A stretch of 48,371 nucleotides of DNA from a virus. The stretch is taken from positions 1 to 48,371 of the IMG/VR virus record IMGVR_UViG_3300035698_014916. One strand, 5' to 3'. Shown piece after piece: positions 1 through 48,371 of this stretch. Positions within the stretch are counted from its first letter, which is position 1. Each line of letters begins with the position of its first letter. The notes beneath the pieces were generated by a model. That model worked only from the letters and a program-made list of their open reading frames with translations, was not told the origin of the DNA and made no database searches. The position numbers were made by a program, and so were the translations under genes.

Positions 1-2
1 AT

Positions 3-357
3 CCATCGACAATAATACCTACGGATTTTTTGGGATTAACAGATACGCCAGCGGCGTATGCGGCTTCAGGTGATTTTTTAGTTAGAGTGAATGCGGCAAT
101 GAATGCATTAGAGTTTATAGACCCCTCAACTATATTACCAATAACGTTTTTAGCATTAACAGATACGCCAGCGGCATATGCGGCTTCAGGGGATTTTTTA
201 GTTAGAGTGAATGCGGCAATGAATGCATTAGAGTTTATAGATCCCTCAACAATAATCCCAACTACATTTTTAGGTTTGACAGATACTCCGGTTGCATATG
301 GTGGATCAGGAACTTATATCACAAGAGTAAATGCAGGAGAGACAGCATTAGAGTTTT
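3..357 (+). repeat. Tandem 120-bp coding repeat (40-residue units)
   Basis: Copies run 32-151, 152-271 and a shorter, more diverged 272-357, with an exact 120-base period. The first 30 bases match the tail of another unit, so the array continues upstream of the window. The first two copies differ at only a handful of bases, which points to recent unit duplication. The protein motif L-T-D-T-P-x-x-Y...V-N...A-L-E-F also occurs once in the gene at 2614. Confidence 0.9.
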
Positions 358-1397
358 TAAGTTTTGGAGATGCCTTTTTGGCAATGGATGTACAAGTAGC
401 TTTTTATGTTGCTACTACAGGCGATGATGGTGATGACGGCACAGTAGCAAATCCATTTCTAACGATACAAAAAGGAGTGGATGAAGCGTTTTCTGTTTCT
501 GGAGTATATAATGGTGCAGTTACGGTATATATTGCTAATGGGACATATGATGAAGCAGTTGTAGTTCCGACTGGAGCAGCAGGAGATGTAAATATAGTTG
601 GGAATACTACAAGTCCTGCTAATGTTGTTGTGGATGCCAAAGGTAGTTATGTTTTTACTACTATAGCAGCGGGGGCAAATATTGAATTTGATGGAATTGA
701 GTTTTATAACGCTACTATAGGTTTATATAATGTAGGATCACGAGTGACGTTCAAATATTGTTATATGAAAGATGTTGGAATAGGCGTTTATTGTATAGAT
801 GGTGGTAAGGTTAAATTTGAGTATGATGTTGATGGCGATACCGATATTGATTGCCTATCAGTTTCAGGTAGTAGTGCTATTTATTGTGATAATTTTTCAA
901 CAATAGAGATTAATCAAGATATTACAACTTCTTTGAGTGATATTGGAATTAATTGTAATAACTTTTCAACTCTTATTTTTAAAACAGGTAGAACAATCAC
1001 ATTAAATACATTAGCTACTGGAGGCGCGCACGGAATTTTATTACAGAATAGGTCATATTTCGAGACAGCGGCAGCAATAGATATTGATTTAAAAACAGCG
1101 TTAACAAGTAATAAATGTATAGAAGTAAGTAATTCGATACTTTATAGAACGGCGGGGGCTTGGGTATTTAATAACGCAGCACAAGGATTAAATTTTAATA
1201 AATATACTTATGCCTCGACTTCAACAGGATTTACGAGTGTTACATATAACGTGATAGGTATTGATTTGTTAGTAGATCAAACGTCGTCTTATTACGCTAC
1301 AGATGATTTTGATACTGTACCTAGATTTTTACAAGAGAATGATGTTGTTCATGGGGCAGACACGAGATATTTTAATTATGCAATAGCAATAGGATAG
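3..1397 (+). CDS. Tail spike/fibre protein, 5' truncated by window edge
   Basis: The frame is open from the first codons of the window, so the true start lies upstream; the first internal start-like codon, a TTG at 30, falls inside a repeat unit and is not a real start. The visible 464 residues begin with three 40-residue repeats containing L-T-D-T-P-x-x-Y and V-N-x-x-x-x-A-L-E-F. A C-terminal part follows that begins F-Y-V-A-T-T-G-D-D-G and has N-P-F-L-T-I-Q-K-G. That opening is typical of right-handed beta-helix (DUF1565/pectate-lyase-like) proteins. Known relatives are virion receptor-binding or depolymerase spikes. I see no clear catalytic triad, so enzymatic activity is unproven. The gene is followed after 11 bases by another virion-like gene. 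Fibre/spike role: fairly sure; specific receptor: unknown. Confidence 0.75.
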   Translation, partial: PSTIIPTDFLGLTDTPAAYAASGDFLVRVNAAMNALEFIDPSTILPITFLALTDTPAAYAASGDFLVRVNAAMNALEFIDPSTIIPTTFLGLTDTPVAYGGSGTYITRVNAGETALEFLSFGDAFLAMDVQVAFYVATTGDDGDDGTVANPFLTIQKGVDEAFSVSGVYNGAVTVYIANGTYDEAVVVPTGAAGDVNIVGNTTSPANVVVDAKGSYVFTTIAAGANIEFDGIEFYNATIGLYNVGSRVTFKYCYMKDVGIGVYCIDGGKVKFEYDVDGDTDIDCLSVSGSSAIYCDNFSTIEINQDITTSLSDIGINCNNFSTLIFKTGRTITLNTLATGGAHGILLQNRSYFETAAAIDIDLKTALTSNKCIEVSNSILYRTAGAWVFNNAAQGLNFNKYTYASTSTGFTSVTYNVIGIDLLVDQTSSYYATDDFDTVPRFLQENDVVHGADTRYFNYAIAIG

Positions 1398-1408
1398 GGG
1401 ATTTTACA

Positions 1409-2089
1409 ATGAGTATATTTCATAAGCAATTAGCACAAGGTTATCCGGCAGATGCCAATGCACTGTCTATTTATCAACCTCCTGCGGGTTATGATGCGAT
1501 AATAAGAGAGATTTTGATTTGTAATCCGACGGTATCATTGCGAACATATAGAATTTATCATGATGCTGGAGGTGCAGTATATAATTCAACTACGGCGTTA
1601 TATTATGATATACCGATATTGGCTAATACAACTCATAGAATAAGTTCTTTTTTAGGAATGAATAATAGTATTTCAAATTTGGCAGTTCAAGTAGATGCAG
1701 GGAATAGTTTGTGCTTTACAGTAAGTGGTAGTGAAATAGTTTCAACAGGTCAATTTTTACATAATCAATTAGGGCAAGTATCGCCGAGCGTTGCCATGCT
1801 TTATAGTTTGTATAGTCCGGCAACGAATAAAACAGCTATAATAAAGACACTTTTCGTTTGTAATTACTCTGGTTCACCAACGACTTTTCGAGTTTTTTTA
1901 GATGATGATGGAGTTGTGTATAGTGATGTTACTTGCCTATATAATGATATCCCAATAACAAAAAACGAAACGATATTAATAGATATGCATCAATGTATAG
2001 ATAAATCGGCAGGTAATTTAGCAATTTATACGCCAACTATTAATGTATTAACATTTACAGCTTATGGCATAGAATATACAAATGGGTAA
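1409..2089 (+). CDS. Virion-type protein made of two tandem beta domains
   Basis: This 226-residue protein has no family name I can assign. It is an internal duplication. Residues about 20-107 and 132-223 align throughout: A-I-I-R-E-I-L-I-C-N pairs with A-I-I-K-T-L-F-V-C-N, then T-Y-R-I-Y with T-F-R-V-F, Y-D-I-P-I with N-D-I-P-I, and matching C-terminal strands. The alternating hydrophobic pattern suggests a beta-sandwich repeated twice. It has no signal peptide or TM segment. The ATG is preceded by AGGGG with good spacing. It lies between a tail spike and other fibre-like genes, so a fibre-associated or decoration role is the best inference. Confidence 0.6.
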   Translation: MSIFHKQLAQGYPADANALSIYQPPAGYDAIIREILICNPTVSLRTYRIYHDAGGAVYNSTTALYYDIPILANTTHRISSFLGMNNSISNLAVQVDAGNSLCFTVSGSEIVSTGQFLHNQLGQVSPSVAMLYSLYSPATNKTAIIKTLFVCNYSGSPTTFRVFLDDDGVVYSDVTCLYNDIPITKNETILIDMHQCIDKSAGNLAIYTPTINVLTFTAYGIEYTNG

Positions 2090-2100
2090 GGAGTAAGATT

Positions 2101-2538
2101 ATGGGGTTTTCAACATTGCCTTTTGAGATAGATATTTTACAAGCAGAAATTGATTACGGACTGTACAGAAAGGTATCCTTATCGACAGATGTAGATTTAA
2201 CAGCATTAGGAACTACATTATTATATACAGTTCCTGATAGTTTTGAATTTATTCCAGGCGAAATAATTGGTATTTGTAGTGCATATGACGCAATAAAAAA
2301 TGATTCTTTTTTAAATGTTGGAACTAATAATCCAAATTATGATGATCTTGTTAGTGGTACTTCATTTTATAGTCTTTCTGCAATTGGTGACTGGGAAAAG
2401 ATGAGTTTTAGTATGATGATGACGAGAACTACTCCGATTGCTGCAACAGAAGAAGTTTATTTTAATGTTACAACGGCAGATACAGGAACAGATTTTAAAG
2501 TTGATGTTCATTTATGGGGATATTTATATAGTGTGTAA
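2101..2538 (+). CDS. Hypothetical virion-associated protein
   Basis: I do not recognise this 145-residue protein. It is acidic and rich in Thr, Ser, Phe and Tyr, with alternating polar and hydrophobic stretches that suggest a mostly beta fold. It has no Cys cluster, signal peptide or TM segment. The GGAG-preceded ATG lies 11 bases after the preceding gene, so it belongs to the same transcription unit as the spike and the double-domain protein. A small fibre-tip or decoration subunit is plausible from context only. Confidence 0.5.
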   Translation: MGFSTLPFEIDILQAEIDYGLYRKVSLSTDVDLTALGTTLLYTVPDSFEFIPGEIIGICSAYDAIKNDSFLNVGTNNPNYDDLVSGTSFYSLSAIGDWEKMSFSMMMTRTTPIAATEEVYFNVTTADTGTDFKVDVHLWGYLYSV

Positions 2539-2613
2539 ATAAATAATAATATAATAAAAAAAAAGATTTTCATTATGTATAATACAATAGTTAATTAATA
2601 AAGGAGGAAGATA

Positions 2614-3405
2614 ATGAGTAAAATTTTTGATCCTGCAACATATACATATGTGCATATAACAGATGTATCAACACAGAAATTATTAGACAAATACGAACCT
2701 GCATTGGCTAAGATTCCGTTGTCAATTTTGTTAGACACATTGATTTCAGGAGCAGATACGTTTTTGGAGTTAAATGATACTCCGGCAGCTTATGCGGGGC
2801 AAGCAGGATTGTGTCCTATAGTAAACGTTGGAGAAACAGCATTAGAGTTTGAAGCAAGGACTGTTCCGGTTAGTCCTTCTATAGTTGGCAATATCGTTAC
2901 TTTTTCAGGAGTAACTGGAGAGCAGGCTGATTCTGGAGTGTCAATTGAAAGTGTAACATTAGCTCCGTTTGAGGTTGCTGCAACAGTTGATGTTGTTGCA
3001 AATGCAACAAATGTCGGAACAGGATTTGCTATAATTATTCCAGCTCATAGTGTGCTTTATGGTTTTATGATAGAAGCCGACGCACCTGGTGGAACTGCTG
3101 GTGGAGCGAAAACAATTCAATATTCAATAGGAACAATTCAAAATGTAAATAATGATCTTGCAGATCCTACAGACGTTGATATCATGATTGCTACAGGTGC
3201 TATAGTTGCTGTGGCGTCTGTTCATGGAGACCAAACTGCTGATCATGTTGGAGCATTTTTCCCAATGGATATGCACGGTGTTTATTTTCCAATAATTACA
3301 ACTATATGGGTAAATTATATAGGTCAATCAGCAGATGCAACAGCAAACCCTGGTACAGTTACTTGTGATATTACAGTTTATCCTTTGGTTGGAAGTTTAG
3401 CGTAA
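2614..3405 (+). CDS. Fibre-like virion protein with DTP motif
   Basis: This is a 263-residue protein. Residues 17-46 (S-T-Q-K-L-L-D-K-Y-E-P...L-S-I-L-L-D...S-G) resemble the N-terminus of the protein at 36021, suggesting a common attachment module. Residues 50-79 carry one copy of the D-T-P-A-A-Y...V-N-x-G-E-T-A-L-E-F unit that is tandemly repeated in the gene at the window start. The remainder is Gly/Ala/Val/Thr-rich and predicted beta, with hydrophobic strands such as F-A-I-I-I-P-A-H-S-V-L-Y-G-F. A strong AAAGGAGG precedes the ATG, and the 75-base AT-rich gap upstream could hold a promoter. A tail-fibre or virion-surface role is likely; the exact position in the particle is unknown. Confidence 0.6.
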   Translation: MSKIFDPATYTYVHITDVSTQKLLDKYEPALAKIPLSILLDTLISGADTFLELNDTPAAYAGQAGLCPIVNVGETALEFEARTVPVSPSIVGNIVTFSGVTGEQADSGVSIESVTLAPFEVAATVDVVANATNVGTGFAIIIPAHSVLYGFMIEADAPGGTAGGAKTIQYSIGTIQNVNNDLADPTDVDIMIATGAIVAVASVHGDQTADHVGAFFPMDMHGVYFPIITTIWVNYIGQSADATANPGTVTCDITVYPLVGSLA

Positions 3406-3440
3406 GAAATTAAGAAGTCATATAATAAAAAGAGGTTGGT

Positions 3441-3899
3441 ATGGCTAAAAGTAATAATGTGAAAAAATATGACGAATATGATTTAGAGATATCAAAAAAG
3501 ATTCTTATTTTAGATGGGAAAGTAGAAAATAAGATAACAGAAGTGAATGGAAAGATTAGCGAAGTTTTTGCAAAGTTAGACGGAAAAATAGATGGAAAGT
3601 TTAATATTATAATAAATAAAATAGATGGATATTCTGTTAATACAAATGGTTGTTTGAAAAGATTAGATGAGCATTCTAAAGAGTTGCGAGATCATTCTGT
3701 AATGATACAGAATATAGATAGTTCGTGGAGAGAGATATTTAATAAGTATAGTGATAAAACAGATAAACATTCGATAGATATTGCTACGATAAAAACAGAG
3801 AATAAGAGTAAAACAACATGGGTGGTGATAGTATTAACTGCAATGGTAAATGGTGTGTTATTTGGTTTGAGATATCTATTTAGTGGGGTTAGTAAATAA
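3441..3899 (+). CDS. Coiled-coil protein with C-terminal membrane anchor
   Basis: This 152-residue protein has a charged N-terminal two-thirds with heptad-like repeats of the form D-G-K-x-x-x-K-I (residues about 25-60). A single hydrophobic segment follows at about 126-147 (W-V-V-I-V-L-T-A-M-V-N-G-V-L-F-G-L). The topology, a cytoplasmic coiled coil plus a C-terminal TM, resembles the XhlA/holin-associated and tail-anchored small phage proteins. A lysis or membrane-attachment function is possible but not shown. It sits between fibre genes and the capsid genes, and the lysis-type M15 peptidase is 7 kb downstream. AGAGG precedes the ATG. Confidence 0.5.
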   Translation: MAKSNNVKKYDEYDLEISKKILILDGKVENKITEVNGKISEVFAKLDGKIDGKFNIIINKIDGYSVNTNGCLKRLDEHSKELRDHSVMIQNIDSSWREIFNKYSDKTDKHSIDIATIKTENKSKTTWVVIVLTAMVNGVLFGLRYLFSGVSK

Positions 3900-3943
3900 A
3901 ATGAGGAAAAGAATACGATTTGTTAAAAATAAAACAATAAATA

Positions 3944-3953
3944 TATTATAATT
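3944..3953 (+). promoter_or_regulatory. Possible -10-type element upstream of scaffold gene
   Basis: TATTATAATT lies 59 bases before the scaffold/capsid pair. The same decamer occurs at 14991 before a neck gene. No well-spaced -35 hexamer is visible (TTGTTA at 3920 is 21 bases away). In DNA this AT-rich, chance matches are common. Confidence 0.25.
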
Positions 3954-4012
3954 ATTTTAAATAAGTAGTTTTGAAAATAACAATATTTTAAATAATAAAA
4001 AGGAGAAAAATT

Positions 4013-4600
4013 ATGGTTATTGAAAAGAAACAAGATGAAGCAATTAAGCTTGTTAAAGAGATCGATATTTTATTGAAAAAAAGTATTGATGAAAAAGACG
4101 AAAAAGAAAAAGTAGTTACAAAAGATTTGGAAGAGAAAGAAAAGAAATCTTTTAGTGATGAAGAGTATAGCGAATATCAGGATCTTAGAAAAGCAAAGAA
4201 AGAACAAGAAGCAAAAGAAGAACAGGACGAAAAAGTAATGATAGCAAAAAGTTTAAAAGATTTGAGTGAGGCGGTTACTAATATTAATAAAAAAATTGAA
4301 GATATTTCTAACCAACCGATTAAGAAAGCACAATCGGTAGATGGAATTAAAGTTCTTGAAAAAGAATCAGATGATCAAATTGTGAATGACGATAGTCTTA
4401 TAAAATCTTCAAAAGATATTCCTGCTCCATTATTTAAGGCAAAAGTAGCACATTTGATGTTTGAAAAAGGAGTAAAAGAGAAAAAATTAAATTCTCAAGA
4501 TGTCGCAGAATATGAAGCTAGTGGAAATTTGAGTGATGTTGGGAAGAGGGGCATTGTTCAATCAATTGTAAAATCAGCTATTAAAGATGGTTGTTTTTAA
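4013..4600 (+). CDS. Candidate capsid scaffold / prohead core protein
   Basis: This 195-residue protein is extremely rich in Lys and Glu over residues 1-110, with predicted long helices and coiled coil. A linker follows, then a more hydrophobic helical C-terminus (about 140-195). It lies immediately upstream of the major capsid gene with its own AAGGAG. Scaffolds of HK97-fold phages typically look like this: highly charged, helical, and encoded just before the capsid protein. I see no protease signature in it. The scaffold assignment rests on position and composition, not on a family match. Confidence 0.6.
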   Translation: MVIEKKQDEAIKLVKEIDILLKKSIDEKDEKEKVVTKDLEEKEKKSFSDEEYSEYQDLRKAKKEQEAKEEQDEKVMIAKSLKDLSEAVTNINKKIEDISNQPIKKAQSVDGIKVLEKESDDQIVNDDSLIKSSKDIPAPLFKAKVAHLMFEKGVKEKKLNSQDVAEYEASGNLSDVGKRGIVQSIVKSAIKDGCF

Positions 4601-4650
4601 TAAAAATAGAAAGAAAGGTATTAATTTTTATAATTTAATAGGAGGGTAAA

Positions 4651-6108
4651 ATGAATCCAGATATGCTTTTTAGTAATGACAATTTTCTTGCTGATACCGA
4701 TTTGATAGACAAATTAACAAAGACGTTGACAGCAGGATATGGGTACGCAGGCGCACCAACTGCTTTGGCAGGTGGTGGAGCATTGCAAGTAGAGTCTCTT
4801 GATTCTACGTTGCGTGCAGTAACATGGGATTATCGTAATTTAAAATGTTGGCCTATTATTCCTAAAGATAAAGCGTTTAATACAGTTGAGGAATATAATA
4901 GACAATTGAGTTATGGTGAGCAACAAGATGGTGGTTTTTTCGATGCAGAGGCAGGTGTTTTACCGGCTGCTCATGATGCCAATTTTCAAAGAGAAATTCA
5001 AAGAGTCAGGTATATGGGAACAACCAGACAGGTTTCCCATCCAATGACTTTAGTACGGACTGCACATGCTCCGGCAATGGCATTACAAATTAAAGCTGGT
5101 ACAATGTGGGTTTTGGAGCAAATGGAAAGACAGCTTTTTGATGCTAGTGGACATTTTGAAGATACAGCAACTGGTAATTTTACAGGCAATATAGCGGCTT
5201 TACCAATTGGTGGATTAAAATATAATGGTATAGAGCAACAGGTTAGATTTGGTGATACAGATCCTAATGCTCAGTATACAGGTTGGGACGGTTATAATGC
5301 AGCAATTACAGTAGTGAAAGATATGGCGGGTGCTGTTCCAGATGAAGATGATATGACTGATTTCGCGTGGATGCAATCAGAGAATTTTGGTACACCGACA
5401 CATTGCTTTTTTGACTTAAAAGCAATTGCTGATATTAGTAGAACAATGTTACCAAAAGAACGAGTTGTTCCATCTGGTCAAGAGGGTCGTGGTGGTTTTA
5501 TAATGACAGAATTTTTGGCTGCAACTGGTGTATTTAAGATGGTTGGGTCAAAGTTTTTAAGTCCTAAGAGAGGGCCAAGAACAGCGGCTGCAACAGGTGC
5601 TCCGCTAACTCCTGCTGGAACTGGATTAGGCGTAGAAGGTGATGCAACTTCGGTATTACCAGCTGGCAATCATTATTATAGAGTATCTTCTCTTAATAAT
5701 ATTGGGGAATCATTGGCAGAAGCAGAAGTTGGACCACAGGCATCAATAGCAGGACAAAGAGTTGTAGTTACGATTGCAGCAGGTGTAGCAGGTGGAACAC
5801 ATTATGCAGTGTATGAATCAACGACAACTGGTGCTGGTTGGGAATTTATTGGGTATGTTGCTGATAGTACAGGTAATGGTGGTGGTGCAGTATTTAGAGA
5901 TGCTGGCAGACGTGATAGGGGTTTGAGTCATGCATATTTATTGCAGTTTGATTCAACAAACGTCGTATGGCGTCAATTGGCTCCATTAATGAAGATGGAT
6001 CTTGCAATAACGTCACCAACATATCGATGGATGCAATTATTATATGGCACACCGATTATTTTCACTCCAAAACATAATGTAATAATGGATAATATAGGTA
6101 GAGCATAA
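4651..6108 (+). CDS. Major capsid protein with Ig/FN3-like insertion
   Basis: This 485-residue protein is probably HK97-fold. The N-terminal region has G-Y-G-Y-A...L-Q-V-E-S-L-D-S-T-L, then P-A-F/K-A-F-N-T-V-E-E-Y-N-R, an acidic E-A-G stretch and R-Y-M-G-T-T-R-Q-V-S-H-P-M-T-L-V-R. I recognise this arrangement from large-phage major capsid proteins. Residues about 308-418 form an insertion. It has P-A-G-N-H-Y-Y-R-V-S-S-L-N...G-E-S-L-A-E and H-Y-A-V-Y-E-S-T...G-W-E-F-I-G-Y-V-A-D, the strand pattern of a fibronectin-III/Ig-like fold. The capsid core resumes after it at L-L-Q-F-D. Such domains usually project from the capsid surface. A very strong GGAGGG site precedes the ATG, and a terminator follows the gene, consistent with high expression. 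Confidence 0.85.
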   Translation: MNPDMLFSNDNFLADTDLIDKLTKTLTAGYGYAGAPTALAGGGALQVESLDSTLRAVTWDYRNLKCWPIIPKDKAFNTVEEYNRQLSYGEQQDGGFFDAEAGVLPAAHDANFQREIQRVRYMGTTRQVSHPMTLVRTAHAPAMALQIKAGTMWVLEQMERQLFDASGHFEDTATGNFTGNIAALPIGGLKYNGIEQQVRFGDTDPNAQYTGWDGYNAAITVVKDMAGAVPDEDDMTDFAWMQSENFGTPTHCFFDLKAIADISRTMLPKERVVPSGQEGRGGFIMTEFLAATGVFKMVGSKFLSPKRGPRTAAATGAPLTPAGTGLGVEGDATSVLPAGNHYYRVSSLNNIGESLAEAEVGPQASIAGQRVVVTIAAGVAGGTHYAVYESTTTGAGWEFIGYVADSTGNGGGAVFRDAGRRDRGLSHAYLLQFDSTNVVWRQLAPLMKMDLAITSPTYRWMQLLYGTPIIFTPKHNVIMDNIGRA

Positions 6109-6146
6109 TAAAAAATAGAGGGTTAATGAGTAGAGTTATAGAGAGT

Positions 6147-6180
6147 AAAAGGGGAAGTTAATAGCTTCCCCTTTTTTATT
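6147..6180 (+). terminator. Rho-independent terminator after capsid gene
   Basis: A perfect 11-bp stem (AAAAGGGGAAG at 6147-6157 pairing with CTTCCCCTTTT at 6165-6175) has a 7-base loop and runs into a T tract. This is the clearest intrinsic terminator in the window. It separates the capsid transcript from the homing endonuclease and neck genes. Confidence 0.9.
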
Positions 6181-6218
6181 ATTAACATTCTAATTGTCTC
6201 CATGTATGTATTGCTACA

Positions 6219-7820
6219 ATGAAGTCTAAAAAATGTATTAAGTGTAGCAAAATATTTGTTGGTAGAACTAATAGTCCTTATTGTAGTTTAGATTGTAAAT
6301 ATCCAGAGCATGAATGTTTATATCCTAATTGCAATAATTTAATTATAAGACTTAAATCTAAATATTGTTCTATAGATTGTAGGAATAAACATATTGGACT
6401 ATTAAGCAGAGAAAAGAATCGAGAGGCACAAAATAGACCAGAGGTCAGGCTTAAAAAATCTATTAGTATGAAGAAAGTTTTTTCTGACCCAATAATTGTT
6501 CTTAGGCATAAAGAGTCTATTCAAAAAACATATAAAATGGGAAGACAGGTTTGGAATAAGGGTAAGACAAAAGAGGTTAATGGAAAAATTAGATTAAGTT
6601 CTCAAAAGACATCCATAGGTATTAAGAAATTATGGAATAATGGATTTTATAAAGAAAGTATAAAATCTGGTAAATTTAAAAAATCTAAAGCAACAATTGA
6701 AAAAATTAAAAAAAGCAAAGAGTTGAATATATTTAAGTTTATTAAGACGAAATATGGAGTATCTCATTTAGATGATGAAAAGGCTAAAGAAGAGATAAAG
6801 AAAAAAATTGAGTATGAATTTAGTAAAGAAGATTATAAAGTAAATATTGATGGTTATATTAATAGTAAAGAGTTTATTTCGTATATTTGTCCAAGAGGTC
6901 ATAAAGGCAAAACTACTTTAAATTATTGGAGAAATGGATTTAGATGCAGACAATGTGGACATAATTTGTCTTACAACGAAAATGAGATTTATGAATATTG
7001 TTTGTCAAAAAAATTAGAGTGTTATCAGGGGTATAGACCAAGTTGGCTAAAAGACAAAGAAATAGATATTTATATCCATTCAAAGAAATTAGCAATAGAG
7101 TATTGTGGGTTATATTGGCATAGTGATTTATATAAAACATTAAATTATCATAAGGATAAATACTTATGTTGTTTAAAAAATGGCATTAATTTATTAACTA
7201 TTTTTAGTGACGAATGGGGGACTAAAAAGTCTCTTCTTTGTAAGATGATAGATTATAAATTAAATGTTTTAAAAGCTATTAAGATAAGAGGGAGTAAATG
7301 CGAGATAAGTGAAGTTCCTATAGTGGTTCAAAAAGAATTTTTAAATCAATACCATATTAGTGGATATACACCAAGCAAATATTGTTGGGGATTATATTAT
7401 TGTTCTATTCTAGTTTCGTTAATTTCTTTTAGAAAACCTTTTATTAGGAATTTAGAGAATACTATTGAGATCTCTAGGTTTGCTAATAATTATGATTACA
7501 TTGTTCATGGTGGGTTTACTAAATTATTATCATATTCTTTACAATTATTGAAAAATAGATATGGCAAGATATTAACTTATTCAGATTGTCGATTTGGTAA
7601 TGGCAATGTTTATATGCAAAATAATTTTAAATTTATTAAACATACAAAACCTAATTATTACCTTACTAATGGTAAGATAAGAGAGTCTAGGCTAAAACAT
7701 AAAAAATCGGATAAATTATTATATTTGGGAAATACAGAGAGAGAGCAGACAGTCAATCTAGGGTTTAATAGAATTTATGATTGTGGTCATAATAAATGGG
7801 AAATTACTGATTTTTGTTAA
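6219..7820 (+). CDS. Free-standing Vsr-like (EDxHD) homing endonuclease
   Basis: This is a 533-residue protein. The N-terminus has two four-Cys clusters (C6/C9/C22/C26 and C33/C38/C50/C54), probably zinc-binding DNA contacts. A NUMOD3-like basic repeat follows (V-W-N-K-G-K-T near 115), then a third zinc element C-x3-H...C-x2-C near 225-250. The catalytic region at 281-303 reads E-I-D-I-Y-I...L-A-I-E-Y-C-G-L-Y-W-H-S-D, followed by Y-H-x-D-K...G-I-N-L-L-T-I-F-S-D-E-W. This is the hallmark of the Vsr/EDxHD homing endonuclease family found in phages and split-intein loci. It would cut a capsid-neck junction lacking the gene. The gene is a cargo insertion between the capsid terminator and connector genes. 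No ribosome binding site is visible before the ATG, unlike its neighbours. Family: confident; target: unknown. Confidence 0.85.
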   Translation: MKSKKCIKCSKIFVGRTNSPYCSLDCKYPEHECLYPNCNNLIIRLKSKYCSIDCRNKHIGLLSREKNREAQNRPEVRLKKSISMKKVFSDPIIVLRHKESIQKTYKMGRQVWNKGKTKEVNGKIRLSSQKTSIGIKKLWNNGFYKESIKSGKFKKSKATIEKIKKSKELNIFKFIKTKYGVSHLDDEKAKEEIKKKIEYEFSKEDYKVNIDGYINSKEFISYICPRGHKGKTTLNYWRNGFRCRQCGHNLSYNENEIYEYCLSKKLECYQGYRPSWLKDKEIDIYIHSKKLAIEYCGLYWHSDLYKTLNYHKDKYLCCLKNGINLLTIFSDEWGTKKSLLCKMIDYKLNVLKAIKIRGSKCEISEVPIVVQKEFLNQYHISGYTPSKYCWGLYYCSILVSLISFRKPFIRNLENTIEISRFANNYDYIVHGGFTKLLSYSLQLLKNRYGKILTYSDCRFGNGNVYMQNNFKFIKHTKPNYYLTNGKIRESRLKHKKSDKLLYLGNTEREQTVNLGFNRIYDCGHNKWEITDFC

Positions 7821-7893
7821 AAAAAACGGAAGTAATATTGTATATTAATAGGTAATATAAGAACTAATTAAAAATCAAAAAAGGAGAAATAAA

Positions 7894-8184
7894 ATGAATA
7901 AAGAAAAAAATTGCTATGAAACAGATGATTTATCGTTATGCCCATATTTAGATTTAGAGGGGTTAAGGTATGTGAAAACAAAAGAAGATCCTATAAGGAA
8001 AAAGTATATATTTGTTTTTGAAGATCCCAAATCACAAGGAGTAGATTTAGCAAGGGCTTTTTTAAAAAGTAGAGATAAAGAATACAAGACATATTGGAGT
8101 TTCTATAGAAATGAATTATCAAAGGCACAGCAGGTCAATACCTATGAACCTTTGATAAAAAACAAAGGGAATATAAATGCCTAA
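7894..8184 (+). CDS. Small DUF5659-like protein
   Basis: This is a 96-residue protein. The pattern Y-E-T-D-D-L-S-L-C-P-Y-L...G-L-R-Y-V, then K-Y-I-F-V-F-E-D, then a C-terminal W-S-F-Y-R-N-E-L, matches what I recall of the DUF5659 family. That family consists of small phage proteins of unknown function near head-tail joining genes. AAAGGAG precedes the ATG. Its end overlaps the next gene by 8 bases, so the two are translationally coupled. No enzymatic motif is visible. Confidence 0.6.
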   Translation: MNKEKNCYETDDLSLCPYLDLEGLRYVKTKEDPIRKKYIFVFEDPKSQGVDLARAFLKSRDKEYKTYWSFYRNELSKAQQVNTYEPLIKNKGNINA

Positions 8185-8551
8185 CACATTAACATTGCGA
8201 GTAGTTGGCGATAGAGATGAAGGGATTTTAGATGAATTTAGTTTTTATAGTGGAGAATCTCGTATTTTAAGACTACAATTATTTGATTCTGATAATGAGC
8301 AAAAGATATGTATTCCAGATACAGCTATAAAGACAATTACTTTGTCAGGTACACCGGATAATTTAGAAGTAAATAATGCTGATATTACATTAGATAGTGA
8401 TGATAGTAGTATAATGTCTATTGATATAAGTGCTGCTATGTCTGAAATAATGATAAGTGGAAAGATTGAATTCCAGTACGTTTTAGGTTCTGTGATTAGG
8501 ATATCAACATTAGAATATGGTTTAAAAAGATTAACTCTAATTTCGGAGTAA
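8177..8551 (+). CDS. Hypothetical head-neck region protein
   Basis: This 124-residue acidic, Ser/Ile/Leu-rich protein is predicted to be all beta: L-T-L-R-V-V-G-D near the start, alternating strands, and I-E-F-Q-Y-V-L-G near 97. I do not recognise a family. It overlaps the DUF5659-like gene by 8 bases and is followed 3 bases later by the connector gene, so all three are probably made together. A structural adaptor or decoration role is inferred from position alone. Confidence 0.5.
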   Translation: MPNTLTLRVVGDRDEGILDEFSFYSGESRILRLQLFDSDNEQKICIPDTAIKTITLSGTPDNLEVNNADITLDSDDSSIMSIDISAAMSEIMISGKIEFQYVLGSVIRISTLEYGLKRLTLISE

Positions 8552-8554
8552 AAT

Positions 8555-9358
8555 ATGCCTGAACAAACTATTGTATTTCCAGAGAATGCCAGTTCGCAGC
8601 CAGGGTTTGAACGATTTGAAAGTTTGCTTACTGTTAATGATTTAAAAAAGAGATATTTACATGGAGTAAATTTAAAAGATGATAAGAGCAAGCAATTGAG
8701 TAGAGAGGCTTTGGTATCTTATATTAATACGGCAACATCAATGGTTGAGCATGATTATGAAATAACATTAACACCAACACAATATATGAACGAAAAGCAT
8801 GATTATAAAGCAGATGATTATTGGAATTGGAATTTAATACAACTAAAACATAAGCCGGTTTTATCAGTAGATCATTATTATATCAGAATAACTAATAGCA
8901 CGCCATTAACTGAATTTCCTTCGGAATGGATTCGATTAGAGAATATGACAGGTCAGATACAATTAGCTCCAATTTCTGGTTCTATAGGTGAATTCAATAT
9001 AGGAAATGTTTCTTTTTTACCAAGAATTTTAATATTTAACGATACTTTTCCAGCTTTATTTCAGATAACTTATACAGCGGGTTTTGAAAGGAATAGAGTG
9101 CCTTATATAATAAATCAGGCAATTGGATTGACAGCGGCATTATTAGTATTATCTATCGCGGGAGATTTGGTAATTGGAGCGGGTATTGCTAATAGTTCAT
9201 TAAGTATAGATGGATTATCTCAAAGTGTGGGCACAACTGCATCAGCTATGTATAGTGCCTATTCGGCAAGAATGGAATTTTATAGCAAGCAATTGGTTTT
9301 AATAAGTAAGATTTTAAAGAAGTATTATGGAAAGAAAATAAAACACACAGTTGTATAA
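8555..9358 (+). CDS. Probable head-tail connector / adaptor
   Basis: This is a 267-residue protein. After a leader of about 45 residues there is a helical R-E-A-L-V-S-Y-I-N-T-A-T-S-M-V-E-H-D-Y-E-I-T-L-T-P segment. A beta region with K-H-K-P-V-L-S-V-D...I-R-L follows, then a long helical C-terminus. This is the order seen in gp6/gp15-like head-tail adaptors of HK97 and SPP1 type, though this protein is longer than those (about 100 residues). Residues about 180-210 are hydrophobic and Gly/Ala-rich (A-L-L-V-L-S-I-A-G-D-L-V-I-G-A-G), which could be buried in a connector ring. GGAG precedes the ATG. The assignment is by pattern and position. Confidence 0.55.
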   Translation: MPEQTIVFPENASSQPGFERFESLLTVNDLKKRYLHGVNLKDDKSKQLSREALVSYINTATSMVEHDYEITLTPTQYMNEKHDYKADDYWNWNLIQLKHKPVLSVDHYYIRITNSTPLTEFPSEWIRLENMTGQIQLAPISGSIGEFNIGNVSFLPRILIFNDTFPALFQITYTAGFERNRVPYIINQAIGLTAALLVLSIAGDLVIGAGIANSSLSIDGLSQSVGTTASAMYSAYSARMEFYSKQLVLISKILKKYYGKKIKHTVV

Positions 9359-9368
9359 GGGGTATTTT

Positions 9369-10118
9369 ATGGATTACAATTTTTTAGGTAAGACAGCAAA
9401 AGGTTTTGAAGATATACAAAATGTAGGTGAAGTAATTTTGTTGAAAGGTGGTCTTGGTAGTGGTAAGAGGGGACATAGAACTTCAAAAAAACCTTCAGAA
9501 AACAAAAAAAGAGAAATGACAAGATTTGTAGAAGATACAAGTCGTAGAACGGGTAAACCGACATTAGGTCGGTCTGGTTATCGGGTTGGAGATAAAATTT
9601 TTTATGATAAAGATTATTCTAGTAAAGAAAAAGCTAAACAAGCCGCTCAAAAATATTTAAAAGTTGATTCTGTTTTCGAAGATAAAACCAATGATTCTTG
9701 GAATAAATTAAGTCCAGAAAAACGTAGAGAGTGGCGAAATAAATATAGTAGTGATGCTAATGCGGAAAAGAAATATGATAGTGTCTTTTCTTATGCTTAT
9801 GCTCATGCTAAAAAATCTCTAATTGAAGATTCAGAAATAAAAGATTTAATTAAGTCAAAAGATTATGATAGTTTTTTAAAAGAGGCAAAAGTAGTAATAT
9901 CTAATATTGCTACTGCTCAAAAAGAAAAGGATAATAAGAAGGTTAAAGAATGGCATGGTAAATTAGATACATTACTGCATAATTTTGTAGGTAAAGAAGG
10001 ATTAACAGAAGAAGAGTCAGGGAAGGCATGTCCAGGTAGTAAGATTAAATCTAAAGGCAAAGGGCAAGGATTAGGAATTGGACAGGGGAATGGACCAATA
10101 GGCAGACAAGGGGGTTAG
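9369..10118 (+). CDS. Basic neck-region protein with KGGLGSG motif
   Basis: I place the start at the ATG at 9369 because AAGGGG lies just upstream; an in-frame ATG at 9351 would overlap the preceding gene and lacks a site. The 249-residue product is strongly basic. Near residue 26 it has I-L-L-K-G-G-L-G-S-G-K-R-G-H-R, a motif I have seen in phage capsid-associated accessory proteins. The middle is Lys-rich and helical. The C-terminus is a Gly-rich tail ending G-Q-G-N-G-P-I-G-R-Q-G-G. No catalytic motif is visible. It opens the accessory cassette and is followed 2 bases later by the RelA/SpoT-like gene. Role unknown; possibly a DNA- or capsid-bound packaged protein. Confidence 0.5.
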   Translation: MDYNFLGKTAKGFEDIQNVGEVILLKGGLGSGKRGHRTSKKPSENKKREMTRFVEDTSRRTGKPTLGRSGYRVGDKIFYDKDYSSKEKAKQAAQKYLKVDSVFEDKTNDSWNKLSPEKRREWRNKYSSDANAEKKYDSVFSYAYAHAKKSLIEDSEIKDLIKSKDYDSFLKEAKVVISNIATAQKEKDNKKVKEWHGKLDTLLHNFVGKEGLTEEESGKACPGSKIKSKGKGQGLGIGQGNGPIGRQGG

Positions 10119-10275
10119 AAGTGATTGATACAAGAGATATACAAGATATTAATTTAATCCGATTGGGTGAGATATTGCGGAAGTCAAAGTATATTAAGAG
10201 AACAGGGAGTTCTGGGAGCTATAAATATTGGTATAGAGATAAAAAGACAGGTAAATTGGTAGAAGGAAAAAAGAA
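10111..10275 (+). repeat. Direct repeat copy 1 (165 bp, N-terminal tag)
   Basis: These 165 bases match 11487-11651 with a single difference (C at 10219, T at 11595). The repeat starts at the ribosome binding site (GGGGTTAGAA) and covers the GTG start plus about 51 codons, so a whole translation-initiation region plus N-terminal module was copied. Confidence 0.97.
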
Positions 10276-10873
10276 CGGGAATATTCCTAATAAATCAAAA
10301 TCGGATAATTTAGATAATCTTTTAAAGAAATATGATCAGTATAATAGTGCAAAAATAAATCAATTAAAGTCTCAATTTAAAGATAGAAAAGTTTATGGAC
10401 GAATTAAAGAAAAAGAATCAATTGCAGGCAAATTAGAAAGAAAGCCAGACATATATAAATCTATTGATGACTTGAGAGATATTTCGGGTATAAGAGTAGA
10501 AAGCGAATCTATTAAGGATGTATATAAGGATGTAGAAAAAATTAAAAAAACAGAAAATATTATTGAGGAAAAAGATTATATTGCTAATCCTAAAGCAAAT
10601 TATAGGAGTATTCATTTAATAGTAAAAGATGGAGATAAATATAGTGAAATTCAAGTTAGAACTAAAAACATGACTAAATTCGCTGATTTTGTTCATGATA
10701 AAGTTTATAAAATACCAGAAGATAAAAAAACAATTATATCGGAAAATAGGAAGATTATTGATGATTATGTAGAAAAACTAAGTAATTATTTTTACAATTT
10801 AGATAAAAAGATATCTGCAATTTTACCTACTTGTTTAAAGATAATTCAAATAGCGATAGGATGTTACTCATGA
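10121..10873 (+). CDS. RelA/SpoT-type nucleotide synthetase fused to tag module
   Basis: This is a 250-residue protein with a GTG start and a GGGGG-type binding site. Residues 1-52 are the duplicated tag (Y-I-K-R-T-G-S-S-G-S-Y-K-Y-W-Y-R-D at 24-40). Residues about 89-200 are a RelA/SpoT synthetase fold. It has G-R-I-K-E-K-E-S-I with R94 and K96, K-L-E-R-K, D-I-S-G-I-R with the metal-ligand Asp at 120, P-K-A-N-Y-R-S-I-H with Y161 and H165, and E-I-Q-V-R-T with E177. The usual Gly of P-K-x-N-G-Y-R-S is absent, a one-residue deletion. There is no HD hydrolase domain and no TGS/ACT region, so it is of the small synthetase type. Family chemistry is pyrophosphate transfer to GDP/GTP, or to tRNA in toxic members. 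Its place among neck genes is unusual and suggests a delivered effector. Confidence 0.82.
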   Translation: MIDTRDIQDINLIRLGEILRKSKYIKRTGSSGSYKYWYRDKKTGKLVEGKKNGNIPNKSKSDNLDNLLKKYDQYNSAKINQLKSQFKDRKVYGRIKEKESIAGKLERKPDIYKSIDDLRDISGIRVESESIKDVYKDVEKIKKTENIIEEKDYIANPKANYRSIHLIVKDGDKYSEIQVRTKNMTKFADFVHDKVYKIPEDKKTIISENRKIIDDYVEKLSNYFYNLDKKISAILPTCLKIIQIAIGCYS

Positions 10874-11073
10874 TAAAAGAAATGTTAATCGCAATGGAAA
10901 AGATAAGGCCTAAAAAAGGATTTATTGTCGTTGGTATAGATAGCTTTGAATTACCTGGAGAAGAGTTATTTGTTATTAAAAAATTTGAATTTGAAAAAGA
11001 AGCACAAAAATTTTCTAAAACTAGAAAGAATAGTTTTGTATTGAGTTCAAAAACAGAAGACATTAAACAATAA
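10870..11073 (+). CDS. Small 67-residue protein coupled to RelA-like gene
   Basis: I choose the ATG at 10870 because it overlaps the TGA of the upstream gene (ATGA) and has AGGA upstream; an ATG at 10861 is an alternative. The product has G-F-I-V-V-G-I-D-S-F...E-E-L-F-V-I-K-K-F-E-F-E-K-E-A. This is a strand-strand-helix pattern that I associate with small phage proteins of unknown function. Because it is translationally coupled to a RelA/SpoT-like gene, an antitoxin or immunity role should be considered. Nothing in the sequence itself shows this. Confidence 0.55.
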   Translation: MIKEMLIAMEKIRPKKGFIVVGIDSFELPGEELFVIKKFEFEKEAQKFSKTRKNSFVLSSKTEDIKQ

Positions 11074-11087
11074 TAAGGAGATTTAAA

Positions 11088-11486
11088 GTGATAAAAGTAT
11101 ATAAGAAAAATAAGAACGAACAATTGGCAGAGTTTTTCAATTTAAAAGAATTTAATTGTCATTGTAAGAATAAATATTGTTCTTATACTTTGGTGGATAG
11201 TGATTTAGTAGATAAGTTGATGATATTAAGAGAGAAATGGAAACTTCCTATTCCTATTACAAGTGGATATAGATGTATGGTTCATAACGAAAAAGTAGGT
11301 GGCAAATCTGGTAGTTATCATATGATAGGAAAGGCAGTAGATATAGATATTAGTCATTTGGAGAAAGCTCTTGGATTAAATAAGATCATGGAAGATTGTC
11401 AGATATTTGATGGGTTGGGATACAATAAGAAGAAAAAATTCATTCATGTGGATGTCAGGGGTTATAGAGTAAGGTTTAATTATTGA
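11088..11486 (+). CDS. M15 family peptidase (VanY/endolysin-type)
   Basis: This 132-residue protein starts at a GTG 8 bases after AAGGAG. It has F-N-L-K-E-F-N-C-H-C near the start, then I-T-S-G-Y-R at 57-62. The zinc motif S-Y-H-M-I-G-K-A-V-D has H78 and D85, and F-I-H-V-D-V-R supplies H120. These are the conserved features of the peptidase M15_3 family, which cleaves D-Ala-containing or cross-linking peptide bonds in peptidoglycan. Length is normal for a stand-alone catalytic domain; there is no wall-binding domain and no signal peptide. It is encoded between the two tagged genes in the neck cluster rather than in a lysis cassette. It could therefore be either an endolysin or a virion-associated wall hydrolase. 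Confidence 0.85.
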   Translation: MIKVYKKNKNEQLAEFFNLKEFNCHCKNKYCSYTLVDSDLVDKLMILREKWKLPIPITSGYRCMVHNEKVGGKSGSYHMIGKAVDIDISHLEKALGLNKIMEDCQIFDGLGYNKKKKFIHVDVRGYRVRFNY

Positions 11487-11651
11487 GGGGTTAGAAGTGA
11501 TTGATACAAGAGATATACAAGATATTAATTTAATCCGATTGGGTGAGATATTGCGGAAGTCAAAGTATATTAAGAGAACAGGGAGTTCTGGGAGTTATAA
11601 ATATTGGTATAGAGATAAAAAGACAGGTAAATTGGTAGAAGGAAAAAAGAA
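11487..11651 (+). repeat. Direct repeat copy 2 (165 bp, N-terminal tag)
   Basis: Second copy of the 10111-10275 repeat, 1376 bases downstream in the same orientation, with one mismatch. Divergence between the two genes begins immediately after the A-A-G-A-A at 11651, so the C-terminal parts are unrelated. Confidence 0.97.
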
Positions 11652-12102
11652 TGAAAAGAAAAAAAATAATGTGCGAGAAAAAGGAACATCTAATATAAGT
11701 TTTAATGAATGGTATAATGAAATTGCTGATATGCCTGAAAAAGTTGATGGTGAATGGGTAGATTTAGAAACAGGACTTCCATATGAAGAAAAAGATATTA
11801 AGATAAAACAAGTAAAAACAGATGACCATCTTAGAGAAATAGAATCTAAGAAATGGAAATTATCTGATTTAAAAAATAGATGTGAACGTTTTGTAAATAG
11901 TGAAAAGATATCAATAGAGCGTGCTCCTAAATTTGCAATTGAAGCGATAGAAGCGACTAAAATTGCTATGAATTTTGGTGAAAAATTATTGTCAAATAAA
12001 GGTAAAAAAGTTGATTTTATTCGTCATGCTGAATTAAATTCGCATGCGTCTAAACTTATGAATGATGCAATAATTAAAGAGAAAAGCAATAAAAAAGATT
12101 AA
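11497..12102 (+). CDS. Tagged protein with unknown C-terminal domain
   Basis: This is a 201-residue protein with a GTG start. Residues 1-52 are identical to the N-terminus of the RelA/SpoT-like protein. The rest is charged and helical: N-E-W-Y-N-E-I-A near 72, then K-W-K-L-S-D-L-K-N-R-C-E-R-F, then I-E-A-I-E-A-T-K-I-A-M-N-F-G. It has no motif I recognise. It follows the M15 peptidase gene by 10 bases. It looks like a second cargo attached to the same address module. A function cannot be inferred from sequence. Confidence 0.65.
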   Translation: MIDTRDIQDINLIRLGEILRKSKYIKRTGSSGSYKYWYRDKKTGKLVEGKKNEKKKNNVREKGTSNISFNEWYNEIADMPEKVDGEWVDLETGLPYEEKDIKIKQVKTDDHLREIESKKWKLSDLKNRCERFVNSEKISIERAPKFAIEAIEATKIAMNFGEKLLSNKGKKVDFIRHAELNSHASKLMNDAIIKEKSNKKD

Positions 12103-12149
12103 GATGTATGTTATAGTATAGAACTAATGAGTAAAAAAGGAGACTAGAT

Positions 12150-13409
12150 ATGGTTGATACAAATAAATTTTTTTCTGGATTAAAGAGAGAGTTGTTGGAA
12201 ATCACAGAAAAAGTAAATAACGAGAAAACTTATCAGGATTTTTTTGCATATTTAGCTCTTCTTAGCATGGGGCAGGAAATTCATGCATATGGGACGGATT
12301 ATGACGAAATGAGGATTAAAGGTGTTTTAAGTGGAGATAGCGAAAAAGAATTGAAATGGTTTTCAGACAAAAGTGGGATAACTATGAGATTCCAATTAGA
12401 GAATGTCCGTGGAACAGGTTTAGAGCCGATAGGTTCAAGTGGTTATCATTCTGGGGTAGGATATGTAGATGAAGTATCAGGAATAGAGGATAGAAGTTTA
12501 ATAAGAGAATATGCGCCTAGTACCCTTTGTAGTTGTTATGTTTGCGCTACAGAAAGAACGATTAAAGATAACTGGAAACCATTGAATTTTAAGATAGCGA
12601 AAAAGACATCTGATTTTATTCAAGAGTATCTTGAGAGAGATGGTCCGGCACAGATAGAGATTAATTTAAAAAGAACTCCAGAAGAAATAAAATCTTTGAA
12701 TGCAGTAGTAAGAGAGATTATAGAAGGCAATAAATCATTAGAGCCTTTACTATCTATAGTAAAAAAATTACAAAAGAGTGGTTTATCTAAGGAGAATATA
12801 TTAAAAATTGCAAAATCTCATTTAACGACAGTGGAGTTATCAGATAGTGATATTTTTAAAGGTGAATGGAAATTATGGGATATGAAAGACAATTTAGAGG
12901 AATCGATGGGAGATTTTTGTAAATCTAAAGGTAGTACTGATATAATTGATTTTTCAGAGCAATTAATGAAATCGAAGTTTATAAGAAAAGAATATAAAGG
13001 TGGTAAATGGGTATATTATTATAAAGACCCAAAGACAGGGAAAATAGTAGAGGGAAATGCGCCTAAAAAAGTATCTGCTTTTGATGTTTCTTCTGTAGGT
13101 AAAACTGTTAGTGAAATAGAAAGTAAAATTAATGCGCCTTATGTTAGTGCTGTTGAATTACCTTTAAGTGACGAAAAGAATGTTTCAATAGCGATTCGTG
13201 TTTCTTTGGATAAAAAAGAGGATTGGGAACATAATCTTCTTTTAAATTCTCGTTATTCTGAATTTGTTTTTTCAAATGATGGAGTGTTAGAACAATTTGC
13301 TATGTATCGCAATTTTTCTAAAAAATTTAGGAGAACAAAAGTAAAAAGTATAGAAGAGGCTGTTAATAAAATTAACAAGTATTTTGGGGAAATAAAAGAA
13401 AAGAAATAA
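12150..13409 (+). CDS. Large tagged neck-region protein, function unknown
   Basis: This is a 419-residue protein. Residues about 272-301 contain S-K-F-I-R-K-E-Y-K-G-G-K-W-V-Y-Y-Y-K-D followed by P-K-T-G-K-I-V-E-G. This is a diverged version of the tag found at the N-terminus of the two proteins encoded just upstream. Here it links a 270-residue N-terminal part to a 115-residue C-terminal domain. The N-terminal part has L-C-S-C-Y-V-C-A (C-x-C-x2-C) near 127, possibly metal-binding, and helical repeats at 175-245. No enzyme motif is recognised. AAGGAG precedes the ATG. It sits 3 bases before a neck gene, so it may be a structural host for the tag family. Confidence 0.55.
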   Translation: MVDTNKFFSGLKRELLEITEKVNNEKTYQDFFAYLALLSMGQEIHAYGTDYDEMRIKGVLSGDSEKELKWFSDKSGITMRFQLENVRGTGLEPIGSSGYHSGVGYVDEVSGIEDRSLIREYAPSTLCSCYVCATERTIKDNWKPLNFKIAKKTSDFIQEYLERDGPAQIEINLKRTPEEIKSLNAVVREIIEGNKSLEPLLSIVKKLQKSGLSKENILKIAKSHLTTVELSDSDIFKGEWKLWDMKDNLEESMGDFCKSKGSTDIIDFSEQLMKSKFIRKEYKGGKWVYYYKDPKTGKIVEGNAPKKVSAFDVSSVGKTVSEIESKINAPYVSAVELPLSDEKNVSIAIRVSLDKKEDWEHNLLLNSRYSEFVFSNDGVLEQFAMYRNFSKKFRRTKVKSIEEAVNKINKYFGEIKEKK

Positions 13410-13412
13410 GTT

Positions 13413-14234
13413 ATGACTAAAAAAATCGGACCAAACAAATATACTAAGTCAAATTCTTATGACATTAAACAGCCTCAAATAATTTTAGATCCCGAAAAGT
13501 TTAATGCAGCAATAGCTTCATATGGTATTCGATTAGAGCATTCAAAAATAACATTATGTCCTAATTTTGTTGGAAATTTAGATAGCAATGAACATCAATT
13601 GGGATGTGAATTATGTGGCGGAAGTAATTTTGTTCATTTTGATGCTCAGGAGATTTGGGGGGTATTTAGTCAAAATGCTTTAGTTGAGAATTTTTTTGCG
13701 CAAGGATTTTGGGATAGGGGATCTGCTCTTTTAACAGTTCCTACACATTTAGAAAAAGGAGAGAATTTTCCTATTTATATCAGTTACTTTGATAAGGTTA
13801 TTTTATTAGACTTTAAAGAGAGATTTTATGAAGTGTTACATAAAAGTGACGGAGATAAAGATATATTAAAATATGAGGCATTAGATATTAATTATTTGAG
13901 AACAACAGAGAAAGAGTATCATTACCATAAAGATTTTAAATTGAATGATGAGGGGAATATTATTTGGATAAGTCCAAATAGACCTAAATATAATTTAGAG
14001 CAAGAGATGGGGGAGATTTTTACTGTATCGTATTTAAGAAGACCGGTTTATAGGGTAGTTGAGCTATTACACGAGGGGCGATATAGTCAATTTCATTTTA
14101 AAGAAAAATACCGAAAAACAGTAAGATATCCACAGCAAGTATTAATAAAAAAAGATTTTTTAATCGAAAAGCCAGAAATAGAAAAAGGACTTACTAAAGT
14201 TGAAACAGCCGGAGGAGTAATTATTCCAGGATAA
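13413..14234 (+). CDS. Neck / head-closure protein with zinc-type Cys cluster
   Basis: This is a 273-residue protein. C49 and C65-x2-C68 (L-C-P-N-F-V-G and G-C-E-L-C-G-G), with nearby His residues, form a likely zinc-binding loop. A beta-rich region V-F-S-Q-N-A...G-F-W-D-R-G-S-A-L-L-T-V-P follows, then V-S-Y-L-R-R-P-V-Y-R-V-V. I have seen this order in head-completion proteins of large myophages. The gene lies just before the gp10-like protein in the usual position of the neck genes. The ribosome binding site is weak (AAAGAAATAAG), and coupling to the gene 3 bases upstream is likely. The structural role is likely; the exact ring is uncertain. Confidence 0.55.
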   Translation: MTKKIGPNKYTKSNSYDIKQPQIILDPEKFNAAIASYGIRLEHSKITLCPNFVGNLDSNEHQLGCELCGGSNFVHFDAQEIWGVFSQNALVENFFAQGFWDRGSALLTVPTHLEKGENFPIYISYFDKVILLDFKERFYEVLHKSDGDKDILKYEALDINYLRTTEKEYHYHKDFKLNDEGNIIWISPNRPKYNLEQEMGEIFTVSYLRRPVYRVVELLHEGRYSQFHFKEKYRKTVRYPQQVLIKKDFLIEKPEIEKGLTKVETAGGVIIPG

Positions 14235-14248
14235 AAGAAGGATTATTT

Positions 14249-14965
14249 ATGGCTGTTTTTGATTTAACATTAAAAGCGAAAGAATTAGGAAAAGATTTAG
14301 ATAGTATAAGTGATTCTATTCGGAATAATATGGAAAGTGCCGTCTCAGAGATTTCTGAGATGGTTTATAGTCAAGGTGAGAAATATGCTTCAGAGAGATT
14401 AAACAAAACAAGAAATTTATATCTTAGAGGACTTAAACTCGAAAAATTAGATAACAATATATATGTAATATATTTAGATGACGATATTAATTATTTGGAG
14501 GCTGGATATAGTTCATTTGACATGAAACCTGGTCTTTTGAATGGTCCTAAATCTAAAATATCCAATCAAGGTACTAGATACAATACAGTACCTTTTTTTC
14601 ATCAACCAAAATCAAAAATCCCTTTAAATCAGTCTCAAATGGAATTAAGAGAAAATTTAAGATCAACGATAAAATATCATAAATTAGATAGAATTATAAA
14701 AAGTAAAAGTGGAAAACCGTTAGAGGGCGTGGTTGCAAGATTATCTGGAAATGATATGGCAGCGAACTTAAAAGGGCTAGTAAAAATTCAGAAGACATAT
14801 GAGAAAAAGACAGAAAGCTATTATATGACATTTAGAAGAGTATCCGAGAATAGTGATCCGAATTCATGGATACATCCGGGGTATAAAGGTGCTCAAGTCG
14901 TCCCTGATTTAGAGCAATGGACAAGTCGAAAAATAGACGAAATATTAAAAGCAATTCTTAGTTGA
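14249..14965 (+). CDS. HK97 gp10-like neck / tail-completion protein
   Basis: This is a 238-residue protein. It begins with a long helix (residues about 5-55). It then has a strand region and an L-E-A-G-Y-S segment near 88-93, and ends with T-F-R-R-V-S...S-W-I-H-P-G-Y-K-G near 190-210 followed by a C-terminal helix. The F-R-x-V-S-x-x-S-x-P-x-S-W-I-H-P-G signature is characteristic of the gp10-like neck family. Members form a ring between head-closure protein and tail terminator. AGAAGGA precedes the ATG. Confidence 0.75.
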   Translation: MAVFDLTLKAKELGKDLDSISDSIRNNMESAVSEISEMVYSQGEKYASERLNKTRNLYLRGLKLEKLDNNIYVIYLDDDINYLEAGYSSFDMKPGLLNGPKSKISNQGTRYNTVPFFHQPKSKIPLNQSQMELRENLRSTIKYHKLDRIIKSKSGKPLEGVVARLSGNDMAANLKGLVKIQKTYEKKTESYYMTFRRVSENSDPNSWIHPGYKGAQVVPDLEQWTSRKIDEILKAILS

Positions 14966-14990
14966 TTTATTAAAAATTACACAAAAAACA

Positions 14991-15000
14991 TATTATAATT
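14991..15000 (+). promoter_or_regulatory. Possible -10-type element upstream of neck gene
   Basis: TATTATAATT, identical to 3944-3953, lies just before the gene at 15008, in a 42-base gap. No -35 at usual spacing is visible, and the next gene lacks a clear ribosome binding site. A leaderless or nearly leaderless transcript is a possibility, but AT-richness makes chance plausible. Confidence 0.25.
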
Positions 15001-15007
15001 GTTCAAT

Positions 15008-15946
15008 ATGGGTGCTCCACTAACAGAAAATATTATTGAACAAGTTATACGCTATGGATTGGAAGATTTACATAACTATCCGTCTAAAATAGATATGATA
15101 TTTGATAAATTTTTAATTGATGCGTTAACTACTCAATACGGACAAAAACAGATAGATTCTATAAAAAGTTATTTTATAGATAAAAATAAAATTTCAATAG
15201 TACAGGCTTGGCCGTTAGTAGCAGAAAAAATACCTTGTTATAGTATTCATTTGATGGGGACAGAGGAATTACCGAATCAGAGTATGTTTGATGATGGTGC
15301 TGGAGAAGAAGAGACTTTAGCAGAAGTCAATACTTTGGTGTCTTTTGTACCAACGAATTATAATGATATAACGGGGTATGTATATTGTCCGTCTGGTGTA
15401 GATTTAAGTGAAGTTTATGTAGGTGCATTATTTGTAGATGCGAATGCTAATCAATTTGAAATTGTAGGCCCGATTTTTACAGAAGTTGGTGATGAAAGAT
15501 TTTGTATAGCAACAAGATCAAATGTGACATTAGGAGATTGTAATATTATAGATAGGCAAAATTGGGATATAACGCCTGTAAAAGAGACAAGATATATTGA
15601 AAACATACAAATTGGAATTCATGCGGGAGAACAGACAAATTTATGTAAATATTTGTATTATTTATTGGTATACTTTTTACAGAGTAAAAGATTGGAATTA
15701 GAAAATGTAGGTATTCAATTACACACATTTTCAGTAACAGATTTTAACAAGAATATAGATTTGTTACCTAATAATATTACTCATAGATTTTTGAATTTAA
15801 GGTCTCAAGTAATTTTTTCGTGGAAAGAAGACGAATATAGTTCGTTAGTCAGAACTGGAATGAGTGTGAAAATAGAGAAAGATGAATGGATAAATACTGG
15901 TGACGACACTGTGATAACAACAGATGGTACAGAGCCAGAAGAATAA
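15008..15946 (+). CDS. Probable tail terminator / neck protein
   Basis: I take the ATG at 15008; an in-frame TTG at 14999 is less likely. The 312-residue product starts with a helical segment. It then has I-V-Q-A-W-P-L-V-A-E-K-I-P-C-Y-S-I near 70, a beta-rich middle (L-V-S-F-V-P-T-N-Y-N), and helix-strand elements typical of tail-terminator proteins such as Y-Y-L-L-V-Y-F-L-Q-S-K near 218. The Thr/Asp/Glu tail is probably disordered. The position between the gp10-like protein and the sheath is where myophages encode the terminator. No good binding site is visible. Role inferred from order and fold pattern. Confidence 0.5.
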   Translation: MGAPLTENIIEQVIRYGLEDLHNYPSKIDMIFDKFLIDALTTQYGQKQIDSIKSYFIDKNKISIVQAWPLVAEKIPCYSIHLMGTEELPNQSMFDDGAGEEETLAEVNTLVSFVPTNYNDITGYVYCPSGVDLSEVYVGALFVDANANQFEIVGPIFTEVGDERFCIATRSNVTLGDCNIIDRQNWDITPVKETRYIENIQIGIHAGEQTNLCKYLYYLLVYFLQSKRLELENVGIQLHTFSVTDFNKNIDLLPNNITHRFLNLRSQVIFSWKEDEYSSLVRTGMSVKIEKDEWINTGDDTVITTDGTEPEE

Positions 15947-15964
15947 AAAATTGGAGGCTATTAT

Positions 15965-16294
15965 ATGACTACTGAAATAAAGAAAGAGATTTTATCTACA
16001 AAATTAGTAAAAAAGATAAATACGTCTGTTATTGGAAAAAAGATATTAGAACAATTCCCGATTGTAGAAATAAATCCTGATGATTATAAAGTAACAGATA
16101 AGAGTAAAAAAAGAATTGAAGCAAGATTTTTAACTTTTGATTCTTATTTTTCAATATTGGTTAAAGGCAATAAAAAAATAAAAAATCATCATAAACAACC
16201 GATTAGTGAGTATATTTCTCAAAAAATGGGAATAACTGTAGGAAAAATGGTTAACACAAAAGAAGAGTTCGATAAAATAGTAGAGGGATATTAA
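15965..16294 (+). CDS. Small basic protein before sheath gene
   Basis: This 109-residue, Lys/Ile-rich protein has no recognised family. It has a mixed helix and strand pattern, with F-L-T-F-D-S-Y-F-S-I-L-V-K near the middle and a C-terminal helix. There are no Cys residues and no TM segment. TTGGAGG precedes the ATG. It is co-transcribed with neck and sheath genes, so a tail-joining or assembly role is possible. Confidence 0.5.
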   Translation: MTTEIKKEILSTKLVKKINTSVIGKKILEQFPIVEINPDDYKVTDKSKKRIEARFLTFDSYFSILVKGNKKIKNHHKQPISEYISQKMGITVGKMVNTKEEFDKIVEGY

Positions 16295-16333
16295 AATTGT
16301 TTTTAAATTAAAATAAATCAAGGAGATATAATT

Positions 16334-18823
16334 ATGGTTATTGAAATATCTTATGATGGCACTGGAATAGTAAAGCCAGGGGCGTATTCAAAAATTGATG
16401 TAGAATTAAACGGCGGTCAGATTTTGTCACCTGCTGGAGTTGTTGGATTGGTAGGAGAAGCGATTGGGGGTGCTCCAGGATCAGAAGATGGAGTGCAAGA
16501 ATATGACAATACACAATGGAAAGATATTTTAAATAAATATATATCAGGTCCGATTGTGGATATGTGTCGAGTAATGTTGAATAGACCATGTTTAGATCCT
16601 GATATTGTTAATGGACCGACTCAAGTAAAGATATATAAAACTAACAATTCAGCGATATCAACAGGGTCAGCGTTAGTCATGGATGACGCAGTATCGCCGG
16701 ATGCCTTATTAAATCTATCTTCTTATAATTATGGTGCGGATGGAAATGATATTGGTTTTTATGTTACAGAAGGTATTGATACAGATGAACAGGCGGGAGT
16801 GACAGGGGGTCCGCTTACTTTTCCTTTAACATTAACACCCGGTGCTGGGGTAGTATTAGTATTTCAAGGGGTTAGTTATTGGTTTTTAGTCCCTATAGCG
16901 GGTGCTGGTCCACATGCTACAATTGACCCTATAATTGCATATTTAAACGATGATGCGAATTGGGCTCCAAGTAGACCAGTAATTGCAAGTGCGGTTGGTA
17001 ACAGGATTAAATTAGAATTAAATACAGCATTAGTAATATTTAATGGATATGAAACAATGCATGAATATGGAATTTCGTTTGTTGGTGGGTCGGTTGGTGA
17101 TATTGAATTGGGATTTAGAACTAGTGTCGCTTTTGCAACGAATGGAACAGCAGTGGGGACATTTACAGTTAATAGCATTGCTAATTTATCGGTTGGTATG
17201 TGGACACAGGTCGTTGACAATGATAGTGGTGCTATATTTACAAAGATTACCGATATTAGTGGGGCAGCAGCTCCTTATACAATTACAGTAGATAATGGAT
17301 TAACGAATTTATTAGCGTATACAGTTGCTCAAAGTGCAGCAATATATGGCAGTTGTTCTATCGTAGATGAAACAACTTTAGAGGTTACAGAAGGATATGG
17401 CGGTTGGAATAGAGGGGATAGAGGAAGCCGTATTTTTTCTATAAAGAAGAATACAGATTTAGAGACATTACCAGAAAACAATAATGATGTAATTCTTAGA
17501 ATTCTTTATTTAGGTGCAGCAGCGACGGCAACAATGTCTATTCAGGATGTTGTTGGTGTAAGGACATTAACAACTACTTGCGCGGCAACTCCGGGTCATG
17601 ATTTAAACATTGATTTGAGTGCATATACAACTATTGAAAGATTAGTAGAATATATCAATGGTTTTAGCGGTGGAAGTATTTATACTTGTTATTCAGATTA
17701 TTTTAATGCAGAAACTTTTTCGCCATCGAATTTAGATTGTTATAATACTATTGACATAAAGTCATTTCCCTTAGAAATGAAAGCCGCTCATTATGGAATA
17801 GAGCAAGTAATTAATGCTTATTCAGAATTAATGACAGCTGAAGTACAAGTAAATGTTTATAATCAATTAGACCTTGTGTCTTCTACAGCAAGAAGATTTT
17901 TGTCAGGTGGGACAAATGGTTTCACAACAAATTTAGGTATTCAAAATGGATTTGACGCATTATTACAAACACAATGCGACGGAGTTGTATCAGGATTTAG
18001 TCAAGATGCTATAACAGATATAGCGAGTGGATTAACAGATGCGAGTTCTACTTATACAATATCATCTATTAACGCTATGATTAATTCGCATTGTGCCTTG
18101 GCTTCAAATACAACTAATAAAAATGAAAGATTGGGGATTTGTGCATTAAAAGATACTTATGAGAATTCTAAATTAGTTTCTAAAAGGTTAAATAGTCAAT
18201 ATGTATCTTTAGTTATTCAAGATATTCAAGTTTTGGATAGTGAAGCAAATTTGAATTGGAAAAATCCACATGTATTTGGAGCATTATGTATAGGTACGGA
18301 ATCCGGTGCAGAGATAGGGTTGCCAATAACTAAAAAAGCGTTAAATTGTAATGGTATTAGGCATGCTGATTTTGATCCAAGAACTCAATATGCCGATGCT
18401 ATTAGAAAAGGTATTTTATTTGCTGAACAACCAAATCGAGGTGGAGTAGAAATTGTATTAGGGAATACTACTTATATGAGAGATTCTAATTTCGCATATA
18501 ATAGACGGTCTGTGTTAAAAGCGGGATTTTATACTGTACAGACGTTAAGAACGCAATTAGAAGATGCGTTTGTTGGTAAGACAAAAGCTTCAGGTGATAC
18601 ATTAGCTAACGCAATAAGAGGTTATGCTCAAGATATTCTAGGCGCGTTATTAAGAGAGAATGTATTAGCAGCAGATGCAAAAAATAAAGGACTTGGGTAT
18701 AGAAATTTAGTAGTTGTAATTGTTGCTGGGACGGTGACATTGAATGTTATTGTAACTCCTGTATCTGGAGTAGATTTTGTTTTAAATAACGTCACATTAG
18801 CAGCAATCAATGATACTGCATAA
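16334..18823 (+). CDS. Tail sheath protein with large inserted domains
   Basis: This is an 829-residue protein. The N-terminus I-V-K-P-G-A-Y-S-K-I-D near 13 and the C-terminal I-R-K-G-I-L-F-A-E-Q...G-F-Y-T-V-Q-T-L-R-T-Q-L-E-D-A-F are the parts of a contractile sheath that carry the inter-subunit handshake. It is longer than T4 gp18 (659 residues). The excess lies in inserted beta modules: about 170-260, a hook-domain-like unit ending V-G-G-S-V-G-D-I-E-L-G-F, and about 272-340, a beta-barrel unit. These would decorate the outer tail surface. The gene lies directly upstream of the tail-tube gene, which supports the call strongly. Confidence 0.85.
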   Translation: MVIEISYDGTGIVKPGAYSKIDVELNGGQILSPAGVVGLVGEAIGGAPGSEDGVQEYDNTQWKDILNKYISGPIVDMCRVMLNRPCLDPDIVNGPTQVKIYKTNNSAISTGSALVMDDAVSPDALLNLSSYNYGADGNDIGFYVTEGIDTDEQAGVTGGPLTFPLTLTPGAGVVLVFQGVSYWFLVPIAGAGPHATIDPIIAYLNDDANWAPSRPVIASAVGNRIKLELNTALVIFNGYETMHEYGISFVGGSVGDIELGFRTSVAFATNGTAVGTFTVNSIANLSVGMWTQVVDNDSGAIFTKITDISGAAAPYTITVDNGLTNLLAYTVAQSAAIYGSCSIVDETTLEVTEGYGGWNRGDRGSRIFSIKKNTDLETLPENNNDVILRILYLGAAATATMSIQDVVGVRTLTTTCAATPGHDLNIDLSAYTTIERLVEYINGFSGGSIYTCYSDYFNAETFSPSNLDCYNTIDIKSFPLEMKAAHYGIEQVINAYSELMTAEVQVNVYNQLDLVSSTARRFLSGGTNGFTTNLGIQNGFDALLQTQCDGVVSGFSQDAITDIASGLTDASSTYTISSINAMINSHCALASNTTNKNERLGICALKDTYENSKLVSKRLNSQYVSLVIQDIQVLDSEANLNWKNPHVFGALCIGTESGAEIGLPITKKALNCNGIRHADFDPRTQYADAIRKGILFAEQPNRGGVEIVLGNTTYMRDSNFAYNRRSVLKAGFYTVQTLRTQLEDAFVGKTKASGDTLANAIRGYAQDILGALLRENVLAADAKNKGLGYRNLVVVIVAGTVTLNVIVTPVSGVDFVLNNVTLAAINDTA

Positions 18824-18847
18824 TAAATAATTTTTAAAGGAGGATAT

Positions 18848-19327
18848 ATGTCAGGAAATAGAGTAGATGAAGGTGTTAATCCTACTTCTGTATTGACCGG
18901 TGCTAAAGTTAGTTTTTATTTGGGGAATAAATTAGTAGCTTATGCATCAGCGGTTAATTATACAATCAATCATGGATTAGTTCCGATATATACGATAGAC
19001 AGATTAGCCCCCGTAGAATATGCTGAGACAGATTATACAGTTAATTTTAGTGTAACTCGATTCAGAGTTCCTAAGAATCAAGCAAAGCCAGGAACGGGTT
19101 CGCCGATTTCTTTAGGGTGGCAATCCAAGTTACAGGATATGTTGACACAAGGGACTATATCAGCAAGGTTGTATGATAAATCAACGAAACAAGATATTTT
19201 TGTGGCAGAAGAAGTTAAAATGGCGACAAGAGCTGGTTCAATGGCAGCAAGAGATATAGCGAATGAGACACTTGATTTCGTAGGGTTGTTAGCGTATGAT
19301 GAAGCTGGTGTACAGAATATAATATAG
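18848..19327 (+). CDS. Tail tube protein
   Basis: This is a 159-residue protein encoded right after the sheath, with AAAGGAGG before the ATG. It has T-G-A-K-V-S-F-Y-L-G-N-K-L-V-A-Y-A-S-A near 18 and Y-T-I-N-H-G-L-V-P-I-Y near 39. These are followed by strands such as V-N-F-S-V-T-R-F-R-V-P and a C-terminal strand-rich region. The pattern and length match myophage tail-tube (gp19-like) subunits that stack into the inner tube. A strong hairpin follows immediately. Confidence 0.85.
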   Translation: MSGNRVDEGVNPTSVLTGAKVSFYLGNKLVAYASAVNYTINHGLVPIYTIDRLAPVEYAETDYTVNFSVTRFRVPKNQAKPGTGSPISLGWQSKLQDMLTQGTISARLYDKSTKQDIFVAEEVKMATRAGSMAARDIANETLDFVGLLAYDEAGVQNII

Positions 19328-19333
19328 AGTTTT

Positions 19334-19420
19334 AAAAAAGAAGGAAGATATGCTTGATTTTTTGACCATCCCCCATTTCTTAGAAGATTAAGTGGCATGA
19401 ATCTTCCTTCTTTTTTATTT
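19334..19420 (+). terminator. Long-loop hairpin terminator after tail tube
   Basis: A 16-bp perfect inverted repeat (AAAAAAGAAGGAAGAT at 19334-19349 with its complement at 19401-19416) is followed by a T-rich tract. The loop is 51 bases, far longer than usual. It contains ATGC...GCAT, which could extend the stem, and a small CTTA...TAAG helix. It probably lowers transcription into the chaperone and tape-measure genes, as expected after a highly expressed tube gene. Confidence 0.75.
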
Positions 19421-19521
19421 TTTATTTTTTAAAATATAGTTAAAACATTAAAATATTATTAAAATACATTCCTCATTTAAAAACAATTTAAAAAAATATG
19501 GATTAAAAAAGGAGAATAATT
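19417..19521. other. AT-rich spacer before tail chaperones
   Basis: Very A/T-rich, with ATTAAAATATTATTAAAAT-like blocks that could hold a promoter, but no clear -35/-10 pair is visible. It ends in AAAGGAG at the next gene. No open frame of note on either strand. Confidence 0.5.
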
Positions 19522-19932
19522 ATGTTTTCAGGATTACCGGATTTTGAATTTATTTTTGAGTTTGATGTTAAGGGGCAAGAGACAAAAAAAAGATATATCG
19601 GAGAGTTTATATATAAAAAACCGAATCTTAAAGCTTCATCTGAAATTGCGAAATATAAAACCAGATTAGATGGGGATTTAAAGAATTTAGATTCTTATAT
19701 AAAGTCCTTACACCAGATGTTAGCGCAATTAAGATTTGGAATTATAAAATTCCCCGAGTGGTGGGAAGAATCTGATTTTGGATTAGAATTATACGATTGG
19801 AATATTATTATTGAGTTGTATAAAAAAATCATGGAATTCGAGGATAAATTTGAGAAAGATGTTTCTAAAAAAGTTAATGAAGTAACGAATAAAAAAGAAG
19901 AGGATAATGAAGAAAAACAGCAAGAAAAGTAA
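19522..19932 (+). CDS. Tail assembly chaperone, first protein
   Basis: This is a 136-residue protein. It has an N-terminal strand region with F-I-F-E-F-D-V-K-G-Q-E, then helices with F-P-E-W-W-E-E-S near 74 and an acidic Lys/Glu tail. It lies immediately before a second small protein and the tape-measure gene, the universal position of the gpG/gpGT-like chaperones that coat the tape measure during tail assembly. The chaperone function is inferred from this order. Its 3' end overlaps the next frame by 26 bases. Confidence 0.7.
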   Translation: MFSGLPDFEFIFEFDVKGQETKKRYIGEFIYKKPNLKASSEIAKYKTRLDGDLKNLDSYIKSLHQMLAQLRFGIIKFPEWWEESDFGLELYDWNIIIELYKKIMEFEDKFEKDVSKKVNEVTNKKEEDNEEKQQEK

Positions 19933-20278
19933 TCTTTATTATTTTAAGAAGTTAGCAATTAATAATCTTAATGAAAAAGGTAAAGATAAAGAATCTTTAT
20001 TAAGATTCTTAAAAAAATGGTGGTGTTTGCATTATAATAGACCATACAAAGATCCTCTTTTAATGGAGTATACTTTTGAAGAATTGTTATTAGAATATTA
20101 TGAAATTTTATATTTTTCTAATGAAGAAGAAAAGCAAAAAGTATTGATAGAAATTAATATTTTTGAGAATGGTGAAGAAGATGAAGAGTGGTTAAAAAAA
20201 GAAATGGGCGAAAATTATATGTCAGAAGACGAAATGAAAAATCTTCTGTTGGAAGAGGTTGATAATGCCAAATCATAA
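19907..20278 (+). CDS. Tail assembly chaperone, second protein
   Basis: This 123-residue protein has L-R-F-L-K-K-W-W-C-L-H-Y-N-R-P-Y-K-D-P-L near 37-56. It then has Y-T-F-E-E-L-L-L-E-Y-Y and a very acidic C-terminus; I recognise this pattern from second chaperones of large myophages. It overlaps the upstream gene by 26 bases in the +1 frame. In many phages this part is made as a -1 frameshift fusion. Here it has its own ATG with AGAAGAGG 4 bases upstream, so internal initiation is the simpler reading. Its end overlaps the tape-measure start. Confidence 0.7.
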   Translation: MKKNSKKSNLYYFKKLAINNLNEKGKDKESLLRFLKKWWCLHYNRPYKDPLLMEYTFEELLLEYYEILYFSNEEEKQKVLIEINIFENGEEDEEWLKKEMGENYMSEDEMKNLLLEEVDNAKS

Positions 20279-22181
20279 ACATCAAATTCAAATCGGATTA
20301 GACACAAAAGATGCTCGAAAAGAAATAGACAGTCTATCAAGATATATCGGTACGAAAAAATTATCACCAAAATTAGATAAAGAAACAGAGTCTTTGTTAA
20401 AGGGTTATTTTCGTAAAGAAATTGATTATACCAGTCAATCTTTAAAAAAGAATCAAGAAGCATTAAAATCTGTTATGCAAGGAGTTGGTAAAGGCGGGGC
20501 TACAGCAGCGCAACATAATATGATAGGACAGATGGTACAAGATGTTCAGGCGGGACAAAAAGCATTAGGTGGGTATGGTACTCAAATGAGGGCTATGGGG
20601 TTGGGACCAAAAATACCTCCTCAGGGGCCGTCAATGATATCAAGATTTGCAACAGCTAGTAGTTATTTAGGCGGTGGTGCGGCTGCAACAATGATGACTG
20701 GAGGGGCAACAGGTTTAACAACAGGTGCAGGGGCTGCAATAGGTTCATTATTTAAAAAGTCAGGGAAAGGTGCGGCAATAGGCAGTATAATTGGGATGGG
20801 GTTAGATGTATTTGGTGGGGCATATAAAGAAGCTGCTCCGACATATTTAAAATGGCGAGGAATGGGGTATAATAAGGATCTTACAAAACTTAGTAAAGGG
20901 GCTAATTTAGGATATGGACCTCAAGAAACAAGAGCGTTGGTTGGTTCAATTCTTTCTAGTAGAGGGACAATGGCAGGGGGTGGAGAAGAGTTATTAGAGA
21001 ATACGCAAAAGTTTGGTCGTGCGTTTGGAGTAGAAAGTGGAACATTAGCCGGAGTGTTTTCAAGTATTAGACAAGCGGGTGGTGGAGATTTTGATAAGAA
21101 AACAGCAGAAATTTATGCTTCAGCATTAGCATCCAAATTAGAAAAAGGAAGAATTGGTGAATGGTTAGAGCAGACATCAACAACTATTTCAGAATTTGCA
21201 GGGAAAACAGCAGGAGTTGATACAGGGAAAATAGCATCTATGATGGCAATGATTACAGCGATGGGAAAACCATTTACTCCGGCAGTAGCAGCGGGACAGA
21301 TGAGAAGTTTAGATAATTTAATTAGGAATCCAGGTAAGTCCGCAGCAGGAGCATTGATTTTAAAAACAATAGGTCAAACATTGAAGCAAGGAGGATATAA
21401 AGGTAATTTGCCTTTGGGAACTCAAGTGGTTCGAACGGTAGGATTATCAAATGTAGATGAAACATTATTTGACGAGGCAGCAAATCCTTGGGAAGCACTT
21501 CAAAACATTTCAAATAAAAAAGGAATAAAAGACCAATTGCCATCTTTAAAAGCATGGAATACTACTGCATTTGTTAAAAATTTAGCAAAAAACATTAAAA
21601 GTGCGACTAAAAGATATGGACCAGAAATGACTGCATTAGCAACTCATCAAATGTTTTTAGAGGGTGGATTTAGTATGGGCGCACCTGCTGCTTTAAGATT
21701 TGTACAAAGAGCTAATGCGCCTGGTGGAATGAGTGAACAAGAAATAAAAGAATTTTCTAAACAATTAAAACCAATAACAGAAAAACGACTTGTAGATGTA
21801 GTAAGTAGTATTGACAAAACAACAGTAGCAGTTGAAGCTTTTTATAGTTGGGCAAAAGAAAGATTTGGGGAAACAGTTATTCCTGTTTCTAACATTATTA
21901 AATCTATAGCTGGGAAAGGAATAGTTTTTAGCGGGCGGCAGAATAATCTATTCAATAATATATTAAATGACCCATTAAATATACCATTAAATGAATTAAA
22001 TAGTCTAAGAAAAAATTTATTTCAAGACAAAGGTGAAATACAAAAAATTAAAACAGAAACATTTGTTTTACCTAATGAGGGTAAACAAGTTTCTGATCCG
22101 TCTAAATTTATGTCTCCGCAATGGTTAGGCACTATTTTACCTAGTGATACAACAGGCGTACAGAGCAGGAGAAGTAATTAA
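20265..22181 (+). CDS. Tape measure protein
   Basis: I choose the ATG at 20265, preceded by GGAAGAGG; a TTG at 20259 abuts the binding site and is not credible. The 638-residue product has an N-terminal helical part with I-G-L-D-T-K-D-A-R-K-E-I-D, typical of tape measures. A Gly/Ala-rich hydrophobic stretch follows at about 135-184 (G-G-A-A-A-T-M-M-T-G-G-A-T-G), able to cross a membrane during DNA injection, and then long helices to the end. By the known rule of about 1.5 angstroms per residue, the tail would be near 95 nm. No peptidase domain is visible. The stop codon overlaps the next start. Confidence 0.85.
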   Translation: MPNHKHQIQIGLDTKDARKEIDSLSRYIGTKKLSPKLDKETESLLKGYFRKEIDYTSQSLKKNQEALKSVMQGVGKGGATAAQHNMIGQMVQDVQAGQKALGGYGTQMRAMGLGPKIPPQGPSMISRFATASSYLGGGAAATMMTGGATGLTTGAGAAIGSLFKKSGKGAAIGSIIGMGLDVFGGAYKEAAPTYLKWRGMGYNKDLTKLSKGANLGYGPQETRALVGSILSSRGTMAGGGEELLENTQKFGRAFGVESGTLAGVFSSIRQAGGGDFDKKTAEIYASALASKLEKGRIGEWLEQTSTTISEFAGKTAGVDTGKIASMMAMITAMGKPFTPAVAAGQMRSLDNLIRNPGKSAAGALILKTIGQTLKQGGYKGNLPLGTQVVRTVGLSNVDETLFDEAANPWEALQNISNKKGIKDQLPSLKAWNTTAFVKNLAKNIKSATKRYGPEMTALATHQMFLEGGFSMGAPAALRFVQRANAPGGMSEQEIKEFSKQLKPITEKRLVDVVSSIDKTTVAVEAFYSWAKERFGETVIPVSNIIKSIAGKGIVFSGRQNNLFNNILNDPLNIPLNELNSLRKNLFQDKGEIQKIKTETFVLPNEGKQVSDPSKFMSPQWLGTILPSDTTGVQSRRSN

Positions 22182-23698
22182 TGGAACAGAATACTTATCA
22201 AAGTTATAGTTCAAAATGTAAAATTACTTTTTTTCATTATGACGAAATTAATCCTTCTGATAAATCTGATTTATCAACAACAATGAAATGTACTCAGATA
22301 GATTTATTAAGTACAGATGTTGATAATCCTATTTTACAGTTTAATTTTACCAAAACTAATAATGCAGCTTCAGGATATTTTCAGATACATTTATCACCAA
22401 CACAAAATTGGTTACAAGCGATTAAGCCTGGAGATTGGTTATGTGTATATTTAGAAAATGGCAGACAAGACTCTCATTTACGTTGTTTAGGCAATATAGA
22501 TAATATTGTAATGAATGAGGCAATAGATCCAAGTACGGGGGCTAGAAGTGTACGATATATAGTTACAGGACAGGATTTTGGAAAGATATTTGAAAAATAC
22601 TGGATTTATATGCATCCGTATTTAGATAGCACTTTAACAGCAAACTTAATGGTTCCGTCAATTTTAGGTGAAATTAGTGGTGACCCTGGAAAACTTATGG
22701 ATATATTGTTAAAAGTTTTTTTAAGTTCTAAATCAGGAGGTCAATCATCTTTTCAATTACCGTCTTATTTACAACAGTGGTTAATTCCTTCTGAATTAGC
22801 AACACAGTTAAGTACGCAAGGAGTAGTAGATGCAATGGCTTCGGGGCGAGCACCACATTTTTATGATATTTTAGATAGGTCAAATATTGTAAATGGATTA
22901 CCTGGAGAAATTGTTATATATTTATTGACTTTAAATAATAGTTTATGGGGATTAATGAAAGAGAATTCTAATCCTTATATAAACGAATTATTTTTGGAAA
23001 TGAATGATGATAATATACCTGCAATATTTTTAAGAACAATTCCATTTGCTTTTAAAAATTATAACGCTGATAGTAGAATTGCAGGTACATTAACTAGATT
23101 TTCAGATTTAAAAGCAGCAACAATTACAGGAGCTGAGATATTATCTAGTTCAGTATCATTAAATGATCAAGCTAGATTTAATTTCACTTTATTGTTATCA
23201 ACACAAACGACTTTTGGTGGTTCAGATCCTAAAGATTCTATTGCATTATTATATGGTAAGTATCCTTATATAAATAAATCGTCTTGTAATCGGTATGGAA
23301 TGTTGATTTACGAGGGGACTTCTAATTATATTTTAAAAAATAAAAAACATTGGGATAATCAATTATTAGTTTCATGGAACGATTTGATAAAACATTGGAT
23401 GGTTAATAATAGTTATTTTGAAAATATTAGCTTACAAATAATGGGCAATAATAATATTAGGATAGGAAAGAGATTAGATATTATAGAAAGTCCGTTGTTG
23501 ATGGGATTAACAGGAGTGACGAGAAGTTATTATATCGAGTCTTATATGGATACATGGACATATCCTGGATCTTGGGTTCAAACGATAACAGGAACAAGGG
23601 GAGTGTTTTTAAAGAATAATCAAGAAGTTTTTACATATGAATTGATGGATAACGAACATAAGATGACTTCTGCAAGTGTATTTAAGAGGGGTACATAA
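22181..23698 (+). CDS. Baseplate hub protein (gp27/gpD-like)
   Basis: This is a 505-residue protein translationally coupled to the tape measure (TAATG). The early region has I-L-Q-F-N-F-T-K-T-N, then I-K-P-G-D-W-L-C-V-Y-L near 85, G-N-I-D-N-I-V near 105 and V-R-Y-I-V-T-G-Q-D-F-G-K-I near 128. These are features of hub proteins whose beta domains form the cup for the spike. The position between tape measure and spike is the usual one. The helical middle carries no peptidase motif that I can see. Confidence 0.75.
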   Translation: MEQNTYQSYSSKCKITFFHYDEINPSDKSDLSTTMKCTQIDLLSTDVDNPILQFNFTKTNNAASGYFQIHLSPTQNWLQAIKPGDWLCVYLENGRQDSHLRCLGNIDNIVMNEAIDPSTGARSVRYIVTGQDFGKIFEKYWIYMHPYLDSTLTANLMVPSILGEISGDPGKLMDILLKVFLSSKSGGQSSFQLPSYLQQWLIPSELATQLSTQGVVDAMASGRAPHFYDILDRSNIVNGLPGEIVIYLLTLNNSLWGLMKENSNPYINELFLEMNDDNIPAIFLRTIPFAFKNYNADSRIAGTLTRFSDLKAATITGAEILSSSVSLNDQARFNFTLLLSTQTTFGGSDPKDSIALLYGKYPYINKSSCNRYGMLIYEGTSNYILKNKKHWDNQLLVSWNDLIKHWMVNNSYFENISLQIMGNNNIRIGKRLDIIESPLLMGLTGVTRSYYIESYMDTWTYPGSWVQTITGTRGVFLKNNQEVFTYELMDNEHKMTSASVFKRGT

Positions 23699-24612
23699 TG
23701 CCCAATTTTTTTAAAGATGGAAGCATAGTTTCTTCTAATATTATGCTTTTTAAGAAGAGCGGATATTGGATTAGTAATTTTACAGATTATGCAATTGTAA
23801 AAGCAAAAGTTAACGAGGTTTTATATTCTGATGATCCGCGCAATTCAACTTATAACACTGCAAGAAAACAAGTAGAATATGTCTGTACTATTTTAGGTGG
23901 GATTAATTCAGGACAAAAAATATTTAATGTGCTTTCTATTACTCCATTTGGTGGAATTTATAACTCAGGCGAGATTATTCATACACCAGATGCATCTAGT
24001 GACAGTTCAGGTAGACAAAAAAAAATGCCAGATGTTACACAAGGTGAAATAGTTTTAATTTCTTTTTTACATGGTAGTCCGTCGGGACCGGTTATTATTG
24101 GAAGTTTAAAACATCCTAAGTCAACATATGCCGCGAAAAAAGAAGATGGTCAAAGATGTATATTTGAATTAAATGGATTAAAAATTGAAATAAATAAAGA
24201 TGGAGAATTATCTATTTCATTTGAAGGTGGACCTAAGAATAGTCAAGGTCAAGTTGCAGATGAACAGGCTGCGGGGTCTCAAATATTTTTTAGTAAAACG
24301 GGGAATATAATTATTAAAGATATTGATGGAACAGGGATAGAAATAGATAAAACAAATAGAAAATTAAAAATCACAGGTGGAACAGGTGGGGTTGAGTTTA
24401 GTAGTGGAGGGAATTGGGCATTGGATATAAGTGGCAATGCTAGTATTTCAGCAGGTGGAAGTTGTAATATTGATGGTGCGCTTATTAATTTAGGCGGTGG
24501 AGGAATGCAAGCGGCACGAATGAATGACCAGGTATTTGGAACAGATGGAGAGGGAAGGCCAATAAATGCTTGGATAGGAGTAGGGAGTTCTACTGTATTA
24601 ATCGGAGGGTAA
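23698..24612 (+). CDS. Baseplate central spike with OB fold (gp5/gpV-like)
   Basis: This is a 304-residue protein coupled to the hub gene (TAATG). The N-terminal half contains a beta-barrel segment with D-V-T-Q-G-E-I-V-L-I-S-F-L-H-G-S near 118, followed by G-P-V-I-I-G-S-L. This is the usual OB-fold pattern of spike proteins. The second half is a run of short Gly/Asn/Ile-rich beta repeats (I-I-I-K-D-I-D-G-T-G-I-E-I), consistent with a trimeric beta-helix needle. It has no lysozyme domain, unlike T4 gp5. The end G-G-G-M-Q-A-A-R-M-N-D-Q-V may contact a tip protein. Confidence 0.8.
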   Translation: MPNFFKDGSIVSSNIMLFKKSGYWISNFTDYAIVKAKVNEVLYSDDPRNSTYNTARKQVEYVCTILGGINSGQKIFNVLSITPFGGIYNSGEIIHTPDASSDSSGRQKKMPDVTQGEIVLISFLHGSPSGPVIIGSLKHPKSTYAAKKEDGQRCIFELNGLKIEINKDGELSISFEGGPKNSQGQVADEQAAGSQIFFSKTGNIIIKDIDGTGIEIDKTNRKLKITGGTGGVEFSSGGNWALDISGNASISAGGSCNIDGALINLGGGGMQAARMNDQVFGTDGEGRPINAWIGVGSSTVLIGG

Positions 24613-24640
24613 CACAGAATGATATTAAAGGAGGGGAGTT

Positions 24641-24907
24641 ATGAGAAAAGATGAATTTATTTTAATAGTAGTAAAAGATATTGAGGGGGTAGAAATTAAA
24701 AGAATGCTTATTACTAAGCAAGAGTTTGATATTATTTCTAAAATAATCCCTGATCTTGTTAACTGTAAAGTTGCTCAACAACAAAGTGACACAAAAGAGA
24801 TTATTTTTAAAAACATCTCTAAACTATATAATATAAAAACTAAGTATAGAAAAAGTACAGAGGATGTTAGTTATATCGAAATGGAAATGGTAAGTAAAAA
24901 AGGATAA
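24641..24907 (+). CDS. Small baseplate-region protein
   Basis: This 88-residue, charged protein has F-I-L-I-V-V-K-D-I-E-G-V-E-I near the start and I-I-F-K-N-I-S-K-L-Y-N-I-K toward the end. No family is recognised and no TM segment is seen. It has a very strong AAAGGAGGGG site. It sits between spike and a large baseplate protein, so a minor baseplate or assembly function is likely. Confidence 0.5.
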   Translation: MRKDEFILIVVKDIEGVEIKRMLITKQEFDIISKIIPDLVNCKVAQQQSDTKEIIFKNISKLYNIKTKYRKSTEDVSYIEMEMVSKKG

Positions 24908-24910
24908 TAA

Positions 24911-26452
24911 ATGGCTATAATTTTTAATGCTACAACAAGAAAATCAATATCGCGTAGAATAGTAAAGATACCTGTGGAAAACACAGCATTTGATCAGGCT
25001 ATTACTAATATGAATGAAGTGGCAGCAACATTTTTAGCAGTAGATGATGGTAATAGAGCTTTTTATGAGAACTATTCTAATTTAGTTGATAGATATGAAA
25101 ACGAGATATCATTAAAATTAGGTGTGCAATGTGGCACTATTTTAGAAGCGGATATTCAAGCTGGAGGGCAGCAAGCAGCGGGGAATATGTTTTTTTCAAC
25201 AACTCCACCATATAATATGTTTTCTATTCCTATGATAGTTCCAGAAGTAAATGGCAATAATACTACCCATCCTATAATACCATTTGAAAGAGGCGTAATA
25301 AATAATCCGCCATTAGCGGTTGATGATACAGGAAATGGGATAGATCAAATTGTAGATATATTACAAAATGGTTTTAATTTTGGTGGAGCAGTTACAAACA
25401 CAACAGCACCATATATAGCAGGTACTGGAGTATTATCTGTAGTGGCAACGGTAGGGATTGTAGCAGGGCAATATATTGTTGTTACAGGTGGAGGTTCGTC
25501 TGCTATATTTTTAATAACAGGTATAATTGGATTAAACTTAAATGTATTTGAAATTTGTACTCCTGATATAATATTACCAGGTGGTAGCGGTGTTGGTGAA
25601 ATATTGATTGGTTTTACACAAGTAGAAAGACAAACATTAGTAGCGGCAGTTCCAGCGTTACAGAATATATTGAATTGTTTAACTACGTTAGGTGTGAATT
25701 CTTTAACAAATTTAATTTTAACAGATTGGGATGGATTAATAACAGATCAACTTACACAATTAGCGGCAAATGATGATCCTAGATTCGTTCCTGCTGTCAA
25801 TAATCTTGCTGAAATTGCGGATTGTAATAACACGCAATTAGGAATAGCCGCTTGGTTGGCATTGCCGGATATTGGAGTTGGTGGAAGGTATGATGATATT
25901 CCTTTATTTGCGATATTGGCATTAACAGCAGCAAGAGATGCTAGAATAACAATTAGGATAACAATAGCGGATCCTAATGATACAGCGACATGGGGTGGTG
26001 AAATAGAAACTGCATTAGGTGGAGTTATAGATAATGGTGATGGTACTTTTGCAGCAGTAGGCGGAGATATTACAGCTGCTTATTATCAGAGATATTTTTT
26101 TATTAATATAAGAATTAATCGAGCTTTTGGTACATATTCAAAGTCATATCGAGCGACACAAGGCGAGTCAACTATTCAGGCAATAAGAACAAATAATGTC
26201 GATTGTTTGGCTCAATATCAAACAGCAATGGTAGCAAGTAAATTTGTTGTTAATGGAGATGGGACAGTACAAATTGAATTAGACGATTCTACCGGTTTTA
26301 ATCTTGGAGATACTATTTATATGATATCGGAAGATATTTCAGAGATAGTGGCAGTAATACAAAACGTAAGTGGTAATATATTAACTTTAAATATTGCAGT
26401 TCCTATAACATATACTACACGAGAATTATCAAGGGCAGTGAGGGTATTATGA
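24911..26452 (+). CDS. Large baseplate-region structural protein, family unknown
   Basis: This is a 513-residue protein. The N-terminal 120 residues are helical and contain F-D-Q-A-I-T-N-M-N-E-V. Two beta modules are visible. One, near 170-215, has G-T-G-V-L-S-V-V-A-T-V-G-I-V-A-G-Q-Y-I-V-V. The other, near 453-505, has V-Q-I-E-L-D-D-S-T-G-F-N-L-G-D-T-I and matches units found in the wedge proteins. The middle is helical. It is tightly coupled (ATGA) to the LysM-gp25 gene. It is probably a baseplate subunit; I cannot name the T4 counterpart. Confidence 0.6.
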   Translation: MAIIFNATTRKSISRRIVKIPVENTAFDQAITNMNEVAATFLAVDDGNRAFYENYSNLVDRYENEISLKLGVQCGTILEADIQAGGQQAAGNMFFSTTPPYNMFSIPMIVPEVNGNNTTHPIIPFERGVINNPPLAVDDTGNGIDQIVDILQNGFNFGGAVTNTTAPYIAGTGVLSVVATVGIVAGQYIVVTGGGSSAIFLITGIIGLNLNVFEICTPDIILPGGSGVGEILIGFTQVERQTLVAAVPALQNILNCLTTLGVNSLTNLILTDWDGLITDQLTQLAANDDPRFVPAVNNLAEIADCNNTQLGIAAWLALPDIGVGGRYDDIPLFAILALTAARDARITIRITIADPNDTATWGGEIETALGGVIDNGDGTFAAVGGDITAAYYQRYFFINIRINRAFGTYSKSYRATQGESTIQAIRTNNVDCLAQYQTAMVASKFVVNGDGTVQIELDDSTGFNLGDTIYMISEDISEIVAVIQNVSGNILTLNIAVPITYTTRELSRAVRVL

Positions 26453-28278
26453 GTTTATCTGGTTTAATAAGTGAAGGATATGGAATTTATAACGATGCAA
26501 CAAAGTTATTTAATACTCCTTTGGGAGGTAAGCAATATTTAACTGAAGGAATTTCTTATGCTCTTAATAAAGTAAAAAGTAAAAATTGGCAATATGATTT
26601 AGGGTATTCTTTTGAGGTAGAGGGTAGTTCAGCTTTTAGTAAATTTAATTTACAAATCAATCCACAAGATTTACAGCAAGCTGAGAATTTTGCAATAACA
26701 ATAACGCCTAGTCAAACAGGCGTGGTTGTTGAACATCAGGGGTTTGTCACAAAAGGATTAGTTATTTCAGGGTCGACAGGACTAAAACCTATGAACAAGC
26801 CAAGGACAGGATATGAGGAGTTCCACCTTCTAAGAAATTATTTTAGAAGTTATGTAGAATCTAAAAAAAATAGATATAATAAAAATTCACGATTAATTTT
26901 TAGGAATAAAAAAGATAACGAACATTGGTATGTAGAACCTGTAGGTCCTGGAGTTATACTAAGAAGATCCGCGAATAGGTCTTTTTTATATGACTATACT
27001 ATTCAAATGACAATTGTAGGGAAAACGTCTGAATACGCAAAAACAGGTATTAGTATTTTAGATGATGCTTTAGAAGTTATAGATAATGTAGAGACTCATA
27101 TTGATTATATATCTGATAAAATCCAACAGGCGGCAGAGATAATACATAATAGCGCGGAAACATTAAAGAGGATTAATAATCAAATAGCGTCTACTCTATT
27201 AAATCCAATAGATAAAATAGCGGTTGTTTTTCAATCTATGGCTTATGCAAAAACAACTATTTCATCTTTGCCGAAATCTTTTTACGAGCAGACGAGAGTA
27301 TCAGTTTTAAATGTTAGAGATAATTTTATAGATTTGATTGGTAAAGGAGATACTAGATATAATACAACATATAATAGAACTCCGATATCAGATAGAAAAG
27401 TTTTTGTTTTGTCAGATGGGAAAACTTTAGAGGGATTGTCATTAGCAGTAGCAACTATAGATAAGATATTATCTTCGAATATTGATTTTAGCACAGCGGC
27501 TAATTCAGGAGTAACAAGTAGTTATTCAACAGATTTAGATCAAGCATTAGTAATTAATAGCAAAGAAGTACAAGATAAAAGAATAACATCAAATAAATCT
27601 TTAGAAAAATCATTTGGTGGAGTGTTAGAATTTAAAGAACCAACATCGATAGAAGAAGTAACAATACAATATGAAGATACGTTGGAAAGAATTGCATATA
27701 GAGAGATGGAGGGGCAAGCTAATTTATGGTATCAAATCGTTTTATTAAATAATTTAGATCCACCATATTTATCAGAGACAACTATTATAGGAAAAAACAC
27801 TAAGGCATCAGGTGAAACTATTTTAATCCCTCTTTATGATGAAGCGGATAGTCAAAAAATATTAAAAAAAGGTGATAGTAAGATTACAGAAAGTTTAAAT
27901 TTATTTGAAAGAAATTTAGGTGTGGATTTTCAATTAACTAATAGTAATGATATTGCTTATAATGAATCTACATTAGATTTAGATTTATTAGGTGGGATGG
28001 GTAATGCAGGTCAAGCAGTAAAGATAAAATTAGAGTTGAAAAAAGAATCGTTATTGTATCATCCTGAGATTGGAATAGACGTTCAAGTTGGACAGAAGAT
28101 GACATACACATCGGAAGAGATAGTTGATATGATAGAGAGCAGTGTTTTATCTGATAAAAGATTTGTATCTTTAGATAGTATAGATGTGGAAAGAGTAGAA
28201 AGTACGATTAAGTTAAATTTAAAAGTTATAATGAAAAACTATAAAAAACCTGTTCCATTGCAAATGAATATTAAGTAA
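26449..28278 (+). CDS. Baseplate protein: LysM-like domain fused to gp25-like wedge
   Basis: This is a 609-residue protein. Residues about 45-200 look like a beta-rich tail-hub region with I-N-P-Q-D-L and Y-E-E-F-H-L-L-R-N-Y-F-R. Residues about 398-445 have Y-E-D-T-L-E-R-I-A-Y-R-E...N-L-W-Y-Q-I-V-L-L-N-N-L, a LysM-type arrangement like T4 gp53. Residues about 480-609 have F-E-R-N-L-G-V-D-F and E-S-L-L-Y-H-P-E-I-G. They also have a V-G-Q-K...I-V-D-M-I-E-S-S-V-L-S-D-K-R pattern, which is gp25/DUF2634-like. In T4 these are separate wedge proteins, so this is a fusion. It precedes the J-like wedge, as gp25 usually does. Confidence 0.7.
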   Translation: MSLSGLISEGYGIYNDATKLFNTPLGGKQYLTEGISYALNKVKSKNWQYDLGYSFEVEGSSAFSKFNLQINPQDLQQAENFAITITPSQTGVVVEHQGFVTKGLVISGSTGLKPMNKPRTGYEEFHLLRNYFRSYVESKKNRYNKNSRLIFRNKKDNEHWYVEPVGPGVILRRSANRSFLYDYTIQMTIVGKTSEYAKTGISILDDALEVIDNVETHIDYISDKIQQAAEIIHNSAETLKRINNQIASTLLNPIDKIAVVFQSMAYAKTTISSLPKSFYEQTRVSVLNVRDNFIDLIGKGDTRYNTTYNRTPISDRKVFVLSDGKTLEGLSLAVATIDKILSSNIDFSTAANSGVTSSYSTDLDQALVINSKEVQDKRITSNKSLEKSFGGVLEFKEPTSIEEVTIQYEDTLERIAYREMEGQANLWYQIVLLNNLDPPYLSETTIIGKNTKASGETILIPLYDEADSQKILKKGDSKITESLNLFERNLGVDFQLTNSNDIAYNESTLDLDLLGGMGNAGQAVKIKLELKKESLLYHPEIGIDVQVGQKMTYTSEEIVDMIESSVLSDKRFVSLDSIDVERVESTIKLNLKVIMKNYKKPVPLQMNIK

Positions 28279-28293
28279 GTAAGGAGAAAGAAA

Positions 28294-31200
28294 ATGGCTG
28301 AATTTAGTCTCAAATCTGTACAAGCAATATTAAGTGATTTAATAGTAACAACATGTGCACATACTCCTTTGTCAGATATTAATCCTGGATCTGTGTTAAT
28401 AACATTATTAGAAGCAATAGCAACTGAAGACGCAAATACTTACATTCAAATGCTTAATATCATTCGGTCGTTCAATTTAGACACTGTTACAGGAGATGAT
28501 TTAGATGATAGAGCATATGAATATGGATTAGTAAGATACATATTAAAAGCATCTTCAGGATATGTCACATTTAGTGATAATGATTTTAGTAAAGTGCAAA
28601 CAACTATTTATACAGGATTATCAGGGCCTAGTGTAGGAAATATAATTGTAAATATTGTTGATTCAACAGGATTTAATGCGGTAGGTGGTAATGCTATTGT
28701 TGGCAGAGGAACAAACAATGTAGAGACAGTTCCGTATGCGTCTATAACTAATATGGGGACATATTATAGATTGAATTTAGCAGCTCCACTTACAAAAGAT
28801 CATGGAACAGACGAAACAGTAATTTACGCGCAAGGTGGCGATAGATTAGTACCAGCAGGGACAACTGTTTATGCTCCAGAGTCTGATTTAAGTGATCAGA
28901 TTAATTTTGTCTTACAAGCGGATACGATTATTTTAAATGGAGAAGATGAGGTTTTAAATAATTTAATTATTTGTTCAGAAGTTGGAACATTGGGGAATGT
29001 TAATATTGGGGCAATAAAAGATTTTAGTTCATTACCATTTTCAACGGCAGAAGTAACGAATCCAGGATCGTTTACAACAGGTCGAGATTTAGAAACAGAT
29101 TCTGAATTAAGAGAACGTATTAGAGGACATATACAGAGTTTAAGTAGAGGCACAATAACATCTTTAGTAACAGCTGCAAATGAAATCTTTTCTTCAGCTC
29201 AAAACAATAAAGTAGTATCGTCAAAATTTGTAGAGGCGACTACTTTAAACGAATTAAATTTCTTATATATAGATGATGGCAATGGTTTAGAACCTTGGTT
29301 TGACTCAGAAGCATATCAAGAATTGATAGAAGTGGCAGAGGGTGGGGAGAAGTTTCTACAATTAGATAATGATAAAACTCCAGTAATGAAAGCGTCTTTA
29401 TTAACTCTTAATTCAGAACCTTTTGGGATTACAGCGGGCGAAATATTAGTTATAAGTGTAAATGGAGTATCTGAGACAATGACGTTTGGTGGTGCTGATA
29501 TGTTTGCAGTGCCAGGATCTGCTACAGCAGAAGAAGTTGTTAAAGCTCTTAATAATAATATGACTACAATAGAATCAAGAACATCTGATAATCGTACTAA
29601 AGTTGTTATAGAGGCAAAAGTTAATGAGAATGAAGAGATACAAGTTGTTAGTGGTGATGCTAATGTAGCGTTAGGATTTAAGCAAGGAGTGGATATATAT
29701 ACATTAAAGCTTTATAGAAATGACGTTTTAATGAGAAAAGATGGAATAAATGGATTTGCAACATCAATAGCCGAGCCTGGAGGTGGTTATGTTTTACCGC
29801 CATTAGCAGTATTAAGATTGATCGTAGACAATATAATTGTAAATCCTCAAGATATAAGTTTTACAATAGAGACAACAGCAGAGCAGATAGTTTCTACAAT
29901 AAATACACAAATAGCAGGTGCAATAGCAACAGTAGTGACTACGGCTACAAGCAATTTTATAAGGATTACATCAACAAACCCAATAAATGCTAATTCTTCT
30001 ATACAAATTCCAGGAACAGGACCCGATACTGCAAATGCGGTGTTACAATTTCCGACAGATATTCAATTAGGAGCAGCTAAGGATTACACGTTAAATAAAT
30101 ATAATGGGCAAATTGAATTAGAAGAGGTTTTAGTAGCAGAAGATGAAATAACAGTAAATAGCGATAATACTAGAGCGTATTTAGAATCATCTTTTGCTGA
30201 GAACGCTTTATTATCACCAACACCATATATAATTGTTGTTGGTACGACTTTAATATTACAAGTAGATGATATTGTAAATAGTACGGTTAGTGGACTTGTA
30301 GATGCTAGTAATTTTATAGATGTTTTATTGATACCAGATTATACATCCGACAATTATTTTGTTGATAGATATGTAAGATTTACAAATACAACAGGCACGA
30401 TAGCATTACAAGGAGTGGCGAGATTAATTTCTGCTTATGATGCAACAACAGGACAGATTACAACAGCGGCATTTCCAGCAGTACCACAGGTAGGAGATGC
30501 TTACGAAATAGTACAAATTTGGATAGCAGGTGGTGGAGATGCAGGTTTGTATACAGCAGATCAGATAGACCCTATTATTTCGCCAAATTTTGAAGGAATA
30601 AGTTTTTATGGAAAACAAAAAAACTTAAATAGATATTTAAGATTACAGACAAACACATATAATAACGATGGTGTAATTTATATTCATCCTGCAAGTACGA
30701 TGACTACGGTGGCAACAGGATTAGGCATAATTTCAGGTTCTTTAAGCACATCTCAAGAAAGCAATTATGGATATATCGAGAGTGGCAATGGGGAAGATTT
30801 TACTTTTGGAACTGATCAACATTTGTTATTAATTATAGATAATGATGCTACTTACAAGACATTAGATATTGTAATGCATGTTGGGGGGTTGGTAACACAT
30901 GCTATAGATGTTAGCAATTTTAGGGATACAGCGTTAATGATTCCATATACTATAGACAATTTTTTTATTGATATGAGAATTAAATTTAGAAATACTACAC
31001 CAACAGTGGCGTTAAGAAATCAAATTAGAACGATTACAGATTATGATCCTTTAAATGGTTTAATCCAAGTAGACGCTCCATTGCCCGCAATTCCTGCTGT
31101 TGGGGATTTATATGATATTATACCTATTACTTGTGCAAATGTAGTTGGATTATTTAATAATAGTAATTTTACGAATTTAACAACATATTGTAATGTCAAT

Positions 31201-31956
31201 GAAAGTAGTAATGGGAAATATGTGCAAATAACAACTACAATAAGAGGAACAGCGGGAAGTGTAAGATGTGCAGGAGGTTCAGCGAATAATTTTACGATTC
31301 CATTACTTACAGATGGAGATGTATTAGGACATCTTACAGTTGCTTCAACAGAAGGATTAAGTATTGGATTGCCAATAATTATAAATGATAATGGCGCAGT
31401 TGGACTAGCAAATGTAACAATAACAGACATCGTAGGATTAACAGTGACAGTATCTGTAGATGCTGGTGGAACAGATATTAGCATGTATTTAGTCACAAAC
31501 GAATCTTTTATAGAGGATAGAAGTCAATTTGAATTTTCTTTAATTCCGTCGGAAGGTGTTGATGGATATAAATATTATACTGGATTAATACAAAAATGTC
31601 AGTGGACTATTGATACTAAAGACACTGATATTATTATGTATCCAGGTGTTAAAGCAGCAGGAGTGCAAATAGAAGTAAAAGCACCAGTAATCGAATATAT
31701 AGAAGGATTACAATTGGACGTAAGTACGTCACAAGGCGTTACTCTCACATTAGTATCCAATTCTGTAAAATCAGCAGTTAGCACGTATATAAATAATTTG
31801 GGCGTGGGACAGAATGTTGTTTTAAGTGAAATTATTGCAACAGTAATGACGCTTGAAGGTGTTACAGATTGTTTAATTATTAGTCATACAAATAATATAA
31901 GTGTAGAGGCTAATGAATTAGCAAGAATCATAGAAAGTGAAATATTAGTGGGGTAA
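28294..31956 (+). CDS. Baseplate wedge protein J-like (gp6-like), giant
   Basis: This is a 1220-residue protein. The N-terminus has D-I-N-P-G-S-V-L-I-T-L-L-E-A-I-A and L-D-D-R-A-Y-E-Y-G. G-G-D-R-L-V-P-A-G-T-T-V near 186 and T-T-G-R-D-L-E-T-D-S-E-L-R-E-R-I near 260 are the signature of the Baseplate_J family. The C-terminus (G-V-T-L-T-L-V...V-L-S-E-I-I-A-T-V-M) completes that fold. Between them lie roughly 700 inserted residues of repeated beta modules. These include two related 90-residue units at about 660-745 and 865-945, and two hook-domain-like units at about 375-465 and 520-590. It forms the iris ring of the baseplate; the insertions probably face outward. Confidence 0.85.
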   Translation: MAEFSLKSVQAILSDLIVTTCAHTPLSDINPGSVLITLLEAIATEDANTYIQMLNIIRSFNLDTVTGDDLDDRAYEYGLVRYILKASSGYVTFSDNDFSKVQTTIYTGLSGPSVGNIIVNIVDSTGFNAVGGNAIVGRGTNNVETVPYASITNMGTYYRLNLAAPLTKDHGTDETVIYAQGGDRLVPAGTTVYAPESDLSDQINFVLQADTIILNGEDEVLNNLIICSEVGTLGNVNIGAIKDFSSLPFSTAEVTNPGSFTTGRDLETDSELRERIRGHIQSLSRGTITSLVTAANEIFSSAQNNKVVSSKFVEATTLNELNFLYIDDGNGLEPWFDSEAYQELIEVAEGGEKFLQLDNDKTPVMKASLLTLNSEPFGITAGEILVISVNGVSETMTFGGADMFAVPGSATAEEVVKALNNNMTTIESRTSDNRTKVVIEAKVNENEEIQVVSGDANVALGFKQGVDIYTLKLYRNDVLMRKDGINGFATSIAEPGGGYVLPPLAVLRLIVDNIIVNPQDISFTIETTAEQIVSTINTQIAGAIATVVTTATSNFIRITSTNPINANSSIQIPGTGPDTANAVLQFPTDIQLGAAKDYTLNKYNGQIELEEVLVAEDEITVNSDNTRAYLESSFAENALLSPTPYIIVVGTTLILQVDDIVNSTVSGLVDASNFIDVLLIPDYTSDNYFVDRYVRFTNTTGTIALQGVARLISAYDATTGQITTAAFPAVPQVGDAYEIVQIWIAGGGDAGLYTADQIDPIISPNFEGISFYGKQKNLNRYLRLQTNTYNNDGVIYIHPASTMTTVATGLGIISGSLSTSQESNYGYIESGNGEDFTFGTDQHLLLIIDNDATYKTLDIVMHVGGLVTHAIDVSNFRDTALMIPYTIDNFFIDMRIKFRNTTPTVALRNQIRTITDYDPLNGLIQVDAPLPAIPAVGDLYDIIPITCANVVGLFNNSNFTNLTTYCNVNESSNGKYVQITTTIRGTAGSVRCAGGSANNFTIPLLTDGDVLGHLTVASTEGLSIGLPIIINDNGAVGLANVTITDIVGLTVTVSVDAGGTDISMYLVTNESFIEDRSQFEFSLIPSEGVDGYKYYTGLIQKCQWTIDTKDTDIIMYPGVKAAGVQIEVKAPVIEYIEGLQLDVSTSQGVTLTLVSNSVKSAVSTYINNLGVGQNVVLSEIIATVMTLEGVTDCLIISHTNNISVEANELARIIESEILVG

Positions 31957-31962
31957 ATATTT

Positions 31963-33219
31963 ATGGATAGATTGGAAAGACTTCAAAGATTTATGCCTGG
32001 TTTTTATAAGCCTGCGAATAATCCTATTATATTTGGATTATTAACAGCAATAGCGCAAGAAGATGAAGCAAATTCTATATCAATAGAAAATGCTAAAGAG
32101 CAGATATTTGTGAAATCAGCTGTTAATATGTATTTAGATTATTTAGCAAGTAATTTAGATATACAAAGACCGACATTAATACATTTTATAGATGATAAAT
32201 TTAGAGAATTGACTCCGATATTATCTTTTTGGCCTAAGCAAGTTAAACATTCGATTTATAAATGTTTAGAGCTGTTATGGACTACAGAGTATTTACATTC
32301 AACAGTGACAAGTGGAGCGGAGACTTTTAATCTTATTGGAGGGGAGAATTTAACATTAATAGTAGATAATACAACTGTTATTGGTGTGACATTTTTAGCT
32401 GAAGATTTTGCAGTTTCAGGAGCGGCTACAGCGCAAGAAGTGGTAGACAGAATAAATGCTTGGTTGCCGGAATATGTGATTGCGTATACTTATTTTGATG
32501 CTTTAACTGGGGACACTACTATAAAAATAAGCACAAATACTTTTGGATTGGCAGGAGTAATTCAAATAACAGGTGGAACGGCAAATGCAGTTTTAGGATT
32601 TGATGTTCTTAAACATCAATACACAAAAGTAAGTTTACATGAATTAAATCCAAACGAATTAGTAGTAAGAATACCTAAAAAAATTATTTTTAATTTAGAT
32701 ACATTAAAATGGGCACATAGATTTCATGCAGATTCAACGATAATAGATAGTAGACCAATAATAGATAGTGCTCATCCGTATTGGCCTGGATCATTTTTTT
32801 ATGATAGTGTGGGTGGAGCAAGTATTGGTTTATCTTCAATGTATACAACAACAAATCAAATTTTAACTGCTGGAATTAATTATGGATTAATTAATGTTAT
32901 AGATAGTTCACAATTTCCTGTTGGTGGTGGATATGTAGTTTTCGATTTTGGGTTAGAAACACAAGAAGTAGTAAGATATCAATTGAGACCATCTAACACG
33001 CAGATATTATTAAACGCAACTTATACATTTCAGCATACACACGCGCCTGGAACTCAAATGAATTTTTGTGCAATAACACCTGTAGTTCCCGTAAATACAG
33101 GTGATGACTATCCAATATTTTTTATTGATACCGAGATCGCACAAGAATTGGTTGCGCAATTTATCTTATTACTAAAAGCCGCTGGAGTGATTGTTCGTTG
33201 GTATTTAACAGATGAATAA
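31963..33219 (+). CDS. Baseplate wedge protein (gpI-like)
   Basis: This is a 418-residue protein. It begins L-Q-R-F-M-P-G-F-Y-K and has I-A-Q-E-D-E-A-N and Y-L-D-Y-L-A-S-N near 52, the pattern of gpI-type wedge proteins. These pair with protein J and connect to fibres. Residues about 120-220 are a hook-domain-like insertion ending I-T-G-G-T-A-N-A-V-L-G-F, and about 305-365 is a beta-barrel unit with V-I-D-S-S-Q-F-P-V-G-G-G. It directly follows the J-like gene, which supports the call. GTGGGG serves as binding site. Confidence 0.7.
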   Translation: MDRLERLQRFMPGFYKPANNPIIFGLLTAIAQEDEANSISIENAKEQIFVKSAVNMYLDYLASNLDIQRPTLIHFIDDKFRELTPILSFWPKQVKHSIYKCLELLWTTEYLHSTVTSGAETFNLIGGENLTLIVDNTTVIGVTFLAEDFAVSGAATAQEVVDRINAWLPEYVIAYTYFDALTGDTTIKISTNTFGLAGVIQITGGTANAVLGFDVLKHQYTKVSLHELNPNELVVRIPKKIIFNLDTLKWAHRFHADSTIIDSRPIIDSAHPYWPGSFFYDSVGGASIGLSSMYTTTNQILTAGINYGLINVIDSSQFPVGGGYVVFDFGLETQEVVRYQLRPSNTQILLNATYTFQHTHAPGTQMNFCAITPVVPVNTGDDYPIFFIDTEIAQELVAQFILLLKAAGVIVRWYLTDE

Positions 33220-33294
33220 TAAATAAATATTATATAATAAAAATATTGATTATTATATAATATAATTAGAAGCATAAATTTAAGGAGTTAAAAA
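33220..33294. other. AT-rich spacer before fibre genes
   Basis: Contains short palindromic A/T blocks (TATTATATAATA and ATTATATAAT) and ends with TTTAAGGAG at the next gene. It may carry a promoter for the fibre genes; no canonical -35/-10 pair is convincing. Confidence 0.4.
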
Positions 33295-34380
33295 ATGAGT
33301 CCACAATCACGAAAATTGTTGATGTATTCACAAGAAAGATATGATCTTCCTGACAAAGTAAGTAGCCAAGATTTTACAGAAGAAGATTTTCAATTGATGC
33401 AAAAAGGATTAGTTACAGGATTGGATTCCTATATAATTCGAGGATTTACCGTTAGTCAATCTGGTCCTTTAACAATTCAAGTAGCAGTTGCAAATTCAGT
33501 AGTAATTCATGGTCAACATAATGGGACTTTATATTCTGCTCTTTCAACAGAGCCAGCATTAACAGGGGTGGCAACGGCAGGCGCAACTACTTATTGGTGG
33601 TTAGAATTAGACACGGTAGACGGGCAAAATCAAGTTAGAACATTTTGGGATCCGGCTTTAATGAGTGGTGCTGGTGCTGAATTTAATCAAGCGGTCAATA
33701 CAGAGCAAAGATTAATAGTTACATTACAGAGTGATAATGGAGCGTTTCCAGTTAGTGGGAATGTCATTCATCTTTGTACAACAATTGCCGGTGGTGTTGC
33801 AATAACGGATTTCACAGATAATAGACAAATGCTCTTTAGATTGGGCGATGGTGGAGCAACACCAAATTTAGATAATGTTTATCCTTGGACTTTTGGGAGA
33901 ACAGAGCCTGGAATTACAGGGGGTACTCCAGCAATATTTACAGGTGGAGATAAGCAACTTATTAACTTAAAAGAAGCTTTTGATGCAATAACATCGAATA
34001 TAAAAGAGATGAAATGGGGGGCGGCTACGGGGGCTGGGGCAGTTTGGTATGCTCCAACACCAAGTACATTATCTAGTTCAGATATTACTTTAACAGGTGG
34101 TGGAATTTGGGGTTGGAATTTAGGATTAACTCAATTATCGTTTACAGCAGATGCAACAATTTTAATTCCAGGAACGGCTTTTATAAACGCAATTCAATTC
34201 GCGGTATCGTCTCCAATAATATTAGCAAATCCTGGAGATGTGGCTTATGTTGATGTAGATAGAACATCTTCGGCTAATTTGCCAGTTACAGTAGTAGCTT
34301 CAGCGGCATATGTATCAGCAGTAGACAGATTTATAGTAGCGAGGCGAGTTGGGAATGCTGCATATGTAGGTATAGAATAA
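33295..34380 (+). CDS. Fibre-attachment / baseplate-distal protein
   Basis: This is a 361-residue protein. The N-terminus is polar with Q-D-F-T-E-E-D-F-Q-L-M-Q-K-G near 26. Beta-rich segments follow (Y-I-I-R-G-F-T-V-S near 48, T-T-Y-W-W-L-E-L-D near 97). There is a helical N-L-K-E-A-F-D-A-I-T-S-N-I-K-E-M linker near 225 and a C-terminal beta domain with A-V-D-R-F-I-V-A-R-R. I recall this arrangement from proteins that join fibres to the baseplate, but I cannot assign a named family. Its place right after the wedge and before the fibre supports it. Confidence 0.55.
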   Translation: MSPQSRKLLMYSQERYDLPDKVSSQDFTEEDFQLMQKGLVTGLDSYIIRGFTVSQSGPLTIQVAVANSVVIHGQHNGTLYSALSTEPALTGVATAGATTYWWLELDTVDGQNQVRTFWDPALMSGAGAEFNQAVNTEQRLIVTLQSDNGAFPVSGNVIHLCTTIAGGVAITDFTDNRQMLFRLGDGGATPNLDNVYPWTFGRTEPGITGGTPAIFTGGDKQLINLKEAFDAITSNIKEMKWGAATGAGAVWYAPTPSTLSSSDITLTGGGIWGWNLGLTQLSFTADATILIPGTAFINAIQFAVSSPIILANPGDVAYVDVDRTSSANLPVTVVASAAYVSAVDRFIVARRVGNAAYVGIE

Positions 34381-34395
34381 TAAAGGAGAATTAAT

Positions 34396-35817
34396 ATGTT
34401 GAGATTAGATGACGGCGAGAGTGGACAACTTACTACTCCACTAACTACACAGAATTTAGCATATCAAGGTGCACCAAATGAAGCAACATCAGCACCTGAT
34501 TATAATAGTTTAATAGTGCCAAATGTTGTGCACACTATTGCTAATACAGACGACTTAACACAAGCTATTGCAACATTAGGCTATACGTTTACTGATAGGA
34601 TTAATGGAGATAGCATTTATGGTGTGCTAACTTGGCAATCTGGTGGTAGTGCTATATTTGCTAATGGTAGTATTTTGACAATACAGAATGGTGGTTCATT
34701 TATTGGTAATGCTGGTGCTACTGTTACATTCCAAAATACTTGTCAACCAGCTTTTCAGCATGTAGGTGCTCCTTTTACAGTAGTTAGCGCAATTTTAGTT
34801 GCGAATCTAAATACAGATTTATTAGATGGCAGACATGCAGGAAATGCTAATGGAAATATTCCTATTAATAATGGTGTTGTTAATGTTAATCTTAATGCAG
34901 ATGAATTAGATGGTTATGACGCAGATTATACGCCTGCGATAGATGAAGAATATTATGTGCCTGTGGCAAGAGCAACTAATCCACAAATTGTAACAAATTT
35001 ACAGCAAGGATTAAATGCTGATATGATAGATGGTTATCATTGGAATACATTACCTGTATCAAGTCATAGGCATGATATTGTGTCAACAAGTATAGTTGAA
35101 CCCTATATACATGCCTGGAATGTAGTGGGGAACCTATTTCATTTTGGGAATTGGGATGAAAGAATGGGATGGTCATTATCTCGAAATGGCACAGATAATG
35201 GTGATGGTACAGGATATATTTATTTTTTTAGTAATATTGCTTTACAAGATTGGACAGGAGAATCTAACAATCCGTGGTTAATGAATTTTTATGATAATTT
35301 AGTATTAACTAGATTAGGAACAGGATCTTCAATAAATATCCGAGATGATGATACTCCTGCGTGGTCAAATTTAACATTACTCGCAAATGTAGTCTTTGTA
35401 GGAGGAGGCGAATACAGAATGCATGTGAATGCTCCATGCGATATGTATACAGTTGTGCAAAGAGCTAGAATATATAGTTCCGTTATAAATATATGGAGTA
35501 GGTCTGCAATGATGCCTTGGCATTATGAACTTTTGATTCTAACAGATTTAGTTGGGTGTAGTCCTTGGGGTGGAGCTAATACTTCTTGGGTAGATTTTGA
35601 TATACCATCACACACAGCAGATGACGTAGTTTCGATTTCATATTTGCCTCATATGATGGCAGGGAATTATGATCCTAATTATCTTATGTTAAATTTTGAT
35701 GTTGTTCGCGTTGGTACATATTGGAGAATAAGAGTTTTCTTGTATTCTGCAAATGTGATAAAAGGGACTCAACTTTTTATAAGTGTTGTTCCAGGACAAA
35801 CCGATATACCTGTGTGA
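34396..35817 (+). CDS. Tail fibre protein with LDG repeats
   Basis: This is a 473-residue protein. Residues about 130-220 carry repeats of the form L-N-x-D-x-L-D-G-x-x-A (N-T-D-L-L-D-G-R-H-A, N-A-D-E-L-D-G-Y-D-A and N-A-D-M-I-D-G-Y-H-W), typical of trimeric long tail fibres. An N-terminal attachment part precedes them, and a large Trp/Tyr-rich C-terminal beta domain (about 230-473) is likely the receptor-binding tip. AAAGGAG precedes the ATG. Fibre identity is confident; ligand is unknown. Confidence 0.8.
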   Translation: MLRLDDGESGQLTTPLTTQNLAYQGAPNEATSAPDYNSLIVPNVVHTIANTDDLTQAIATLGYTFTDRINGDSIYGVLTWQSGGSAIFANGSILTIQNGGSFIGNAGATVTFQNTCQPAFQHVGAPFTVVSAILVANLNTDLLDGRHAGNANGNIPINNGVVNVNLNADELDGYDADYTPAIDEEYYVPVARATNPQIVTNLQQGLNADMIDGYHWNTLPVSSHRHDIVSTSIVEPYIHAWNVVGNLFHFGNWDERMGWSLSRNGTDNGDGTGYIYFFSNIALQDWTGESNNPWLMNFYDNLVLTRLGTGSSINIRDDDTPAWSNLTLLANVVFVGGGEYRMHVNAPCDMYTVVQRARIYSSVINIWSRSAMMPWHYELLILTDLVGCSPWGGANTSWVDFDIPSHTADDVVSISYLPHMMAGNYDPNYLMLNFDVVRVGTYWRIRVFLYSANVIKGTQLFISVVPGQTDIPV

Positions 35818-35833
35818 TAATAAGGAGAGCATA

Positions 35834-36016
35834 ATGTCTAAAAATAAAGAGATTAAGCTAAATTGTATTAATACAGTTCAGACTAATGAAGAAATTATTT
35901 TTAATAAAATTTTTAAAAAACTTTTGCGTAAAGAATGGCTTAAAAAACCTAAAAAAGAAATTGATTTGAAAGCAATAAGAGAAAAAACTTTAGAAAAAAT
36001 AAATATTAAGGAGTAA
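35834..36016 (+). CDS. Small basic protein between fibre genes
   Basis: I place the start at the ATG at 35834, which has AAGGAG 7 bases upstream; a longer frame from 35783 would overlap the fibre gene and lacks a site. The 60-residue product is Lys-rich and helical (N-K-I-F-K-K-L-L-R-K-E-W-L-K-K-P-K-K-E) with no recognised family. It may be a fibre assembly helper, by position only. Confidence 0.5.
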   Translation: MSKNKEIKLNCINTVQTNEEIIFNKIFKKLLRKEWLKKPKKEIDLKAIREKTLEKINIKE

Positions 36017-36020
36017 TCAA

Positions 36021-36488
36021 ATGGCTAGTAATTATGATTATAAAGTTTTAAGTAATAGTCAAATAAAACTATTAGATATGTATACACCGTGGGCATATAA
36101 AGTAAGATTATCAGAATTACTAGATGAAGCATTATCGGGTGAGCGTTTAGGGATATTTGATTATATAACTGTGATTTATGATTTAATAGTAAATCAAAAT
36201 TTTTATTTAGGTGGGAATGCTTATTTAGACGGGTGGTTATTTGTGGGCACTGGATATGGCTATGGGGGGTATGGTGTACAAATAAGTCCAGATGGTAATA
36301 TGACAGTAGCAGGATATATAGATGCAACAGCAGGCGGTATAAGAATTCGTGAAGAAGTAATTCCATCTTCAACAAGTTTAGGAATTATAGGCGACACTTG
36401 TTATGGTCAAGATGGTGGTATTTGGTATCAATATCAATGTGTGGATACGAATTTATGGGGGAGAGTTCCATTAAATATAGCTTTTTAA
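36021..36488 (+). CDS. Short fibre-like protein sharing an N-terminal module
   Basis: This is a 155-residue protein. Residues 10-40 (L-S-N-S-Q-I-K-L-L-D-M-Y-T-P...L-S-E-L-L-D-E-A-L-S-G) match the N-terminus of the 263-residue protein at 2614, suggesting both dock to the same site. The rest is Gly/Tyr-rich and beta (Y-G-Y-G-G-Y-G-V-Q-I-S-P-D-G-N-M near 82), with a compact C-terminal domain having W-Y-Q-Y-Q-C-V-D. A small receptor-binding or decoration protein is plausible. TAAGGAG precedes the ATG. Confidence 0.55.
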   Translation: MASNYDYKVLSNSQIKLLDMYTPWAYKVRLSELLDEALSGERLGIFDYITVIYDLIVNQNFYLGGNAYLDGWLFVGTGYGYGGYGVQISPDGNMTVAGYIDATAGGIRIREEVIPSSTSLGIIGDTCYGQDGGIWYQYQCVDTNLWGRVPLNIAF

Positions 36489-36508
36489 AATAAACAAGGA
36501 GAATTAAA

Positions 36509-37630
36509 ATGAAAATTGGGTTGGTAAGTACCTTTAATTGTTCGTGCGGAATAGCAACATACAGTGAGCATTTAGTTGAACAATATGCAGAAAACGAAGT
36601 TGTAATTTTTGGTAATTATTTTGAATCAATGACAGACACTAAAAGTTGTTTAAAACATCCTATTATAAGATGTTGGTCGAAAGATGTAAATTGCGATTAT
36701 AAGGAATTAACTCAAGAAATAATTAAAAGCAAAGTTCGATGTGTACATTTCCAACATGAATTTGGTTTGTTCCAGAATAATCAAGCATTTTTTGAAATGT
36801 TAAAAACAATAAAATCTCATGATATCGGTGTAATTATAACTTTACATACGACATATATTGATAATGCTTTTAATCGAAATATTTTAAGTTGTGAACCTTA
36901 TATTGATGTGTTTATAGTTCACCATGAAAAGTTTAAAGAAGATTTTGGAATTCCAAAGAAGACAGTAGTTTTGCCACATGCATCTGTAATGCGTATACCT
37001 AACAATAAACAAGAATCAAGAAAGCAATTATCTATTCCTGATGATAATATTGTTTGCTTAACTTTGGGATTCATTACTCCGACAAAAGGAGCGATGGATA
37101 ATATCATTGCTGTTACTCGATTGCAGCATGAATTTAAAAATAAAATCATGTTATTGATAGTTGGATATCCAATTGTATATAGGAAAAATTATAGTAATTT
37201 AGAGTATTGTTTAAAATTATTTAAGCGAGTAAATGCAATAGATGCTTTTGATAGAATAAAAATTATTCCTAATTATATTGAAGAATCAGAACTGGATATG
37301 TATGCCGGAGCAGCTGATGTAGTTATTGAAAATTATTATGACACACAGAATTCTATATCTGGCATGAGTCATCTTGTAATGAGTTATGGCTTGCCTTCTA
37401 TATCTTCTAGATCTAGAATTTTATCTGATTTAGACGAAACAAGAAGTGTTAAGTTTAACATTGGTGATGGAGAAGATATGACCAATCAATTAAGAAAATT
37501 ATTGAAGGGTAATAATTTAAGGGCTCAATTATCAGCTAATTGTTTGGAGTATTCAAAATTAACTTCTTGGGCTAAAATAGCGAAACAAACTTGGGAATAT
37601 TATAAGATTTTTGATCGAGGAGGTGCTTAA
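36509..37630 (+). CDS. GT-B glycosyltransferase, GT4-like
   Basis: This is a 373-residue protein. It begins K-I-G-L-V-S-T-F-N-C-S-C-G-I-A-T-Y-S, a nucleotide-binding start typical of GT4. It has H-F-Q-H-E-F-G near 91, T-L-H-T-T near 112 and V-V-L-P-H-A near 149. The donor-site half has L-G-F-I-T-P-T-K-G-A near 183 and an A-D-V-V-I-E-N...S-Y-G-L-P pattern with an S-G-M-S-H-L-V-M loop near 275-300. It would transfer a sugar from a nucleotide donor. It opens the modification island 20 bases after a fibre-type gene, with AAGGAG. The acceptor cannot be read from sequence. Confidence 0.8.
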   Translation: MKIGLVSTFNCSCGIATYSEHLVEQYAENEVVIFGNYFESMTDTKSCLKHPIIRCWSKDVNCDYKELTQEIIKSKVRCVHFQHEFGLFQNNQAFFEMLKTIKSHDIGVIITLHTTYIDNAFNRNILSCEPYIDVFIVHHEKFKEDFGIPKKTVVLPHASVMRIPNNKQESRKQLSIPDDNIVCLTLGFITPTKGAMDNIIAVTRLQHEFKNKIMLLIVGYPIVYRKNYSNLEYCLKLFKRVNAIDAFDRIKIIPNYIEESELDMYAGAADVVIENYYDTQNSISGMSHLVMSYGLPSISSRSRILSDLDETRSVKFNIGDGEDMTNQLRKLLKGNNLRAQLSANCLEYSKLTSWAKIAKQTWEYYKIFDRGGA

Positions 37631-38673
37631 TGAAAGGCAATCAGCCAGTAATTACAATTTGTGGTTTTTATGGATCTGGTAATAGCGGTGATGAAGCTAT
37701 GTTAAGGACATTTGTTTATCAAATAAGAAAACGTATTCCAAATTGTGTTTTTTATGTAGCTGCTAATAAATTTGGGTCTTGGAAGACAAACGATTTATAT
37801 TATATTTCAGGCGTGGATAGAACAAAATTAAAGATATCTGACATGTTTATTTTAGGTGGTGGGGATTTAAGTGTAGGATTTGGCTGGAACTTACTTCCAT
37901 TTGCAAAAGTTTGTGATTGCAAGATAGTCATGGCTAGTGTGAGTATTAATAAAACGTGGTTAAAAAAATCTATTAACGATTGTGTGTTTTATAATTTACA
38001 ATTATTTGATAAAATTTTCGTAAGAGATATGGATTCTTATGAAAATTTAAAAAAGTTAGGTGTAAAATCTAAAGCAACTACAGATGTTGCAATTGAGTTA
38101 TTGATTAATGATAATTTAGATTTTTATAAAAAAAATAAGCACGTCACGTTATGTGTAAGAGAGGTAGCAGGCCATGACAATAAAGATATGATAAACGATG
38201 CAACATATGTGATTAATTATATGCTTGATTGTGGATTTTCAATAAGTTTACTTCCTCTGTGTCCAGCCGATAGAATTATTGCTGAGCAACTAACTGAAAA
38301 TAATTTTGAAGACGTTCAGATCGTTTATAGTACAGAGCCAGAACATCATAAATATATTATTTCAAAATCTAACTATCTTGTCTCTTTGGGTAGATTGCAT
38401 CCTCTTATTTACGCAACTGGCATTCCTACGCCTATGATTGGCATGACATATCCGTCAGTTGAAGAATATCACAAGATAAGAGCTTGGATGAAATATGTTA
38501 ATATGGAAAAATATTGTATAGAACATGAAGATGTTATTAAAGATTTTTCAAATAAATGGCATAAATTGCGTTCTAATCAATCAAAGATTTTGTTAGATTT
38601 AGAGACTCAGAGAAGAAAATTATTTGATTTAAATCAAAAACAATTTGATGAAATTGCAGGATTAATAACTTAA
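37630..38673 (+). CDS. Polysaccharide pyruvyl transferase family protein
   Basis: This 347-residue protein is coupled to the GT4-like gene (TAATG). It has G-F-Y-G-S-G-N-S-G-D-E-A-M-L at 12-25 and I-L-G-G-G-D-L near 75. A-S-V-S-I-N-K, V-R-D-M-D-S-Y-E-N-L near 133, D-V-A-I-E-L near 152 and S-L-G-R-L-H-P-L near 256 follow; together these are the family signature (PF04230, CsaB-like). Such enzymes add a pyruvate ketal, from PEP, to sugars of wall polymers or exopolysaccharide, giving an acidic group. Its C-terminus L-L-D-L-E-T-Q-R-R-K resembles the tail motif of the GT2-like paralogues nearby. A phage copy is unusual. Confidence 0.8.
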   Translation: MKGNQPVITICGFYGSGNSGDEAMLRTFVYQIRKRIPNCVFYVAANKFGSWKTNDLYYISGVDRTKLKISDMFILGGGDLSVGFGWNLLPFAKVCDCKIVMASVSINKTWLKKSINDCVFYNLQLFDKIFVRDMDSYENLKKLGVKSKATTDVAIELLINDNLDFYKKNKHVTLCVREVAGHDNKDMINDATYVINYMLDCGFSISLLPLCPADRIIAEQLTENNFEDVQIVYSTEPEHHKYIISKSNYLVSLGRLHPLIYATGIPTPMIGMTYPSVEEYHKIRAWMKYVNMEKYCIEHEDVIKDFSNKWHKLRSNQSKILLDLETQRRKLFDLNQKQFDEIAGLIT

Positions 38674-38687
38674 AAGGAGAAAATTTT

Positions 38688-39275
38688 ATGATAATTTTAC
38701 CGGCAAAAGAAGGTCCGCCAGAATATTATGATAAAGCATTTAACGGAATAACGTATCCGAATTTTTGTCATCATTATATATGGGCAATAAATTCTTTGAT
38801 TACTTATATACAAGGAAAACTCTATGTTAAAGTTCCACCATTAAAATTTCCATTTTTAGATATTGGTTGTGGAATGGGAAGATTAAGTAGTGTTGCTTAT
38901 TTTGGATACAATATCTTAATTGATGGAATAGATTTCTCATCATTTGGTATAAATAATGTTAAAGATTATTTAAAACATGCTAAATTTTATTGTGAAGATG
39001 TTTGGAAGTTTGATAAATACAATGATTATAGTGTATTTATAGCGACTGAATTTTTAGAACATGTTAATAAAGATATAGAATTTTTTAGTCTTTTACCGAA
39101 AGGAAGTTTATTTCTATTTACTGTACCGTCGCCCGCGTGGGGAGATACGCATCATCTACGATATTTTGAGTCTATAGGAGATGTAGTTGATAGATATAGT
39201 GATGTTTTGGATTTTGTAGAATGTAAAATTGTTGGTCCTGGTCCAGCTTTTGGTGGAATAGGAGTAGTCAAATAA
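38688..39275 (+). CDS. Class I SAM-dependent methyltransferase
   Basis: This is a 195-residue protein. F-L-D-I-G-C-G-M-G-R-L-S near 60 is motif I, I-D-G-I-D-F-S near 80 is motif II, and A-T-E-F-L-E-H-V-N near 122 is the post-motif region typical of small-molecule methyltransferases. T-V-P-S-P-A-W-G-D-T-H-H-L-R-Y-F near 145 resembles sugar or small-molecule methylases in glycan loci. The preceding AAGGAG and its position among glycosyltransferases suggest a sugar O-methylation role; the substrate is inferred. Confidence 0.75.
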   Translation: MIILPAKEGPPEYYDKAFNGITYPNFCHHYIWAINSLITYIQGKLYVKVPPLKFPFLDIGCGMGRLSSVAYFGYNILIDGIDFSSFGINNVKDYLKHAKFYCEDVWKFDKYNDYSVFIATEFLEHVNKDIEFFSLLPKGSLFLFTVPSPAWGDTHHLRYFESIGDVVDRYSDVLDFVECKIVGPGPAFGGIGVVK

Positions 39276-39276
39276 A

Positions 39277-40254
39277 ATGGCAAAAATAACTTTTGGAATG
39301 AATACAGCTCAACAAGATTTTCCGATGGTATATTATCCACAAACGCATATCTTTGAATTTTTACTTCAGTCATTAAGACGACAAACATATAAAGATTTTG
39401 AAGTTGTTATTGCAGATGTTTTTTACAATACAAGATCTAATTATTTTAAAAATCATACAGAAGATTTTGAGATAAAACATGTTCCGATAAAACCTAATAT
39501 TTGGATAAAAAACGGTTGTTGTGCTATTTCTACTACTAAGAACACATTGTTATTACATGCAACAGGAGATGTAATTGTAAGCATGGGTGATTGTGCACAA
39601 TTTGATTCTAAATATTTCGAAAGAATATTAAAATATTTAAAAGATGGATATGATGTAATTAGTAGCTTATATTATATAAGTGAAGGACCACAAATAGTAG
39701 TTCAAGATCAAAGAAATATAGGATATTGTAAAGATATCCATGGCAATGTCGTTATGTCAGCAAAGAACTGGGAAGCTCTTAACGGGTACGATGAAATGTT
39801 TGATGGGGCAAAGGGCGTTGAAGATAGTGATTTAGGATATAGATGCGAAGATATTGGATTAAAAATAAAACTTATAGAACCACGAATAACTTATCAAAAT
39901 CACCATCCTTGTGATTTAGTAAGATATCATAATCAACTAAAATGTCAGGACAGATGGTGGTTTTACGCTAGACATAGAAGTATTTGCGGGATTCCTGCGA
40001 ATATAATCCCAATAACAGACAAAGAATTTAAGTTTATTTCTGAATGCTATAGAACAGAAAAAATGTTAGGCAAATGCAGTATTCATGGAACTCTTTGTAA
40101 ATTCAAGAATAAACAAGAACTCTATAATAAAGGTACAGATCATAAATTATTGCAATTATATAGACATCCGTCATTAATTTTTGACTTAAAAGAACAAAGA
40201 AAAGATGTAGATAAAACATTATTAGATTTAAAGAATAAGGTAGATATAGTATGA
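39277..40254 (+). CDS. GT-A glycosyltransferase, GT2-like (paralogue 1)
   Basis: This is a 325-residue protein. I-T-F-G-M-N-T-A-Q-Q near the start leads to L-R-R-Q-T-Y-K-D-F-E-V-V-I-A-D-V near 35, the usual GT2 opening. The DXD-equivalent position near 101-106 reads S-M-G-D-C, with Gly where paralogues 2 and 3 have Asp. L-N-G-Y-D-E-M-F-D-G-A-K-G-V-E-D-S-D near 168-185 is the conserved acceptor/ED segment. A Cys cluster lies near 258-280, and the C-terminus carries the shared H-P-S-L-I-F-D-L-K-E-Q-R-K. It starts one base after the methyltransferase ends and overlaps the next paralogue by ATGA. Confidence 0.75.
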   Translation: MAKITFGMNTAQQDFPMVYYPQTHIFEFLLQSLRRQTYKDFEVVIADVFYNTRSNYFKNHTEDFEIKHVPIKPNIWIKNGCCAISTTKNTLLLHATGDVIVSMGDCAQFDSKYFERILKYLKDGYDVISSLYYISEGPQIVVQDQRNIGYCKDIHGNVVMSAKNWEALNGYDEMFDGAKGVEDSDLGYRCEDIGLKIKLIEPRITYQNHHPCDLVRYHNQLKCQDRWWFYARHRSICGIPANIIPITDKEFKFISECYRTEKMLGKCSIHGTLCKFKNKQELYNKGTDHKLLQLYRHPSLIFDLKEQRKDVDKTLLDLKNKVDIV

Positions 40255-41258
40255 AAATATCGTTATGTATGAATACAGCTAGAGAAGATTATTCAATGAT
40301 TGGATTTCCTAATATTCATATCTTTGAATATTTAATGAGATCTTTAAGACGACAAACATATAAGAATTTTGAAGTAGTAATTGCAGATGTTTTATATGAT
40401 AAAAGATCTAATTATTTTAAAGAACATCCTGAAGATTTTGAGATTAAACACGTTCCGATAAAACCAAACGTTTGGTTGCCTAGAGAATTTATGGCAATTT
40501 CCACTTGTAAAAACACAGCTATTCTACATGCTACAGGAGACATTATATCGTTTATCGACGATTGTGGAGAAATCAACTCAAAGAATTTTGAGGCAGCAAT
40601 TAAAATGTTAGATGGGAAAGAAAATCTTATCCTTTGTTCTGCTTATAAATTGAGTCTAGGGATAAATATAATTGAATGGGGATTAAAACCAAATAGCAAC
40701 GCAAAGAATTCTAACAATAATATTTGTACATATACTAAAAACATTTTATCTCTTAACGGTTATGATGAGATGTTTGACGGTAGCCGAGGATATGAGGATT
40801 GTGATATAACAATACGGTTTTTAAAAGCGGGATTTGATTTAAAAATGAATCCTTGTGCTTATACTTATCAAAGACATAGTTCAGTCTGTAATAAAAATGC
40901 AAAAATATTTGTGCGATGTTGTAATCTTTGCTGGGATTATGCATCTAAGAGACATAACGATAAAATTTTCAAAGCAAATACAATTCCTATAACAGATGAA
41001 GAATATGCTAACATGGCTGGTATTTGTCATTATAGTGTCACTGAAGAAGATAAAGGAAGATGCAATAGATTTACTATTAAAGATAGCAAATTACATATTA
41101 TTTGCCCTTACGATGGAGATGTAAATAGATCTGAAGACAAAAGATATCGTGATATAATAAAGCTTTATAGACATCCAAGTTTAATTTTTGATTTAGAAAA
41201 GCAAAGAAAAAACATTAACAATGCTATTAAAGAATTAAAACAAATGTGTGATAAATAA
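40251..41258 (+). CDS. GT-A glycosyltransferase, GT2-like (paralogue 2)
   Basis: This 335-residue protein is close to paralogues 1, 3 and 4. It has K-I-S-L-C-M-N-T-A-R at the start, R-R-Q-T-Y-K-N-F-E-V-V-I-A-D, and F-I-D-D-C near 100, which supplies an intact Asp pair. L-N-G-Y-D-E-M-F-D-G-S-R-G-Y-E-D-C-D near 168-185 follows, then three conserved Cys in the C-terminal third and the tail H-P-S-L-I-F-D-L-E-K-Q-R-K. It is coupled to the previous gene by ATGA. Donor and acceptor sugars are unknown. Confidence 0.8.
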   Translation: MKISLCMNTAREDYSMIGFPNIHIFEYLMRSLRRQTYKNFEVVIADVLYDKRSNYFKEHPEDFEIKHVPIKPNVWLPREFMAISTCKNTAILHATGDIISFIDDCGEINSKNFEAAIKMLDGKENLILCSAYKLSLGINIIEWGLKPNSNAKNSNNNICTYTKNILSLNGYDEMFDGSRGYEDCDITIRFLKAGFDLKMNPCAYTYQRHSSVCNKNAKIFVRCCNLCWDYASKRHNDKIFKANTIPITDEEYANMAGICHYSVTEEDKGRCNRFTIKDSKLHIICPYDGDVNRSEDKRYRDIIKLYRHPSLIFDLEKQRKNINNAIKELKQMCDK

Positions 41259-41272
41259 AAGAGGCAATTGTC

Positions 41273-41806
41273 ATGAAAGAAATAATTGAAAAAGATATTT
41301 ATCAAGAAAGATATCAGACACATCAACAAAAGAAAAAAGAATGTTTGCAAGAAATCATAAAAAATAGACATTCTGATAGAGTTTTTTCAAATAAAATTAT
41401 AGAAGACAATACAATAAAGAATTTAATTTTAGATACAAAAAAATGCCCATCGTCTTGCAATCGACAAGCGATTAATTTCTTATCTGTTAATAGTAGAGAT
41501 TATAAAGATTTATTAGGAGGGGTTTTAGTAGGTGGAGTAGGATGGATACATCGAGCAAGTCATATCCTTCTTATTTTTGCTGATCCTTTAGCGTATAAAG
41601 CGAATAACGAAAAAGATTTTATGCCATATTTAGATGCAGGGATTGTAGTACAACAATTGTATTTAACTACAACATCATGGGGATTAAAATGTTGTTTTGT
41701 TAATCCTAATATTCGAGATTTCAATAAAAGACATTTTGAAGAAATTTTTAGTGAACAAATCTTTTGTGGTGCGTTTGCAATCGGATATACTAAAGGAACA
41801 ATATGA
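41273..41806 (+). CDS. Nitroreductase-like flavoprotein
   Basis: This is a 177-residue protein. I-I-K-N-R-H-S-D-R-V-F near 26-36 is the FMN-binding Arg/Ser segment. P-S-S-C-N-R-Q-A-I-N-F follows near 60, then G-W-I-H-R-A-S-H-I-L-L-I-F-A near 90, and D-A-G-I-V-V-Q-Q-L-Y-L-T-T...G-L-K-C-C-F near 122-145. This is the order of the nitroreductase/FMN-dependent family. The family does NAD(P)H-linked reductions, and some members act in cofactor or nucleotide-sugar chemistry. The gene lies inside a run of glycosyltransferases and its stop overlaps the next one (ATGA), so it is probably expressed with them. Substrate unknown. Confidence 0.75.
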   Translation: MKEIIEKDIYQERYQTHQQKKKECLQEIIKNRHSDRVFSNKIIEDNTIKNLILDTKKCPSSCNRQAINFLSVNSRDYKDLLGGVLVGGVGWIHRASHILLIFADPLAYKANNEKDFMPYLDAGIVVQQLYLTTTSWGLKCCFVNPNIRDFNKRHFEEIFSEQIFCGAFAIGYTKGTI

Positions 41807-42816
41807 AGATATCATTATGTATGAATACTGCTAGAGATAACTATTCTATGGATGGATTACCTGATATTCATATTTTTGAATACTTAATGAAATCTTTAAG
41901 AAAACAAACCTATAAAAATTTTGAAGTAATAATTGCAGATACTCTTTATGAAGAAAGATCAGGTTATTTTGAGGAGAACGAAGAAGATTTTGAGATCAAA
42001 CACGTTCCAATAAAACCGAATATTTGGACACCAAGAAAACTTTTTGCGATATCAACTACTAAGAATACATGTTTATTGCATGCTACAGGGGATATAATAA
42101 TTTTTATAGATGATTGTGCAAAAATTCATCCTGAAAATTTTGTAACAGCTATTGAAAAACTATCAAAAGATAAAAAACTTATTCTTTGTTCTGCTTATAG
42201 TGTTCATTTGGGGCAAAAGTTTCTTGGGTGGGGATTAAAACCTGATACTGAGTTAAGATCCCGTTACAATAATAATCTTGCTACACACATAGAAAATTTT
42301 TTGTTAGTTAATGGTTATGATGAAATGTTCGATGGTAGCCGAGGATATGAGGATTGCGATATAATTTTAAGACTTTTAAAAATAGGATTTCATTATGAAA
42401 TAAATTCTAAGCCATATAATTTTCAGCAACATTGTTTACCGAAAAATATAACTGATAAATTTTTCGTAAGATGTTGTAATCTTTGGTGGGATTTAGCTGC
42501 TAAAAGACATACAAAACAAATCTTTAAAGCAAATACAATTTCTATAACAGATGAAGAATATAAATTTATAAGTGATATTTGTTTTTACAATATTATTGAA
42601 GAAGGAGCAAGCAGATGTAGTAAATTTACACATAAAGAGACGGGGTTACATCATTTTTGTCCTTACGATGGAGGCATACAAAGATTTAAGGATGAAAGAT
42701 ATAAAAATCTAATAAAACTTTATAAACATTCAAGTTTGACTTTTGATTTAAAAGAACAAAGAAAAGATATAGAGAAAACATTGTTAGATTTGAAACAGAA
42801 AGTTGAGAAAATATGA
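41803..42816 (+). CDS. GT-A glycosyltransferase, GT2-like (paralogue 3)
   Basis: This 337-residue protein is closest to paralogue 2 across its full length. It has K-I-S-L-C-M-N-T-A-R-D, F-I-D-D-C near 100 with the Asp pair intact, and L-V-N-G-Y-D-E-M-F-D-G-S-R-G-Y-E-D-C-D. The C-terminal Cys triad includes F-C-P-Y-D-G-G, and the tail is H-S-S-L-T-F-D-L-K-E-Q-R-K. It is coupled on both sides by ATGA overlaps to the nitroreductase-like gene and paralogue 4. The role is sugar transfer in the modification island; specificity not readable. Confidence 0.8.
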   Translation: MKISLCMNTARDNYSMDGLPDIHIFEYLMKSLRKQTYKNFEVIIADTLYEERSGYFEENEEDFEIKHVPIKPNIWTPRKLFAISTTKNTCLLHATGDIIIFIDDCAKIHPENFVTAIEKLSKDKKLILCSAYSVHLGQKFLGWGLKPDTELRSRYNNNLATHIENFLLVNGYDEMFDGSRGYEDCDIILRLLKIGFHYEINSKPYNFQQHCLPKNITDKFFVRCCNLWWDLAAKRHTKQIFKANTISITDEEYKFISDICFYNIIEEGASRCSKFTHKETGLHHFCPYDGGIQRFKDERYKNLIKLYKHSSLTFDLKEQRKDIEKTLLDLKQKVEKI

Positions 42817-43793
42817 AGGTATCTGTTTTAATGTTTACAGCCAGAAAAGATTGTCCAATGGTCGGCTATCCAAACATTCATATGTTTGAATACTTGATGG
42901 AATCTTTAAGAAAACAAACGTATAAGAATTTTGAAGTTGTTATTGCAGATGTTATACATGATAGAAGACCAAATTATTTTAAAGAGCATCCTGAAGATTT
43001 TAATGTGATTCATGTTCCAATAAAGCCAAACGTTTGGACACCTAGAGGGTATATAGCAATATCAACAACTAAAAACACTTGCCTATTACATGCTACAGGG
43101 GATGTAGTAATTTTTGTCGGTGATTGTACTTCTTTTGAGCCAACATTGATTGAAATAGGATTAAAGAAGTTAGAAAAAGTTGATTATGTATATACAGCTT
43201 ACGAATCAAGATTAGGGAATAAATTTAATGGATATATGATAAACCCAAATCATGCTTTATCACATGGTCATTCTGGCATAACAGCAAGAATAGAGTTGCT
43301 TGAAGAATTGAATGGATATGATGAAAAATATGACGGAGCGCGTGGATATGAAGATGGTGATATAAGTTTGAGGCTATATGCAAAAAGAGTAACAGTAGAT
43401 TTTAATAGACTTTTAATGACACATCAAATACATGTAGCTTTCCCTACAATCACAAAATATTTGAGATGCGCTTACCCATGGCACGATTATAGAATTAAAA
43501 TCATAAAGCAACAAAAAGATTTTAGAGTTAATAATAAAATAACAGATAAAGAATTTGATGTTTTAGGAAATAAATGTATTTTTATAGGAGAAAATAAAAA
43601 ATGTATGACTTATTCTAAGGCTGTGGGCAAGAATGTTTTTTGTCGACATGATGGAGATATAGATAAAAAAAATGATGAAAAATATAAAGATATCCATTTA
43701 TACAAACATCCCTCATTAGCATTTAATTTGAAAGAACAAAGAAAGAATGTAGATAAGTCTTTAAAAGAATTAAAAGTATTAGTAGAGAAATAG
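42813..43793 (+). CDS. GT-A glycosyltransferase, GT2-like (paralogue 4)
   Basis: This is a 326-residue protein. It shares R-K-Q-T-Y-K-N-F-E-V-V-I-A-D and L-N-G-Y-D-E-K-Y-D-G-A-R-G-Y-E-D-G-D. The DXD-equivalent reads F-V-G-D-C, so one Asp is replaced by Gly as in paralogue 1. Three Cys residues in the C-terminal third and the tail H-P-S-L-A-F-N-L-K-E-Q-R-K are kept. It ends the coupled run; a 54-base gap follows before the next methyltransferase. It may be active with altered metal use, or a non-catalytic partner. Confidence 0.75.
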   Translation: MKVSVLMFTARKDCPMVGYPNIHMFEYLMESLRKQTYKNFEVVIADVIHDRRPNYFKEHPEDFNVIHVPIKPNVWTPRGYIAISTTKNTCLLHATGDVVIFVGDCTSFEPTLIEIGLKKLEKVDYVYTAYESRLGNKFNGYMINPNHALSHGHSGITARIELLEELNGYDEKYDGARGYEDGDISLRLYAKRVTVDFNRLLMTHQIHVAFPTITKYLRCAYPWHDYRIKIIKQQKDFRVNNKITDKEFDVLGNKCIFIGENKKCMTYSKAVGKNVFCRHDGDIDKKNDEKYKDIHLYKHPSLAFNLKEQRKNVDKSLKELKVLVEK

Positions 43794-43847
43794 TTTTTGA
43801 TTTTTTATATTTAATAGGTTATATTTTTTAAAAAATAGGAGAAAATT

Positions 43848-44369
43848 ATGCCGGTATCATATCACGAGCCATACGAAAGATATAAAGAGTGGGTAACAGA
43901 TAATCACCCGAAAACTGTATGGGATATCGGAATGGGATACGGTAATATCGGCAGTTATGCTAAACAAATATACTCTGATATAGAATTAAATGGAGTTGAA
44001 ATTTTTGTTCCATATTTTTCTCATTCACAATCTCAATATAAAAACTACAAAAGAATTATAGTTGCCGACATTAGAGATATAATCAATAAAATGTGGTCTG
44101 TAGACATGATAGTTGCTTTTGATGTTATTGAGCACTTAGAAAGAGAAGAGGGAATTAAAGTTATAGAATATTTAACGTCTATTGTAAACATGGCTTTGCT
44201 TGTTACTGTGCCGATTATAGATTATCCACAGGAGGCTATACATGGAAACGATGCTGAGATACATAGGACGCAATGGAAATTTGAAGAGATGTTAGCATTA
44301 GGCGGGAATCCATTACTTAAAGGGAAAGTAGTAGGTTTATTTGAATTTAAAAAAGGATTAAAAAATTAA
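43848..44369 (+). CDS. Small class I methyltransferase
   Basis: This is a 173-residue protein. V-W-D-I-G-M-G-Y-G-N-I-G near 24-35 is a motif I variant with Met in place of the usual Cys. L-N-G-V-E-I-F near 47 and M-I-V-A-F-D-V-I-E-H-L near 86-96 complete the SAM-binding fold. T-V-P-I-I-D-Y-P-Q-E near 124 fits small-substrate methylases. It has a good AGGAG site after an AT-rich 54-base gap that could hold a promoter. Its stop overlaps the next start (TAATG). Glycan-related substrate inferred from location. Confidence 0.7.
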   Translation: MPVSYHEPYERYKEWVTDNHPKTVWDIGMGYGNIGSYAKQIYSDIELNGVEIFVPYFSHSQSQYKNYKRIIVADIRDIINKMWSVDMIVAFDVIEHLEREEGIKVIEYLTSIVNMALLVTVPIIDYPQEAIHGNDAEIHRTQWKFEEMLALGGNPLLKGKVVGLFEFKKGLKN

Positions 44370-45382
44370 TGGACTATATAACCAAAAAAATTAGTATTAT
44401 ATATATAACAGCAAGAGAAGACTTTCCGCAGATCGGTTGTCCCAACCTTCATCAATTTGATGTGTTTTTGGATTCTGTCGCAAGACAACGGTGGGCAAAA
44501 GAACGTCCTGAAGATTTTGAAGTTGTTATAGTTGATGTTTTGAAAAATAAAGGAGTTCAAGGCTCAGAAGTAAAGTATTTAAAAAGAGATTATGATTTTA
44601 ATAAATACAATTATAAAATAAAGCATATTACTCCACATGATAATTGGTGGTTAGATCATAATTATTCTTGTTATTGTGGTTTTCAAAATTCTGGAGTTAT
44701 AGCAGCCAATGGTGAATTGTTAATATTTTTTGACGATTCTTCAGAAATTATAGGTAATAATTTTTTAGAAATTCATTGGGATTGGTATAAAGAAAAAGGT
44801 AAAGATAGAGTTTTCCCACATTCTATCCACGAATATTATAAAAGGGGAAAGCCACTTATTGCTTCTAATAAAATACTGAGAGAACCTTCTTATGATGCAT
44901 TAATAAAAACAAATAAAATTTATTCTGTTATAGACGTATTTGGCGCAGGTGGTTATTTTTCTCTAAGTTTAGAGGTGCTATTAAAACTAAATGGTTTCAA
45001 TGAATTATTTGACGGAGCAAAAGGGATTGAAGATGGTGATTTGCAATATCGTGCTGGTCGAATTGGTTGTAGGTCTTTAGTAGATATTAGATTGCGAGTT
45101 GTTGAGAATAGTCATGCACCAGTTGTTTTCCACGCATTAACTGGATCTTTCAGAAATAATGTTCCAATTGTAAAAATTACTAAACAAAGAGGTCCAAGTT
45201 TTTTTGAAGCTAATAGAAAAGGTGTTACCCAAGAAGAATACGACCAAATTTTAACTTGGAATAAAGCAATAAATCCAGATTTTAAAGAGACAGAATTATG
45301 TCGTAGAACATTAACTCATCCGCCTATTTTTGATTTAAAACAATTAAGAAAAAGGTATCATGAAATTAATAGAAAGAAATAA
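44369..45382 (+). CDS. Divergent GT-A glycosyltransferase, GT2-like
   Basis: This is a 337-residue protein. I-I-Y-I-T-A-R-E-D-F near the start, F-E-V-V-I-V-D-V near 50, L-L-I-F-F-D-D-S-S-E near 112 (intact Asp pair) and L-N-G-F-N-E-L-F-D-G-A-K-G-I-E-D-G-D near 205-222 place it in the same family as the four paralogues. It is clearly more distant and lacks their Cys triad. The C-terminus H-P-P-I-F-D-L-K-Q-L-R-K retains a version of the shared tail. It overlaps the following methyltransferase by 23 bases. Confidence 0.75.
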   Translation: MDYITKKISIIYITAREDFPQIGCPNLHQFDVFLDSVARQRWAKERPEDFEVVIVDVLKNKGVQGSEVKYLKRDYDFNKYNYKIKHITPHDNWWLDHNYSCYCGFQNSGVIAANGELLIFFDDSSEIIGNNFLEIHWDWYKEKGKDRVFPHSIHEYYKRGKPLIASNKILREPSYDALIKTNKIYSVIDVFGAGGYFSLSLEVLLKLNGFNELFDGAKGIEDGDLQYRAGRIGCRSLVDIRLRVVENSHAPVVFHALTGSFRNNVPIVKITKQRGPSFFEANRKGVTQEEYDQILTWNKAINPDFKETELCRRTLTHPPIFDLKQLRKRYHEINRKK

Positions 45383-45956
45383 AGGAATTAAAGAACGAAT
45401 TTATATATCTAAAGACATATTAGAATTAATTGAAAGTCAGTTGTCTTTAGAAGCTCATATTCAAAGATATGCTTTTGTTCGGCAGTACGCTCATGGGATT
45501 GTTTGCGATTGTGCATGCGGGTGCGGGTATGGAACTTATATGTTGTCGAAAAATCCTGATGTTAAATTAGTTGTTGGGATAGATAATTCTGAAAAAGCAA
45601 TTAAATATGCAGAATCTAATTATTCTACAGATAAAAGTTGTTTTGTTCATTGTAACGAAATAAAAGAATTTACATCGAAAAATAATATTGACCAATTAAT
45701 TTCTCTTGAAACTATAGAACACTTAAAAAATCCTATAGATTTGGTTGATATGTCTGTAAAAAATAATATCAAACAATTGATTATTTCATTTCCAACTAAA
45801 AAATCAAGTCATTACAATAGATTTCATTATCATGATTTTTCTTATACTGATATTGAAGAATTAATTGGTTATTTTTATAATATAAAAGATTTTTTTGAAT
45901 ATAAAAGAGAAGTCGGATTTATATTTGCTCAAAAAAATATTAAAAAGGAGAACTAA
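45360..45956 (+). CDS. Class I methyltransferase
   Basis: This is a 198-residue protein. C-D-C-A-C-G-C-G-Y-G-T near 49-59 is a Cys-rich motif I. V-V-G-I-D-N-S-E-K-A near 71 is motif II, and I-S-L-E-T-I-E-H-L-K near 113 is the acidic post motif. The sequence K-D-F-F-E-Y-K-R-E-V near the end is helical. It starts inside the preceding glycosyltransferase gene with AAAGG upstream. The substrate is unknown. Confidence 0.75.
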   Translation: MKLIERNKGIKERIYISKDILELIESQLSLEAHIQRYAFVRQYAHGIVCDCACGCGYGTYMLSKNPDVKLVVGIDNSEKAIKYAESNYSTDKSCFVHCNEIKEFTSKNNIDQLISLETIEHLKNPIDLVDMSVKNNIKQLIISFPTKKSSHYNRFHYHDFSYTDIEELIGYFYNIKDFFEYKREVGFIFAQKNIKKEN

Positions 45957-45957
45957 A

Positions 45958-46689
45958 ATGACAAGAGAAAATATGAAAAATTTCACACAAGATTATTATG
46001 ATAAGGATTATTTTGTAACTCCAGAAGGAAAAAAATATAAGTCTCAACAAGGAGACATTAAAGGTTGGAGCTATGCTAATGATGCTGGAGAATTTTTAGG
46101 TTGTGAGCCTATTGCTAAAGCTTGGAAAAAAATATTTAACCCAAAAACATTGTTAGATACAGGAGCAGGTCGAGGTACTTTTGTGTCTTATGCTAGAGAC
46201 CAAGGAATTGAAGCAGTAGGATTCGATTACTCAAGATGGGCAGTATCAGAGGAAGGCAGATATTATCGATGCGAAAAAGATTGGTTAAAATGGGGAGATA
46301 TAACAAAACCTTGGGAATATGGAACCGAATCATACGATTTAGTAACTTGTTTAGATTTAATGGAACATATTTATGAGCCAGATGTAGAAAAAGTATTATC
46401 TGAAATGTATAGAGTGGCTAAAAAATACGTATTTTTATTAATAGCAACTATTCCAAACAACGAAGGGATTATTTTAAAAAGAGGCGAGTCAATCCCAGAA
46501 GAATGGGAAGGCTGCTGCGTTGCTGGACATGTCATAATCAAACGGAAAAAATGGTGGATGGAAGAGAAATTTAGTAAATTTAATTGGATAGAAAGGAAAG
46601 ATTTATTATTAGATTTTTGTGATTTTGTTGACGAAGATGTATTGTCAAATTGGGTACAAAACACAATGCTAATCATGGAGAAAAAATAA
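45958..46689 (+). CDS. Class I methyltransferase, longer type
   Basis: I choose the ATG at 45958 with AAAGGAG upstream; a frame from 45895 would run through the previous gene and has no site. The 243-residue product has L-L-D-T-G-A-G-R-G-T-F-V near 66, V-G-F-D-Y-S-R-W-A near 88 and L-V-T-C-L-D-L-M-E-H-I near 125. It also has two Cys in E-G-C-C-V-A-G-H and a Trp-rich C-terminus. The N-terminal Y-Y-D-K-D-Y-F is common in methyltransferases of surface-glycan loci. The stop overlaps the next start. Confidence 0.75.
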   Translation: MTRENMKNFTQDYYDKDYFVTPEGKKYKSQQGDIKGWSYANDAGEFLGCEPIAKAWKKIFNPKTLLDTGAGRGTFVSYARDQGIEAVGFDYSRWAVSEEGRYYRCEKDWLKWGDITKPWEYGTESYDLVTCLDLMEHIYEPDVEKVLSEMYRVAKKYVFLLIATIPNNEGIILKRGESIPEEWEGCCVAGHVIIKRKKWWMEEKFSKFNWIERKDLLLDFCDFVDEDVLSNWVQNTMLIMEKK

Positions 46690-47657
46690 TGGTGAATTTA
46701 ATAGATAATAAAGTAAAAATTCAATTTTATAGGAGATTTGATCATTCTTCTTTAGCTCACGTCGGAAGAAAAATCAAAGAAAATTTAGATGGATATAACT
46801 TTGAAATTTCTGATTTTGGAATAGGAGTGACGATAGATAATACGTTTTTAGATCATAAAGCTGACATCGGTATTATGTACGGTATGATGCAAGACGTTGT
46901 GTATCTAGTAAATCACAGAGTAAGAATTGCGGGTTTAGTGTGTGAAAAAGATTTAACAGAAGATGAAATTTATAGATTAAAACAAGTTAAATTAGATGAA
47001 ATTTGGATTCCAAGTTTATTTTGTGCTGAAAAATTTCAAAAAGCTGGTTTCGGAGATAAAATTGTTTTAGTTCCGCACGGCATAGATCCTGTACATATTA
47101 TAAATAAAAAATATGATAGTCCTAAAATATTAATGGCATTTAATTCTTATTTACAACTTGGGTTTCCAATACGAAGAAAAGGGATTTTTGAGACGTTAAA
47201 AGCTATACAAGAAATAAAAGATATCGAATTAATTTTAAGGACAACACATAGAAAATATTACAATACTTACAATTTAGCTAAAGTTAGATTTATAGAAGAT
47301 AGAGTAAAAAATATTGATGAGGTTTATTCTCAATGTAATGGTGTTTTATGCCCAAGCAGTGCTGAAGGATTTGGATTAATCGGTTTAGAAGCGTTAGCAA
47401 GAGGAATTCCTTTGATAAGCACAATAACAGGAAACGATTATCTTGAAGAAAATGTGTCTTATATACATATTGATTTACCAGTTACTAAAGATAAGATAAA
47501 AGATGCTATAAACAAACTATATAATAATTACGATAGCTATAAAAAAAATGCTATAGAACAAGTTCCTACAATTTTAAAAAAATGGAGTTGGTTGAAGGCG
47601 CGAGATATGGTAAAAAGGAGGTTAGATAAAATAATTGTTGATTTATTCAACAATTAG
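46689..47657 (+). CDS. GT-B glycosyltransferase, GT4-like
   Basis: I choose the ATG at 46689, which overlaps the TAA of the upstream gene and has GGAG upstream. The 322-residue product has V-L-V-P-H-G-I-D-P-V near 132 and the donor-binding G-V-L-C-P-S-S-A-E-G-F-G-L-I-G-L-E-A-L-A-R-G near 218-240, the E-x7-E pattern of GT4 enzymes. The N-terminal half is shorter than usual. It probably acts in the same pathway as the upstream glycosyltransferases. Confidence 0.82.
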   Translation: MVNLIDNKVKIQFYRRFDHSSLAHVGRKIKENLDGYNFEISDFGIGVTIDNTFLDHKADIGIMYGMMQDVVYLVNHRVRIAGLVCEKDLTEDEIYRLKQVKLDEIWIPSLFCAEKFQKAGFGDKIVLVPHGIDPVHIINKKYDSPKILMAFNSYLQLGFPIRRKGIFETLKAIQEIKDIELILRTTHRKYYNTYNLAKVRFIEDRVKNIDEVYSQCNGVLCPSSAEGFGLIGLEALARGIPLISTITGNDYLEENVSYIHIDLPVTKDKIKDAINKLYNNYDSYKKNAIEQVPTILKKWSWLKARDMVKRRLDKIIVDLFNN

Positions 47658-47662
47658 AAATT

Positions 47663-47980
47663 ATGAAGTTAAAAATAATAGATAATTTTTTATCTCATCT
47701 AATTTGTAAAATTTTTTGTACAGACGGTTTATTTATGTATCCGTTTCTTTTTTGCAAAAAAAATGTATTAAGTTTGGATTTCTTATCTTATTATATCTCT
47801 TATGTTCGACATTATAAAAAAAGCAGATTAAAAGTTTGTTTTTCTTTTTTATATAGTTTTATTTTTAAAAAACCGAACGGATTTAAAATCCAAGCAACAG
47901 CCGAAAAAAGTAAGTATAGACAATCGGCTATGGAGATTTATGCACAACACATCAAAAAAAAATCAAAGCAGAAGCTATAA
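47663..47980 (+). CDS. Small basic hydrophobic protein, unknown
   Basis: This 105-residue protein has hydrophobic, aromatic stretches (V-L-S-L-D-F-L-S-Y-Y-I-S-Y near 35-47, C-F-S-F-L-Y-S-F-I-F near 59-68) and a Lys-rich C-terminus. Membrane association is possible but no clean TM helix is evident. No family is recognised. There is no strong ribosome site before the ATG, and the 5-base gap suggests coupling to the glycosyltransferase. Confidence 0.4.
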   Translation: MKLKIIDNFLSHLICKIFCTDGLFMYPFLFCKKNVLSLDFLSYYISYVRHYKKSRLKVCFSFLYSFIFKKPNGFKIQATAEKSKYRQSAMEIYAQHIKKKSKQKL

Positions 47981-48185
47981 ATTGGCATTATGGAGTTTTG
48001 TTTTTTCTATTTTTTTTATATTTTTAGGCATTCTTAATGAGATTCACATCGGTAGTTTTCATTTAAAATTTAAAATGATAGATAGTAGTGTTGTGTTCTT
48101 ATTGTCTTCTAGCTTTGGTTTGTACGGAGTTAGACGATACACAGAAGCTAAATTTCAACCTAAAGAACAATCTTCAGATCAATAA
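47940..48185 (+). CDS. Small two-TM membrane protein, holin-like topology
   Basis: This 81-residue protein overlaps the previous gene by 41 bases in another frame, with GGAG 5 bases before the ATG. TM1 is at about 15-35 (L-A-L-W-S-F-V-F-S-I-F-F-I-F-L-G-I) and TM2 at about 47-63 (S-S-V-V-F-L-L-S-S-S-F-G-L-Y-G). A charged tail E-A-K-F-Q-P-K-E-Q follows. Size and topology are compatible with a holin or another small phage membrane protein; no family proof. It ends the operon. Confidence 0.5.
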   Translation: MHNTSKKNQSRSYKLALWSFVFSIFFIFLGILNEIHIGSFHLKFKMIDSSVVFLLSSSFGLYGVRRYTEAKFQPKEQSSDQ

Positions 48186-48257
48186 AATTTTTAATAGACT
48201 TGTAAGTAGTTGATAAATAACACAAAATATTTATATTTTTTTTTATTTGAAAAACAC

Positions 48258-48287
48258 TTGACAATGATTAGCTAAAATGTATATATT
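48258..48287 (+). promoter_or_regulatory. Consensus-like sigma70-type promoter
   Basis: TTGACA at 48258-48263 and TATATT at 48282-48287 are separated by 18 bases, in a 185-base intergenic region after the end of the modification island. This is the best canonical promoter in the window and would drive the gene that begins at the window edge. Confidence 0.65.
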
Positions 48288-48355
48288 AATCGTAGTTAAA
48301 AATAAGAATTTAAAACATGGGTTATATACACATTTATAAAATTTAAAATAATAAT

Positions 48356-48371
48356 AAAGGAGAAGAAAAAT
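48356..48371 (+). promoter_or_regulatory. Ribosome binding site of a gene starting at the window end
   Basis: AAAGGAG at 48356-48362 is followed by AAGAAAA and then AT as the last two bases. With the spacing seen for other genes here, the next base is expected to be G, giving a start codon at 48370. The coding part lies outside the window. Confidence 0.6.

Follow-up and report, generated by a model that had tools for sequence, protein, structure and literature searches.

Why should a tailed phage carry thirteen glycan-modification genes directly behind its tail fibers, and what would their product decorate? The stretch of DNA in which these genes lie (hereafter the window: 48,371 nucleotides, positions 1 to 48,371 of IMG/VR virus record IMGVR_UViG_3300035698_014916) is, on gene comparison rather than phylogeny, a fragment of a SPO1-like (Herelleviridae-like) myovirus, kin to the large Bacillus phage SPO1. 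Its major capsid protein (MCP) is ~28–31% identical to those of SPO1-like phages, and also to those of Bacteroides DAC phages, and the window encodes contractile-tail genes with matches to baseplate PHROGs. No DNA similarity of the window to isolated phages was found; the replication region falls outside it.

The thirteen genes (g1–g13) form one tight co-directional run on the plus strand at 36509–47657, as a preliminary description of this DNA had placed them, and Pfam bears out its enzyme tally of two GT4 and five GT2 glycosyltransferases (GTs), one polysaccharide pyruvyl transferase, four methyltransferases and one nitroreductase. The GT4 enzymes are g1 (36509..37630; PF00534, Glycos_transf_1, 3.5e-6; orthologues 50–71% identical in the relatives G001, G002 and L117) and g13 (46689..47657; PF00534, 1.2e-11), the conserved 3′ bookend. 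Both match BshA/MshA-type models weakly and far below cut-offs, a generic GT4 similarity; the match of g13 to GT4-conflict (PF20706) was discounted as equally generic, and actinophage GTs similar to g13 were set aside as a parallel, those of phage Faust not adjoining virion genes. The four class-I methyltransferases are g3 (38688..39275; PF13489, 7.8e-6; orthologue in G002, none in G001), g9 (43848..44369; PF13649, 2e-4; 60% identical in G002), g11 (45360..45956; PF13847, 2.4e-8; 61–63% identical in G001 and G002) and g12 (45958..46689; PF13489, 1e-15), the scores of g3 and g9 being weak and below the curated Pfam cut-offs. A nitroreductase-family flavoprotein, g6 (41273..41806; PF00881, 2.6e-13), is 58–59% identical in G001 and G002.

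Four GT2 enzymes match PF00535 (Glycos_transf_2): g4 (39277..40254; 4.2e-6), g5 (40251..41258; 5.5e-6; 60% identical to g7), g7 (41803..42816; 1.1e-7) and g8 (42813..43793; 1.3e-5), with g4, g5 and g8 also placed by a tree. The divergent g10 (44369..45382; 45–46% identical to its G001 and G002 orthologues) gives only a weak Glyco_transf_7C match in Pfam and was assigned to GT2 because it is paralogous to the other GT2 enzymes of the island (25–29% identity; alignment A1). The predicted model of g7 adopts a GT-A fold (pLDDT 83), for which Foldseek suggests similarity to K4CP, heparosan synthase, GalNAc-T and TarP. Among the GT2 paralogues dN in residues 105–300 is 2–4 times that in residues 1–104; conservation of the donor half and divergence of the acceptor half are what one would predict for enzymes using similar donors at successive positions. 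Recent gene conversion of the N-termini is argued against by a dS of ~1, which bears on recent events only.

The pyruvyl transferase g2 (37630..38673; PF04230, PS_pyruv_trans, 2.3e-22), PEP-dependent by family, scores 80.7 bits against a curated cut-off of 25.3. It is CsaB-like, with 101 bits to the CsaB equivalog TIGR03609, below the cut-off of 213, and its invariant residues (R132, R177, R255-x-H257, K282) resemble the PEP-binding pattern of CsaB (R148, R207, R306-x-H308, K328; PMC10435577), CsaB itself being left out of the alignment; unlike CsaB, g2 has no S-layer/SLH anchoring context. Only one distant relative of g2 turned up among 50,697 phage records. In the unrelated L121, a pyruvyl transferase is joined to a g12-like methyltransferase domain, which supports a single shared pathway for the two activities.

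The preliminary description had called the genes nearly all overlap-coupled, which is too strong: seven of the twelve junctions overlap (by 1–23 nt, taking g12/g13 as TAATG with g13 starting at 46689) and five have gaps, four of 1–14 nt and one of 54 nt. The island is not enriched over shuffled sequence in promoter- or terminator-like sites, an Rfam search returned no match, and repeats at the island ends that might have pointed to recombination are short and chance-like. The block is nonetheless not a chance assembly, since other phages keep these genes together. The search for related islands proposed earlier succeeded among metagenomic relatives in IMG/VR, which were detected only after switching to alignment queries; scans with the single pyruvyl transferase and MCP proteins gave no match. 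The whole island is kept in G001, G002 and G004 in nearly the same order, mostly at 42–63% amino-acid identity.

Conservation extends beyond the enzymes to the 5′ neighbor of the island, a short fiber protein of 155 aa (36021..36488, plus strand) with a fiber-like C-terminal domain (alignment A6). Its homologue lies directly upstream in all six lineages, window included, whose contigs cover the 5′ end of the island (the others being G001, G002/G004, L117, L135 and L184). Fiber and island occupy two genomic sites, before the MCP in G001, G002 and G004 and behind the tail fibers in the window and L117 (the latter as far as its contig end inside g2), and therefore move as a unit. In the window they are found between w34396 and w47940, which are adjacent in G002 and in the island-less G017, an arrangement that also disposes of circular permutation as the origin of the window's gene order. 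Furthermore, G017 is without the 155-aa fiber as well as the island, a co-absence that rests on this one contig spanning both sites; among window proteins, only the fiber and g13 are present in G016 yet absent from its close relative G017. Remote relatives of the fiber, matching mainly its C-terminal domain, mostly have no GT nearby. An AlphaFold monomer of the fiber (pLDDT 50) was too poor to use.

The opposite end is equally constant, an orthologue of g13 closing the island in G001, G002, L131, L135 and L184. What lies between can differ: G002 adds an APS kinase and a sulfotransferase (the latter with no relative in the 50,697 phage records), and L135 and L184 instead carry a GDP-mannose dehydratase, methyltransferases and sulfotransferases. 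Read from these gene orders, the fiber and g13 are the fixed elements and the interior of the island can be swapped. We found no literature report of phage pyruvyl transferases or sulfotransferases with fibers.

All of the island enzymes look soluble: none of the thirteen proteins shows a convincing membrane helix, and a hydropathy scan of the G002 open reading frames found none with two. The Pfam matches include no flippase, polymerase or initiating phosphoglycosyltransferase (lipid-carrier transferase), all three of which mark a Wzx/Wzy-type polysaccharide cluster. The gtr systems rely on membrane proteins (the flippase GtrA, GtrB and the polytopic GtrC); the island shares with the gtrABC O-antigen modification systems of temperate phages a phage-encoded GT2, and, unlike those seroconversion systems, encodes no predicted membrane protein, polytopic or otherwise. 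It does show the arrangement expected of phage virion glycosylation, with GT genes inside the virion gene module, between the fiber and tail/capsid genes.

We hypothesize, at about even probability, that the island enzymes are expressed late and work in the host cytoplasm as a soluble assembly line, placing a glycan on a virion protein, likeliest the co-inherited 155-aa fiber, a candidate acceptor or partner, or else a fiber or baseplate partner of it. Late expression is suggested by position and strand only. Gene content is best read as coding for synthesis of a defined, methylated and pyruvylated glycan, probably acidic, much as the preliminary description had proposed (with pyruvylation as a possibility), and this reading is backed by conservation and by the sulfation genes of relatives; of the two targets proposed there, virion proteins and the host surface, we favor the virion. 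Synteny, co-relocation and co-absence support a link to the virion fiber, though neither adjacency nor co-relocation proves it to be the acceptor. The Ig-like capsid domain, the other acceptor put forward at the outset, is not singled out and is disfavored as a specific target, the same Ig/FN3-like insert occurring in G017 without an island. We infer the virion acceptor, the enzyme order, the sugar identities and the biological role as follows. The first sugar would be attached by a GT4, for which g13 is the likeliest candidate since both island types retain it; extension from host nucleotide sugars would fall to g1 and the GT2 enzymes; the methyltransferases would O-methylate the chain; g2 would add an acidic pyruvate ketal from PEP; and g6 may perform some redox step. 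The finished glycan could alter adsorption, shielding or particle stability.

The main rival to virion decoration, possible though in our judgment doubtful, is that the host surface glycan is remodeled during infection, either for superinfection exclusion or to free progeny from receptors, with soluble enzymes modifying host lipid-linked precursors at the inner membrane face and the host exporting them. Soluble GTs could act in this way, as CsaB does in pyruvylating an undecaprenyl-linked precursor (PMC10435577), and the weak resemblance that g4 and g10 bear to Eps transferases (g10 to EPS_EpsD at 1.9e-7, below the cut-off) points in the same direction, as does the reading of comparable GT-rich regions by pelagimyophage tail fibers as host LPS modification (PMC7029224). 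However, neither the island nor the G002 hydropathy scan supplies a membrane component or polytopic protein, a place among virion genes suggests late expression, at a stage rather late for exclusion, and host remodeling does not predict co-relocation and co-absence with a fiber.

It is improbable that the glycan instead hypermodifies bases of the phage DNA, as virus-encoded DNA glycosyltransferases do. The lineage probably has hypermodified DNA, because G002 and G004 encode an amino acid:DNA transferase (PF18724), a radical-SAM protein and an FkbM methyltransferase, and G017, on the part sequenced, is without both the PF18724 gene and the island; however, the PF18724-group genes lie ~40 kb from the island, near replication genes, whereas the island sits with virion genes, moves with a fiber and includes, with its relatives, polysaccharide-type enzymes (pyruvyl transferase, sulfotransferases). 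A search for Tet/JBP gave no match, but the control was equally silent. Still less probable is a free or small-molecule glycoside: BshA/MshA-type soluble GT4s do use small acceptors, but the similarity of g1 and g13 to them is generic, seven GTs in series better suit a chain, and the link to the fiber would be left unexplained. Least credible of all is a neutral, functionless piece of a horizontally acquired bacterial surface-polysaccharide cluster, for although most of the enzyme families are bacterial polysaccharide families, the frames are open across deep divergence in several phages, dN is below dS in the GT2 paralogues, and the close GT2 relatives found are viral, the bacterial ones being distant (~25–30%).

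The proposed virion decoration has partial counterparts elsewhere. The mycobacteriophage system reportedly involves few GT genes, and to our knowledge the glycosylation genes of chlorovirus PBCV-1 do not form one operon beside a fiber. In mycobacteriophages, phage GTs are thought to decorate the capsid and tail tube (Freeman et al. 2023, as cited in PMC12619734); decoration of virion proteins by phage GTs is likewise proposed here, with the difference that seven GTs and decorating enzymes adjoin a fiber and are known from genes alone. PBCV-1 encodes most of the machinery for a multi-step, cytoplasmic glycan chain on a virion protein, much as we propose, but this eukaryotic algal virus targets its major capsid protein, and the likeness is one of strategy (PMC7019647). 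GT-rich regions adjoining tail fibers are already known, and the premise that phage glycosylation usually involves one or a few genes was incomplete: the GT8-dominated host recognition cluster of the T4-like pelagimyophages is also a large variable region with tail fibers and several GTs in aquatic myophages (PMC7029224). In contrast to that cluster, the island belongs to a SPO1-like phage, has fixed ends (the fiber and g13) and carries a pyruvyl transferase or sulfotransferases. New here are the fiber directly ahead of the island in six lineages, the two sites, the co-absence in G017, the fixed ends with a replaceable interior, and the soluble enzymes.

More speculatively, and with a probability well short of even, fiber and island may constitute a portable module in which a fixed acceptor fiber and a fixed initiating GT4 bracket exchangeable enzymes for chain building and acidic decoration (pyruvyl, sulfate, methyl). 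Such a module would be the phage equivalent of O-antigen clusters, and with it a lineage could change the sugar coat of its own adhesion apparatus. If virion decoration is correct, entire pathways for putting acidic, methylated glycans on the phage particle are present in some tailed phages, can be exchanged and are linked to a single fiber gene. Such phages would have a second route, besides change in fiber sequence, to altered adsorption or shielding, and a concrete acceptor and enzyme pair would be at hand for testing. It would also bear on the role of GT clusters in aquatic phages, the pelagimyophage assignment to host LPS being itself an inference (PMC7029224). Several of the relatives come from IMG metagenome 3300035698, a co-assembly from Ace Lake, Antarctica (PMC8542988).

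The thirteen open reading frames (g1–g13) that the preliminary description placed at 36509–47657 of this linear, 48,371-base viral record are present, all in one direction (+), and the enzyme set claimed for them is borne out by Pfam, which identifies two GT4 glycosyltransferases (g1, g13), four clear and one divergent GT2 glycosyltransferases (g4, g5, g7, g8, g10), one polysaccharide pyruvyl transferase (g2), one nitroreductase (g6) and four class-I methyltransferases (g3, g9, g11, g12), two of them below curated cut-offs. Seven of the 12 junctions overlap, four have gaps of 1–14 nt and one a gap of 54 nt; the likeliest start codon of g13 is the ATG at 46689. Baseplate and fibre-like proteins precede the island, followed by a 155-aa fibre protein (36021–36488, +) directly 5′ of g1. 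Baseplate PHROGs indicate a contractile tail, and the capsid protein is ~28–31% identical to those of SPO1-like Bacillus phages and Bacteroides DAC phages. The major capsid protein (4651–6108) reads as carrying an Ig/FN3-like insert, which is kept in relatives including the island-less record G017; directly 3′ of its gene lies a homing/HNH endonuclease-like gene (6219–7820; phrog_3339, 5e-66), a position occupied in the relative G001 by a weakly similar 544-aa protein and in the relative G002 by nothing.

Among 50,697 phage records, none resembled the window at the DNA level, and g7 and g10 had no tblastn match; g1 and g2 each had one distant match, and g13 matched ~28% identical transferases of Streptomyces phages, encoded away from the virion genes in the one phage inspected. 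Alignment-based scans of IMG/VR gathered a small family. The nearest relative, L117, shares ~71–86% identity over most common proteins and the arrangement of the window, its contig stopping within g2. The island is also carried by G001 (64 kb) and by two almost identical phages, G002 (109 kb) and G004 (89 kb), at mostly 42–63% identity, with GT2 paralogues as low as 35%. The G001 island is missing g3 and g9; that of G002 has a slightly different GT2/methyltransferase order and a five-gene insert (sulfotransferase, APS kinase, 74-aa ORF, DUF5662 and cytidylyltransferase-like protein). A second island type (L135/G016, L184) comprises, in order, a fibre homologue, a different GT4, GDP-mannose 4,6-dehydratase, methyltransferases, two sulfotransferases and a g13 orthologue; in L131, too, the g13 orthologue is the last gene of an island. 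G002 also encodes a GroEL-like chaperonin (68254–70029, L105:8254–10026; PF00118, 4e-54) with a homologue in G017.

Immediately 5′ of the island, a member of the 155-aa fibre family is present in the window, L117, G001, G002/G004, L135/G016 and L184; remoter fibre relatives match chiefly in the C-terminal domain, and glycosyltransferase neighbours were seldom observed beside them. In G001, G002 and G004 the fibre and island lie ahead of the capsid genes, whereas in the window they separate w34396 from w47940, proteins that are immediate neighbours in G002 and G017, indicating that fibre and island relocated together. G017, close to G016 and spanning both sites, has no fibre homologue and no GT4 or sulfotransferase match; in this single island-less comparison, the only window proteins present in G016 yet missing from G017 are the fibre and g13. 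The conserved w47940, which has a membrane helix, is the second of two short ORFs (47663–48185) overlapping by 41 nt.

The window has five GT2 genes versus three each in G001 and G002. In the GT2 tree g10 clusters with one orthologue per relative, and g5, g7 and g8 cluster together, apart from G001 and G002 proteins, so the surplus arose by duplication. Between g4, g5, g7 and g8, residues 1–104 are 62–77% identical and residues 105–169 17–42%, and dN is 2–4x higher in residues 105–300 than in 1–104. Because the nucleotide-sugar site of GT-A enzymes lies in the N-terminal half, here the conserved part, this pattern fits paralogues whose donors would have stayed constant as acceptors changed. 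The g7 model has a GT-A fold (pLDDT 83), and its Foldseek matches (chondroitin synthase, heparosan synthase, GalNAc transferases, TarP) do not fix the sugar. The residue pattern of g2 resembles that of CsaB, but g2 scores under the CsaB equivalog cut-off.

Convincing membrane helices are absent from the island proteins, scanning the G002 ORFs for hydropathy yielded no polytopic protein, and there was no sign of a flippase, polymerase or lipid-carrier transferase, a pattern that fits cytoplasmic protein glycosylation better than polysaccharide export. Under such a scheme a protein would be glycosylated stepwise in the cytoplasm from host nucleotide sugars, with g13 the candidate initiating transferase because it is retained with the fibre in both island types. 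Linkage to the fibre gene favours a virion target, to which we give about an even chance; that the 155-aa fibre is itself the acceptor is possible, though doubtful. Modification of the host surface, the reading given for pelagimyophage glycosyltransferase clusters (PMC7029224), is somewhat unlikely here, although host lipid-linked precursors could also be substrates of soluble island enzymes. DNA hypermodification by the island is very improbable: an amino acid:DNA transferase is present in G002 and G004, yet it sits near replication genes and was not found in the remaining records, which are fragments. In G002 this gene (PF18724) adjoins radical SAM and FkbM methyltransferase genes in a probable DNA hypermodification cluster (73082–76432, L105:13082–16432).

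Glycosyltransferase clusters beside phage tail fibres are already known (PMC7029224), as are virion glycosylation by phage enzymes and the virus-made glycans of chloroviruses (PMC7019647); new are the conserved, relocatable block of fibre and island, whose ends stay fixed while its interior can be exchanged, and its predicted pyruvyl and sulfate chemistry.

Similar genes occur in other settings. The unrelated, GC-rich, 183-kb phage L121 has several glycosyltransferase genes, including g1-like and GT2-like ones, a radical-SAM protein and a 612-aa fusion (11112–12950) in which a pyruvyl transferase precedes a g12-like methyltransferase domain. In a GC-rich phage, a single open frame (L014:8870–11020) combines a g9-like methyltransferase with a GT2 that has the same 'HPPIFDM'-type ending. 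A 6.6-kb, possibly viral contig from an 'archaeon' MAG (L028:1938–6085) bears genes resembling g12, g10 and g9 and encodes a sulfatase-like protein as well as one of 283 aa that matched nothing in Pfam. An unrelated phage (L006:7612–14819) encodes, 3′ of its capsid gene, glycosyltransferase-like proteins together with an aminotransferase of the DegT type and an epimerase-like protein, which read as a glycan island of another kind. In low-GC phages (L122–L126), a 764–768-aa g1-matching protein comes first in a long series of genes of similar size, which follows large ORFs that look structural.
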